This document shows positions 1 to 64,000 of a stretch of DNA of 64,000 nt, piece after piece (position 1 is the first letter of the stretch; every line of letters starts with the position of its first letter). Source of the stretch: Ceraceosorus guamensis (Eukaryota; Basidiomycota; Exobasidiomycetes; Ceraceosorales; Ceraceosoraceae); assembly GCF_003144195.1 (NCBI RefSeq), contig NW_020290020.1:186001-250000 (forward strand), in the 5' to 3' direction. The notes beneath the pieces were generated by a model. That model searched no databases, had not been told where the DNA came from, and was given only the letters and a program-made list of their open reading frames with translations. The translations under genes were made by a program, and so were the position numbers.

Positions 1-3000
1 CGGCGGTCAAAGGAGCAGGTGTCTTCGTACTTTCTGGGGTCGCGGCAGGTGACCCCTTTTGCTGCGGCGGCAATCCTTCGATTTCCGAGTCCCGGCCGCT
101 TCCAATGTTAGACTCGTCAGCCTCCGCAGCAGGAGGCAGTGGCGTAATTCCATCCGCGCCACCTGCTACGGGCTCTCGCTCGGCGAACATACGCGAAAGG
201 CCAGAGGTCGTCAAACGCCTAGCATCTCGCTCCGCCGCAAGATTCTCGCGTTCAAATCGTTCAAATTCGCGATCCCAACGAACGACCACCTCCTGCAGAC
301 GCCGCCGCACAATACTGAGACCCAAGACGTCCGTAGGCTGGGTCTCGGCGCACGCGCGCGCCAGAGCTAGCGTGAGCTCTCCAGCGTCGCGATCTGCTTG
401 CGTGCTCATCTGGTCAAGAAGCAGAGCGCTGGCAGAAACGGCAGCCTGGTCACGGCAAAGGCCTGCCTCGTATCTCAGAGCAAGAATGCGAGCTCCGACA
501 CTTTCAAAGTAGGCCGCCGTTCGACAAGCGAGGGTCGATGCTTCCTCACTCTTCAAGCGGCCTTCGACATCAGGCCGCGAGAGCAGGTGCAAAGGTGGGA
601 GGGAAACGTCGCGGACTTCGACCGGGTCAGTGTGAAAGCGCACGGCGAGGTTTTGCAGGGCAAAGAATTGAACGTGGTCGTCGAAGAAGTCGTGTCCGCA
701 CGTCGCCTGCTTGCTATTCGGGCCAGCACTGCAGTGTAGCTCGAGATACTTGGAAAAAGATAGGCAAAGTGTGTCTGATGACACTTGCGCCACTGGCGAA
801 GCTTGCTCGCACCGTTTGCAGTAAGACCACATCAGCACTTTGCTCTCCTGTCCCGGGATTGGGCAGACGAAACGCTCCAGGACCACCAGAACACGCCTTT
901 CGTTGTGCACCCAGACATTGAAGTGCGCGAGACGTGGTCGCCCGCATCCTTTGGCAGGGCACGTTGATCCGCTCTCGGCGACCATACGCTCGAGTCTGCT
1001 GCCCAACGTGTCGTCGCCTTTGCTGTACAGCTCGACGGCTTTGAGGGCGGGACCTTCACATGGACGCTGAGTCGTGGACGACATTGAAGAGGCAAGGAAC
1101 ACGAGGTGTCGCGTTGATGACAGCAAGGACGACGGCTGCTGCTGCTTTGCATAGAGCGCGCCCCACGCCATTTCTGCCGCATCACGCTGGAACACGGCAA
1201 GGCGATAGGCTGTCTCCTCCGTCAGGTACGAAGGTTGAGGGAGGACCTCTGCAAGGCCTGCCACTTGTACCTTCGAGGTGAGTGCATCGGCCATCCGGGG
1301 CAAGGAAGACTGTCCCCATGCGCGCGCATCGGTTGGTGTCTGTACATTCGCAGCCTTCTGATCGTTCTCGGTCGTTTGTGCAAACTCATCCAGGAGGCTG
1401 TCTACCTCTCGGGTCGGAAGCTCATCTGCCTGAAGCCCTTCTGACGCCAACCTAGGTCGAGGAGTGCCCAGTGTATCACTACTGCCAGATGCCGCCACTT
1501 CGGCGTAGGACTTAGATGCCTTGCGTGGGGTGCCAGCACTGGCTCGGGGCTCAGTAGCAGAAATGCGAGCCGCCTTTTCGTCCGCTATGAGACTTCTATC
1601 CGCGTTTTCTTGGCGCTCATGTAGTAGCTTCTGCAGGCGCTCATGGGCCTGCTTCAGCTTGACGAGAGGATACGGAGGCGGAACGTGCAGGAAAGCACTT
1701 GCGCTCCCCAAGTGATGTTCGTACGGACGCATCAGCTTGCGAATGCGTTTGTCGGCGGGCTCCGATTGATTCGCGTGTCCCATCTTCTTGGCATCCTCAT
1801 CGTCGTTCCCTGCATCTAGGATGGTGGTTCCTTCGTCGCGTGCCAGACAATCTTCGAGCCTAAGGTTGTGGGCTACGAAGATGCAGGAGTCTAAGACGGA
1901 CTTGACGCGACCAAGAAGTGACATGCTTCCTCCTCTGAGCACGATTGTGGCCACTGAGCCCCCTTGCCCTTGGGTATACGATTGCGAGGCGCCACTGACA
2001 ACGTCGCCAGTATTTGACGGGTCGCGCATGAAGTTAGGAGCGAGAAATTTCATGAACGACTTGCGGGCGCTTGGGAGAAGAGCATGGGAGTATGTATCGA
2101 CGCTCAGACTTGCGCAGCGTCCAACGCGTGGGTCCAGACCAAGACGGTCGACAGACGTGATGATGTCAGCGTTGCAGCATCGAGCAATCGCCTCCAGAGC
2201 CGTCTGCTTGACACTCCAGACGACAACAACGCCAGCACCCTAAGAAGCAGGGGAAGGTCAGGTAAGGGCGGAGTCATGAACCCAGCCCTCATTCGTTGCA
2301 GCTCGGCCGACTCACTTCGAGCATTGCGATCGCTTGACGCGAGCAAGAATCGCGAATCACCACAAGATTCGGGCGCAGCTGCACGATCCGCGCGACGAGA
2401 ATCCTTGTATATTCCTTTTCCTGCTCGGCGCGATCGAGGGTGAACAGACCGCTCGACACATGGTCCATGCGGAATGCCAGCAGCATCACTCTTGGCTTGA
2501 GCAAGGGCAACCGACTTGCCATGCGCTTCGTGGCGACATGCTTGGACAGGACCACTCCAGGCACGTATGCCGACTCTTGCGGCTCCCCTCCAGCAATTCT
2601 TTTAATCTTGACATAGGCACGGACATCGGCCGACTCCCCAGCCCTGGGCCGTGGGCGCACCTTGGCGCACACGGACAAAATCAAGGGCAGCAGCACGCGC
2701 TCCCAATCTTGGCTTCCCCCGCCGAGCTTCGCCTGCCTGAGAGACTGCTTCAAGAATTTCACTAGGTGCGCAAGAGCGTGCGGCCCTAAACCGTGTGAGG
2801 GCAGTGCGTCTTGTTGACCGCCAAGAATGCTCTGATGGCGGGAATGTCCACCTGCGCTCGGGCCTGGAATGCCAGGCTCTCCGTGGCCTTTGGCACGGTC
2901 TACATCTTCGACAGCCACGCGACTGCGGAGCCGAGATCTGCGAATCGCGCGAAGGGCTGCATCGCTTACGAGCCTCGCGCGCGGGTCCGCGTGTCCTCCG

Positions 3001-4736
3001 AGCTCGCTCGCCAATCGAGTCCTAGCGTGGCTATGTATAGATGCGCCAGTATCTGAACGAGCGTCGTCGCCGTCCTCCGTTGATTGAGTTGGAAATGCGA
3101 TGAGGGGTAGGCTGCGTGGCAAGCCCGAGTTGCCCATTTGAGGGGCGGCATCTGGTGTTGACGCGCCCGCGTCTCGAGGAGAGGAAGCGTCGACTACCAC
3201 CCTATTCGACTCGCCGGGATCTGCCTCTTCATCGGGAGCGACTGCAATCTGATCGTCGTCTGCAAGAGCTTTGCGAAAAGGAGCTGCGGAGCTTATTTGA
3301 GACATGCCGTTGCGAGAGACGGGAGCATCCGGGTCTACAGCGATCAGATCAGGCGACGCGGCGCGGCTGTCCCAACCAAAGTCATCAGGCCCAAATCCAG
3401 CCAAGCCACTTATGCTTAGGGTGCTGGGAAGACCTCTTATTCTTGAGAACAGGGCGTTGGCAGCGAACTGGGCTTGCGGGCTTTTGCTCGATGCTTCAAG
3501 AGGAGCGCTAATATCGGACTTCTCCAAAGCGGAGGCTGAAGGACTCGGCACGAGACGAGTAGGTTTGGAGCTGGGAGCGGTATCTCGAAGAAGCCTGACA
3601 CAGTCATTGCACGTTCTCGCCCTTGGACCAGGAAGACCATTTGCTTGGCGTGTGGGAAGCATGTTGCTGGCACACGAGGCACAGAACACCAGAAAGCAGG
3701 TGCGACAGTGGTGTCTTCTTCGCCAAGTGCTGAATGGTACACCGCAACCACCACACGCGGTGGCATGCTTATCTGGCAACCAGAAGCGTCGATCACTGCC
3801 CGGCTCCGTCTCCCGAAGGCGTCGAATGGCCTCGGCAGAAGAGGGCGCTGCTGACGCTCGTGCACCAGTTGCAGAAGTTGAGGCGAGATGGGGCATTGCG
3901 AAAGAAGGAGAGTCGATTTCGGATCGAGGCCTGGACGACGTGCTCCTGATCGAGCGCGCGTCGTCTGCAAGGAGATCCCTGGGCAGCGGGAACCCGGGCA
4001 CCGCGCCCCAAGGCGGAGGACGAGCTGCAGAATTAAGGGCTCCCAAGCTGTCCTCGTCAAATTCCCCAGACCGGGAAGCACTGGTAGGTGTGATGGGTTG
4101 CGCGTGCGCCGCAGTCGTGCTCGTGAGTGCCGAGGCAGGCGCGGGGCGCAATGAGAAGGGCGGGGCAAGGGCCGACTTGGAGGAGCCCGGTTTGAGGGTT
4201 GATTTTGTGACGCGCGCCTGGGAAGAGCTGGCTTGACTTAGCCCACTGATGTGCTGCTTGATGCCAGTCGCTGATCTCGAAGTCGATGCGCTGGCTGGCC
4301 AAATCTCGCTTCGAGCATCCCCTCCGACGCTAGCTGTTCGTACGTAGGGTTCCACGGCCGCTGGTCGAGAAGCGGCCGGACGCCCATCTAGGCGATCAAC
4401 GCAGCCGCCAAGTGATGCGGATGCCATTGTCGACGCTGCCGGGTCCTGTAGCGAAGGTGCGACCGGCGCGGCGCCATTACTGGTGAGAGAGCTTGCTGCT
4501 GCCTGAGACGCTGAACCAGTCAGCGCGGTTCTGACCCGCGACAGCAAGCCCCATGGAGCAAACGACGACTCGTGATCTTCGCTCCCATCGTCAGAGAGAA
4601 AGTTGAAAGATGTCAATTGCTGCTCTTGACCGCCATTGCCTTCCCCCATTGCGGTCACGGGATATGGAGGCGATGTGCCACACACCGGCTCTGACAGATG
4701 ACTGCCATCCGGCAAGGCATTATGAGGGGCAGACAT
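1..4736 (-). CDS. FAB1: 1-phosphatidylinositol-3-phosphate 5-kinase Fab1/PIKfyve, N-terminal two thirds (partial, runs off left edge)
   Basis: Lipid kinase that makes PI(3,5)P2 on vacuole/late endosome membranes. Exon 1 is 4736-2316, the intron 2315-2240 (GTGAGT...TTCTTAG), and exon 2 runs from 2239 past base 1. Residues about 1-310 are Ser/Ala-rich and probably disordered. Residues about 319-385 are a FYVE zinc finger (WLPDKH, then eight paired cysteines around RRRHHCRTC), which binds PI3P. From about residue 650 comes the Fab1-specific CCT/TCP-1-like domain (YVPGVVLSKHVATKRM); the splice joins it in frame (AIAMLE to GAGVVVVWSVK). Around 700-980 on the minus strand is the cysteine/histidine region with CPAKGCG, AHFNVWVHNERR and MWSYCKRC, as in Fab1. 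The C-terminal kinase domain is not in the window. The ATG at 4736 is the first in frame before the low-complexity N-terminus. Confidence 0.95.
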
Positions 4737-5465
4737 TTACGCACAGCATTCCCCATCAACTCTGATGAGCGAGAGCTGCTGCGGATTCTGCTGTATGTGA
4801 GTTCGATGACGGAGTCAAAGTCAATGAGTGAGCGAGCATGTCCGTTCACTGTGACTGAAGGTTGTGGAGAGGGGTTGCGTGCATGCGCGTCATGCCGTCC
4901 GACTGAGCAGGCATCCTGGCTGCTTTCCAGACGCGAGAGATATCACCTCTCGCTTTGCCAACTCGCGAGTATCACGTGACTGATTCTGCGCCGACGGTTT
5001 GCACAGCGGTCGCACCTCGTGCAACCGCGCGCATATATAAAGTAAGATCAGACAAAGGCAAGTTGGGCACTGGTTCCCACCTCCATCCCCGTCTTCACTG
5101 GCCGCACACCACACCACAAGCCCCATCGTCTCTCGATCACTCGCCGCTGAAGAGCTTCTGGTGACTGGTGGCGCTTGTGGCAGTGCAAGCCGGTCACACT
5201 CTTGCCTTCATCCACCCACCCTATCTCTCACGCGCAGACCCATCCACTCCTGGCTTGTCAGCCTCGAAGCTGGCTTCCTTGGCCTCGCTCAGGGTATTGG
5301 ACGGCTTGAAGCGCGACACCGTTCTATACCATCGCTTGCCAGGTCCTTTCGCCGCGCGAATCACGAGCACTGGTGAAGTTCTTGTAGTAGAGCAGTCACA
5401 CGGGCACGTCAGCATCTCCCAGCTCTGGATAAGCGTCATCTGCCCTCGACTTAACCAGCTGAACT
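4737..5465. promoter_or_regulatory. Divergent promoter region between FAB1 and the TBP gene
   Basis: This 729-bp gap separates two divergently transcribed genes. A good TATA box (TATATAAA, plus strand) lies at 5034-5041, about 430 bp before the TBP ATG, so the TBP transcript probably has a long 5' leader. I see no comparable TATA element facing FAB1. No convincing coding sequence is present. Confidence 0.55.
5034..5041 (+). promoter_or_regulatory. TATA box, probable TBP gene promoter
   Basis: TATATAAA in a GC-rich surrounding, on the strand of the downstream TBP gene. The match to the consensus is perfect. The distance to the ATG (about 430 bp) implies a long or intron-containing leader. Confidence 0.5.
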
Positions 5466-6627
5466 ATGGTGCAAGCAGGTGTCGCTCTTCCTGGAGGGCG
5501 CAGTGGCAACGATGGAGCCGGCGGCAGTCGTGGAGGTGCGGACGGAAAGGGCAAGTCATCTACAGGAGGTGTTGACAAAGTGGACGACGTCGCGGTGATC
5601 GAACAGAGACTCATGAGCAAACATGGCATCTTGCCAACTCTGCAGTGAGTGCGCACGGGCGGAAAGTGCTTCAGGTCGATGAGCGCATCGTGCGCCAAGA
5701 CTAGGAAAGAGTGACTGGCATCGAGAGGAGCCCGCGGCCTCACTGGAAGCGCGCGTGCCATTGGCGTTGAGCAATGCGTGCACGTATGTGCATGCTCGGA
5801 CAGTCGCATGTTTATACCCAACCGTCTATCTTGGCTCCATCAGGAACATTGTAGCTACGGTCAATCTTGACGTCAAGCTCGATCTAAAGACCATTGCCCT
5901 CCACGCACGCAATGCCGAGTACAATCCCAAGGTACGTCCTTGCGCGAATGTGCCTTTCCAACATCGACGTCATTGACGTGGACGCTCGCCATGTGATCAG
6001 CGATTCGCTGCTGTCATTATGCGTATTCGTGAGCCAAAGACCACGGCGCTTATCTTTGCAAGCGGAAAGATGGTTGTCACTGGTGCCAAGTCGGAGGAGG
6101 ATAGTCGTCTAGCAAGCCGCAAGTATGCACGTATCATCCAAAAACTCGGCTTCGAGGCCAAGTTCTCCGAATTCAAGATACAAAATATCGTTGGCAGGTG
6201 AGACCTGGCTCCACAACTCGCATTTGGCATGAGGTCACTGACCACCAGGACGAATATGCTTCAGCTGCGACGTGAGATTTCCAATTCGTCTCGAGGGCTT
6301 GGCGTATGCCCACGGTCCTTTCTCGTCCTACGAACCAGAGGTAGGTATTGGCCAAAGTTACCCTGAAATGCCGCGCTATGCTCACCCTGCCTCCGCGTAG
6401 CTTTTTCCCGGTCTCATTTACCGCATGGTCAATCCTAAGGTGGTGCTGCTGATCTTTGTCAGCGGCAAGATCGTGCTCACAGGTGCCAAGGTGAGCGAGC
6501 GACCATGGCTTTGTTCCCAACGGACATTGTCGTTGACAAGTGGAGTCAAATATTTCAGGTCCGCGAGGAGATCTACAGCGCTTTTGAGAAGATCCTTCCT
6601 GTACTCGCCGAGTACAAGAAACCATAA
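5466..6627 (+). CDS. SPT15: TATA-box-binding protein (TBP)
   Basis: General transcription factor that binds the TATA element and nucleates TFIID for all three RNA polymerases in the nucleus. Six exons: 5466-5644, 5844-5931, 6001-6197, 6265-6340, 6401-6490, 6559-6627, summing to 232 aa. The first 60 residues are a short Gly/Ser-rich species-specific tail. The rest is the two-lobed saddle domain. Lobe 1 begins [16 protein letters not shown], with [19 protein letters not shown] and [13 protein letters not shown]. Lobe 2 begins [16 protein letters not shown], with [17 protein letters not shown] and [12 protein letters not shown], and ends VLAEYKKP. All are near-invariant in eukaryotes, so every splice junction is fixed by the protein. 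The ATG at 5466 is the only one that keeps the frame. Confidence 0.98.
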
Positions 6628-7268
6628 GTCTGCGCTTCAACGCTACCCGTCAGCGCGTGCATATATGGGTTTCTGTTGAGCCCAAGAGCTTCGCTCACTT
6701 GGTCAAACCCATGACACCAGTCCCCTCTCGCTTTCCGACGCAATTCTGACACTCTACAGCCAAAGCGAGATTCTCGCACAGCATTTTCTGTACTCCAGCC
6801 AACTGTCTCGGCAATTCATCATTTTACGCGGACTGTACTCAGCTTCATCTGGACGGAGTCACGCACAAGGGCCTGACTGGCAGCACTTTGGTGAGCTAGG
6901 ACTGGTGCGCAACGTCCCAATTGACATACATCTGCAGAATAGAAGTGAAGTAACTTATTGTATTGCGAATGGAAGGACGACGCCCAGTAGTACGCCACGG
7001 TGAGCTAGGCGGATTGACGATGAGCTGGCGCGTCGGGTCGGATTTTCGTAAACGATTGGATTCGAGGGGCACGATTGTCTTAGTCATGATGAGGCTTCTT
7101 CTCTGCGAGGTGGTTGACGTGGCAAAGAGCAAGAGTCAGACGGTGGTCACTAAGGAGTCGCGAGCAGGAACAAGGGTAGCTAAGGGACTGCACTACAAGC
7201 GTGGCACGAGCTAAAGATGGACAGCACACGGACCAGCGGAAGAGGGCAGCGACATCGACAGCTCACCC
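6628..7268. other. Convergent intergenic stretch (3' flanks of TBP and the DPBB gene)
   Basis: This 641-bp stretch lies between the stop codons of two converging genes and presumably holds both 3' UTRs and terminators. An open frame of 83 codons at 6963-7214 has no recognisable protein, and I see no RNA gene. Confidence 0.5.
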
Positions 7269-8663
7269 TTAAGCACGCAGGGAGCGACGTCTAGGGGTGG
7301 GCTTGTCGGCAGGCTTCTCCTCGGTGGGCTGTTCCTCGGTGGGCTGTTCCTCGGTGGGCTTCTGGTCCGAGGGCTTTTGGTCTGCGGGCTTCTGCTCCTC
7401 AGTCTGAGTCTGCTCGGGTTTCTCCGATGCCTTCTCAGGCTGGGGGACCGTAGCCTCGGTGACGGGAGAGCCGTCATCGTCGTCGAGGTCGTCAAAGTCA
7501 TCGCCGAAGGCGTCGACCCAACCAGCAAGGGCACCGCCCTCGGTGACACTGGCGCTCTTTGCCGACGCGTGTTCATTGCCGTTCTCATCCTTCCAAGAGT
7601 CAGCCTTGTTCTTGCTCTTACTTCTGGAGTGTGTGGTTGCGAATGGACGCGGGAAGAACTTGGGGTGCTTCTTCTGTGCCTTCTTGGCTTGTTCACCGTC
7701 CAGGAAACGCCATTGGACTTGGCCAAGGAGGGCGCCTGTTCGGAAGATCGTCAAGAGTAAGATCACCGAAAACGAGCGCGACAGCCAGGAACCGACTTAC
7801 CCCTGTCGACAGCATCAGTGTCGTTTCCAGCGAGGGTCTCGAACAGAGCCTTGGTCTGCGGCAACGCGTGCTTGTTCCGGTCAGTGTAACCCAGTCACCC
7901 ATAGGTGAACGTTTGCACTCACGAGGTAGACATCATTGCAGCCGAAGGTGGCGTTTTCAACAGCACCGCAGGCATCGACAACGCGAGCGAAGGAGCTGAC
8001 GTTGGCCTTGGGGTGGAAGACCTCGACGACGGAGTCACACAAATTGTGACTACGGGTGAGGTTGAGCGTCAGCTCGTGTCACCTAGAGGCCCACCATGCC
8101 AACTCACTAGCCGCTGTTAAGCCATCCTGGCTTGAGGCAGATTCCAATGTCCTTGTCAGCTGCGCAAGGGTGAGAGTCGAGGTGAGCGGAAAAGGTTCTA
8201 GTAGCGCAACGACGTCGAACTCACTGTAGTTCGTGCAGGCTCCCTGACCAGGGCTCAAGAAGAAGACCTTGTCGTCGCTGAGCTTGTAGGTGCTGGCTTT
8301 GCCCGTTTTCCACGTCACCTCAGTAGCAGGGTTCTGGTCTGGCGTGTCGCAAGCGGGCCAAGTCTCGTCACGCTCAGTAGCAGGATCGTCTTGGCCGAGG
8401 GTCTTGCCACCGCTTCCATCGGGGTTGAATCCAGTGGGCTCGGCGTAAGTTTGAGCGGGCTCGTCGCCAGTCTTGGGCTTGTCCTTAGAGTCGGTGGGAG
8501 CCGTCTCGAGGGGCTTGGGCTTGTCCTTAGAGTCGGTGGGGGCCGTCGCGAGAGGCTTGTCCTCAGGCGTGGGCTTGGTCGTTGGGTCCTGGGGGAGCGC
8601 CGAGGCAGCTCCAAGGATGGCCAACAAGGTGGCAATGACGAGGATCTGCTTGCGCGCGAACAT
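7269..8663 (-). CDS. Secreted double-psi beta-barrel (RlpA/expansin-like) protein with Pro/Glu repeat tail
   Basis: Five exons on the minus strand: 8663-8225, 8159-8108, 8049-7923, 7855-7801, 7735-7269 (379 aa). The N-terminus is a signal peptide (hydrophobic stretch IATLLAILGAASA). A Lys/Pro/Asp linker follows with two copies of ATAPTDSKDKPK-like sequence. The next segment is a double-psi beta-barrel: GQGACTNYTDKDIGICLKP, then ARVVDACG, then GCNDVYLTKALFETLA, then LGQVQWRFLD. This order (conserved Cys, V-V-D-x-C, C-x-D-x-x-L, V-x-W) is that of RlpA-like, barwin and expansin-type domains. The tail is basic, then acidic (DDFDDLDDDDG), then four Pro-Glu/Gln repeats (PTEEQ type), ending in RRRSLRA. 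It is probably an extracellular cell-wall-associated or effector-like protein. Exon 4 could instead start at 7870, adding five residues. Confidence 0.8.
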
Positions 8664-11352
8664 TTTGGTCCTGCTGTCGTTATTAGCTGGTAAGCTGGAT
8701 TGAAAGCTGGGGAAGCTGGAGGTCGTAAGAGACGAGTGAGGAAGAAGCGCGTTAGATGGGAAGGGAGAAGTGGAATCAGCGAGCTGGGTGAGGAGAGATA
8801 GCCTGGAATGGTGACTTTCACCTCCGCTTATGTACTTGCGAGCGCTCGAAGCTGTCCGAAGCTGATCGCTCTGACCTCTCCCCGGCAGCGTCAGACACAG
8901 TGCCTGATGCAGTACTCTTGGACGATCTCCGGTGCGGGCTGCTATGCAACAGTCATATGGTTCCTCGCGCAGACCGAGCGAAGAATTCTCGAGCAGACGC
9001 TCGTCTGCCTCCGTCTTCATCTACGACGGCGGTGTCCATTGGCGAGCGAACAATTTGTTGTCTTTGTCCGCACATAAATTAAGATGAAACGCAAAGAGGA
9101 GGCATCATCATCAGCACCTGCCGATCACCACGCAGGTGCCGCGCATTTAAGTCGCCTTTACGACAGAGTCGACAGCGAGGTAAAGAGTCTGCGCCGGGAG
9201 ACACGTACCGCTCACGGTGATTGCACGATTGGCTGTGCGCACGCACCGCACTGGCACAATATCTCTTGGAGATGTGTATCAGAATGCTGGGTACATTCAT
9301 TGAGATGAGACTGATCAGAGCAGACTTGCGCATTGCCGCCACCGGCGAGGAAGGAACAATGCAACGCTCTGAAGGAACATCACGGGCCGCGCGCTGCCCT
9401 GAAATTTGTCGCCATTGCCGATACGCTGCCAGAGACTTTAATTGCCAGGAACAATAACACCGACGGTCTAGACCGACGCCGCGCGCAGCTGTAGGCCGCT
9501 TCAGCCCGAACAGCAGCAGTGACTCTTCTGAAGGGCGACGACTGCAACTTCATATGAATGCACAGCACATGTTGAAACAGACAAGTCACAAGTCTCTCAG
9601 ACCGCGGAGACTCGCCATTGCAACTTCGACATCGACAGACACACATAGAATCAGCTCTTCGATCTATTCGAGTGCAGTGTACGTGTTGCACGCGCCGCCC
9701 CCTCTGTTGTGCTACACCGGCAAGTGGCAATCGTCGTTGGTCCACGGACATTTCGCAAAGACGCGGATCCGATTTGCAGCTCTCCCTCAGCAGCAAGAGT
9801 CGATCGTCGTCATTGGCATTTCACAGCGTGTAAAGCAAAGTCTCCGCTGCGTTCATGAGCAGCAGCAGTGAATGCCAGCATGGTGTGCGGATGTTGTGAG
9901 TGGCGTAGCTGACACCTTCCGGACGGCGACCTTCGCGTGGCGCTGGTCTGGTCGTGCACTTTGGTCGCACATGCGCGCGTCGCAGTGACAGGACTTGGTC
10001 AGCAACAACATGTGCAGACGGTCTCTTAAATTTGATCAGCGTCGGTCGAATTAATAAGCGCTGACAACCGTCGTATTTGAATATATGGTATGTATGTATG
10101 AGTGCCGCGTGCACGCAGAGCGATCCGCGGCCTATAGATCAGGCGAATCAATCACATGGACGAGGCGTTCAGCGGGATGTCGGCAGCGCTCGCATCATTC
10201 GTGATTCGTCACTCTGGGTATATGTCGACTCAGACTCGTGACTGCTGCTTGCTGTACGCTCTGCGAACATCAGCAATGCGACCGACACGCTGTCAGTGGG
10301 TCCGTGCTGATGCGTGAGTGACCCTACATCAGCGTTTCCTCCATTCGGACTCGCTGCATGTGCATTCCGCGTCTTCCGAACATCACGCGCGCAGACTTTG
10401 GCGGGCGGGCGGGTGAGTCGGGGTGACTATGATCCTTCATCACATATATATCCGTAGCATCATCGTAAACATTCACAATCGCCAATATGAATGGCTCGCG
10501 AGCATCGCACAGTCCGTCCTGCGCGTCATGCAGCAATCAGATTTCAGTGCGAGACGGCCAGGCAGGCAACACATGAATGCGCGCATTGCTCACGTCTTCA
10601 CCGAAAGGCGCAAACATCATCGAGGCAAAGTCGCCATGCCGCGGAATTGATCATCAGCTAGGTGAAATGTGCAGTCGTGTATCCACATTTTGATTGCTGC
10701 AGGCGCCTCAATGTCGCAATGGTTCGTGGTCGTGTAGCCAATACGCGATGCGTGATGAATCAGCTTCGAGGCGGGCTCGCCCTCTAGGACGCTATGGTAC
10801 TGGAGACTCCTGTTGGCTCAATATGAACAATGACTTCTTCCCTCAAGAGCACGCAGCAGACTTGATGATGCGGGCTAGCGCAAGTCGTCAAGCATCTCGG
10901 CGCTCTTCACCTTCAGTGGCCCAAAGCACGAGGAATGGCCATGTTGTCACGTTGATGGCGCACAGCAGCTGAACCCTTCTTGTAAGATCGCCGAAGAACG
11001 CACACACCAATGAATAAGAAAAGAGAAAGAAATGATTTGTCATCTAATTGAATAGTGCATTCTAGATATAGGAGATTGGCTAAGGCTACAGTTGAGAGGC
11101 TGACTACGATATAACGACTAGGACAATCGCCAGTGCGAGTGCGGGCAAAGAAGCGAGAGAAGATTGAGGCGGGTCGTGTGTACAATTGTGGGCTGCTTGT
11201 ATTCGAGTAAGGGCATCCTTCGGCCAAGCTCGTCGGAGGGGCTGAAAGTCGCGTCGCATTGAGTATCTGCACTGGGTCCCAACTCATGAGACATGCAGTG
11301 CGATGATAGTGGTAGGCTTTGGGTGCTCGGAGGGTAGAGCAAGATGGGTGAA
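8664..11352. other. Intergenic, 2.7 kb, no supported gene
   Basis: Upstream of the DPBB gene and downstream of the deacetylase gene. Open frames on both strands are short, start at non-ATG codons or have no recognisable protein. Only weak TATA-like sequences are visible near 8825-8835 (minus strand sense, ACATAAG). I find no tRNA-like B-box by eye. Sequence just left of 11353 should be the deacetylase 3' UTR. Confidence 0.45.
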
Positions 11353-12301
11353 TTAGCATTGCCACTTGTCGTTGCGAGACTCCTTGCCACCGACAAAGTC
11401 GTACCAGTCGTTTGGAGCGTCGCCAAGCCCGTTGCACTCGGTAGCAGTGACGAGACGGAAGCCCTTGTTGCTGAGGTGTTGAAGTGCGTAAGGCACGACG
11501 GTCTGAGAGGTTGCCTTGATGGTCTCGTGGTTGAGTACAAGTCTGCTCTTGGGCGCGTTGCGCGTGATGCTGTTGTAGACGCCTTTTCCGTGAGCAACAC
11601 CCGCACCATCCGCATCCTCGGTGTCCTTGTCCCAAAGGAAGACGCCGCGGTAACCGCGCTCGGCCAGAACGCTCAAGACTTGATCGTTGAGGTTTCCATA
11701 AGGAGGACGGAAGTAGAGGGGCTTGACGCCCAGAATGCGCTTAAAGGCCACCTCGTTCTTGTGCAAAAGAGTGTTGATTTGATCACGAGAGAGCTGGGAA
11801 AAGTCTTGGTGCTCCCAGCCGTGAGAGCCGATCAGATGACCCTGGTTGAAGGCGTGACGAAGAGACTTGACTTGCATGTTGTCGTAGATGCAGCCTGTAC
11901 AGCATCGGACGTCATCTGGATCAGCGCACGCTCTACCGATCTCCAAAGAGCGAAGTGTTCACTTACCATAATTGTTTCCATTCACGAAGAAGGATCCTGC
12001 CAGAGCGACGTGAGAAGTGAAAGGTGAGTGTGAATTCTTGCAGATCGCGTACATCTGTGCGTTGCTCACCTTTGGCACCCGCGTTGTCGAGCTGGTCGAC
12101 GATGGAAGTCTCCCACTTCCAAGGTCCATCGTCGAAGGTCAGAGCGACCGAGTCGGACTTGTGGCAAGTCTTGTAGACTGGGGCCTGGTCACGACGAGGA
12201 AGATGAGCAACACCTTCAAAAGCGGCTGGAGAGGCTGATGTGGTGGAGCTCAAGGCGCAAAAGGCGGCGGCAAGGGCCAAGATGGAAGAGGTGAAGTGCA
12301 T
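11353..12301 (-). CDS. Secreted chitin/polysaccharide deacetylase (carbohydrate esterase family 4)
   Basis: Removes acetyl groups from chitin or a similar polymer at the cell surface. Three exons: 12301-12070, 11996-11967 (a 30-nt micro-exon), 11894-11353 (267 aa). A signal peptide (residues 1 to about 24, ending SASPA) is followed by a short pro-like stretch with a dibasic RR before the domain. NodB-fold motifs are in order: ALTFDDGP (metal-binding Asp pair), GHLIGSHGWEHQDF (His-x3-His metal site), PLYFRPPYGN, LWDKDTEDAD and LVLNHETI. The domain fills the rest of the protein, so it is a minimal single-domain enzyme with no chitin-binding module and no evident GPI signal (end NDKWQC). The micro-exon is required: it restores KGSFFVNGNNYG, a conserved strand. 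Confidence 0.93.
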
Positions 12302-12312
12302 GTTGAGCGAAT

Positions 12313-12340
12313 GTGTGTGTATGTGTGCGTGCGTGCGTGT
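12313..12340. repeat. TG/CG microsatellite in deacetylase 5' leader
   Basis: Alternating TG, then TGCG units, directly upstream of the deacetylase ATG (12301, minus strand), so probably in its 5' UTR (CA-rich on the transcript). Confidence 0.7.
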
Positions 12341-12801
12341 TGAAGAGACCGAGGGAGGCGTGGGGAAAGGGTCAATAGCAAGAAGCGGATTGGAGAGGTG
12401 GGTGAGGTAGAGGGAGAAAGAGAAAGGACGGTGAGGAACAACCCCCCTTTAAGTAGACGATCTATGGCTTGCGTACACTCATAGCTAGAATCTTGTCCCC
12501 GATAGCCGGAATGAGTTGAAGCGTGAGACCTATGCCGATACATTCACTGATTGCGCTGCGGTGCGCCATGTTGCTAGGGCGATTCTGTCCCACGCGCTAC
12601 TCAGAATACTACCGCTCGGTAGTAGGAGTCACGAGTAGGACTACTCTACTCCTACCAGCGGCCAGCAGATCGTGAATGGTGCAAGCAATTTACTGGACCA
12701 CGCACAGCGAAGGCATGCTTACCAGCAGCGCCGAGCAGCAAGGGGCTGCCCATTGGCGCGCGGCGCGTTGAATGCGAAAGTCACCTCGCTCGTGCGACAT
12801 C

Positions 12802-12826
12802 CATGCATGCATGCACGCACGCACGC
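12802..12826. repeat. ATGC/ACGC tetranucleotide repeat
   Basis: Three ATGC units followed by several ACGC units in intergenic DNA. A similar CATGCATGC patch recurs near 35045-35060. Confidence 0.7.
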
Positions 12827-13308
12827 AAAGCCGCTCGTCGAAATGAATCACCTCGTCCCATGACGCTCTCTTCAAGGCCGGCTCGGTGAGATGAATGGGT
12901 ACCAAAGCTCAGCGCTGTGAGGCGACCACTGCGACTGCGAAGTGAATTTTGGATCCTGCCGTTGAAGAGATCACGTTCCGACAATTTTTGCGAGCCTGCC
13001 TTTGCTAGGAGACGTGGTGATCTCAACGGCCGTAGTGCTATGATCGCGGCCATTAGCCTCTTGGACCCTCTTCGACACTCTCAACGGATTCGCTCGGCAA
13101 CGGGTGACGTGGGCGAGCAGCGCAAACAGTGTCTGTTCGACCCCAAGGCAGGAACATTCTGATCGTGAGTGACGGGCGCATATCCAGTCCGAAGCGCTAT
13201 ACAGGGAGCATGTGTATGCTTGGTAGGAGAAGATCGTCAGAGTCGTGAGTGTCGGCCCCCGCAGTCTGAGTAGCAGGGCTTTCCCCCGCCCCGAGGCATT
13301 TCGAGTCC

Positions 13309-13326
13309 CGCGCGCGCGCGCGCGCG
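13309..13326. repeat. CG dinucleotide run
   Basis: Nine consecutive CG units in intergenic DNA. The unusual CpG density in an otherwise mixed region suggests no strong CpG-depleting methylation here. Confidence 0.75.
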
Positions 13327-13986
13327 CTCGCTGCAGCTGCACGAGCCGTTGCGCGTGGCGGGGACTGGACAGACGCGGTACGGGTGATGGACTCACTTTT
13401 GACTGACTACACTCTCGTGACTAATTCGCGAGGCCAGCCTCAACTTTTGGCTTGGACTAGCGACGTGTACAGACATCCACTTGACTACAACACTACTACT
13501 GTCTTTGATGGTGCACTGAGAATGGACACGAACCAGTGCTCGAGGGTACCTGATGAAAGTCGCAATTCATAAAGGCATTGCAGCGCACAGGGCTTGTGAG
13601 GAGCCAGCCGAGGGGCATGGGTGGTAGGTGTGGCCGGCTTCACGCTCTGCTGTGGACTTGGCAGGCAGATCTCTGCAACTGAAGGGGAGTGAGTCCTGGC
13701 TAGGCTACATAGGCCAGCGCAGTCTTGGACATCCTCGCTATTGCCCTCCCGCTGCGGCTGACCATCCAGCTCAGAAAGCTTCGCTGCGCCCGATATCCTG
13801 CGAGTCTGAAGCTCCCATTCCAGGCTCAAATCCACAATCAGGGACTGATCTTCAAGCCGACTAAATCAAATATAATAACGATATGTCGGAATGCATCTGC
13901 GCTGTGTAGGTAGGGCACACATTCTGATGATTCGTGGCAGGCCCTCTTTCAGAGTCAAAGAGTGCGCGAGGCTTGAGTATTGAGTT

Positions 13987-14014
13987 AAGAGTCAAGAGTC
14001 AAGAGTCAAGAGTC
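13987..14014. repeat. Four tandem copies of a 7-mer (AAGAGTC)
   Basis: Four exact AAGAGTC units in a row, followed by related GAGTC and GATTC words to about 14055. Belongs to the family of short GAGTC/GATTC-type words seen across the intergenic DNA of this window. Confidence 0.8.
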
Positions 14015-15114
14015 TCGAGTGAGTTTCGAGATTCGTGATTTTTGATTCTTGATTCGCCTTTGAAACGATCGAGAGCGTACCGGAACTCGCAAGATCACGT
14101 GTTGCTCTCGTGCGGACTGCATGCACTCATGACTGCAAATGATATGCACACAGCCTCACTCACCCTCATTCGACGCGAGCATAAGATCTTGCTGCGTCGT
14201 AGGAATTCCGGGATGGTGCACCTGCATCGGGTCTCCAAGCAGCATCATCCACCCATCACGAATCGTGAATGGTGGTCAACGTTGACCACCTAGCTGCCAT
14301 GATGCAGCTCTGTGGGCCTAAGCGGCGAACTGCTGACTCTTGTACGCCATAGCTGCTAATGCTACTGAGACACTCACAGTAGTGACTGTAACAACAATCG
14401 TGAATGATGCATCACGCGTGCTGCACTTTGCCCCTGTACAGGACGCCCTCCTGAGCTCTGGCGTGTCATGCAAGCTGATGGACATGCAATTGCTGTGCAA
14501 AACTTGCCTTCTCCACCGCCGCTGCCAGCTGCTTGCTTTCTCTCGCCGCGGGCGCGCGATGCATGATGCATGAGACGCGCGCATCCTGCGCACAGCATAA
14601 TCACGTACGCGGTGAGTGTGTGATGTTTTGCCGCGGAAAGGGGACAACGGTACGGCGCGCGTGGAGTTGAGTGACGTCTTGTGGCTGCACAGCATCAGCA
14701 TCAGCAGCTTCGCAGCAGCTTCAACAGCGGACAGGCGGAAAGAGATGCGCCTTGCAGAACTGGCCAAGCGGCGCTTCGGGCCGGCCTGTGGAGTGGACAT
14801 CGATCTTGGATCGCAATTAGGAGTCACGAGTATACTCAAAATGAAGAAGGGCCCTACAGACACCGCATCGTGACGAGCTACAACCATCTACATTGACCCT
14901 CCCTGGCTCAATTCTGCAAGCCTCTTTTTGTAGGCGCAAAGCACTCAGTGGTAACGTTCAAGATCGCAAGAGCCTTCAGCAACGCACGAGGCTTGCTTCT
15001 CGTCAGAGTCATTGCACTCGGAGGACCCATTAGCTTTGGAAAGCGCTGGCCAGGTCGAGCTACGACGGAGAGACTGGGCGAACACAGGCCACACCAAAAC
15101 CATTCCGTCACGCA

Positions 15115-18100
15115 ATGCCGCCAAGAGGCCAAAGGTTGTATTCTGACCCACCCGAGCCCCCGCCGGGAGTGGCAGGAGGGGCGCATGCAGCCTACCCTTC
15201 GTACGATGCCAGTGCGCCCCCTCAACCCATGTCGCCGCCTCAAGGTCACTACGATAATTACGCCGAGCCTACCTATGCCGCGTCTCCTCCCGTAGCTGGT
15301 AGCCCGATGAACAATCCGTACGGCGGAGCAGCGCCTGACTACCCGCCTGCTCATGCTGGAGATCACGAGCATAGTCCGTACGGCGCAACGCCAGGGGAGC
15401 ATGGCAGGAGGATGAGCGAAGTTGGACACGGCTTGTATGGCAGAGGAGGTAGAGCCAGCATAGACTATGGCGATCAGGAGCTTCATGCGGGACATCGAAA
15501 CTCAGTAGATGCTGGAGATGTGCCGCTCTTGCCTGCTCACGGCAACTATGCGTACGCACCCGCATCTCAATTCGATGATGGTGGACATCACGTGGGCTCA
15601 GCAGCGGATCACACCACGCAAGGCTCACACTTTGTCGGAGGCTTCACGGCGGAAGACAGCGAGGATGAGGAAGGCATGCCGTTGAGGAGGAGACAATCTC
15701 GCTTCGGCAGCGATGCGGCAGGTGCTGGGATGCCTGGTGGATTCTTGGAAGAAGGAGGAGGGGGAATCAGATATGGACGCATCCCTCAGAGAGTGCCTCG
15801 TCGCTACAAGACGTTGAAGCGAGTCGAGCTGTACCACGGAAACCTGGTGCTCGACTGCCCCGTTCCTACTCGACTGCTGGACAGACTCAATGATCGAGAA
15901 AGCAGAGAGTTCACTCACATGAGATACACTGCTGCTACTTGCGACCCAGACGACTTCAAAGATGAGCGCTACACGCTTCGTCAGGTCCTCTTTGATCCGC
16001 CCAGAAGGACAGAGCTATTCATCTGTCTCACCATGTACAACGTGAGTGGGTCGCCCAAGCTAGATTAGCCGGCCGGACGAAATCTCCTAGCGATGCCCGA
16101 GCACTCACATTTGACTCCACAGGAAGACGATGTGCTCTTCACGAGGACGATGCATGGCGTAATGAGCAATATTGCTCATCTCTGTACCAGGGACAGGTCC
16201 AAGACATGGGGAAAAGAAGGCTGGAAGAAGGTCGTAGTCTGCATCGTCAGCGATGGCCGTTTAAAGATAAACAGTAGGACGCTGAGTGAGTGGCACGGGG
16301 ACGACTGCAAACTTCGAATAGGGAGCTCACTAACCATGGCGTTTGCTTAGGTGTCCTCGCTGCCATGGGTGTCTACCAAGAGGGCGTAGGCAAGAACGTG
16401 GTGAATGGCAAGCCGGTCACAGCGCACATCTACGAGTGAGTTGGGTTCGAAGCTCGCAGCTGCGGCATCAGCTGATCCCATCTCTACCGCGCAGATACAC
16501 CACTCAGCTCTCTGTTGACCCTTCGCTCAAGTTTCGAGGGCGAGAAAAGGGAATCATGCCGGTTCAGATCCTCTTCTGCCTCAAAGAGCGCAATCAAAAG
16601 AAGATTAATTCGCACCGCTGGTTCTTCAACGCCTTTGGACAGGTCCTGCAACCGAACGTGTGCGTGCTGTTGGATGTCGGCACCATGCCGCGCGCAAAGT
16701 CCATCTACCACTTGTGGAAAGCTTTCGACATCAACAGCAACGTGGCTGGAGCTTGTGGAGAAATCGTCGCGCTCAAGGGCAAGTATGGGCAGGGAGTCTT
16801 CAATCCTCTGATCGCTGCCCAAAACTTTGAGTACAAGATGAGCAACATTCTTGATAAGCCTCTCGAATCGGTCTTCGGCTTTATCACTGTGCTTCCTGGC
16901 GCTTTCTCGGCTTATCGCTACATTGGTGAGTGTATTCGGAAGAGAACTTTCGAGCGAGGCTGGCGATCTGACCGGTAATTTTTCGCTCGAACGTCTGCAA
17001 CAGCCTTGCAAAATGACTCGCAAGGTCAAGGTCCGCTCGCAAGCTACTTCAAAGGCGAAACGCTACACGGCGGTAAAGCGGATGCAGACATCTTCCAGTC
17101 CAACATGTACCTAGCTGAGTACGTGCCTCCAATCTACTGCTTACCTGCGCGAACATCGCTGACCTGACTTCACTTCGGCTGAACAGAGATCGCATCTTGT
17201 GCTGGGAGTTGTGCTCCAAGAGAGACTGCGCTTGGATCTTGCACTATGTGAAGTCTGCACAGGCCGTCACAGATGTGCCCGACCAGGTGTGTAAGATCGT
17301 CCGCGTCCTCTACAGCTTCGTAGTCCTTAGTTCAAACGCATGCCTCTCGTCATGCAGGTACCAGAATTGATCTCTCAGAGAAGACGTTGGCTCAATGGTT
17401 CTTTCTTTGCGGGCATCCATTCTATCGTCCACTTCCATTACCTCTACCGCTCATCTCACTCTTTCTGGAGAAAATTTTTCATCCACATCGAGATATTCTA
17501 CCAAGCCATTCAGCTCTTCTTTTCTTGGTTTGGCATGGCGAATTTCTTCATTGGTAAGTCTTTAGAAAGCAGACATGCTGATGTTTGATCGAGCGAAAAG
17601 AAAGCATTCTGATCGAGATCTTCACGACCAGCGTTCGTCATCCTTACCACTGCGATGTCGGACGTGGTGAAGCAGACCCATGTCCCAAACATCAGTAAGT
17701 CTGGCATTCGTATCAGGCATCTCACCTTAAGATTTGAGACTGACAAGTCTCTTACCGCCGTTGTAGTTCTTTCGTACATTTACGTGAGCAACCTGTAAGC
17801 TCTGATTCAGGAGGAAAGCGTACTTATTCTCTCGTTTCGCGCGCAGTTGGCTTTCATTGTGTTCTGCTTCTTGCTCTCCATGGGCAACAGGCCTGCTGGA
17901 AGCAAATGGGGTTACACCCTGAGCATGGTCGTGTTTGCCTTGATCACCTTGTATATGACCGTGAGTAGGAGGATGACAGCTGCGTGCCAGCTGGGTGTGT
18001 AGTCCGAATGCTCATGACTCATCGAGGCATGAACACGCAGGCCGCAGCCGTTTATCTCGCTGTTCACTCGATCATTAACGCGGAGAGGAGTGCCGATAGC

Positions 18101-18849
18101 AGCACGGCGCTCGTGACGGACCCAATTTTCATCAACATTGTCGTCTCTTTGGCGTCGACGTATGGCATTTGGCTCATCGCAAGTGTGCTCTTTGTGAGTG
18201 GCACTCGAACTTTTTGTGCTTCCCGCATCCGCTAAAGCTAAGACTATCGATGCCCTTGAGCCGCAGTTCGAGCCGTGGCACATGTTTACGTCCATCATCC
18301 AGTATCTGCTTATGGCTCCATCCTTTGTCAACGTCATTAGCATCTACGCATTCTGCAACGTGTGAGTACAGGAAGCTGCCGAGCTTCTTCGACATACAGC
18401 AGGCTAATGTTTCTTAATCAAACGCCACACACAGCCACGATGTGTCGTGGGGTACCAAGGGATCGGACAAAGTGGAGACTGATCTGGGCGTTGTTGGCAA
18501 TGCCGGCGGCAAGAATACCGTCGACGTTGCGATCCCCACCGATCTCAAGGATCTCAATTCAGCGTACGACGATGCGGTGCACGTGCTCTCGACCAAAGCG
18601 CCTGCCGAGGTGAAGCGCGTGGATGCCGAAACGAAGCAAAAGGATTACTATGCCAGCATTCGTACCAACGTCGTCTTGCTTTGGAGCTTGTCCAACGCTG
18701 GACTCGGCATCGGCATCCTGAACGTGTCCAATGATAGAGTCAGACTGACCTACATGGCCTTCTTGCTCTACTCTGTTGCGGCGCTGGCTGGCTTCAGACT
18801 GATAGGATCGACGACCTACCTGGTCAAACGTCTGTTCGCAGGCGAATGA
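15115..18849 (+). CDS. Chitin synthase (division I, class I-III type)
   Basis: Integral plasma-membrane enzyme that polymerises chitin from UDP-GlcNAc. Thirteen exons: 15115-16041, 16123-16285, 16351-16435, 16495-16925, 17004-17118, 17187-17286, 17358-17553, 17632-17694, 17767-17783 (17-nt micro-exon), 17847-17960, 18041-18193, 18267-18361, 18435-18849; 957 aa. The first 230 residues are Pro/Gly/Tyr/His-rich and cytosolic. The catalytic part shows [56 protein letters not shown], then the product-channel signature [12 protein letters not shown] (family Q-x-x-R-R-W). It ends with a cluster of membrane helices ([46 protein letters not shown] and two more) as in Chs1/Chs2-type enzymes. There is no myosin motor or cytochrome b5 domain, so it is not division II. 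Confidence 0.97.
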
Positions 18850-19029
18850 CCTCAATTGAGCATCTCACTTCTTTGCTCATCGTTCATTGCTGCTCGGGAC
18901 AATCTTGCCTCTCTCGCCTGCTGGAAGGGACACGTCAGACCTTTTGTGCATTCTGCTTTTCTGTCCTCCTCTAATTGCACATTCCATCAGAATTGCTGCC
19001 AATCTCATCGAATTGCTGCGCAGGGCTTG

Positions 19030-21181
19030 TCACCCACTGCCTGTAGTTGACTTTGGCCGAGAGTATGCGCTGCCGGCCAACCTAGCAAGGCCCTCCTTAA
19101 CAGGTCCCAGCTCATTCACAACTTCCAGACCGGTGCTCCTCGCCCATACAAAAGCCTCTGCTAGCACCTTTGCTCTAGGATCATCGGGTCCTTCAAACGT
19201 GTCGTCCAGCGTCTCTTGGTCTTGCAGCGTGGCGGTGGGACCAACCGTATTATCGAAACCGTATACCCAGTCTAGCGAGTCGCAAGTCTTGAGCATCGTC
19301 TCGTTTGCTCCCCATCTTTCCGACTCGTAGGCTGCCAACGCGTAAGCAGCGACGCCCAGGTCCGAACCATCCCGAGCTGCCTGGACCAGATGATTGGACA
19401 AACTTCGGGCGTCGGCGATTCCCAGATTGAGTCCTTGGCCTGCTAAAGGATGGGTGGTGTGTGCCGCATCGCCCACGAGCACTACGCGACCTCTGGGCTT
19501 GCTGATGGCTCGATCGCGCGACAAGGCGCTGAAATGTGCTCCTGGCTGCGAGGGTCTTTCGGATACTGAGGAATCGGCCAGAGAGCTAGGCTTCCTCAAT
19601 CCAGCGAGGGATTGCGCTTGCGAAATACCCTTGGACAGAATCTCTGACCACGAGTCGTTGATGTTGAAATTGTACTTTGCGCTGTCCACCCCTTGGCCGT
19701 AGGCAGAGTACCCTTGAGCGTGATTCATTCGCAGCGGAAACGCTGCTACGGAAGAGGCATCCACTTCTTGCACGGCAGGAGGGACCTCGTGGCCGGCGAT
19801 TGGGTCCGGCACGCCAGGCTGGTTCAGCTCTGAAAGGATCAGAGGCGAGAGCCAGCTCCAGTCTCGGTTTGCGTCTCCAGGAGTGGGGACGTTTTGGTGG
19901 GTATGAATGGCTTGCAGAATACTTCGTAGAACAGGCCAGGGTAGACGATGCGCTGCCGTGACGAGCTGAGCAAGAAGTGTGTTGTCGTTGGACGAACGAT
20001 GCATCGCGATGATGGCATTTGCAAGCTCAGTAGGCAAGGTCCACACCATCGAGATTGCTGTTTCGGACACCTGTTGACGAGCGCAAGAAGGTAGATCAGG
20101 ATGCTGGGCGATCAGCACAGCTCGACAAGAGAGCAACTCACAGGCAGCCAAGCGATGGGACCCGTTGGCAAGAACCTCTGCCGCGCAACGCCTTCACTTC
20201 CAACAGCATGCGCCGGATCAATTCTCAATGTGCCTACGACTCCCTTCTTTCCGTAGTCCTTCGAAGCGCTAGATTCTATCCTCGAATACTTTCGCACCGG
20301 CGAGTTGCCGCCGTCAGCGCCTACAAGTAATCTAGCACGAACCGATGCGCCAGAAGAGAGATTGATGGTGGGCCACGCATCTTGTGGTTCTTCTACCTCT
20401 GAAGTAGCAGAGGCTTGAACTGATCGCACAGTCGACGCATGATACTGCAATGATGCCCGATCCAAAGTCTGCGAGAGCGCTTTGCACAGTGCATCAATTT
20501 CCACCATGCTGGCTAGCCGGCCTTCCGTTCCGTGTTCAGACGGAGGTGCGTCAACCCTCATCAATGACCCAGTCAAACCATCCGTCACGCGCATGTTACG
20601 AATCGGATTCATGCGCCTCGGGTCCAGATGATCGGGCAGTGCTCCTAGAGCTGCATGTTTTGAAAATACTTGATGATGAGCTGTGAGAACAGATCTGCAC
20701 AAATGTTGGCGCTCACCTTCCAACCAAGACCGATTTTCTTCGTTCAGACTGATGACCCGATTACTCCACGCTACTCCATCTGCGTATGCAGAGCCATTTC
20801 CAGGCGTCCATTGCTGAATGGCTTCCAAGGGTTTGGGATCGATGAGAGCTAGTCGGGTCTTGGAATGCAAGACACCCTTTCTCGCTGCGCTTTTAAGGGG
20901 GGGGATTTTTGTCAGTCAGAGTAGCAGCGTGATGGGAGAAGCAGAAGAAAGAACTCACTCAGAGAGGAAGCTAGAGCTAGTCCCACCACTCCTGCACCGA
21001 CAATGGCTATGTCCACACTTTGTATATCATCAGAGGCTCTGCTGTATGATGTCGAGAAGGCCTTTGATCTCCACCTATGAGATGCGAGTGATGTGCATGC
21101 GCAGACGTCTGATGTCAAGGCTTGTCGGCCTAGAATCGCTCCAGCGGAGCGCGTGAGGCATCGGACGACAGGAGCGCTCAT
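19030..21181 (-). CDS. COQ6: Ubiquinone biosynthesis monooxygenase COQ6 (mitochondrial, FAD-dependent)
   Basis: Flavoprotein hydroxylase that acts on the ring of the coenzyme Q precursor in the mitochondrial CoQ complex. Four exons: 21181-20959, 20884-20717, 20650-20142, 20070-19030 (646 aa). The N-terminus (MSAPVVRCLTRSAGAILGRQ and on through SHRWRSKAFSTSYSR) is Arg/Ser-rich with no acidic residue, typical of a mitochondrial presequence. FAD motifs are in order: IVGAGVVGLALASSL (GxGxxG), LLVGADGGNSPVRK, and GRVVLVGDAAHTTHPLAGQG (the GD-x-AH-x2-HP-x2-GQG signature of UbiH/COQ6). At 646 aa it is longer than yeast Coq6 because of insertions between motifs. An upstream in-frame GTG at 21259 is not an ATG, so 21181 is the start. 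The stop lies only 180 bp from the chitin synthase stop (convergent). Confidence 0.94.
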
Positions 21182-21627
21182 ACTTGACTCAATGGCTGCA
21201 ACTCGTGCCGTCTCATCGAAGCGCTGCCGGCGAGATGAGGCCAAACGCGTGGGGCTCACGCACGTAGATGAAGATGGCAGCAGGAGCCGTAGCGAATGCC
21301 GGGAAGGAACTCTTCCTGAATGACTTTGACCCGCGTTTGGGTTGTTGTGATGATGACCTGAGGCGCGTCACGTGGAGGTGCACAGACGCGCAGACTCGAT
21401 CGTGATGAGCCACCAAGTTGTGCGTGCGAGTATAGCGCCGGTCCCATTCACGATTGTGATTCTTGATTCACACAGAAAGCTGCAACGGCCGCAATGAAGG
21501 CGACTTGAATTTGATTTTGAAGGTCGACTTCACACTTGCCCCTTGACTCTGTTTTGCCATAGCACACGAATCTCAGGCCCGACAGTATACTAAACTCCTC
21601 GCTCTTACACAGAGACAGTAGAAGAGC
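21182..21627. promoter_or_regulatory. Divergent promoter region of COQ6 and the WD40 gene
   Basis: A 446-bp gap shared by two divergent genes. No clear TATA box is visible. A compact cluster of GATTC/CGATT words (about 21447-21475, CACGATTGTGATTCTTGATT) lies about 160 bp from the plus-strand ATG and matches words found in several other intergenic gaps of the window. Confidence 0.45.
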
Positions 21628-24600
21628 ATGCATGTTCAGTCTCCTCAATACTTTGGAGGGTCTGCGCCGCTAGACATCCCTATCGGACTCTTTCCTTCCA
21701 AACAACATGCAGGACCGAGGCTGCCAATCGATTGGAAGCGCCAAGCACAAGCTGCTTGGCTAGGCTCCGATGAGCGCTTGAGAGATAGGAAGGGCAAGGC
21801 GAAAGAGGCGGATGCAGACGCAGACGAGGATGAGGACGAAGAGGATGCTTGGGAAAGGCCAACAGCTCCTTGGGCGTGTGCGATGGTCGCATGGCGAGAG
21901 ACGAGAGCAGAGAAGCGCAAGAGACCAGTAGCAGGTGGCGACACTGGTGTTATAGCGCCAGCTGACGGGCAACTTGAGGAGTACGAAGAACAGGAGCATG
22001 TCGCCCTTGGTACAGCTGACGGTTCGGTCTGGCTCTTCGAGATGAGCCGTGCTCCGAGCGGCAACTCGCAGCAGGCGCGGATTTTCGAGCAAGAAGAAGC
22101 AGGTCCATCGGTGCGCGCATCAGGCTGGTATGAACGAAGTGGAGGAGTAGCTTTTGGCAATGGAAAAGTCGAAGGCAGCACAAACCTGCACCTGCGAGCT
22201 GCATCCCCCACGCCCAGCTTTCAAAGCGGCACATCCAGCGCGTCAAGGCGACATCATCATGCGCCTGGCGTCGGTCTATGGGGAGGAGCTCCGTTTGCGG
22301 GTTTCTCACCTACCAGTCCAAGTCGATCACCCGGACCGAGCTCCCTGTTGGGCGCAGCCTTGTCTCCCACCTCGACGCACGCCAACGACGATCATCAGCA
22401 TCCTCAACCACTCTCCGCCACTTCCAATCCGGCTCAGAGTCGGGTTGAAATCGTAGAGGCTAGCGTGGAGGGAGAACTGGGCAAAGGAGATCGGGCAGAA
22501 GATATGCTGGAAGCTCAATGGCACGCTGGACAAAGAGGTGGAATTAGGGGCGCTTTGGGCTTGTCTCCTAATCTCTCACATCATCATCATCATCATCACA
22601 ACGCGCATGCAAGATCTGGAGATGGATCACCCGTACCTGCTTCGAGAAGCAGGGAACAGTCCAATGCGTCCCCTGCGCCTTCCCATATGCGTAGGCATTT
22701 TGTGGAGGATGTCAGAGAAGAGCCTCGCGAACAAATAACGGGGACCGAGACGAAGCCTACTGCAGTGCCACGAAACACTAGCTCTGCCAAGGAGGCGGGG
22801 GACTTCACTGAGCAGCTTCATCCTCGTCGTTCTCTGCAGACACCTTGCCGCTCTCGAATCAGCGGCCTGCAGTACATCTCTTCGTCCAGACTGCTCACCT
22901 TGCAGTCATCTGGTCTGCTCACGCTCTGGTCCACAGGAGACGCCAAGCTGATCACCTCTACATCGCTCGTACCATCCCTGACTGGAGCGGTGTCAGACAC
23001 GTCAAACTCGGCGGTCCCTGCTACAACAGCAGGGAGCAGGCCGCTTGCTGCGCTTGCGATGCTGAGAGGAAGCAGCTCGACGCCTACCAGGGTCAGAACA
23101 CCTTTGCCCAACGTACCCGCCTCAGGCAGCGTGTTGGCCACTGAGACAAAGGCGCCTTACTACGCGTCACTACGCCGCGTCTACGTACGCGACGTGCAAA
23201 AGACATCAAACGGCGGTGGTGCGACACATTTTGGTGAAAGTTCCTCACCGAGTTCGGCAGAGCCTCAGCAGCTCTTCTCAGCTTGGGATTCGGCAAGAAG
23301 GCTGCTTGCTGTCGTCGACATCGATCGTAAAAATCTTGCTCTGCGAGTACGTCTAACGCACGCCTTTCCGGACGCTGTTAGCGCACCAGCAATACGTCTG
23401 GTCAATCAGTCCAACGCATATCTGGAATGTTTCTACGTCGATGACACGGGCACGTTGCACCTGGACCATATTCACTCGCCTCCGCCAACATCTGGCTCCG
23501 AGTCATTGCTGGCCGATGATAGCAAGTCAGGCGCGTTTGAAGCGGCAGCCGCCTTCTTTCGACGAGACTTTTCGCTGTCGAGGAGCATCACGCCCGAGCC
23601 TTCCGCAAGCGCCGCGTCGGACTCGATGGAACCTTTACCTTCCAAGTCCAAGCTTTCCGGCTCGAATGGGCTTTCGACAGAGGCGGGTCCAGATCATGGA
23701 CCCGGAGCTCCGCTTGTGGCGCCATCGGCAATCAGACCTGCTTCTTCGTCCCTACTGGTGCCCAGGTCGGGAAGTTCCACACCCATCGTTCCTCCTGGTC
23801 ACAATCACGCGTCTCCCTTTGCGGCAGGTGCTGCAGCGTTCTTCAGACGGCACGAAAGCGCAAATCTGAGCAACAGCAATCTTGCACAGTCCCAGCTCGA
23901 ATTGCCTTCTCGAAGAGAGTGGAAAGGTATTATGATACTTGGCAAGAAGGTAGAAGGGATCAGAGTAGATCAAAGCAAGGGAGATACGATTTTGACCAAT
24001 GTACTGGGAAGCGCTGCGCTGAATTTAGACTCGGGTACGATTGGTCCAGGAACGGCAAGTCACGACCAGGACGGAATACACGTCCATTGGTATGATCGCG
24101 AAATGTCTCAAAGTACTTCGAGCGAGCCCACCCTAGCTGTGGGGACCATTCGCGAGCCAAAGCTGGAAGTCGCCGTCGAGTTCGACAGACTCGTCTTGAA
24201 GTGTGGCAACTCCCACCTGTGGCAGAGTGAATTCCCCGAGTTGCCCGCTGTCACAGCCATCTTACCGCTGAGCTTGGAAAGAGTCGTCATAGTCCTAGGT
24301 GTGTTTTACACGGGCCTGCCGACGCAATTCAGGCTGATGCTTAGCCTCTCTTTGACAGCAAGTGGCCATGCCAGGCTTCTGCCGCTATTGGATCTGATTG
24401 CGGGCCGAACAAGCGCTTTGCAAGCGCGAGACGTCGAAAATGCACCCCGGGCAAACGGGATGGTGATCGATGGACTGAGAACTGTTGCGAACCCGCGGAA
24501 CAATGCCAAGCACGTGTTTGGGACAAGCAAACAAGGGGACTTGGTGGTCTGGGAAGCTTCGTGAGTGTGCAGGGGTCGGGATGCCCCACAAGCCGAGTTT

Positions 24601-27401
24601 ATGAACCCCTCTTCGTCCGCGTCGCAGCACTCTTGCCCTTCAGGCAGAATGGAATTTGTTCGGGACAAACGTGTCCGATATCGCTTCGTTTTCTGCAGCT
24701 CCGCATGCTCGCCTCCAGGGATGCGTGGGCGTGTGCTCGATGGATGGGACGCTGGCCATGATTTTGCTGGATGGCCTCAAGTTGCTCTATCTCGTTCCAG
24801 GACGAGGCACGGCCATTCAATGCGTCGCTGTCCGCGGAGATGACCTCCTGATACAATACGCTGATGGCAGAGCTCGTGTATGGGATCTCGGAACCCACGA
24901 GCTCCGGCGCAGCATAGGCGCCGAGCAGGCGCGCGCCTTGATTGAGGATGAAGTCAAACAGCCCTGGTGGATAATGTACCTTGGCGCTACAAAAGTGGCC
25001 CGCGACACCGCCAGGGCTGTACAGGCAGCGCAAGCTGGTCAATCTGTCGGACAACTGCGAGAAAGAGGCGCCAACGGTGTCTTGTCGCCTCTGCCTGTCT
25101 TGACGACAGATTGGATGCCGCTCGTTGCGGATTTGAGAGGAGCGATCAAGGCGGCCTCGAAAGCCGTACTTACAGATGCGAACGACAGTGGACCTGTTGG
25201 CCTGCTTGCCGACTGGGAACTTGACACGATGGGACGTAGCACGACGGTCGCGGGCAAAGCTGCTTCCGCTTCCGCCCACAAACGAGCTCCGCGCATCTTG
25301 AGCCCCTTTTTGGCAGCTTTGCTTCCAATTGGAACCTCGCGAGACCTCGATATAGCCGCTGCTGAGATCTTGGGCGAGGAGCTGACCAGTAGAGCCAGCG
25401 TTGTGACTGGATCATTTTCGTGAGTCGCTTGCCCAAAAAGAAAGAAGCTTCAGAGCTCGCCCAACGCAGAGCATTGACGCATTCACGCATCCGCAGTGAT
25501 CCGTCTTTCCTTGCTTGGAGCTGCAGCAAGGGATACACACCCACGGAACTGCGACCTATCCCGGCACTGTGTCTCGTTACGATCCTGAACATCCTGAGTC
25601 GAGTGACAGGTGCGTGTCTGTCATTTTCGAAACACGCATGCCGGAACTGATGACAGCCTTGCACGCCTGCGCCTGCAGAGGTGCAAGAAGCTGCCAATCG
25701 CCTTTCTTCATTGTGCGTCAGGCTCTTTGCAACGTCAAGCCTGGAGCAGCTTCGATCTGCGCTGCCAGTGATTGCAATGTATCTTGTCGACTCCAGCCGT
25801 GAGTGCTGCTATGAGACGCGGATTCCGCGATGGAAGGATGTTGACGGTCAAGATACTGGTGTGCAGCGGATGTCCAGCAAGCTGCTACCGTGCTCTTTGA
25901 CGCTATTTTGGAGGCATTGCCGCAAGCGGCCATCGATGGACTCTGCGACGAGTGGCAGCCACGATGTAAGTTGTTGTGATCTTTCGATGACTCCGCGACC
26001 AACTGCTGATACTGCGACTTGTCACGGCGTCCAGTACCGCCCCAGACCAACGAAAGCTGGCCTGTTCAGGAGCCTCTGGCGGTCGCATTATTAGGTTTCA
26101 TAGCAGTGCGAAAGTACAAGCTGCTTTCGCCTGCCTTGCTCAAGGACGTTTCGAGCTGCATCTCACTCTATCTGTCCGAGTCTGCCAGCACCCCTGAAGC
26201 AACGCACCACCAAGCCATAGCTATCGAACTGTGTTGTCAAGGATTTGTGATCTGGCAACACTACCTTGACGCGATGGACGTTGTCCGCTCGTTGTTCAGC
26301 CTCGCAACTTACAAGGATCCAGCCTCGGCAACAGGTGGTGGCGATGCTGCGCCGCCTCTTGCTGCTGTGCCAGACAATTCGGCGAATCGCTTGCTAGCGA
26401 GACAGGCCACGTTGCAGATTGCTGTCGACAATACCCCGCTGTTCATGACCACCCTGTCTTTGGACATCCTACATGCCCGCTCGCCTGCTCACTGCAGCGC
26501 GACGATGAGGTGAGTGGACTTGCTTCCTTTGACAGTGATCGTTCGAAAGCATCGGGGCCATGGAGCTGATTCACCACGACGCATTCGCTGCTAATTAGGC
26601 TCGTCGCTTTCATGGTTCGTCGGGTGAGTAAGACGCTGCCATGCTCGATGCTTGAGAGATTCATCTTGCTGAGTTGACTGCCGCCGCCCGTCACAGAAAC
26701 CTTTGATCCTTTATCCGAATCTACCACGGCTCGCAGAAGCTGTCGTCAAAGTGAGACGCAGTGCCCAGATGTCTGTTGGCGCCAAGTACGACACGGCTCA
26801 CATGTGCTTCTGCATGCAGTCTCTTGATCCGACGCAGACAGCGATGCGAGAGGCTGTGGTGCAAGCTGCGACAGTGATGATCTCGGAGCTGGTGCGCACG
26901 TACCGGACGATCTCTTTTCACGCAAAGATGCAAAGGCTTGCAGTAGGTACGCATGAAGGTGCAGTGATCATGTACGACCTCAAGACGGCGACGAGGCTTT
27001 ATGTTATCGAGGGTCATCGAGCGGGCCTTTCGGCACTTGATTTTTCGCCTGATGGGAGACGTCTGATCACCGTCAGTCTGGGTGACTCCAAAGCTTTAAT
27101 CTGGAAAGTTGGAACTAGCCTCGGAAGCTTCTTCACCCCCGGAACACTGCCTCGGCAAGGCGGAACGGATGAGAGCGGAGCCTACAAGGCCATCGACTTT
27201 AACATTGGACATGGTGAGTGCCCGTCCAGATTGCACCGCGAGAGATAGAGATGATGCTCAGCACGACGTTTGCTTCCCTGCCACGCAGCGCTCAATGCTC
27301 TGCCTACCGAATCTTTGGAGGCCGTATCGCTCGAGTGGCAGGGAGACCGCGGAGTGCGCTTGAACGTGGGAGACGCCAGCATGTCCTTCTCGGTCGCTTA
27401 G
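21628..27401 (+). CDS. WD40-repeat protein of WDR7 / rabconnectin-3-beta type
   Basis: Nine exons: 21628-24560, 24628-25419, 25497-25609, 25679-25798, 25867-25965, 26035-26509, 26599-26623 (25-nt micro-exon), 26697-27213, 27289-27401; 1728 aa. N-terminal WD-like blades include HVALGTADGSVWLFEMSR and ISGLQYISSSRLLTLQSS. A long Ser/His-rich insert (with a run of histidines near residue 315) interrupts the propeller. A second blade set (GCVGVCSMDGTLAMILLDG, VRGDDLLIQYADGRARVWDL) and a helical solenoid follow. The C-terminal blades are RLAVGTHEGAVIMYDL and LSALDFSPDGRRLITVS. This order of split propeller, helical middle and C-terminal propeller is that of WDR7, the partner of the Rav1/DMXL2 V-ATPase assembly factor. 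The role in V-ATPase regulation is inferred from the family. A more distant WD40 protein cannot be excluded. Confidence 0.8.
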
Positions 27402-27623
27402 CGTTGGCCTTTCTCGGCACTTTTATACCACTTGCCTGTTGTGACGGCGAGCTCTATCTCGTCTTTTCTCTGTACTAGTATCTTGCATTCCATCAACCTT
27501 GTGCTTGGAGCCCCTTGGTGGCGAAGCGTCGATGCAGTGAAGACATGCAGTATCTTCAGCAACGTACGGTGATCAGAGAGAAATGGATTACTCTGACACA
27601 GTGCATCTAGGCGCATACAAACG

Positions 27624-28351
27624 CTACATGTGCGCACATGCTCCCTGACCAGGTGGCTGATCCTGCGTCTGTCTCCTCGCCGAACGTTTGTTCTTTCCGC
27701 CGAGCGACGTCGGTGGCCAAGGTTCGCCATCCCTAAACTCCTCGGCTTGCGCGGCTGCCGGATCTCCATGCATGGAGGAGGCTACTTGTGCCGTGTAAGC
27801 AGAAGTGGGTCTCCCGTCCAATCCTACAGCGTAAGCTTGACCTGCGCTCAAGTTTTTGCCTCTAGCAGATTCCAAGTCTCTAGCTGCTGCATTCCTGCTA
27901 GCGGAGGAGGAACTCTTGAGATGACCCAAGGCCAACTCCTCGGTCAGCATTCTACCCCCTTTACTTGTGGATGCGCTCTTATTTCCTCGCGTCACAGCTA
28001 TCGCTCGTTCGCGAGCCCGACGTTCGATGGACCCGAGCGGTGTGGAGCGCTGTCGACGTCGAATACGCCTGATGACGAACCACAACAAGAGTGCGAGCAT
28101 GGTGATGGCCACGACGATTCCGATCACTATGCCCGCTATGGCGCCCCCTGAAAAGTTCTGGAATACGGAGCTGCAAAGCGCATGCACCGCGAGAACAGGT
28201 CAGGTGGTATGAAGGTGAGCGGCCGACAGCGTTGTAAAAAAAAGAAGCAAGGGGAAAGGCCAAGCATGGTCTTGCGCTTCTTCCTTTCGACTTACTAGTC
28301 TGGATTTTCCGGAGAGGCACTGGAGTCGGTCGATGTGCTCGAATCGCTCAT
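27624..28351 (-). CDS. Small single-pass membrane protein, function unknown
   Basis: Two exons: 28351-28296 and 28170-27624 (200 aa), joined in phase 2. A 30-residue Ser/Asp-rich N-terminus (MSDSSTSTDSSASPENPD) has no cleavable signal. One transmembrane helix follows (GAIAGIVIGIVVAITMLALL) and a strongly basic stop-transfer stretch (RRIRRRQR), giving N-out/C-in topology. The cytosolic tail of about 140 residues is Ser/Ala/Gly-rich and basic at its end (KNKRSARRQ). The layout resembles the Axl2/Skg6-type membrane anchors of fungi, but without the large extracellular part. I do not recognise a family. Its stop lies 222 bp from the WD40 gene stop (convergent). Confidence 0.7.
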
Positions 28352-30398
28352 CTTGGCTAAGCGCGTACATACGTCGTACTCAGGCAGGCAAAAGATGGAA
28401 GAATGCCAAAGATGGGAGTGTCAGCGCGGGACAATCCCCAATTTTGGGAGAAGGGGCTTTGGGATGATGGAGGGGAAACACAATGAGGAGGGGCTGCTTG
28501 TCAAAAGATGGGTAAAGAATGCGGGTGTCGGAGCAATGATGAAACCCCGCTCACTCGAGCTATCCTTAGCGCCGGACAAGGCCCCGATCCATTTGAGTAT
28601 TTTGAGCCGAAGCCGTTTGCAGCATATCCACATTTGCATGTGCACGCGGTCTCAAGGCTGGAAGGTCAAAAGTGGCTGTGCTAGCCGATCCCTCCATCAT
28701 CGGGCATGTACAGTACTTCCACAGTACGGGCGTGTAGTCCGTCTTGCTACCTCGTGACTGTTGGCTCTCCCGATGCGCTCGTGCGCTCAAGCAGCCAAAC
28801 AATCACGAATCAAGAATTCACACCGAGCGCCAGTCAACGTCCGCTTCGGGGGGCGCCGTACGTCATTCAGATTCCAAGAAGGGCTGTTGCCGCCGCTGAG
28901 ATCACCAGTCAAGCCTGTGTATGACCCTAGCTCGAGAGGCATGGTCCTCCATCACTACTACCGTACCAGTACAGTAGCAGCACCAGGGGCAGCTAGCCGA
29001 TGGGTGTGCATGATGAGGTGCTGCTTGGCTTTTAGCGCCGGATCAAATTTGGCTTGCATGAGAGATGAGGGAAGCTTCCAATAAGTCGAGATATCCGACC
29101 GCGCTGCTGGGCGCAGCATCGGTCGGACGCCAAGAACTAGCACAAGCATTCCGCGAGTCAGTCGTGAGTCGAGTAAGTAGCACGAGTCTGTTGTGACGTG
29201 AAGTCTTGATGAGTGTGCAGGCGGCACGACGTTGTTCCCTCACAACAGTCTGTAGGTATACATTAAAGTCCCTATGAACTCCGTGGCTACATAACTTGCG
29301 CCGTCATTCGTCAATCAATCTTGAATCAAGAATCAAGAATTGTGGTCTATGACTCCGGGAATGGCGCTTTGCTTAAGTTTCGATGCAGCGGGCGGCGTGG
29401 CCAGACTAGCAGAGAATCATCTCGGCTTATATGATCGATGAACGCGCGAAATCCGTTTCCAAGCTGGATACAGAATCGAGATGAGGCTTGAATCCGTGAT
29501 TTCAAGTCTGAACGATTTTTCTTTCCTTGGTTCGAACGATCAATCTTGAATCAAAGTTACAATTAAGAATTCAGGTGAAAGGCGCTCGACTTGCAGCAAT
29601 GTCACGTGCTTAGTCCCGCGCCTTGCTGAATTTTTTGGTAAACATCGCTGCCGTGGCTATGACTCAAGACTGACGGCTAGCTTGCGCCCCTTCCGCATGC
29701 ATGCCCGGCATGTTTGCGCGCCTACATCCAACCACAATTAAGATCGTCGCGGAGAAACGCCGATGCGACGACCTCTGCTGCTCGCCTATTCAATTCTTGA
29801 TTAACATTCTGATTGCGGCGTGCGCTCCTTTGATTGAGATTCGCAATTTGAGTTACCTTTCCGCTGAAAAGGCTCACCACCGAATCAAATTGCAAACTGA
29901 AAAACTTATGAAAATTGTCAGATTTCAGCATTAAGCTGTCAGTCGTGAGTCTTGTGCCGTCTGACAGACGCTAAAGCAGTGACCGGCGGAGTCGCGAGGA
30001 CGGCAGCCGTGTAGGAAGGAAGAAGTTATCACGGTCAAGCTCCGCAGGGAGTGCCGCGCCATGGAGCTTCGGCGCGTGCCGCAGGCGCGCCCTTCACACC
30101 CAAAGCGCGTGATCACCATAGGTGATCCGTGATTCAAGTGCTCATGAGCATCCACACACACCCTTTTGACCACCGACTACTCTCCTCTCCCATACTTGTA
30201 CTGCTTGTAGAGGTACCCCTCGCTGTGCCTCCGAGGTGTATCACACCTCTGCCTTGGCTTCGCGCCAGGGCGAAAAGTAGCACATCGCCTAGACCCACCA
30301 GCAGCGCTTTCGCAACCTTTCCCTCAAGCTAGCGTTGAGTCTCGCACCAAGATTTCACATCATCTCCTCCAGGCGACCCAAGTGCACGCGAGCTCACC
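28352..30398. other. Intergenic, 2.0 kb, with clusters of GATTC/CAAGAATC words
   Basis: Promoter DNA of two divergent genes. Repeated words such as GAATCAAGAATC and CAATCTTGAATC occur around 28800-28820, 29310-29340, 29480-29500 and 29538-29575. The part 29500-29935 is clearly more AT-rich than the rest of the window. No ORF with a recognisable product, no TATA box of quality near 30399, no RNA gene seen. Confidence 0.45.
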
Positions 30399-33300
30399 AT
30401 GTGTGCAAATGTGCCGAGTGCTGCACCCTCGAGCGCTTCTGCCAGTGGACAAGGCGGTCGCCAGGGCGTGATGGACGGGGAAGGCACAGCAGCCGAACAG
30501 CCACCTGATGATACAAATTCGTCGCAGACTACGGAGCATCTTGGCCGTATGACCTTACAACATGTCAACAGCGCGGACATGCCAGATGGACTTTCCGCAG
30601 AGCTGGGGCTCAGTGCGGCCGAGCTGGAAGAGACTGCGGCTGCTGTGCTGGCTGCTCAGCAAACAACCTTGTCAGACGAACAACAGGGTGGGCAGATCAT
30701 CGATGCTAGCAAGGCCGGACAACTCAGCACCAGTCCTTTTGGATCTTCATTCCACTCGGCCATGACTGGCTCTTTGCCAAACGTGATCAGCCCCACGGGC
30801 GAGACGAATCTTTCAGCCATAGCTGACCCTGCGACGGATGGCCACTCGCTTAGTGCATCGCACCATTCGAAGAAGCTTCAGCCTGAGCGCCATATGTGGT
30901 CCAAGGAAGAAACTCAAGCATTGGTAGATGGTTGTAACGCTGTGAGTGTCGCGTGTCCCGGTGCTGTGAGATTCAAGGCTAACGTTCGAGAGGTTGTCTG
31001 GTCAGCACGGCGTCGGCAATTGGAAGGCGATACTTTCAGACCCCAAATTCAGCGGACGCTTTGCTGGTCGTTCTGCCGGAGATCTCAAGGACAGATTTCG
31101 CACGTATTTTCCAGATGCGTATCACGACATGTATCCCAATGCCAAGACGCATACAAGCAAGGCGGTCCGCAGCAAAGCTGCAGACGGAACGAGTATCTTC
31201 GAAAAGGGAAAGACGAAGGAACGTCGACCCTTTAGCGCTGCTGAGGACGAGGTGCTGAAACGCGGCTATGCACAGCATGGCTCTCACTGGGCTACGATTG
31301 CTCGCGACGCGGTTTTCGAAGGGCGGAGAAAATCAACAGATCTCAGAGATCGTTTCCGCAACGCATTCCCCGAGCTGTACGAGCAAGCGGGCTACAAGCC
31401 TCGGTCCAAGTCTGGGAAGAAAGACAGGCGCCCGAGTCATGGAGCCCTTCATTCCGATTCGAGCATGTCCATGAGCATATCGGCGGCACTTGAGCAAGCA
31501 AATGGAGATGGTTCGGATGCGATGCGCGCCACTCGCGTTGCACCTCCCCCCAGCGACACTAGCGCTACATCGCACTCTCAGTGCGCGAGCGGGGATGTCA
31601 GCCATAGCGAATTGGAGACGAGCGAGGGAGAGATGAGCGACGCGTGGGAGAGACCTGCGGGCGAGCCTGTCCTCGCACGAAGACTGATGGATCAACATCG
31701 CGCACAGCAAGAGCAGCGTCGTCAACAGGAGGAGCAACGCGCAGCTGTTAGTCGATCTTCGTCGTTCAACGACGGCTCGTCTCGTCTTGGATCGGGTCTT
31801 CGCTCAGTCTCACGGGACACTGGCGCCCTTCAAGTCCAGCAAAGGGAGCATGCCGCAAACCCAAATGCTCCTTCTTCCAGCAGCAGTAGCAGTGCTAGCG
31901 GTATGAATCCGAATGTGCAACCACTTCGACCAGACGGTGGTCTACGACGAACGCAAAGCTCAAAGCGCGCAAACCCAAAGATCAGCCATTTTGAGGGCAT
32001 GCCCTCATCGACTGCTCTGCAGCAGCAGCAGCGCACTCATCAACATCATCACCAACAGCGCTTGATTCAAGAACAAAAGTATCCCCAGCCCATCCCGCAT
32101 TATTTTGGCACCAGATCGCAAGACCCCAACACGGCTCAAATGCACCCTTCTTCCAACGAGGTTCCTACGAGTAGACCTCCTTTGGAGCATAGCTTGAGCT
32201 CTGGACATGCGCCTCAGTATGCCTGGCAAGGCGAAAGCGAGGGGCAGCCTTCGGCTTCATCATCATCGTTGGATGAGATGGACTTGGACCAGTTGAATGC
32301 TCTGCTCGGTCAGCCTTCTTCCTCAACAACGCATTTGAGTAATGAGCGATTTAACGGGCCACAAGGAGATGCTATGGACGTCGACGCTCCCACGGTAGCC
32401 AGTTCGACAGCCGCGGCGCCAGCATCTACCATAAGCGACGCTTCAGCAAACTCTACTGGCAGCGATCTTTCATCTTTGCTCACCAGCGCTGACTTGATGC
32501 AGCTAGCTGCCAGCAGTGGTTCGAGCACGCTAGGCACGAGTCCTAGCAAGAATGGCTTCTCGATAGAGTCCTTCCAGGATCTCCTCGATCCTGTGTTGCC
32601 ACCGAGCACATCACTCTCGGAATGGGCTGCTTCGGCTGCCTCTTGGCACCCCGTCTCTTCCTCTAGCGTCAACTCTGGCACAGCCTCGGCACCCAGCCAG
32701 ACTGAGCATAGCGCGTGGGCGGGCGATTTGCTGCATCGCGGTAGCGGTAACACGTCGATCGACACTACCATGCAGCAGCCTCAGCAACTTCAACAGAGCT
32801 ACATGACCCAGGCGCAAGGGGCGGCCGCGAATGATCCTGCGACCTTGCACGCGCAATTTGAAGATCAGCGACAGCAACAATTTGGGCCTCCTAGCATGAG
32901 ATCCTCTCTTGAAGCTGACTTTCAACGCACTGATACCCAGCAAACAGCTACAGACAACGGACTTCGCACGCATCGTTTTGATGCTTCTGTGGCTGCGCCG
33001 CATTCGGTCGCTCAAAGCGTTACCTCGACTCCCTCGGTACAGGAGCTCGTCAATCGCTCCGCTTCAAGCCGTCATAGCGGCCAGCAGGCGAACGCTGCCG
33101 CCAATTTCCAGCATCAGTTGCCATTCCTACCCGCGGACCTCACGTCTAGCCACGCCATGCAGTCGCCATACCGTATCAACCCTTACTACCCGGCTGACGA
33201 CCTCAGCCTCACTAGTCTTGGCAGTCAGACGCTTTTCCCGAGCTTGGTCGGAGAAGCGCCTGGGCACAGGCGCAGGCGATCCACAGACACGCTGCGTCAG

Positions 33301-34455
33301 AATTTCAGCTATGCTCAACTCGCAGTTGCGTTCGAGCCTACGCCACTCGACTTGCCGGGCTACACGCCTCAGCAGCAGTCTGACGAAGGAATCGAAGAAG
33401 AGCCAGAGAGCGAGTCGGCAGATTTCGACGAGTCGTCGGGCTCCGTTCGGCGCCCTTTTCATGGGCAGTCTGCGTCCTTTTCTGGGACCTGGGATCGCAA
33501 CGTCACCATACAACCGCGTGCCACACGGCAGCACGCTTCGGCTGACGAAAGCACTGTCGAAGACTCATTTGGTGGTCGTCATCTGAGCGCTTTTGAGATC
33601 GCTGCCGCCTTTGCCGCACAGCATGGAAACACCACGGCCTTCGACAGCGCAGCCGAGGCGGATGCATCTTCTATTGGGCCGTATGCAGAGTCCCTGCCGG
33701 ATCTTGGCCATCCCTCAAGTAGCTCGACGTTTGACGAAATCAGCCCGTTTGGTCTTCCTCAAACGTCGTACGACGACCTCGACCTGCCATCTTTTCTGGG
33801 TCGCTCTCCAGCGCTCAATCATGCAGTGGCACCACACGCGCGGGATGCTGCTGCTGGCGATTCTGCAGATGCGCCTTCGCAGTGGGTACAGAATCACGGT
33901 CTTGGAGGACCTTCAAGCGGCGCGCTGCAATCTGGCAGAGCGGCGAGCGAGTCACAGATGGACATTGAGTCCAATCGACAAGGCTCTTGGCAGAAGGCTT
34001 GGTCGGACGTTGGCGATGCGGCAAGCGCGGATCCCTCGGCGTTTCAGCGGACGTTAGCAACGCAAGAAGGAGCGCGAGATCGTGTTGCGGCTCACTTTGC
34101 CGATCTAGAGCGCTTCGACAACTCGTCGCAGAGATGGCTTGCCGATCGACCGGATGCCTCGCTGCTTCGTTCCATCTCTACCGATGGTCATCCTGGCCCC
34201 ATCACGAGCACGGCTAGCGAAGCTGTACTTCCAGCAATGTACACGGCCGGAGACTTGGACAGGCTGGAGCATCTTTATTTGGAAGGTCTGCACCCTGTCA
34301 GTTCGTCGACTTCACAAGGTGCTGCGAGGACGCCAGGCAATTGGTCGAGCGAATGGAGCAATCAGTCGGCCAACTTCTCGAACAGCGATGCCCAGACTGA
34401 CCACGCGAATGGTGGCGCGAACTCATCCACCGGAGCGAGCCACAATGGTCGATGA
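30399..34455 (+). CDS. Tay1/Teb1-like double-Myb protein (putative duplex telomere-repeat-binding factor)
   Basis: Nuclear DNA-binding protein. Two exons: 30399-30941 and 30991-34455 (1335 aa); the 49-nt intron falls inside the first Myb repeat. Myb 1 (about residues 165-225): MWSKEETQALVDGCNA, then GQHGVGNWKAILSD, then DLKDRFRTYFPDAY. Myb 2 (about residues 258-312): RRPFSAAEDEVLKRGYAQHG, SHWATIARDAVF, then STDLRDRFRNAFPELYEQ. Both repeats end in the D-L-(K/R)-D-R-F-R-(T/N)-x-F-P signature (telobox-like helix 3) typical of Tay1 of Yarrowia and smut fungi and Teb1 of fission yeast. These proteins bind TTAGGG-like repeats and, in some cases, promoters. The remaining 1000 residues are Ser/Gln/Ala-rich and predicted disordered. 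The call rests on the Myb pair; telomeric versus transcriptional role is inference. Confidence 0.85.
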
Positions 34456-35224
34456 GTTCTCGACATTGTCCACTTACACTTCAATCCTATATCTTCGCAG
34501 AGTCTGCTCTGTGCGAGACCCTATCCTTGTCATTACCGAGCCTCTCACGCACTGCCCTACAACATTCTACTAACGGACCATGTGCCCATTGCTCCATACA
34601 CATCCATTGTACACTACTTTTCACGCAACATTGCAATCCAGCATCATAGCTCTCTCTCTCTCTATGCGCAATCGGAAAGGTTTGATCTCTGCATCACTGT
34701 CAGCATCACCACTCAAAACTACCGTGAGGACATTTTGTCCCTTTGATGACCCGGATTGACGTCACGCATTCTGCCGACCCGGTCGGTAGCCACCAGTGAC
34801 TGTGCCGGTCAGATCCGAGATGAGTCGTGATAGTGTGCCCAAAGGCGCGCATCGCGTCGCGTGACTCAAACTTTTGATCAGAATTCAAGATCAAGATTCG
34901 ACTTGCGCATCTGCGCATCAGATGTGCCGTGAGTGGCCCGGCCGCGATTACAGAGGACTGCGCGAGTGCCTAAAGCTGCGTCGGACTCGGCTGATCTACA
35001 CGTCGCTCAGTGACTGCGTGGCGCATATACATGGTGATGTGCGCATGCACGCATGCATGCCCATTGCGCTGGATAAGGCTTTTTGCTCATCTCAGCAATT
35101 AAGGCGTGTGCCGAATGCAGCTTGCAGCAGCAAAGGCGTGCTTGATGAGGGCGCAAGCACGCACGCATGGCAAGCACCCATGCAGCATCAGCAGGCACGA
35201 GCTCGTGAGTGGGACGGCGAATGA

Positions 35225-35256
<32 letters not shown>

Positions 35257-35749
35257 ATGCTGATGCTGATATCAGCGCGCCTGTAGCTTGTTAGCTAGCT
35301 GATGCACCTTGCATGCATGGCGGTGCCGGACTGCGCGCTTGCGTGCGTGCTCGCTCGACCCTCTCTAATCGTGAATCGCCGGCAAGTCTGGTCGTTGGGG
35401 TGGGGAGGAGAGCTTACCCACATAGCGGCAGGGGTTACGCGATATCAGGCGAGATCTAAGCGTCTTGAGCAGACGATTTCAGTCACCTCCTAACCGTCAC
35501 ACACCTCACAACGCTCACTGCGACCGCCTTTGCACGCTTCATTGTTGCTGCTTCGCTGCATTTCCTCGCCCTGCGCCACTTCATCGTCCAGCACTCGTAC
35601 TGACGTCATTCCAAGCATCGATCCTATTGCCCGACCTTGTTTTACGAGACACACGCGCCCGAGCAAGCACCTTTGTCACAAACTTGCCTTCGTCAGACCT
35701 CACCAGCGCCCTTCCGCGACTCTCTATAGAGGCCACATCACTCTTAAAG
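34456..35749. other. Intergenic, 1.3 kb, with a CTG/ATG microsatellite
   Basis: 3' flank of the double-Myb gene and promoter of the next. Contains a TC run near 34653-34665, GATTC-type words near 34873-34900, CATGCATGC patches near 35045-35060 and a strong trinucleotide repeat at 35221-35271. An open frame continues upstream of the next ATG to 35465 but has no ATG, so I treat it as leader. Confidence 0.45.
35221..35271. repeat. Compound trinucleotide repeat (CTG)n(ATG)n
   Basis: About seven CTG units followed by ATG and mixed CTG/ATG units. Non-coding as far as can be seen; probably length-variable between strains. Confidence 0.85.
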
Positions 35750-37975
35750 ATGGCCTTCATCGCACAGAAGGGCGCCGCCAGCCGAGGCAACAGACGCCAA
35801 ACGCAGCGTGCGGAAGAGGTCACCCCAGTAGGCAGCTTTTCAGAATCGTTTCGTGTCTCCTCACTAGCTGCTCATCAAGGGCATCGGAATAGCGCTCGCG
35901 ATGCGAAAGCGGGCAAGACTCAGAATACGGCGCAGGATGCTTCTACTTCGACACCGGATTGGAGCATCATCTTTCCTGGTCGGAGCTCAGTTGCTGCGCC
36001 CACACTCAGTCATAGTTCAGCAAGTGCTCTTGTAGCTACTACGACCGAATCTCGAGCTACTACGGCTGGTGATGGCTTGGACGAGAAAGCTGGTGAGTGT
36101 GCATCAGCACCATTTCAAGCTTGTATGCACTGCGCTCGTACGCTAATCATCTATCGCCACCCTGCGTTGTTGCCCGAAGTAGATGTCTCCAACCTTGCCG
36201 ATGAGCAGCGTCGTTCTGTAGATGAAAGTGCTGAAGCAGGAGCCAGCGGTCTGACTCTCACAATGCCTGCTTGGCATGAAGACACTGGACGATTCCTCAG
36301 CAGGCGCACAGTCGCACCTGCTTTCGACGCAGACGATGAGGCGGACTTGGAAGACGAGCCAGACTTGAACACAACGGCAACGCAATCCGGTGCGGCACGT
36401 GCTGCTCGATCGGAACAGTGGATGCTCGAATCTCTAGACTCTCCGTCCATCTTTGGCTCGGAACATCCCAGCATCTTTGTGGAAGAGAGCCGAGCCGAGC
36501 TGTATGGCTCCATAGCCCTGCCATCCGAGTCATCAGCTTCCAACGTGGCACGTGGTAGTGGGGGCAAGTCAGCAGCAGGTTCAAGAACAGAGGGTGATGG
36601 CTACGCATCAGACCTGCACTTCCCTGAAGTTCCAGACAGGTCTGCTCCAGGCAAAAGCGCACCACGCGGTGCTAGTCAGGAAGCCGTGTGGTCGTGGGCA
36701 GCAGTTCAGCGGGGAACATCCCTCCTCCGTTCAGCTTCCGAGACGCATTTGACGTCTTCGGAGGATGAGGTGGACGACTTCCACGACATGACAGCATCGC
36801 AGCTCCAGCTCAAGCGAGACAACGATGCCAGCGACGCTCATTTCGATGCGCTCCTGGACGCAACACCAGCAGCACAGAGTGCAGGGATAGGATCAAAGCC
36901 ATTCAAACGGCGTCACAGGAAAGCTGGGGGCAGCGAGAGGTCTAAACGGAGCGCCACGGAAACGAGCAGAAGTGCTAGCGTGGCACGGATGCGGGACGCT
37001 CGGCCGCGCAGGCCAGCTACGCGGCGAAATGCGTCGAGCCGCCGCGCCGCTCACGCAAGCTCAGCGAAGCACACAGAAGCCGCCTCACAGAGCGTTGGCA
37101 AGCGGTTGCTCCGCAAAGTTTTCAGTCGTTTGTTCAGTGCAGACGCGGAGCTGCTGGATGCCTTGTTGAACGACAGCGGTCCTTTGGCGGTGGACCAGGG
37201 AGAGGTCGAGCATTTCGAAAACTTGCGCATGTCGAGTCGCTACGCTAGAGGCACGGATCGTCAGGCATTCGAGCTCGATCTAGAGTCTTTGCCACGAAGG
37301 CCACCCAGAATGCGCATGCTTCTCGACGGGCGTGAGGTTGAAGATCTGACAGAGGAGGAGGATGAAGGGGATGACGAGGAAGAAGGCAAGGCTGCTGAAC
37401 GGCCTGCCAGCGAGCACAAGATCTTCCCACAGCGACCTTTGGCCCCATCAAGCGCTGCGCTCGCTACAGCATTGGAGCTTGCAAGACGACGACGGTCCTC
37501 TTCTGTAGCTTCTGGATCTCCGCTGTCTCGAGAGCCCGAACCCACCACACTGGAAGCTTTGCAAGCTGCGCTGATCCACAATGGCATTCTGCGTGTCCCA
37601 ACGCCCCTTCGGATTCTCGGCGAACTAGCTCGAGCCCTTCAAGATGCGGTTTGGGGAGAGGCTGTTGTGAATGACAGCCTGTCCAATGTGGATACTCGAG
37701 AACTCGAAGAAGCGCTCAAGCAGCGCAAAGGCTCTACCTTGCTGCATGATTCTGAGGACGAGCAAGATGGCGATGTGGCGCACTATGCACACGAGCGGAC
37801 AGGCTCAGACGGTGCGCTGGCAGGAGATTCGGGCACTCGGTTGTCGGCGCGCAGACTGAGCTTGGGACATGGTCTTCAGACCGTACCTCGAGCTTGGAAC
37901 GGCAATGTGCACCCCAGTCTTCGAGGGCGCTCCACGTTTGCGATAGAGCAAGGAGCTCCTGCCATTGAAGGCTGA
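35750..37975 (+). CDS. Large mostly disordered protein, function unknown
   Basis: One open frame of 741 aa from ATG 35750 (MAFIAQKGAASRGNRRQ) to 37975. A consensus donor at 36093 (GTGAGT) and a possible acceptor ending at 36179 bound an 87-nt segment that is a multiple of three, so it may be spliced out without changing frame. Visible features: DWSIIFPGRSS near residue 74; a very basic region about residues 383-445 (KPFKRRHRK, then RPRRPATRRNASSRR), a likely nuclear or membrane-charge signal; a possibly folded helical segment about 448-490 (GKRLLRKVFSRLFSADAELL); an acidic run about 530-545 (EEEDEGDDEEEG); and a helical segment about 600-660 (TLEALQAALIHNGIL). I do not recognise a family. Codon use and frame length support a real gene. 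Confidence 0.7.
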   Translation: MAFIAQKGAASRGNRRQTQRAEEVTPVGSFSESFRVSSLAAHQGHRNSARDAKAGKTQNTAQDASTSTPDWSIIFPGRSSVAAPTLSHSSASALVATTTESRATTAGDGLDEKAGECASAPFQACMHCARTLIIYRHPALLPEVDVSNLADEQRRSVDESAEAGASGLTLTMPAWHEDTGRFLSRRTVAPAFDADDEADLEDEPDLNTTATQSGAARAARSEQWMLESLDSPSIFGSEHPSIFVEESRAELYGSIALPSESSASNVARGSGGKSAAGSRTEGDGYASDLHFPEVPDRSAPGKSAPRGASQEAVWSWAAVQRGTSLLRSASETHLTSSEDEVDDFHDMTASQLQLKRDNDASDAHFDALLDATPAAQSAGIGSKPFKRRHRKAGGSERSKRSATETSRSASVARMRDARPRRPATRRNASSRRAAHASSAKHTEAASQSVGKRLLRKVFSRLFSADAELLDALLNDSGPLAVDQGEVEHFENLRMSSRYARGTDRQAFELDLESLPRRPPRMRMLLDGREVEDLTEEEDEGDDEEEGKAAERPASEHKIFPQRPLAPSSAALATALELARRRRSSSVASGSPLSREPEPTTLEALQAALIHNGILRVPTPLRILGELARALQDAVWGEAVVNDSLSNVDTRELEEALKQRKGSTLLHDSEDEQDGDVAHYAHERTGSDGALAGDSGTRLSARRLSLGHGLQTVPRAWNGNVHPSLRGRSTFAIEQGAPAIEG

Positions 37976-39336
37976 GTGCTTCGCCGAAGTCATCTCATCA
38001 ACCTCGATGTTCTTAGCTCAACAGCGGACTTGTAATCTCGATGCTCTTCACTGCCTTGCCTTGTGACCCATCAACGCAGACTTTATCCATTTCGTGGCCA
38101 GCTACATCGTGATTCAATACGAGACTTGCCTGTAGGTGAGGTCTCGAGCGCTGCCTATGTAATAGCATAGTATTCACTCCATTACATGGATTCTTTTTAT
38201 ATCCTTCATTCACGATGGCCGTGACGATGGTACTTGACGCCGATCATGGAATAGCGCCCTGTGCAAGTGAACTGAAGCAATCACAATTCTTCCTGCGCTT
38301 TATGCTGGCCTCGTACCCTTGTCCTTAAAGCTCGTGCCGGTCTCGCCCCTTTGGACTCGGCTTGCGCACGGACGCAGTGAGCTCGATGAAGCCGCGAAAT
38401 GGTGGTTCTTGCAACGGCGATGTCTCGACAAGCACAGTGCAGAGGAAGAAAGTCGAGTCCACATTGCATAATCTTTCAAGAAGCGTTGGCATGCCTACGA
38501 TCGCGACCTGCCAACGGTCAAGTTGCATCGGGTGCAGCTGCCTCCAACCTTGGGCCGCTGGCGTCCTATCATTACCTTCGCTGCACGGCACAGCCTTGAT
38601 GATTTTGTAACATATGTGCCCGCGTGCTCGGGTGCCCTGATGTTGATTGCATCGGGGCTCGCGGGGACGTTACTTGAAGAGGGTGTTGGTCATGTTGCTT
38701 GCATGGCGTTGATCGCGTTGGACAGCTCCGTTCAGCATCACCTAATGTACCGCACGCTTCCATCACGAGATTCTGTGGTGAAATCAGACACTCAAATGAA
38801 GCCTTCCGCTCTGGGAGAGCTGACCTTTGACGCTGTGTGCGATACGTTCGTCAATGGCCAAATACAGGGCGTCATCCAAGGAGGCGGCGGCCCGACAAAA
38901 CGCCATTCGATTGTGCAGCGATCAATCGCGAATGTCGTTCTGAGCTTCAACCAGCAAGAGCCAATGACTCTAGCGATACACCTCCTTATCTCGACGGCGT
39001 TCCTGACGATCGGTGAAGAACCGAGGTGCACTGCTGCCGGGATATGGACGACTGAGCAGCCAGAGCGAAGGGCGCATCCTACGAGATACTTCGAAACGGC
39101 GCGCTGTGACGCCGATGTGCGCCAACGCGCCGTTCTGCCTTCCATATCGTAGCTTCAGCTACGGAAAAGGCTTAAATAGAGCCCGGCACTCCCCTGCAAA
39201 AACGTAATCCCCTCCCCTTACTTCTCGAACCGACCCGATCACGCACCAACAGCGCAAAAATCGCCTCTGACTCTCTGAAAGAGAGCGTCTACTGCCTTTG
39301 CACCAAGTCAAGATCTACAACAAGAAATAAGACGCC
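37976..39336. other. Intergenic, 1.4 kb; one unsupported 630-nt open frame
   Basis: 3' flank of the unknown gene and promoter of the small secreted protein gene. A plus-strand open frame spans 38523-39152 but begins at TTG, has no recognisable domain and overlaps minus-strand frames of similar quality, so I do not call it. A TATA-like box sits at 39172-39178. Confidence 0.4.
39172..39178 (+). promoter_or_regulatory. TATA-like box of the small secreted protein gene
   Basis: TTAAATA on the plus strand, about 160 bp before the ATG at 39337, in otherwise GC-rich sequence. The spacing fits a short 5' leader. Confidence 0.5.
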
Positions 39337-39897
39337 ATGAAGGTCTACGCGCAAATCCTGCTTTTCGCTCTGCTGGCAACCAGCCTCTGCGCGCTCCCTA
39401 CGCCAGCTCCTGATGGGACAACAGAAAGCTCGCTGTTGGCTCAAAGAGCTCCTTACAAGATCAAGCCTGGCGGTGAGCAGAAGTGCCCCACCCAGCTCCT
39501 CGTGTGCACGTATCGGGCCTCGTATTCTGACCGAAGCGTTCACTTGCCTTGCTTGTAGACACGATCAGTTACAACAAGAAAGGCAAGCCAATCATTCACC
39601 ACAGTGAGTGAGGCAGCTCTTGTGCGATGCTGTGTTCCGCCAACTTTCCAACCTATCATCTGACGCAGCGAACTTTCGCCATCTTGCCCCTCTGAAAATT
39701 TGTACAGAAGCTTGCCCCGGAGACATCATACCACTGAAGAAACGTGGGCCACATTGTAAGTCGCAACGTGACGCTTCTGACTTTATGAGATTCGTACATG
39801 ATGGCCGAGTGCCTAGACAGCAAAAAGTGCACGTGGACCTTGCGCCTCACCAAGTGCCTTTTCCCTGCCCACAGTCGACGACTTCGCTTACTGCTGA
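39337..39897 (+). CDS. Small secreted protein (about 96 aa precursor), effector-like
   Basis: Four short exons: 39337-39472, 39559-39603, 39669-39755, 39875-39897, summing to 96 codons plus stop. Signal peptide: MKVYAQILLFALLATSLCA, cleavage predicted before LPTPAP. The mature protein of about 77 residues runs through APYKIKPGGDTISYNKKGK, then IIHHTNFRHLAPLKICTEAC, then PGDIIPLKKRGPHFDDFAYC. It has three cysteines (CTEAC pair and a terminal C) and a KKR dibasic site. Each intron has GT donor and AG acceptor (GTGAGC, GTGAGT, GTAAGT; TGTAG, CGCAG, CACAG) and the splices keep one frame. I do not recognise a family. Size, secretion signal and intron density fit fungal small secreted proteins. The exon chain is my own reading and untested. 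Confidence 0.65.
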
Positions 39898-40216
39898 TTG
39901 CAGTCTTCTTCGGCGCTCAACCAAAGGGTCTTTTCACCAGTCGGAACACAACGTTTCGACACGTCTCGTGGAGCTAGGATCCATCCTAGCCCTTCCCAGG
40001 CTAGTAAACGCCGTCATCGTGCTCATGCTTTCAGGCGGTGCGTCGCCTGCTTACTTGCAAGGCAATCGATGACATTCTTCCGCTAATTTGCGCGAGTGCT
40101 GTTGGAATTAAGTACTCCTCGTGGATTTGCCATGACGTTTGACTGCGCTAGAGGTTGCCGTTGTTGAAAGTCGCGGATGATACGCCTGCATTAGGCAAGT
40201 TTGGCAGAACTGGGCA
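39898..40216. other. Short convergent gap
   Basis: 319 bp between two converging genes, presumably 3' UTRs. Nothing else seen. Confidence 0.5.
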
Positions 40217-41659
40217 TCACTGACTGTCTGAAACCCCGCCCGGATGCTCCCAGGGCTTTGGAGGCTGTTTGAGGTGGGATTCAGAAGGTGTGGCCCGGTT
40301 GATCTGTGCACACAGATCCCAGCGTAAGCAAGCTTGCGAGGTACACGAGCGAATGGTGACCAAGAGACGGTCCTAGCCCCACGACTCACTTGGAGAGGTA
40401 TGTCTTTGATGCCTGGAATTTTGTCAGCTTGGCCTGTGCTTATGAGTTCCACAATCGCGTCAAAGCTGGCAGGATGCTGAGGTGCTTGCTGTTCCCTGGC
40501 CAGGTCCGCGCTGCCTAGCGTCAAGTTTGAAATGGCGCTCGTCGCCGCGGCGAGTGCTGGCTGCTCCGAATCCAATACTCGGGCGCATAGGCCCGCCACT
40601 TCTTTGATCAGCTCAGCTTGAGCGGGTGCAGCGTCCACTTTGTGATTTGCCCCTTGCAAGACCTTTGCCTTGAAGCGGGTGTCCTTGACGATGCGGTTCC
40701 ATTTGTCTACGATTACCGATGCTGGGTAGGGGTCGAGCATGTACTCGCTATTACGTCACGAGCGCCGTCAAGACCCGTCGTCGGAATACAGCTCGCGTCA
40801 GAGGCGTTCAGCAGAATACTCACTCTTCAGAGCCGCACAAAGCCAGCAATTCAGGGTCACCGGGAGCGATGATGCCTTCGGGAGAAGCCCAATCTTTGGC
40901 AAGCCCATCCAAAGCGTTCCTGAAGATGTCTATCACGTCCTTCTCCTCAAAGTCTCCACTGAACAAGTCATCGTCTCCTCCTTTGCCGTTGAGTGACCAG
41001 TACCGGTAGGCGGTCTGAGGAGGTTCCAGGATAGCCGACTCATTGGTGCCTCGAGGTTCGCCCGAGTGTCTGTTCACCGCTCTAGCAGGTCTGGGCGCCA
41101 AAGGGGCTTTGTAAGACAATAGTGTGCTGCCTTTGCCCGCTTGTACAAGACTTGTAGCTTCTTTGAGATTCTCCACTTCCTCGGCACCTGCCGTCTTGTC
41201 GAAGTACAGCCTGTCGGAACAGGGAGCTTGGATGATCGCTCCTTGCACCTTGACATCCGCTCCCCGGTTCCCAAGGAGGTATGTAATGACATCCTGACAG
41301 CCCGTGCTGTGTCCCAACAAAAAGATTGCCTTTTTCTTACTTGCTGCTCTAAGCTGATCAACAACTGCCGCAATCTCCCTCGCATCAGCTTCCAGACTTC
41401 CGTAATTGAATCCTCCAAGGTTGCTAGACAGTTGAGGTAGCACGACGGATATTCCCAGCTTGCTCAGCGCTTCGACTAGCCCTTCTGTGTACGGTAGACT
41501 TCCGATTGTATCGGTCAAGCCCGGTATGAGAACGATGGAATGCGTCGCACCAGGATCCGAGTCGAGCAGCGTCAGCTTTGGAGATCCGTACGTGCTCAGA
41601 GACCATCTAACTTCGTGCGAATGGCCTGCCGGAGTGGACTCGCTAGATCCGAACGACAT
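40217..41659 (-). CDS. DUF1749/SidJ-like alpha/beta hydrolase fused to a C-terminal KPWE (PEX39-type) motif
   Basis: Three exons: 41659-40824, 40747-40390, 40303-40217 (426 aa). Residues about 20-300 are an alpha/beta hydrolase of the DUF1749 family, which includes the siderophore esterase SidJ: IVLIPGLTDTIGSLPY (oxyanion loop), then FLLGHSTGCQDVITYLLG with the nucleophile Ser in G-H-S-T-G, then CGSEDEYMLDPYP (acid residue region) and GANHKVD (catalytic His). After a linker, the same exon runs without a stop into FDAIVELISTGQADKIPGIK and DIPLQ, then exon 3 gives INRATPSESHLKQPPKPWE. The pattern F-x3-V-x-L-I-x-TG-x-IPGI-x2-IP...KPWE is that of the KPWE domain of peroxisomal proteins (PEX14-like KPWE domain, PEX39). 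The start at 41659 is the first ATG; an upstream GTG at 41689 is not used. The fusion suggests a link to peroxisomes. Confidence 0.85.
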
Positions 41660-42366
41660 CCTTTCTGATTTTTGGAAGCGCTTCTGCACACGCTGGAATG
41701 CAGAGTCTGCGGAGTAGTCACGAGTGTCAAGGATGGTGAGGTCAGCCCAGATGAGGAAAGAGGTAGCGTTCGATGCTAGCTACACCACTGATGGTGTCGT
41801 CGGTTGGTGGAAGACGCAACGGCAAGATCGCGCGCCATGCGCTTCACGCGCATGGGTGATGATGGCGCTCGGACCACCTATCATGGGGCGTGTACGACGC
41901 CGCACAGATCAGTAGAGCAATCGAATCACGCACATCGAGGGTCAGCTCGTGATTGAGAAACATAGGTGTGGACCGCTGCTTGTCATTTCGAACAAGCAGT
42001 TGGTAGATATTTACTATCGGTGACAATCTGGGGTAGTAGTAGTAGGAGGCTCGGAAAGGCAGCGAACGTTGAAGTGAATACAGGATGATTTGTTCAGCTA
42101 GCGATCGAATCTTAGAGAGTGTGTTGATTGTTGGGACCTGTCCAGATTGATGAGACATTGGAGCGTCCGCGACTAACAAGGACCATGGCCCGACATCATG
42201 AGTCGAGAAGCAACTGCAGTGACACAGGCCAAGTGAGGAAGAACGTTGTGGACGCTCAAAAAGAGTGAGTGGTTGATGCGGGGTCGCCAAGCGTACGATC
42301 GCTGGGTATAGGTACAGAAGTGCCATTCACATCTGATGTAGCTACCATCTGAAGGGCAGAGCAGCT
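41660..42366. other. Intergenic, 0.7 kb, no supported gene
   Basis: Promoter side of the hydrolase gene and 3' side of the seven-transmembrane gene, both on the minus strand. A 160-codon minus-strand open frame at 41844-42326 has no recognisable protein and overlaps expected UTR. Confidence 0.45.
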
Positions 42367-45300
42367 CTAGGAGTCCAGACTTTCTATGACGTTGTCGCTG
42401 GATACGCGATCCAGCTTCGGCCTCAGACCGCTCAATTTTTGCACAGCGCTCCGTGCCTCGTGCTCCCCACTTCCGCTCGAAGGCAATGCCTCGAAGTCAG
42501 CAGAGGGACGTGCTGCGGCCGCTGCCAAGCGCTCGAATTGCTCGGCAATGGCCGACTTCTGCTGTTCTGGCTCGTCGGAGAGCGCGGATCTGGTGGCGAC
42601 GTCCTGAGCCTGACCTCGAAGATCGCTGCTAGACTGCGACTCGAGCGGGATGCGCTGGAAGCGCCCGCCAGTGCTTGAGCCGTGCTTGCCATGTCCCGTC
42701 AAAGGCCGCGGCATTTCGTCTGGTCGGCCATGACTTGTTGTTGGCCTACCGTCGTTCCGACTCGCAGTGGAATCAGCTGTGCCAATGCGCGGTTGGCCGA
42801 AACCCGAGAGCGGTCCTCCTCGCGAGGTTCGAGGACGATCATCATCCGTTTCCGCGCTGCTCTGAGTGCGTTGCTTGCTCTCCTCTCTGGTATGGGGTCT
42901 GGAGATTTCGCGGGAGAGCTCAGCTGCATCGTCGTCAATAGTCTGTCTGAAGGCAAATAGCGCATCGTGCACTTCAGTGGAAGTCGGCGGCGCCGGCGCC
43001 GGCGTCGTCGTCGCCGTTCCTGCTTCAACTCCAGACAGAGCAGGTCGCTCGCGTCGCCGCTCATTTGGATTTGACGAGACTGCCGGAACATCCCGTACGA
43101 AAGCCGGCCCATCTGCGAACGTTGCAACGCTTCGCCTAGTAGTGCTCTCGGGCGATGCGCCGAAAGTGATCATAGAGGGCGGCGCCGAGCCTAGACCAGC
43201 ATCCTCGTAGCGTGACCTATCGTCGAGAGAGGCAGCAGCTTTGAGGGCATCGAGATCGTAGGCTGATCGGTCTCTCGGCGTCGGAATTCGGGCGGCGCCC
43301 AGAATCGAGGGCGACGCGACGAAGTCTCTGCCTGACTCTGTGCGTGGGGGACGCAACGGGAATTCAGCCAACTCGTGGTCGTTGGGCACAAAGTTACCGC
43401 GTCGAGCTCGCGCAGAGTCGATGAAAAGAATGCTCCGCTTCGGTCTCTGGTTCAGATCGTCTCTTTGCGAAGGCGCCGTGGCGGGTCGGCGGCGGCGACC
43501 TGGGGTCGCAGCGAGAGGCGGCACTGCAACCGACTCTCTTGTAGCTAGTGCATCGCGAAGCACCTCCGGACCAGCACTGGCCCTGCCGACGGAAGGCTGC
43601 ACTTGTCGGGTGATTTCAAAGATACTGGGCGCAGCTGAAGGCGTGTGTGCGACCTGGTTGCGAGACGTCGATGATCGTGAAGACGAGGAGTGGCTCGTGA
43701 CAGGACGTCTCGGAACTTCGTATATGGACTGGGACGTATCTGTACTCCGTCGACCGCTGGACACTGCCCGATCATCATGCGCAGAGCCTCCAGTCTTCCA
43801 CCAGCCGGCATAGTTGCTCGGTCCCGCGGGCCACTTCGTAGTATCCTCAAGTGTCTGTCGTGACACTTTTGCTGATCTGGACGGCCGCAGCGTCGCTGGC
43901 AGTGTTTGGCGACGATGCGCGCTGAGAAGCGTGCCATCCATCGGCACAAAAATAGACACATCATCAGGCCCATCTCCTGACGACCTTCTCTCTCTGACGT
44001 GCCTAGCCGCGTACCGCTGCGCTGCAGAAGTGGTGCCAATAGAAGTGTACGAGTCTTTGGGAAGGAGCAAAGACCGAGTGGAACCTGTCTTGGGAAACTC
44101 TCCCTCGACGTACAGATCTTCGTCAGCGAGTGCGGCGGCTGTCAAAGCTGCTTTGCTGCTTTTCCGCCTCGCAACATTGGAGATGGGCGCGTCGCCGATG
44201 CCTGATCCCATCGCTGCACCTGGTGGAAGGCATGAGCTCTCTACGGCGGATGGTCGGACCAGAGATGGAGACATGGCACCACCGGCTGCCAGTGCCACTT
44301 CATCGAACTTGAAGCTGACGTCGTCTTCCAGGTAGCGAGCAGAGTAGCTTGGCGGACTCGGCTGGGCGATCTGCCTGGCGATAGCCCTTTGTTGCTGACG
44401 CGTCAAGAACCAAGCGCGGCGGAACAGACGACCGGCCATGATGGCGCTTATGGCCTGGCATGCAACAATCTGCATCAGCCGGAAAGCGACCTGCTCGGTG
44501 GCGTAGTAGACTGCAACCGCGCTGATGAGTATGACGAACTGAATTGAAAAGAACGCCACGGTACGCTCCACTAGCATGACTGCCACCGAGTCCTCTGAGG
44601 GTTCTGGCTCGCCGTACGCTTCCTCTTGCTTCCTCCTGGATGATAGCCACATCCCGGGCAGTAACCCTCGCAGCAATCCCCGCCAGCCGGTACGATTGAG
44701 TCGCAGCACGGTCAGGAAAAGGCACAGGCTGTCGAAGACGAAGACGCATGCCACCACGCCGAGCGCCGTGATGTGAGACACGTCGAGCGTACACCACTCG
44801 CCCCCGAGCTGCACACCGTTCAAATTGATCGGAAGCGTGACGCTGAGTGCCAGCACGGCGATCCAAGAGATGGTGAGGGGGATCACTACGATGGGCTTGA
44901 GCCGCCAAATCGCCGCCGTGCGCAAGAGGAAGACGAGCGTGGCTACATAGGAACGCACAAATCAGTCAGTGTGACGTTTCAGGCTGTCTACTTTCACGTG
45001 AATACGTACTAGCAGCCAGACCCAAGGCGAAAAGGGTTGCACTAGTGATAGCTCTGATGTGGCAATCGTTGCTGCGAACAATGGGAGTCGTCACGGCCAT
45101 GCAGATCCAGGCTACGTTCAAGTACCTGCTGAGCATATAGGCGACTGACAACAGGACGAAGATCAGGCTCAGCTCGAGCCCCTCGTGCGCGGCGGGAATA
45201 GCGCATACACTCACTGGAATGAATACCTGACGGTATTGATCTCCAATTTGTGTTCCGCACAAGCATGAGATCGAAGCCCAGCGTGCTGACGACATCCCAG

Positions 45301-45643
45301 CCTAGGGCTCCTAGCCATAATGAGAAGTACACCAATCTGCAATGGGATGATGGTCAGCACGATGCTTTCGGCTTATCAGACCGATCGCAAGAGCTCAAAG
45401 TCGTCCAGATGTCCGACCTTTCAGACGCCTCTTCCAGCCATGGTCGCCTCCTTGGAGTCTCACATGCTGACCTCGCCGACGCACTCACCCTGCGATAATA
45501 GCCTGACTTTCTGCTGGGGACACGTGGAGAAAGACTGAATCGTCGCTAGGATTGATGCTGGTGACGATGCCAGTCGCATTCGAGCTGCCGACCTGCCGAA
45601 CCGCAAGGGCGGCCAGGTCCACTGCCTGACCGCCAGCCCGCAT
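42367..45643 (-). CDS. Seven-transmembrane protein with long disordered cytosolic tail (receptor-like, function unknown)
   Basis: Four exons: 45643-45489, 45336-45215, 45144-45010, 44942-42367 (995 aa). A 50-residue N-terminus with an N-glycosylation site (NAT) precedes seven hydrophobic helices: FSLWLGALGWDVVSTLGFDL, IAYMLSRYLNVAWICMAV, ITSATLFALGLAATTLVFLL, VIPLTISWIAVLALSVTL, ALGVVACVFVFDSLCLFLTV, FFSIQFVILISAVAVYY and LMQIVACQAISAIMAGRLF. The W-D-x2-S-T-L...(R/x)-N-x-N-W-R and Y-x-L-S-R-Y pattern in the first two helices is that of a large basidiomycete family of seven-helix membrane proteins of unknown ligand. The last 780 residues are Ser/Arg/Pro-rich with many potential phosphorylation sites. 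The 70-nt second intron is needed to keep the frame into helix 2. Receptor function is inferred from topology only. Confidence 0.8.
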
Positions 45644-47792
45644 CGTCGAGGACAGGCTGGACGTTGGAGGCGAGTCGATGAGGCGACGACAGAATGAACA
45701 CTTAGGTAGGGATGGAGCAAGTCAAGAGAACATTAGGTGCCGCTGGTTTGCGAGGGCAGGCAGTGCGGAGTCGAATTTTGAGTGGCGGAACGGAGATCGG
45801 CTCAATCACCTCATAGCTGATGAGTGAGACGTCAAGGCTGTCTGTGCTAGCGAACGTCGACTTGAGAAAGCGTGCGAGGGTCGAGCAGCGGGGTAGGTAC
45901 GCAGCAGGCGATAGGCAGGCTGTCCCAAGGTGGACAATTGTGAGATTGATGGTGGAACGAGAGGGCGCTAATACCCAGCGAGGGCAATGGAGAGGCGCGT
46001 AATTTGATGAGCGGCGTGTCTAAGTGCTTGACTGCACCACGGATACTATGGTCGAGCGAACCCGAGACTGCGGGCGCGATCAGAAAGGTGATTATGTTGT
46101 CGAAATGAAGCTCTGCAGAGGTATCGGTAAGCTCATGTCGGTGTCATGTGAATCGAGCAGGTGTGTCGCCAAAGTGCTTGAGTAGGAGGATGTGCGGCAG
46201 CAGGCAGGAAGGAGGGTGCAAGTTTGTGCTAATCTGGACTGTCAAGACACGCGCCTTCTAGCTGCAGCCTAGCGGTAATGATCGGGGCGGGATGGAGCAA
46301 CCTTTAGCGAAAGCGCAGGCGACACGCGATCCTTGACTCTCATCAGCTTTGATACACAGTCCCCGTGTGAGTCAAAAACGCTGGAGCGCTTGGAAAGTCG
46401 GATAGTCGGCTTAGTGGCGACATCACGGGTTGGATGGGATTGGACAAAGTCATGCTGCGCTAAGGCGACATCAGAATTGACGCACGAGACCAGCAGCAGC
46501 AGAGGTGGGAACGGACCTGTACCAGTGTACCGACGCCATTCACAGACTCGTCTTCCCAGCACGCATGCAGCAAAGCAATTCACCCGGGCGCGGGCCACAA
46601 ATCGCAAACAAAATGTACGTGCAAAGCGAGCTGAAGCGATACACATATGGAGAGCGGACGCCTCGCGGACAGCTATATAGACACCCATCCCTCCCTACCT
46701 GTAGAATTAGGCAAGGCCAAGACGCAGCCGAAAGAGTGGCGCCGAGTCGTTAGCGTCGTTCGGTCTTGCCCACCGCGCTAAAATGCTACATAAGTGCCGC
46801 GGGGACGGTGACCACGCGCTCACTATGCACTCGTGATTGACTGAGCTCAGCTGTCATGCAGCAGGCAGATCGAGTGCCGTCGAAGCACAGCTGCAAAGCC
46901 TGTATGTAGCTCAATCGCTTGATCCGGAAGTTCCCATACACAAGTTGCTTTCTATAGAATCGTGATGAGGTGTGGCTGCAACGAAAATGTTAGAGAATTG
47001 GACATAGTGTTCAATAAGATATGTCTCCAAGATGCCTGCAAACGGCCTGTTACGCCACTAATTCTTGGGGCGCGGGAAGTAAGACACATGCTGGAACACA
47101 GCTGACACAGATGCCTTTGCCTTTACATTCAACGCAAAGTGCGGAGCGAGCGTGCGAGACATTTCGTGCGGACAAGATATATATCACTGCACGTCCGATC
47201 AAATTGATTCTCATGAAGAGCAAGAGCGAGCTGCAACGGAGATCAGCAGATTGCATGCTTGCTATTGAGCATCCCGTCGGTATCAGTATATATTATAGCT
47301 TTGCTGCCAATCCGAATAGTCACGGAAATCACCCAGTGAAAGGTATCCCTCACGGTCAGGAGCTGGCAGGGACGCAGACAGTAGATGGTCCTTGCGAGCT
47401 CGATCCAAATATGGATCAGAGAGAAAGTCGCTAGTCTAGCCGTAAGTGTTGGCGTGCTGCGTATAGCGCCGAGCTGGACGTCTGAAGTGCCTTCTCCTGC
47501 TCAATCAGACGCTCCCAAGACTCACCCGTTGCATATAGAGAGGTCTGTCACAGTTGCTGCTAGTCCTGAGTCGTGAGTGCATCACTTTCGAGGCCAAAAG
47601 CAACGGAAGTTGACCCTGCAGCCCTCCTCAATTGACGACTCTGCACCTCGAGCACAATTTTAGCTTAATTGCGCTTGTGATCCCGCGTCGTCGAATCTCC
47701 GCGCGCAGCAGCAGCGGAGGAGCATCGACTAGTCCGGCCGGCCGGCTCGTCAGCGCGGCGACCAAGCTAAATATAAGTCCGTCGCGTTTTCT

Positions 47793-47812
47793 TGCAGCAG
47801 CAGCAGCAGCAG
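47793..47812. repeat. CAG/GCA trinucleotide repeat
   Basis: About six GCA units in intergenic DNA, 30 bp downstream of an AT-rich AAATATAAG element. In frame it would code for Ala, but no gene is supported here. Confidence 0.7.
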
Positions 47813-49846
47813 CATCAACAGCCGCTTTGACAGCGATGAGCGACCGTCACTACTACCTTGTCTCACAGACATCGTCGGCAGAACTGCTCGCTCCGGCCTA
47901 GCTCTCAATCACTGAATGATGCGCATACACACTACTCTCTGTGTGCGTAGTTCAACCAATCTCGAATGCAAAGCCCATTGATCTACATATGGTTGAGACG
48001 AGCACGCTCTCAAGATTTGCGCCAGCTTGAGTTTGCGCTGAGGCTAAGCTTGGGTGATCACAGCTATCTCAGATGATCCAGCTCGGACGGTGATGCAGTC
48101 AATGTCGAACATTCACCTTTGATCGAGGCTGGCAAGCATCACGATGACCCCTTCCCCCTCCCTCTTTACGCACGGCAGCTCATCACCTCAACGTCCTGTA
48201 AGCGTGGAATTTTAAATCCCTGCACCTGCATGACTGCTGCCGGTGCATGAACATGCGCATGAGCGCAGCCGAGAGCTAGCTGTTCGTGCATTCAGATTCG
48301 TGATTCGTGTTTGCAATCTACGCTAAGCAGTTCCCGTGGGAGCTTAAGTGTTGTGTCTCGGCATACACAGCTTTTGAAAGGGGGTCGGTCTGCAACGCAG
48401 CATCATTCATTGATCAAGCTTTTCGATTCTTACGTGCGCTAAGTCGGAGGTCTTGATCTAAGAATGAGTCGAGCCTGAGTCTTGAGTGCTGGTGTGGCGA
48501 GTGAAGGCTTTGAACTCAGACTCCGAGACTGAATGCAGTCGGCAGCCATGCCCCAGCTCACGGTCAAGTCGCTTTGCCAGCTACTCTCTGCAGCGTGCCC
48601 AACCTCGAATGGGGATCTGGGATATCGTAAGCGATGGAACGATCCGAAGTCCGCTGTTCATCTGTACGCACTACCGCGATAGCCACCGCCCGTGATCTCC
48701 AATCTCGGAGCGGACAGACAAATATTAGCGGTGCGGTGTGTGTCCCGAAAAAGCATACAAACTGCAGGCAGAGAGGATACAGCATCTCTGCCACAAACTC
48801 ATCCCCAAGTCGATCGATTTGTGGTGGTTGCTTCCGGCCGGTCCGATACGAGAACTTTGTCGGGCTGCTGCATCTGCGCGGACCCGAAGCTTGGACGAAG
48901 TTCATACTGTAGTCAACAGTGACTGTTGTGACTTGGGTTTTCGCATTTGTGCGATCGCTTGACGTGACACAGAGATCCAGCCCGCTGAATTACTCGCGAA
49001 TAATGCATGGTATACGCCGGTAGAAGAGTCACGAGCGGAAGAGCTCCTCTGCATGTGTCATCAGCTGGCTCAGGGCTCCCTTGCAAAATTGCATTGCGGC
49101 GCTCTTGACGACTGACCACTCCCCATCTGTGGTTCAGCAAGACGGAAACATCGATCCAGTCGCGTCCAAAGTCAGAATCGACATACCTTCCCACGGTCTG
49201 CTTAGCACCAAGAGGGACAAGTCCGGAAGCGGGTGCGGGAGCCCAAGGCCGGTAGCGCACATCTAATCTCAAGTGATTTGTAGTCTCAGGTCTGCCTGCC
49301 TGGCGACCTGGGTGCGCTACAGTACGCAACGAAATCGCGTGATAAGCCAGCAGGGCAAGAAGGTTGTTGCATGCAAGTTCCCCTCAGCTCGAGGGCAAGA
49401 GCCATTTCATGCACTCCTCGCTCGTACCGAGGCTCGACCTTAAGCGAGGGTCTGATCGCTAATCGCTGATTGCTGATGCCCTGTCTGCTCGGTGATATTC
49501 AAGATTCTTTCGCGGCCGTTCATTTGCCAGGTGTTCACCATCACCAACGAGCTAGCTCTAGCAGAGCTGGGATATGATGCCATCATCTCGACCAACTTTG
49601 CGTTCGTGATTCCAAGCCCCCCGCTGCCTCCGCACACACGTCGCACCATTCTTCCTGACACACTTTGATGAGTCCTGAGCGAAGCGAATACGCACGCAAA
49701 GACATGCGTCCCGAAAAGGGCAGAAGGATCAGATGAAATCAAACTGCGCAAAGCGAAGGTTCGCTAGCAGTCGTCACTCTTTCAGTTGCTGTCTCGCGCG
49801 TCGTTGTCCAGACACCGACTCGCCTTCGTTCATCTTTGAGATCAGG

Positions 49847-50066
49847 AACGTCGCGCCCAAGCATTTCGCACTCGAGGCTGTCGCCTTCGTTCACATGTCT
49901 GTTCCGAGAGCCTTGGTCAGCTATCAACTATAGCTCCTCAAATCTTCAATATATGCTCGGCTTCTTTGCCTTTGTTCTTCTTGGAACGTCGCATATCAAG
50001 CCTTTCTGACTCGGCGCCGTCGCCTCCACATATACGTCTGTTCCGAGAAACCCTGATCAGCTACAG
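49847..50066. repeat. Imperfect tandem duplication, about 137-nt period
   Basis: The segment 49847-49928 aligns along its whole length with 49984-50066. Shared landmarks are GGAACGTCGC, a GTCGCCT block, GTCTGTTCCGAGA and GATCAGCTA/GGTCAGCTA. Both copies are diverged, so the duplication is old. Translated in one frame each copy gives LFRE followed by SY/NYS-SN-like sequence, which hints at former coding capacity. Confidence 0.6.
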
Positions 50067-50603
50067 CTGCTCGAATGCATGCGTGGCTTTTTTTGTTTCG
50101 GAGGCACGGACCCCCTCGCGACCGTTGCAAAGGCGCTGGCTGCTTCCCTCAAACGACACAGCAGCTGGGCTCACAACGCTCGAGTCCGTACGATGGCGCC
50201 TGGAGCGACTCAACTCTCGACGAGCTGCTGAAAGTGCGGGCGATGGTCGAGGCCCGTGTCTTGAGCTAGCATTCAGACGGCTAGCTGCGCGGACGGCCTA
50301 CGCTTCTGAAGTCTCAAGGAGTCTCAATTATCGCGTGACCGGCTTGTGTCCCGAGTGAACTCGACGCAGCACCTCGACGCGCATCTCCACCTCTCTGGAC
50401 ATTGTTATCCGCACTCACGTCGCCAAGCAGCTCGCGAGACTTTTCCCCTCCCACTCCGCAATTGTGGGCATCGTGGACCAGCGATGCGTGATGGCATTTG
50501 GTTAAACGGACCCGGCGCATGTATATACAATGATCGTCTTTCTCCATAGACTTCGGTCGGCCGACTACGACGTTCGCAATGCTTTTCTCTGCTGCGTAGC
50601 AAG

Positions 50604-52359
50604 TCAGACCAGACCATCATACAAGCTGCAAAGGCATCGAAGGGTCAGTGAAAGCTCCTTGGAGAGTGAAAGTACCGGCTCGGCTCACCTCAACGCCTGG
50701 ATGATGGTCGGATCGGATTTGGAGCCTTCTTTGAATTCTTCAAATGTCACTGTATAAAGGCAGACCAAGTGAGCAAGCGGGTCGACCTGTCATCCGCTCC
50801 CAGACTTCCAGCAACAACTCACACTGCGCATTCTTGTCTCGGTCCATCATACGGAAGATTTTGTCGACGCGCTGTTGAGCAGTATTTGATGGAGGCGAGC
50901 TTAGTACGGCGAAGCCCGCATCAAGTCGTTCCTCGACTCACTTTCTCCGGCGTGTCCTCATCCTCCGGCAGCTTGACCATCTGACCGGTCATCTTGTAGA
51001 TGCTCCTCACAATAGCTGCGAAGGCGAAGAGGGAGAGAGAGATCAGTCATCGTACAGCGCAACTCAAAGAGCTTTCAGCCTTCCTTTCGAGGAGACCGAG
51101 CGACGCGCAACCGGCTGGAGAGCAAAGGCGCAGGCCCGCAAGGAGGTCGTCGTTCTCTACCAGCCCATGAAGGCTGGCAGCTTGTGCACATGCAGACAAT
51201 CAGTGATGCTGCCCACCTCTACTCACTCAGCATTTCATCGTAGCTGAGGCAGAAGAGGTCGGCACAAAGAACCGTGGAGTCAGCCGCTGCTTCGGATGCC
51301 AGGCAGGATGGCAAAGTCGAGCGCTCACGTGATTGTGCCATCACCATCGATGTCATACAACTGGAAAGCCCACCTCAGCTTCTCGTCCAGCCTGCCCCGA
51401 GAAGTGACAGACAGTGCACAGATGACTTTGGAGCGCCAAGGCAAAGCGAATGAGTGAAGCGGCACCAAGAGCAACGACAAAGGCTGCCAGGCTTGAGCTC
51501 ACACTCTTTAAAGTCGATTGTGCCGTTTCCATTCTCGTCAAAGACGTTGAAGACGAACTCGGCGAATGTCGAGGGGTCACCGAACGCAAAGAATGATCTG
51601 CGCGCGATAGAGGGGCAGAGTGGGTAAGTGAAGAGCGAGCTCTGCCTGAGAAAGATGAGAGCGAGCAAGCGTTTGCCAGGACGTTCGAGCAGTGTTCGGG
51701 TCGAAGCCACCCTTTGCGCAAGGCCCAATGATGCCTGAACATCTGCATCCACCATGTTCACAAAGGCTGTGGCGCAGCATAAGCAGATGTGTGTCATCGC
51801 GTTCCGCCCTATGCCGCGACACTTCCACCTCCATGCGTTGCAGGGAAAATGCGCTGCTTGTGGGCCTCGACTCCAATACGCTGCCACTGAATGAGCGACG
51901 CACTTGTACACTTTGATGAACTCCTGCTTGTCCAGCACGCCAGATGGGCAATCCTTCAAGAAGCCCTTGTACCTATTGACGTTCGAGTGATGAGATCAGG
52001 TCAGATCTGGGCCTAGCTCGTCATGAGTCGATTTAGCATCTGCAAAGGACGCACCATTGCTGGAGCTCTTTGCGGTCGACTGCGGAGGGTAATGGAGCGC
52101 ATAGCGTGAGCTTACAATCCTCGATTAGGAATCACTTCGCCATTTGATCGCCCCGAGCATCCGACCAGCTGTGCGTAGCGTGATCCGGCGCTCGTCTCAC
52201 GCCCAGCGACTTTCATCTCTCCGACAGCAGACCAGCTGCGAGCACACTGGGACCACTCGCGCTCTTCCCGTCTGCCTGCTCATCTTGATACGCACAGTAA
52301 GTGCTCTTTTGCAAGTCGGCCAGTTGTTCCGGGGTGAGCTTGGACTGGTTCTTTCCCAT
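50604..52359 (-). CDS. Frequenin / neuronal calcium sensor NCS-1
   Basis: N-myristoylated calcium sensor that activates the Golgi PI4-kinase Pik1 in fungi. Ten exons: 52359-52296, 52079-52055, 51972-51904, 51597-51503, 51425-51329, 51243-51227 (17 nt), 51015-50942, 50871-50823, 50749-50689, 50625-50604, summing to exactly 190 aa, the usual NCS-1 length. Gly-2 in MGKNQSKL is the myristoylation site. EF-hand 1 is degenerate (C-P-S-G, no calcium ligands), as in all members. EF-2 [14 protein letters not shown]-3 [14 protein letters not shown]-4 is DRDKNAQLTFEE, where the usual Gly at loop position 6 is Ala, so its calcium affinity may be altered. The C-terminus SLYDGLV is the conserved hydrophobic tail. 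Protein conservation fixes all splice sites. Confidence 0.97.
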
Positions 52360-52625
52360 GTTGACAAAGTGCTCAGAGTGAGAGGAGTGGAGGATCTCGT
52401 GATTGAAAATGTGTGAGGGAACGTAATGTCTCAATGGGAACAAAGGGGATGAGATTAACAGAGCCTCGAGTGGGACGGAAGGAGGATGAAAGACAACCGT
52501 CGCACCTTGGACCTATCCAAGGTCATCAAAGTGCGTTCCCGCTCGCCGCAAGTCGACTCGTCTGGACCTCGATGCGTGCTTGCGTGCGCCTCGCGATAAA
52601 CTCAAGACTTGAAACTCACGACTGG

Positions 52626-52632
52626 CTATATA
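52626..52632 (-). promoter_or_regulatory. TATA box, probable NCS-1 promoter
   Basis: TATATAG on the minus strand, about 265 bp upstream of the NCS-1 ATG at 52359. It is the best TATA match on this strand in the gap. Confidence 0.4.
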
Positions 52633-55600
52633 GATGCGAGCCGCACGCGCCTGCGTGGCGCTTGCACCGCCTTCTGCTCGAGATGATGCTGATGATGCGC
52701 ACGCTGCGCGCGATCGCGTGTGCGGCTTGCCGCCGTCGCCGCCACGGCCGCCGCCGCTGCTGGCTGCCTGCATATGCTGTGGAGGTCCTCCTGTCCCGCC
52801 GTGCTCTTGGATCAAATCAAATCTGAATCACATTCCCTATTCGTGATTCACCCTGACTCATGACTACAGATTCAAAATTGACATTCACTTTTGACTTGTT
52901 GATTCAAGACTCTTCTGATTCGTGAGCTGACCGCCGCGCGTGCCTTGTGACACTCACGACTCTATACCCTCGACTCTTAAGTCACCATGAATGCTGTTCC
53001 AGAATACACAGCACCAAGACAACATGTGGCTGCGAGCATGCCGGACTTCGCAGCAACAGCTCATCGGCAGACGCGTATACGCTGCGTACATGCACGCCAA
53101 ACCAACATTCACGAGTAGCAGCTGGGATACAACATCCCTTGACTCACGACTCACCCTGCATCGATCACGATCATCGTCGAGAGCGATGCGCACGCTCGAC
53201 CTTGCTCGATGAGCAAATAGGAGTCAGGAGTCCAATTTGAATCTCATTCAGATTCTTGATCATTATTCAGAAATTGCCCTCAGCTCGCCCCTTTCAGCTT
53301 CAGACAGCAGGCCCTTAGCATTTGATTGTGATTCACGATTCAGGATTCACGGCTGCATGCATGGCCGTAGCGCAGTCAGTACGCGAGAGTCGTTTGGTGC
53401 CTTTGCCGATTTGGGACAGTCGCGAGTCTTGTCTTTGAGCAAGGTCTCAAGCAGCAGCAGGACTCTCTCGAGGCGAGCGTAGACATGCGGTCGCTGCATG
53501 CCAAGAGCTTTCTTTCGTATGCCAGATGCAACGTTATCCTGTCACGCTCACCCAACCGAGGTCTCGCTTAGCTCCCTCGAGCAGCAGTCAGTCAGCACCA
53601 GCAACCTCTGTCTCGCTCTCGCCCCTCGACGACGGCTTGGCACGAGACCCATCCGCAGCAACGTGACTGACGACTCATTACGACTTGACTTGCTCCGAGC
53701 AGCTGAAGGCTGTGCAGACAGCAGGTTCAACCCAATCAATTCGAAGTGTTGCCGAAGGGTGTCACGCACGACTGTCGAGAAGCGAAGAGGCATTCTTGAT
53801 CGGCAAGCCATAATTGTGCCTTATTGATGGCAGCAACCTGGCCTCGCCGGAGAGGCGCTGGTTGCGCTGTGTGGCAGCCGAGCCTGACCGATGCGGAACC
53901 GATGGCTAAGGCTTCGTTCGTCTTTCGCTTGCGAGAAGAAAGGCAGCGGCTTTGCTTCCTATGCGCAACCAGTGAAGCTATACACGCTCATGTGTATACC
54001 GGCGTCGGTGTAGCGACGAGGCAATTTGCAGCCAACTTCACGCTGCCCACCTCGAGGGTCATCACACGCGTGTACCGCTCCGGTCTTGCAAGGTGCTGGA
54101 GTCCATGTCCGACTGCTCAGCTGGGACGCTACTCACCTGAAGGAGCTAATCTCTTACCCACGCTCCTTGATGGCCTGCATGCTGTTATCCCAACTTCGAC
54201 CGAGTTGTGGGTGTCGACTCGCACCCTGTCCTGCGCAAATTGAGAGGAAAGCAGGAGTATCAACAATCATCGAGTCACGCTGGTCGGACCTGTCACGCTC
54301 GCGACCACGGCGGCGGCTGCATCAGAAGGCGTTCGTGGAGCTGATATTCTAGCTTTGCGCCGACGGGCCGACGGAGAGTAGCTATTCGCACCTTCTACCT
54401 GCTCGGCCATGCTGAAGGTTGCACCCGACATTCCACCTTGATCTCGTGCCATCGCCCCCTGGATGGAGCCATGTTGACCGAATTTGGTGCAGATGAGACT
54501 CTCATCCTTACCTCAGCGATACTCGAGCGTTGACCGTTCACCGCTCCGGCCCAGACGCCACCTCACGGGTCTGTCGTTCTCGTCGTATTCAACAAATGAT
54601 GTACTGACCGCTCGATCGTGGTCCGAAGGACGGCCGCTTGAGAGCTCGAGCGTGCGGATGGATGACGCAGTCAAATCCCGCGAAGCGACGTCCTGGCATC
54701 GCGGGCAGACAATTCACGTAATGATTACCCTTATTTGTTAGCGCGGCGCAGCTTGTCCCTTCCTCATGCCTTTAGCTGCAAGAGGAAGAGTCGCACTCGC
54801 GTGTGCTGGCTGGTTGCAGTCCTTCAACCAGCTCGGGCAGTCACGCCGGCTGCGGCTGTTCAGACGCCCAAACGGCGCCATCGATTAGCTTCCAGCATCC
54901 TCTCTGGCTTCGTGGCCACCCAAGACAGACTCGCTGCTCTACCGGCTCTTCGTCGGCAATCCTAAGGCGCTCCCTCGTGAAGGCACTCAATACTCACAAC
55001 TGTCGACTGGGTTGCGAGGGCGCAAAAAAAAAAACCCCGCGGGCGCGCATTTGTGAAAGCAAGACGATATTCCAGTCTGATCGCTCAGAAGGTCGGTCAG
55101 CAAGACGCAGCAAGTGGCAGCGGCTGCTATTCGATTGCATCACTCCAAAGCGCCTGGCAGTGTTTGATGTGCTGGCCGCGCTGTCCGGCAAATCAAGAGC
55201 CCGATGAGCCAGACATCGAGACGTCCTGGTCCTTCAGCGAGACGCGACAGCAGAAGGTCTGACACTCTTCGAGCATCGACCGAGGCTACTAGGCTGGCGC
55301 ATAGCCAGGGACAGTATTACTGCCACCCTATGAAGGCTTGATCGCAAGATTGTAGGCGCTGAGCGTGACTGGCGCCGCCTGCCGCCTTCCCGTCATCTTG
55401 TTAAGCTCAAGTCTCTGGCAAAAGCATAATGATGTAAACGTCCATCATCCGCCGCTCGATCCAGGCAGCGGCCGGGGGGCAGTGGCGCATTTGCAGTAGC
55501 GGCTGGTCGCGCCAAAGAAGCAGAAGCGTAGCCTTCCGATCGACGCCAAAACACCAATCGCTACACTGGCCGCCCGCGCAAGCGCATGGGCATGATTCGG

Positions 55601-55677
55601 GTGGCAAACGTCGCCACTCACCGTGCGTGATGCTGACGTTCACCGCCCACTTGCCAGATCAAATTCCTGGACCAACG

Positions 55678-55683
55678 TATAAA
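55678..55683 (+). promoter_or_regulatory. TATA box of the modular secreted protein gene
   Basis: TATAAA in GC-rich context on the plus strand, about 240 bp before the ATG at 55924. It is a perfect core match and the only one in the 1 kb upstream. Confidence 0.55.
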
Positions 55684-55923
55684 GCGGACGGCCGTGCGCC
55701 TTTTACACATTCGATCCATTTACACACTCGCTGCAGCTTCGCAACCCTGCTCTGACAGTCTCGGGCAGGTCCATTTCCTACGTCGCCAGCTGGTCTGGCA
55801 CGACTTCTTTTCTCTTCGCTTTATCGTTCTACTTCGACATTCAATCGACTCTGCGACCTGTCATTCTGCCTTGAGGCTTTGGGCTTTTGTACCTCTGCAT
55901 CTTGAGCGATCGGAGCGCCCACC

Positions 55924-58900
55924 ATGAGGCTGATAGCGGTACTAGTCGCACTTGCATTCTGCCAGCTTACAGCTGCAGTGCTGTTCGGTGAGAGCGGGGG
56001 ACCTGTCGCCTCTGCGCACAATGCTTTGACGCGAGGCAAACAAATGCTGGCCGCTTGGGTGCGTAGGTCATTGGTAATGGTCTTGAAGCTTCGATTCTTC
56101 GCGTTGACATGCGAATTACTCTTCGCTTAGATTCATCCTTCGAAAGGCGTCGCACTTCGCAAAGGAGCGCCCAGAAACCAGAGCCCAATTTCCCTGTTGG
56201 GCTGCATGACCTGTGATACAGGCGTCGTCGACCCGAAGAGCAACAAGCATATCAGGGAGTCGTCCAAAAAGCTCGACGCAGAGGCAAATTCATGGGCAAA
56301 CAGAGCCAGCGCTTCCGACGAGCACTCGCTCTACCTTTATGGCAGCCGCACAGGATCTCGAAAGAGCAGCACCTCTTCGTCGCCCCACTCGAGGCGTAGA
56401 GATGGATCCGGCAAGGGTGTAGGACGCACTGATCATCTCCTGCTTGCTCAGAGTCGGCCAGGAAGTCCGATTCCCTCCAGGCATGATCCGCACATCAACA
56501 ACATTTTCCTTGGCAACTCTTATTGGGGACGGCAGTCCCTCGCAACACCACCAAAATCAGTATGGGGTAGTCCTGGCTCTCCTACTGGGCCGTTGAGGAA
56601 CGAAGTTGGCAAGCAGGTTTTCCGTAGCAAGAGCTTCAAGCCAGCGACATCCTTTTCATTCCAGCCCGAAGTGTCAAGCTTGTCCCACGACGCACATGAG
56701 CCAGGTTCAACCTCTCCAGATCTCACTCACTTCAAACGGTCCGGTCGCAAGAAAACGGACCTCACCCCGCTCAACGTTCCGAAGCGCTCGGAGGAGATTC
56801 AGCGAAGACGAGTACAGATCGAGGCGATCATGCCGATCAGCACTGAGATGACCTTGATGAAACGCTCGAGTCATGGACAAGTAGCCTTTATGATGCAAAA
56901 CAACTTGCAACGCCGACTGTTGAAGAGCGGCTATGCCAAGGCGAAGAAGGTAAGCGACGTTCGCTGCCGAGTAGCTTCGGCTCCCAGAGAAGCAGTGCTG
57001 ACTTGCCTCTCTTCTTGCGCAGGTCTTGCGAGCCGTCGGCAACATGGGCTGCACTGGATGCGGAAAAGCGTGGTCTCCACAGCCGTCGGTTGCCGATCAC
57101 TACTGGCGACTCGGCTCCGCCTCCTTCTCAGACGCAACACGCTCCCGACACTCGCGATCAGTATCATTTTCCGACATGTCCACGTCGCTCAAGGAGTCCT
57201 CCTTGACGCCCAAGGACTTACCTCATCTACGCAACGGTGGTCAGATTTCGCCGTCCCGTTTGATGCAAGAGTCTCCACCGCGTCAGCCCCCCAATGAGAA
57301 TTTTGACGATCCAGAACAGTGGAATCGAGTGTGGAAGTGGATCCCTCGTCCACCGGCTGCCAAGCCTGCGGAACCAGTTCCGAAAACAGTTGTCGAAAGT
57401 ATCCCGCTGCCACTGCTGCCGCCACGCGCACCACCTAAAAAATTCAAGCGAACTTCGTCTGCTGCGGGCAGCGCCAGTACGGTCCATCCTACGACAAAAA
57501 CCCCGCCTTCTTCCATCTCTGACCTCATCAAGCGAGGCCTGACCGAGAACCTATTTAAGGTTCGTCGTCGTCAAGACTGCTCGACCTCCAAGTAAGCGCT
57601 GACTGACATGCCCACGCTGTATCAATGCAGCTCTGCAAAGGATGCACCCGCCCTTCGGCCGCGGAAGAGTCTAGCCTTGCCCCACTGAGTGCAGCGCATT
57701 CCGACAGTCCTGCTTTCAGAAGATTGACCAGCGAGCACATGTCAAGAATGCAGCATTGGACCGAGCACGGTAGACAGCCCCTGCGTGAGCGACCGCTGCA
57801 AACAGAAACAGAAGACCTTCGCCTTTCAGAGGTGCCAGGACCGATGAGCATGCGCGCAAAGAAGACTGCCATCGCTGCGTGGGCTCGTAGGCAGGGCAAG
57901 CTTCCTAGACTTGCTGGCGGCGGAACTCAGGAAAGACCCTGGGCGGAGGAGAATCTGGGCCACGATCGTCCAGTCTTTGATCCATGGCTTCTATCGCCGG
58001 AAAGACGCCCGCCCGAGCTCGAACCTGGTCACACCAGCCAGCAGCACAGCTTTGACACGCCTCGTGCACTATCTCCAACTCGCCTGAGTGATGCTGGCGA
58101 GGGGTCGCGAGGCGGAGAAGCTTCACGAGTGAGTATCGATCAGAGCTAGCCCTGCAGCCGTCGTGGCGATGACGGTGCGTTCTTTGAGGACAACAGCCAA
58201 CACTGGCTATAAGTCAGGCAAGGCCGCCATAGTTGATGCAAATGAGCGGTAGAATTTCGGCAACGAGGGCTAGTTCCCTGCTTACCTTCATCCTTTCATC
58301 GTTCTGCTTCGTTTTCTGCTCAGCACAAGACCAATGACCCATCAGCAGCTTCTGTCAGATCTTCTACGCTCTCGGGCCAGAACTCCTTGACCGCACTTGA
58401 AGCAGCCTTCCGGAAAGCCGAAGGCCGCGCAAACAAATCGCCCGAAAAAGGCACCAGGGCAACGAGTGCTAGGCGTCTCGCAGAGCGGACGCGCGATCAC
58501 AGACTTGCAAAGCGTGACCTGCGCTCGGACCAGGTGTTGCAAAAGCGCTTCTTGGGCAAGGTGAGCAAGCTAATGTTGCGCAAATAGCAGCCTGCAAGGA
58601 CTAACAACGAATTCGTTCGACAGCTTTTCTCGTGCTTTGGAGGATGCAAGAGCAGCAGTCCCAAATTTCCGAAAATCCCTGCAGGAGCGACAGACGCAGA
58701 AGTCAAAAAGTTTGCGGGATCCCTTCTGGGCAAGACCTCGACCATCTCTGGCACTCGTCACCGAACGCATCGACGTGCTCATAGCCTACAAATCTTGCAA
58801 AAGCGTCTCTCAAGAAGCGTGAGTCTTGATCTTAGTCTTTTACGTACCTTGCCCAAGACTGACATGTCGTAGCCTTGCACACCAGCTTTTCGCATGCTTC

Positions 58901-61900
58901 GGACTTTGCAAAGCTCCATTGCCGCCTAGGATGCCCCAAATTCGGACGACCGAAGCAGAGCTTCTCAAAGTTGCTGCGGATCGCAAGCCACATGGCGCCA
59001 TCTCAAGCAGCCATCTGGCTCATGCTGAGCGTCGCGACATTGTTCACATTCTCCACAGGCGCTTCCTTAAGGCTGTGAGTCTTCCAAACGACCAAAGACG
59101 ATGCGGGTCACTAGATTACTGACGGGCAGTTATGATTCGTAACCTGCACGATAGTTATTTTCCTGCTTCATGTGCAAAAGCGGCGACAGCCCCAGATTTC
59201 CAAGCATTCCAAAAGGCGCAACCGACGCGGATGTGAAGAGAATCGCAGGGTCCATGCTGGGCAAGACTTCGACGATCTCCGGTACTCGTCATCGCACGCA
59301 TCGTAGAGGAATCCAGGTCAATGAACTCGAAGTCACCGCGGACCGCGCTGAAAAGCGTGGCGAAAATGGTCAGGTGGGTATCTAGTCAGCGGTATCAGTT
59401 CCGAGATGGATAGAAGAGATCGAGCCCGTTGGCTGCGCACTGAGCGACGAAGAAGGACAGCTGAAGGGGAGATGATTGTGGCTAGACCGCCAAAGAGAGT
59501 CAGCCTTTCTGCGGCAAACGAAATCGCCAAGCGAACGACTGTTTCCGAATGAGATGTGTGCCTACGTGTGCGCCAACCCGCCCCCTGAGACTTGATCTTC
59601 CACCTTTCAGACTCCAATCTTACAGCGTGCTCATTCTGACTTTCTGCAAAGACGAATGAGGGTGAGTGCTGTAGGGCTAGTCAGCTTGCAGCCTGGCCAC
59701 GCAGGACTGACTGGTGCGGGTCTCTGAGCTGCCGAGCAGGTCCCAAATGTTCCAGATGATCTGGAAGCAGAGGCCGAGAAACGGGCGCGTCTTGTTACCA
59801 ACAACTCTTCATTGAGTCGACTCTTCCGCTCTGCATCATCTGCGGCCCAGGATGGTGCCAGCACGCCGCAGCAGGTCGAGCATGCCGTCCGCAAAAGTGA
59901 AAGTGGCACTTCTATTCATCATGCTACCCGCAGCACTAGTTCTTTGGAAAATGTCCACAATGACAATGGCCAGAGCTACGGCTTATGGAGATCCTTGAGC
60001 ACGCGGCTATTTGGAGGTGTGAGTGCGGAGACGTGCCGCAGCCATATTGATTCTCCTCTGAGGACTATCACACCCAGCCTCCCCAGAACCGACGTCTTCG
60101 ATCGATAGGGGTCACACCTACGGGAGAGAGACAGGCTAGACGGCAAGCAGCTTTGAAGGACAGACGAGCAGCCATCGCCCAAAGTCGGAGAGGAGCAAAC
60201 ATCCATCCACAAACTCACACTCCACATACAACATCGACGATCGCTTCGTCGTCTACTTTAGAGGACTCGACGCCAGCAGCTCAGGGCACTTATGCTCGTC
60301 AGCACGTAGCTGAGCGTATCAGTCTGGACAGCAGCGTGCCGCGACGCCGTCTTCATGACGAACGAGGTGACTCTCACATTGATCGGTTCACCTCTCGATC
60401 TCGGTATGAAAACGAGCTCTCTGGGCACACTAAAATTGATGAGACCATGCAGCGCTCCCGAGCAGGAGGGGTGAGCGTCAAGGACCTGACTGATCAGGAT
60501 GGCGAAACTGCTTCGCATATGGCTGATAGACGACTGGAGCGCCGCAGTCAACACATTTGGTCGACTCTGGAGCGCCGCTTCACCCCAGATGAGGTAGAGC
60601 GGCTTCGACGAATGACCTCTGGCATCAACCGCCTTGGAGAGTCTAGCAGCTCCAGTATGACTCGAAGCCGCAGCAGCGCTCAAGGCCAAAATTACGACGG
60701 CCACACCTCGCCTGCTGGCTCCCTAACCCGTGAGTCGCCGGCACCCTCGTTCCCGGGTAATGGGTTAGACATCTTGACACGTGCTGGAAGGTGACGTGTG
60801 TATCTCGATGCAGTACGGCTGATCCACCTCGATGATCATTACAGGAATTCATCAGAACTCGTATCCCTCGAGGTTGCAGACAACGACGCAAGCATACACA
60901 CCGGGACTAGGTTGGTTTGCGCACCGTACTTCTTCGGCCACCGCACGAGATAGACGGCACGGTGCAGTCGCGGCCGCCGTCGGGGCCCAAGTCGATCGCA
61001 GCCGTCAGCAAGAGCTCGACCGCTTGAACCACCTGGACAGCGGCTTCAGTCACCCTGATCACGAGTATCCTCGCTTCCGCTCGGATGCTGACATTGCCGC
61101 GCTGCATGGCTGGCATCACACTCCCTCAACGTCTCGCAGCCCCATCGCACCTGACAGTCCGCAGTCAGGTCGCCGAGCGAGCTCAAGCTCTACGCCTTAC
61201 GAGCGCTTGATGGCGTCGCATGGTGGCAGGCACGGGGAGCCCCACACTGTCTCTACATCCAGCACTCAGACCGAGAGTGGTAATTTGCGGCCGAACCGTG
61301 GAGCAAGCCCGGGCTCAGGCTCCACGCCTTACGAGCGCTTGATGGCTTCTTATGGTGAGAGCAGCGTCCATAGCATTCATCGCGGACAAGAACAGCTTCG
61401 AGAGAATGCACGCCCCGTCACGCGACATGGTCGTCCCAAAATGGACTTGGATAGTCACGACGTGCCGCATCATCAGGAGGAAGATGATGGTCGAATGGAA
61501 GGACAACTCCATCCGGCGGCTTGGCGTGTCGACGAAATGACTGGCGATAGCGCCAACGACATTCATCACGAGATGGCTCATGGTGTCCGTGCCGAACGTC
61601 ATCCCGACTTTGTCCATAAGCCAGGAGCGACTGGCTGGGCACTTTCAAAGCATCGTCTGAGCAGGCGAAACAGCGGCGATGATATTGCTCGTGTCAAAGG
61701 TGAAGATGGACGCAGGGACTTCTCGTCGTCTCAAGCGAAGCTTGCGCTCGAAAAGAGGGGGCTTTTGGGGGAGCTATTTGGGTGCTTCCGCAGCAGCTCT
61801 GGATGCGGCGTAGGATCGTACTCGAGAAAAGCCCAACAGCCACACACACCTGGACCATCAGAGCCAGGCTTTCCCAAGCCAGCAGAATGGGCAAGGGCCG

Positions 61901-62477
61901 AATTACATACCGGCGACGTTCCCAGGAGACTCGAGCCCCAAAAGTCGTTCGACGTCAAGGGTCTGCCGATGTATGCCAAGCTACAGCAGTGGCGAGCTGA
62001 AGAGGTGAGTCACTAGCTTGAGGTGAATAGTGAATGTTCGTTGCGCTATGTACTCACATTCTCTCGCGTGAAAAATTCCAGAGCGCTGCATTAGGCAAGG
62101 GCAAAGCGACCATGCCTAGCTCGTCACACAGCCCTCCCAGGGCCAGTCTCGCAGAAGCGTCGCATGGCGAGTGGAGGGATGATCCGGACACGATGATAGT
62201 GCACAAAGATTCTTTGCGTGAGCGCACCAGCACTTCCCAGAGACGCGCTCTGCCGTCTGAACAGGCAGGATCATCCGCACCGACGCATACTCGACGACCC
62301 TCTTTCGATCCCGACTCCATCTATATTCACAAGTCTATGCTGCCAGAGGTGCCTCATAACCTCGCGGGAGATCCTAGAATGATGCTGCACTCTGGATCTC
62401 TGCGCCAGCTTCAGGGATCTTCGAGCGGGCGTCGAAGTTTCAGCCGATCTTCATCCCGATCAAGCCGAGGAGGTTGA
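55924..62477 (+). CDS. Large secreted modular protein built from repeated cysteine-motif exons (novel, function unknown)
   Basis: Thirteen exons: 55924-56058, 56131-56949, 57023-57559, 57631-58128, 58324-58560, 58624-58818, 58886-59074, 59155-59373, 59611-59661, 59740-60018, 60087-60729, 60845-62004, 62082-62477; 1785 aa. Exon 1 encodes a signal peptide (MRLIAVLVALAFCQLTAA). All introns except the eleventh are phase 0. A module recurs: LLGCMTC (exon 2), NMGCTGCGK (3), LFK-LCKGCTRP (3/4 junction), LFSCFGGCK (6), LFACFGLCK (7), LFSCFMCK (8), LFGCFRSSSGC (12). Exons 6 and 8 also share IP-x-GATDA-x-VK, then LGKTSTISGTRHRTHRR. Exon ends carry LQ-(K/R)-R-x-L (LQRRLL, LQKRFL, LQKRLS, LHRRFL). Exon 12 has two STPYERLMAS copies; exon 13 has two DPD-(T/S)-x2-(V/I)HK copies. 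The spacers are Ser/Pro/His-rich. Many dibasic sites would allow Kex2 cleavage. I know no such family. An effector, repellent-like or cell-surface role is inference. Confidence 0.8.
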
Positions 62478-63769
62478 TATGCTCGACAAGACCTCTTGTC
62501 TGTCATCACATCACTTACGGCAGTAAGGGGAGCAATATTTCGTTGGGTCGGGACTGCCCATGCTTCCTATCACTGGCGCATCGATCACCAAGTTTGTCTA
62601 CATAAAGGCTCTCATACTTGATTACAACAAGACTTGAGACCAATGCGAAGAATACTTGCTGCGCATGAGTATTTCGCTTTGCTCCCCGATTCTGTAGCTT
62701 CAATTGGGCCCTGAATGGCGACAATCACTTGCTGGCCATCATCAACGTTGCCAAAATTTGAGGCCATAATGCGCCATAACTCGTGGATGGAGCGATGGCG
62801 TTTTGACCATCACCTTGAAATCGGCACGTTGCCCGCTCTTGTCACCACTCTGACTACGACTTGCGACCAACCCTTCATGTATGTTACGTCCTGAAGCTTG
62901 TCGTGCGCCAGTCAGAGTGCGACCCACGACGGACCGGATTTTGTCTCGTGACTCCCTCGGCCCGAGTCGTGAGTGTGCGGAGCAGGCAATCGTTGTGACG
63001 AGCAGCATGAGTCGTGATCGAGTGACCGGCAGCGAGGAGGGAGGAACGCGCACGCGGCTGTGCCAACCCGCATGATTGAGCTTGCGAGTGCACCGGCAGA
63101 GGCGCGCAGCCCATGCATCAGCAGAGATCATGCAGCCGGGATCCGCTCGTGCGCCGCGGCGCAAGGCTGTGCTCCCTCCCGCGCGCGCGCGTAGCCCGGC
63201 TCAGATGCCCCGCGTGCCCTCACTTTTGAAAAGACTGCTGAAGTACCGTTGAATTAATCGTGAATTGATGCTACACGACCGTGCAGGATCGAACTGCGCC
63301 TCATCCCCTCCTGCATGCTGCTGCTTAATTGGTGTTCGCGCCGGCTGGTTGAATGCTTTTGATGACTTGGCAGCAGCCAAGCTATGAGCACGAGCACACA
63401 CAGCAGCCATAGGTACGCGGCGCATGCGTGCGCTTGCAGCAGCCAGCTATCGCCTTGCCCGGCCTCGACGCAGCCAAACGGTGTGCGCCCACTCGTGATT
63501 CATCATGCACAGCACTAGGCACGATCCAAATCGAGCAGGTCGGTCGATGCTTGCTGCACGTACTGGCTTGGATGAGAACGTCGATCAAGTCTGAGTCGCT
63601 TCAGAGCCATCAGACTGTTTTGCATCTCTATCATCGTCATCATCATCTTACGCCTCTTCCACGATCCTATACGTTCACACTCGTCTCCACTGCTCTGATT
63701 TCTTGGCCGAGCGCTACTGGTCCCGATCTCCAGCCAAAGCACCTCTTGCTTTATCCTCACTAAGTCAAC
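62478..63769. other. Intergenic, 1.3 kb
   Basis: 3' flank of the modular gene and promoter of the v-SNARE gene. Contains GAGTCGTGA words near 62965-63015, a CG run near 63178-63191 and a CATCATCAT patch near 63632-63645 (probable 5' UTR of the v-SNARE gene). No supported ORF. Confidence 0.45.
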
Positions 63770-64000
63770 ATGTCGGAGCCTTATGACCCATACGTTGCGC
63801 CCTCGGGCAGCGGTGCCCAGGGTAACAACAGGACTGCGGGTAAGTGGATCAGATGATGCGGTTCTGCCTCTCTGAGGTGCCGGGCGCATCCAAGCTGGAT
63901 TGCTCACTCGACTTCTACTTACTTTCTCTGCTCTCCTACGACTTCTCGATCCGACCAAACCTTATTCGCATGCCACCTCACGATGCATCTCGGGAACGGT
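63770..64000 (+). CDS. SNC1: Synaptobrevin/VAMP-like v-SNARE (Snc1 type), first exon only
   Basis: Exon 1 is 63770-63839, ending at a GTAAGT donor (63840); the rest to the window end reads as intron, and the gene continues to the right. The 23 visible residues, MSEPYDPYVAPSGSGAQGNN then RTA, match the characteristic start of fungal synaptobrevins (MSEPYDPY, then a Gly/Asn-rich stretch ending N-R-T just before the SNARE helix). Snc1-type proteins sit on secretory vesicles and drive fusion with the plasma membrane. The SNARE helix and the tail anchor are outside the window, so the call rests on this short N-terminus. Confidence 0.65.

What the first reader, a model, noticed from the sequence alone, without database searches (positions are those of the whole stretch)
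55924..62477. Undescribed secreted protein assembled from repeated, phase-0 cysteine exons
Seen: a signal-peptide exon, then 12 exons joined almost only in phase 0, with at least seven variants of an L-F-x-C-F-x(1,2)-C-K motif, LQ-(K/R)-R-x-L exon ends and many dibasic sites. Known: some fungal secreted repeat proteins (for example the Rep1 repellent of Ustilago and Kex2-processed repeat proteins) are cut into peptides at Lys-Arg. Inference: this is a new modular precursor, perhaps an effector or surface protein. Its spacing and module type do not match any family I know.
Basis: partly seen in the sequence, partly recalled or inferred. Interest (0 to 1): 0.88.

Follow-up and report, generated by a model that had tools for sequence, protein, structure and literature searches.

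The report
Exon-built secreted cysteine-peptide precursor in fungus
A fungal gene appears to encode a long secreted protein built partly from duplicated exons, several of which start with a short hydrophobic cysteine motif just after a likely protease cutting site, so it may be chopped into several small secreted peptides of unknown function.

Summary
The gene at 55924-62477 is intact and most likely single: 13 exons, 1788 aa, a signal-peptide-like start, 11 of 12 introns in phase 0. Strictly, exons 6-8 carry L-F-x-C-F-x(1,2)-C-K; four further cysteine pairs are looser. The 14 cysteines after exon 1 form seven close pairs, six within 25 residues of an exon start; an L-x-(K/R)-R site (Kex2-preferred) lies 8-21 residues before each of the six later pairs. 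Exons 6 and 8 are old duplicates with saturated synonymous change and constrained protein. A 343-aa gene model on another contig has the same plan, but protein searches do not link the two genes. A kexin is present. The exons tested match no known family; no database relative was found, though fungal coverage is thin. Best reading: an exon-modular, Kex2-processed precursor of cysteine-headed peptides, like Kex2-processed repeat proteins (KEPs) but failing the published 15% repeat rule. Cleavage, disulfides and function are inferred.

The parts
55924..56058 (+). Exon 1: signal-peptide-like segment (MRLIAVLVALAFCQLTAA...), 45 aa; an alternative donor at 55988 gives a shorter exon
   Evidence: CACC-ATG context read directly
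56131..56949 (+). Exon 2, phase 0; cysteine pair CMTC at 56203-56214; ends LQRR(56905-56916)LLKSGYAKAKK|
57023..57559 (+). Exon 3; pair CTGC at 57050-57061; ends LIKR(57524-57535)GLTENLFK|
   Evidence: donor GTTCGT departs from the usual GTRAGT
57631..58128 (+). Exon 4; begins LCKGC (pair 57634-57645)
58324..58560 (+). Exon 5; no cysteine, no Met; ends LQKR(58537-58548)FLGK|
58624..58818 (+). Exon 6: full module LFSCFGGCK...GKTSTISGTRHRTHRR...LQKR(58795-58806)LSRS|
58886..59074 (+). Exon 7: diverged module LFACFGLCK...LHRR(59051-59062)FLKA|
59155..59373 (+). Exon 8: module LFSCFMCK...GKTSTISGTRHRTHRR...AEKRGENGQ|, old duplicate of exon 6
59611..59661 (+). Exon 9: 17 aa, TPILQRAHSDFLQRR(LQRR 59644-59655)MR|
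59740..60018 (+). Exon 10, phase 0, no cysteine
60078..60729 (+). Exon 11, Arg/Ser-rich, no cysteine, ends in phase 1
60845..62004 (+). Exon 12: internal LEKR(61747-61758)GLLGELFGCF-x5-C (pair 61783-61806) without an intron at the head
62082..62477 (+). Exon 13, Ser/Arg-rich C-terminus and stop

Best explanation
A single gene encodes a secreted precursor, mostly low-complexity in sequence. Shown in sequence: exons joined almost only in phase 0, of which 6-8 are duplicates; six exons (2, 3, 4, 6, 7, 8) carry a close cysteine pair within 25 residues of their start; and an L-x-(K/R)-R site, usually in an upstream exon, lies 8-21 residues before each of the six later pairs. Inferred: after signal-peptide removal, kexin in the Golgi cuts after these sites and releases peptides that start FLGKLFSCFGGCK, LSRSLFACFGLCK, FLKALFSCFMCK, GLTENLFKLCKGC, GLLGELFGCF and so on, with longer Ser/Arg/His-rich tails. 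Each pair then forms a small disulfide loop or cross-links peptides, giving hydrophobic, mostly cationic peptides that act at the cell surface or on membranes. Exon duplication in phase 0 is how peptides were added. A second gene model elsewhere in the genome follows the same plan.
For: One open frame over 13 exons, 11 of 12 introns phase 0. No in-frame Met between mid-exon 4 and exon 7, so exons 5-6 cannot start a gene of their own (first model). Exon 6/8: pS 0.81 (saturated) against pN 0.28 over 64 codons; 20 of 24 differences in the 31-codon core fall at third positions. Module similarity z scores against shuffles: 39.6 (6/8), 10.5 (6/7), 8.6 (7/8). Cys pairing 0 of 300,000; six of seven pairs within 25 aa of an exon start, P 0.0001. 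P4 Leu at 12 of 44 [KR]R, binomial P 7e-5, against 0 of 13 at [KR]K and 7 of 148 at other xR. Six of six later pairs preceded by L-x-[KR]-R within 22 aa: 0 of 200,000 random placements (1 of 200,000), still P 0.00025 when exons 6-8 count once. Second gene model at C5 with the same layout. One kexin match. The nine heads of both genes are hydrophobic: mean 0.21 against -0.21, 0 of 20,000 random sets as high; 7 of 9 carry positive charge. Kex2 prefers Leu at P4 (PMC8528282, part 1 of 3 of the text read).
Against: No transcript or peptide evidence. KR is not enriched beyond composition. Hydrophobic moment is unremarkable, 1 of 9 heads in the top 5%, so an amphipathic helix is not supported. Other [KR]R sites fall inside the modules (e.g. 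THRR, DVKR), so a clean set of peptides is not predicted. Exons 5, 9, 10, 11 and 13 have no cysteine and exon 12's pair is internal. The tests were designed after seeing the pattern. The two genes do not find each other by protein search even at E 10. The head patterns alone are at chance level elsewhere in the genome.
Confidence: 0.55

Rival explanations
1. An uncleaved secreted or wall-associated low-complexity protein: the cysteine heads cross-link chains or bind a partner, and basic pairs are mostly a by-product of Arg-rich composition.
For: KR count is no more than composition predicts; most of the protein is S/R/H-rich; few similar repeats for its length.
Against: L-x-[KR]-R 12 against 2.2 expected and its spacing before cysteine pairs; a kexin is present.
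Confidence: 0.25
2. A typical KEP or Rep1/Hum3-like repellent precursor, simply diverged.
For: Signal-like exon, Kex2-type sites between repeats, hydrophobic segments; Rep1 and Hum3 have 31-55 aa amphipathic repeats with Kex2 sites (PMC4617103, passages).
Against: Only three clear repeats (3 x 33 / 1788 = 5.5%, below the 15% rule of PMC6339444); cysteine pairs and exon-bounded units; no Pfam match over cut-off in the 10 exons scanned.
Confidence: 0.1
3. The gene model is wrong: two or more genes, or exon 1 not joined, so the protein is partly or wholly not secreted (for example an intracellular Arg/Ser-rich protein with S-acylated cysteine heads).
For: No RNA data; introns 4 and 8 are long (195, 237 nt); first junction ambiguous; codon bias weak.
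Against: No in-frame Met for exons 5-6; the other 10 introns are 59-115 nt; the second gene model also pairs a signal-like exon with such heads.
Confidence: 0.1

Closest known systems
Fungal Kex2-processed repeat proteins (KEPs; PMC6339444, PMC7329392)
   Same: Signal-like segment, several peptide-sized units bounded by KR/RR
   Different: Long protein with few, diverged units separated by variable stretches; fails the 15% rule; units bounded by phase-0 introns; cysteine pair at each head
Ustilago maydis Rep1 and Hum3 repellents (PMC4617103, passages)
   Same: Kex2-separated peptide units with hydrophobic segments
   Different: 12 and 17 tandem repeats of 31-55 aa there, three clear repeats here; no hydrophobin match in the 10 exons scanned
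Kex2-processed pro-domain effectors (PMC8528282)
   Same: L-x-x-R type cut sites in secreted fungal proteins
   Different: One N-terminal pro-domain is removed there; multiple units here; no evidence of an effector role
Two-cysteine alpha-type pheromone precursors (PMC6339444, passages)
   Same: Repeated peptides with a close cysteine pair after Kex2 sites; the second gene's CVGQGC recalls the printed RFCHLPGQGCSK
   Different: Heads differ from one another; cysteine-bearing KR/RR fragments are 33-154 aa; only a short look-alike

Membership tests
KEP (Le Marquer 2019) | Signal peptide | tested here: met
   By proxy only: hydrophobic peak of the first 22 aa reached by 1 of 1208 ATG-started 22-mers; SignalP not available
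KEP (Le Marquer 2019) | No transmembrane segment | tested here: met
   By proxy: highest internal 19-aa Kyte-Doolittle mean 1.14; TMHMM not available
KEP (Le Marquer 2019) | At least four fragments when cut at KR/RR | tested here: met
   45 fragments (first model)
KEP (Le Marquer 2019) | At least three similar fragments | tested here: met
   Exons 6, 7, 8 similar by alignment and each yields a cysteine fragment; FIMO not run
KEP (Le Marquer 2019) | Repeats occupy at least 15% of the protein (smallest motif x number / length) | tested here: not met
   3 x 33 / 1788 = 5.5%; even 7 x 33 gives 12.9% (fragments, rule)
KEP (Umemura 2020) | At least 3 tandem repeats of 8 aa or more, none over 100 aa, between Kex2 sites, by 40-aa seed scoring | not tested
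   Rule read, algorithm not reimplemented
Rep1/Hum3 repellents | A dozen or more amphipathic 31-55 aa tandem repeats | tested here: not met
   Three clear repeats; hydrophobic moment in the top 5% for 1 of 9 heads
Ustiloxin-type RiPP precursor | UstYa (DUF3328) gene nearby | tested here: inconclusive
   0 matches in own genome, but the 14 control genomes were silent too
Any Pfam/NCBIfam/PDB family | Profile or sequence match | tested here: not met
   Pfam: only Cgr1 at E 0.16, below cut-off, exons 2-8 and 11-13 given, 10 of 13; NCBIfam: only below cut-off, same 10; PDB: none at E 1 for exon 6

The most novel reading that the evidence does not exclude
A new, lineage-restricted class of fungal peptide precursor whose unit of evolution is a phase-0 exon. 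The exon boundary sits a few residues after a Kex2 site and just before a hydrophobic cysteine-pair head, so duplicating or moving one exon adds a new secreted peptide in frame. At least two unlinked genes of one genome use it.
Probability: 0.37. Interest if true: 0.75.

Novelty: new variant of a known kind. Interest (0 to 1): 0.55.

Why it matters
Fungal Kex2 precursors have been surveyed as clustered, near-identical repeats. If exon-bounded, diverged peptide units exist, a KEP screen with the 15% rule misses them. Exon duplication in phase 0 would then be a testable route by which fungi make new secreted peptides.

Tried and rejected
Pattern and search matches set aside after reading their context, with names given by eye: C17 (PhoD-like gene), C36 (SET-like) and C122 (short-chain-dehydrogenase-like), C16 (inside a long open frame, no head context seen), C3 (lipase-like; E 0.025 to exon 12). 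Two further weak matches to exon 2, C6 (E 0.07) and C20 (E 0.26), were not read by eye, only scanned (no hit). The head patterns are at chance level: F-x-C-F-x-x-C-K 4 matches against 2 in the reversed control; acceptor + L-F-x-C-F 5 (three in this gene) against 15; acceptor + F-x-C-F-x-x-C 2 against 3. So the second gene rests on its context, not on the pattern. A combined 'acceptor + cysteine head + upstream basic exon end' scan, designed after seeing both genes, gave 6 hits in 113,901 bases, all six in the two genes, and 0 in 48,741 further bases (12 loci, some overlapping). Ten random resamples gave 0-3 (mean 1.7), so it is not specific enough for a genome-wide count. First junction 55988/56146 dropped for 56059/56130. 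Intron-intron comparison of 7 introns gave z -1.2 to 4.7 over 21 pairs (highest intron 6 with 8): no clear recent duplication. The bootstrap of omega was usable in only 181 of 1000 samples because of saturation. A 5.8S search found nothing, so the species is unidentified. Amphipathic-helix idea not supported.

Full report
What was checked. I rebuilt the gene from the sequence and tested splice sites and frames by script. Thirteen exons from 55924 to 62477 join without a stop into 1788 residues. The first junction has two workable solutions. I prefer donor GTGCGT at 56059 with an acceptor TTAG ending at 56130 (72 nt, phase 0), because the other (55988/56146) needs a weak AAAG acceptor and a 159-nt intron, and because the second gene model has a first exon of nearly the same length (44 against 45 aa). 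With it 11 of 12 introns are phase 0. If half of introns were phase 0 (an assumption, not measured in this genome) that would have P 0.003. Introns 4 and 8 are long; intron 8 overlaps an open frame in another frame (59352-59552), so an unseen exon is possible.

Is it coding and one gene? Long open frames, 12 GT-AG introns of which 10 are 59-115 nt, and a CTRAY branch-like site in 7 of 12 introns (first model) agree. Codon bias is weak. The best evidence is the duplicate pair. Exon 6 and exon 8 keep 27 of 31 core residues while 20 of 24 nucleotide differences are at third positions. Over 64 codons synonymous differences are saturated (0.81) and nonsynonymous are 0.28. The modules are therefore old, translated in this frame and under purifying selection. 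Exon 7 is a more distant copy (z 10.5 and 8.6). Exons 5-6 hold no in-frame Met, so they must be spliced to upstream exons.

The repeated plan. After exon 1 there are 14 cysteines in seven close pairs (four CxxC, two CxxxC, one Cx6C). Five start within 10 and six within 25 residues of an exon start. In exon 12 the seventh head follows LEKR without an intron. An L-x-[KR]-R site ends 21, 10, 8, 8, 8 and 9 residues before the second to seventh pair; the first pair has none and would follow the signal peptide. Leucine at P4 is found at 12 of 44 [KR]R sites, 0 of 13 [KR]K sites and 7 of 148 other xR positions. This matches the printed Kex2 preference for P4 Leu (PMC8528282, part 1 of 3 of the text read). 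Against this, KR pairs as such are no more frequent than composition predicts, and several [KR]R sites lie inside modules. All these tests were chosen after seeing the pattern.

A second gene. A DNA pattern for F-x-C-F-x-x-C-K gave four matches in the 23.8-Mb genome (2 in the reversed control): two in this gene, one chance-like (C17) and one at C5. The C5 place gives a five-exon model of 343 aa: a signal-like exon MLSVGQIRFLFLLPLAAVCVAAEPS, a 14-aa exon ending RRGLGGLLKK, an exon starting FSCFGFCKSSPTSP and ending LVSRGFGSGFLKK, and an exon starting LACVGQGCHG. Its four cysteines after the signal segment are the two exon heads, and three of its four introns are phase 0. FSCFG-x-CKSS matches exon 6 at 9 of 10 residues, 4 of the 5 positions that the pattern left free. 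Against kinship: protein searches of the own genome with the second gene and with exons 1-8 each found only their own gene at E 10, so the link is by head and plan, not by overall similarity. Exon 6 alone found itself and exon 8 only; exon 12 and exon 2 alone found their own gene plus weak matches at C3, C6 and C20, E 0.025 to 0.26. Exons 9, 10, 11 and 13 were not searched.

Machinery and relatives. One P_proprotein match is present, in a frame matching solved kexin at 2e-124. UstYa was not found, but that search is inconclusive. Pfam and NCBIfam gave no match over cut-off for the 10 exons submitted of 13, and Pfam none for two exons of the second gene. Two searches of 5.8 billion proteins found no relative at E 0.01 (4010 candidates; only the 7999 best candidates scored). 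A control with the neighbouring Fab1-type gene found five proteins, best 52% identity (also capped), so fungi seem thinly covered and absence says little.

How it most likely works. A secreted precursor is cut by kexin after L-x-(K/R)-R, releasing several peptides with a hydrophobic, mostly cationic start and a cysteine pair. Head segments are more hydrophobic than the rest (0 of 20,000 random sets as high) but not notably amphipathic. Surface activity, membrane action or cross-linking are possible; I cannot choose between them from sequence. My estimates: single secreted gene 0.85, Kex2 cutting at these sites 0.65, surface- or membrane-active peptides 0.25.

Comparison with print. KEP definitions were read in PMC6339444 (sections 6 and 24) and PMC7329392 (section 13); abstracts, outlines and some passages of both were seen. 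[quoted passage not shown] In the main texts of these surveys 'exon' and 'intron' do not occur; in PMC9769878 'exon' does not and 'intron' occurs once (passages only). Searches showed no paper on exon-bounded peptide units in fungal Kex2 precursors. They listed 5 of 5, 10 of 38, 15 of 29, 15 of 39 and 12 of 14 papers; most were seen only as listings, and most subscription journals are not held. Rep1 and Hum3 were compared from passages of PMC4617103.

Verdict. Species, transcripts and peptides are the missing evidence.

Noticed in passing
window 59374-59610: Intron 8 is 237 nt and overlaps an Arg-rich open frame (59352-59552) in another frame; it may hold an unannotated exon with non-consensus splice sites.
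   Followed up: partly
window 61180-61360: Exon 12 holds a duplicated block STPYERLMASHGG / STPYERLMASYGE, a second, internal repeat unrelated to the cysteine heads.
   Followed up: no
L015:5262-5300: The second gene's head C-V-G-Q-G-C recalls the printed two-cysteine alpha-pheromone motif RFCHLPGQGCSK (PMC6339444, passage); probably a short look-alike.
   Followed up: no
window 1-52000: Neighbours: Fab1/PIKfyve-type FYVE protein (2289-4736 -), chitin synthase start (15034 +), FAD_binding_3 (19030-20193 -), Myb protein (30970-34455 +), DUF1749 hydrolase (40820-41779 -); by eye a calcium-sensor-like exon near 51375-51995 -.
   Followed up: partly
window 8079-9020 (-): ORF with a signal-like stretch MFARKQILVIATLLAILGAASALPQ followed by a twice-repeated APTDSKDKPK segment, no Pfam match: another possible secreted repeat protein.
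   Followed up: no
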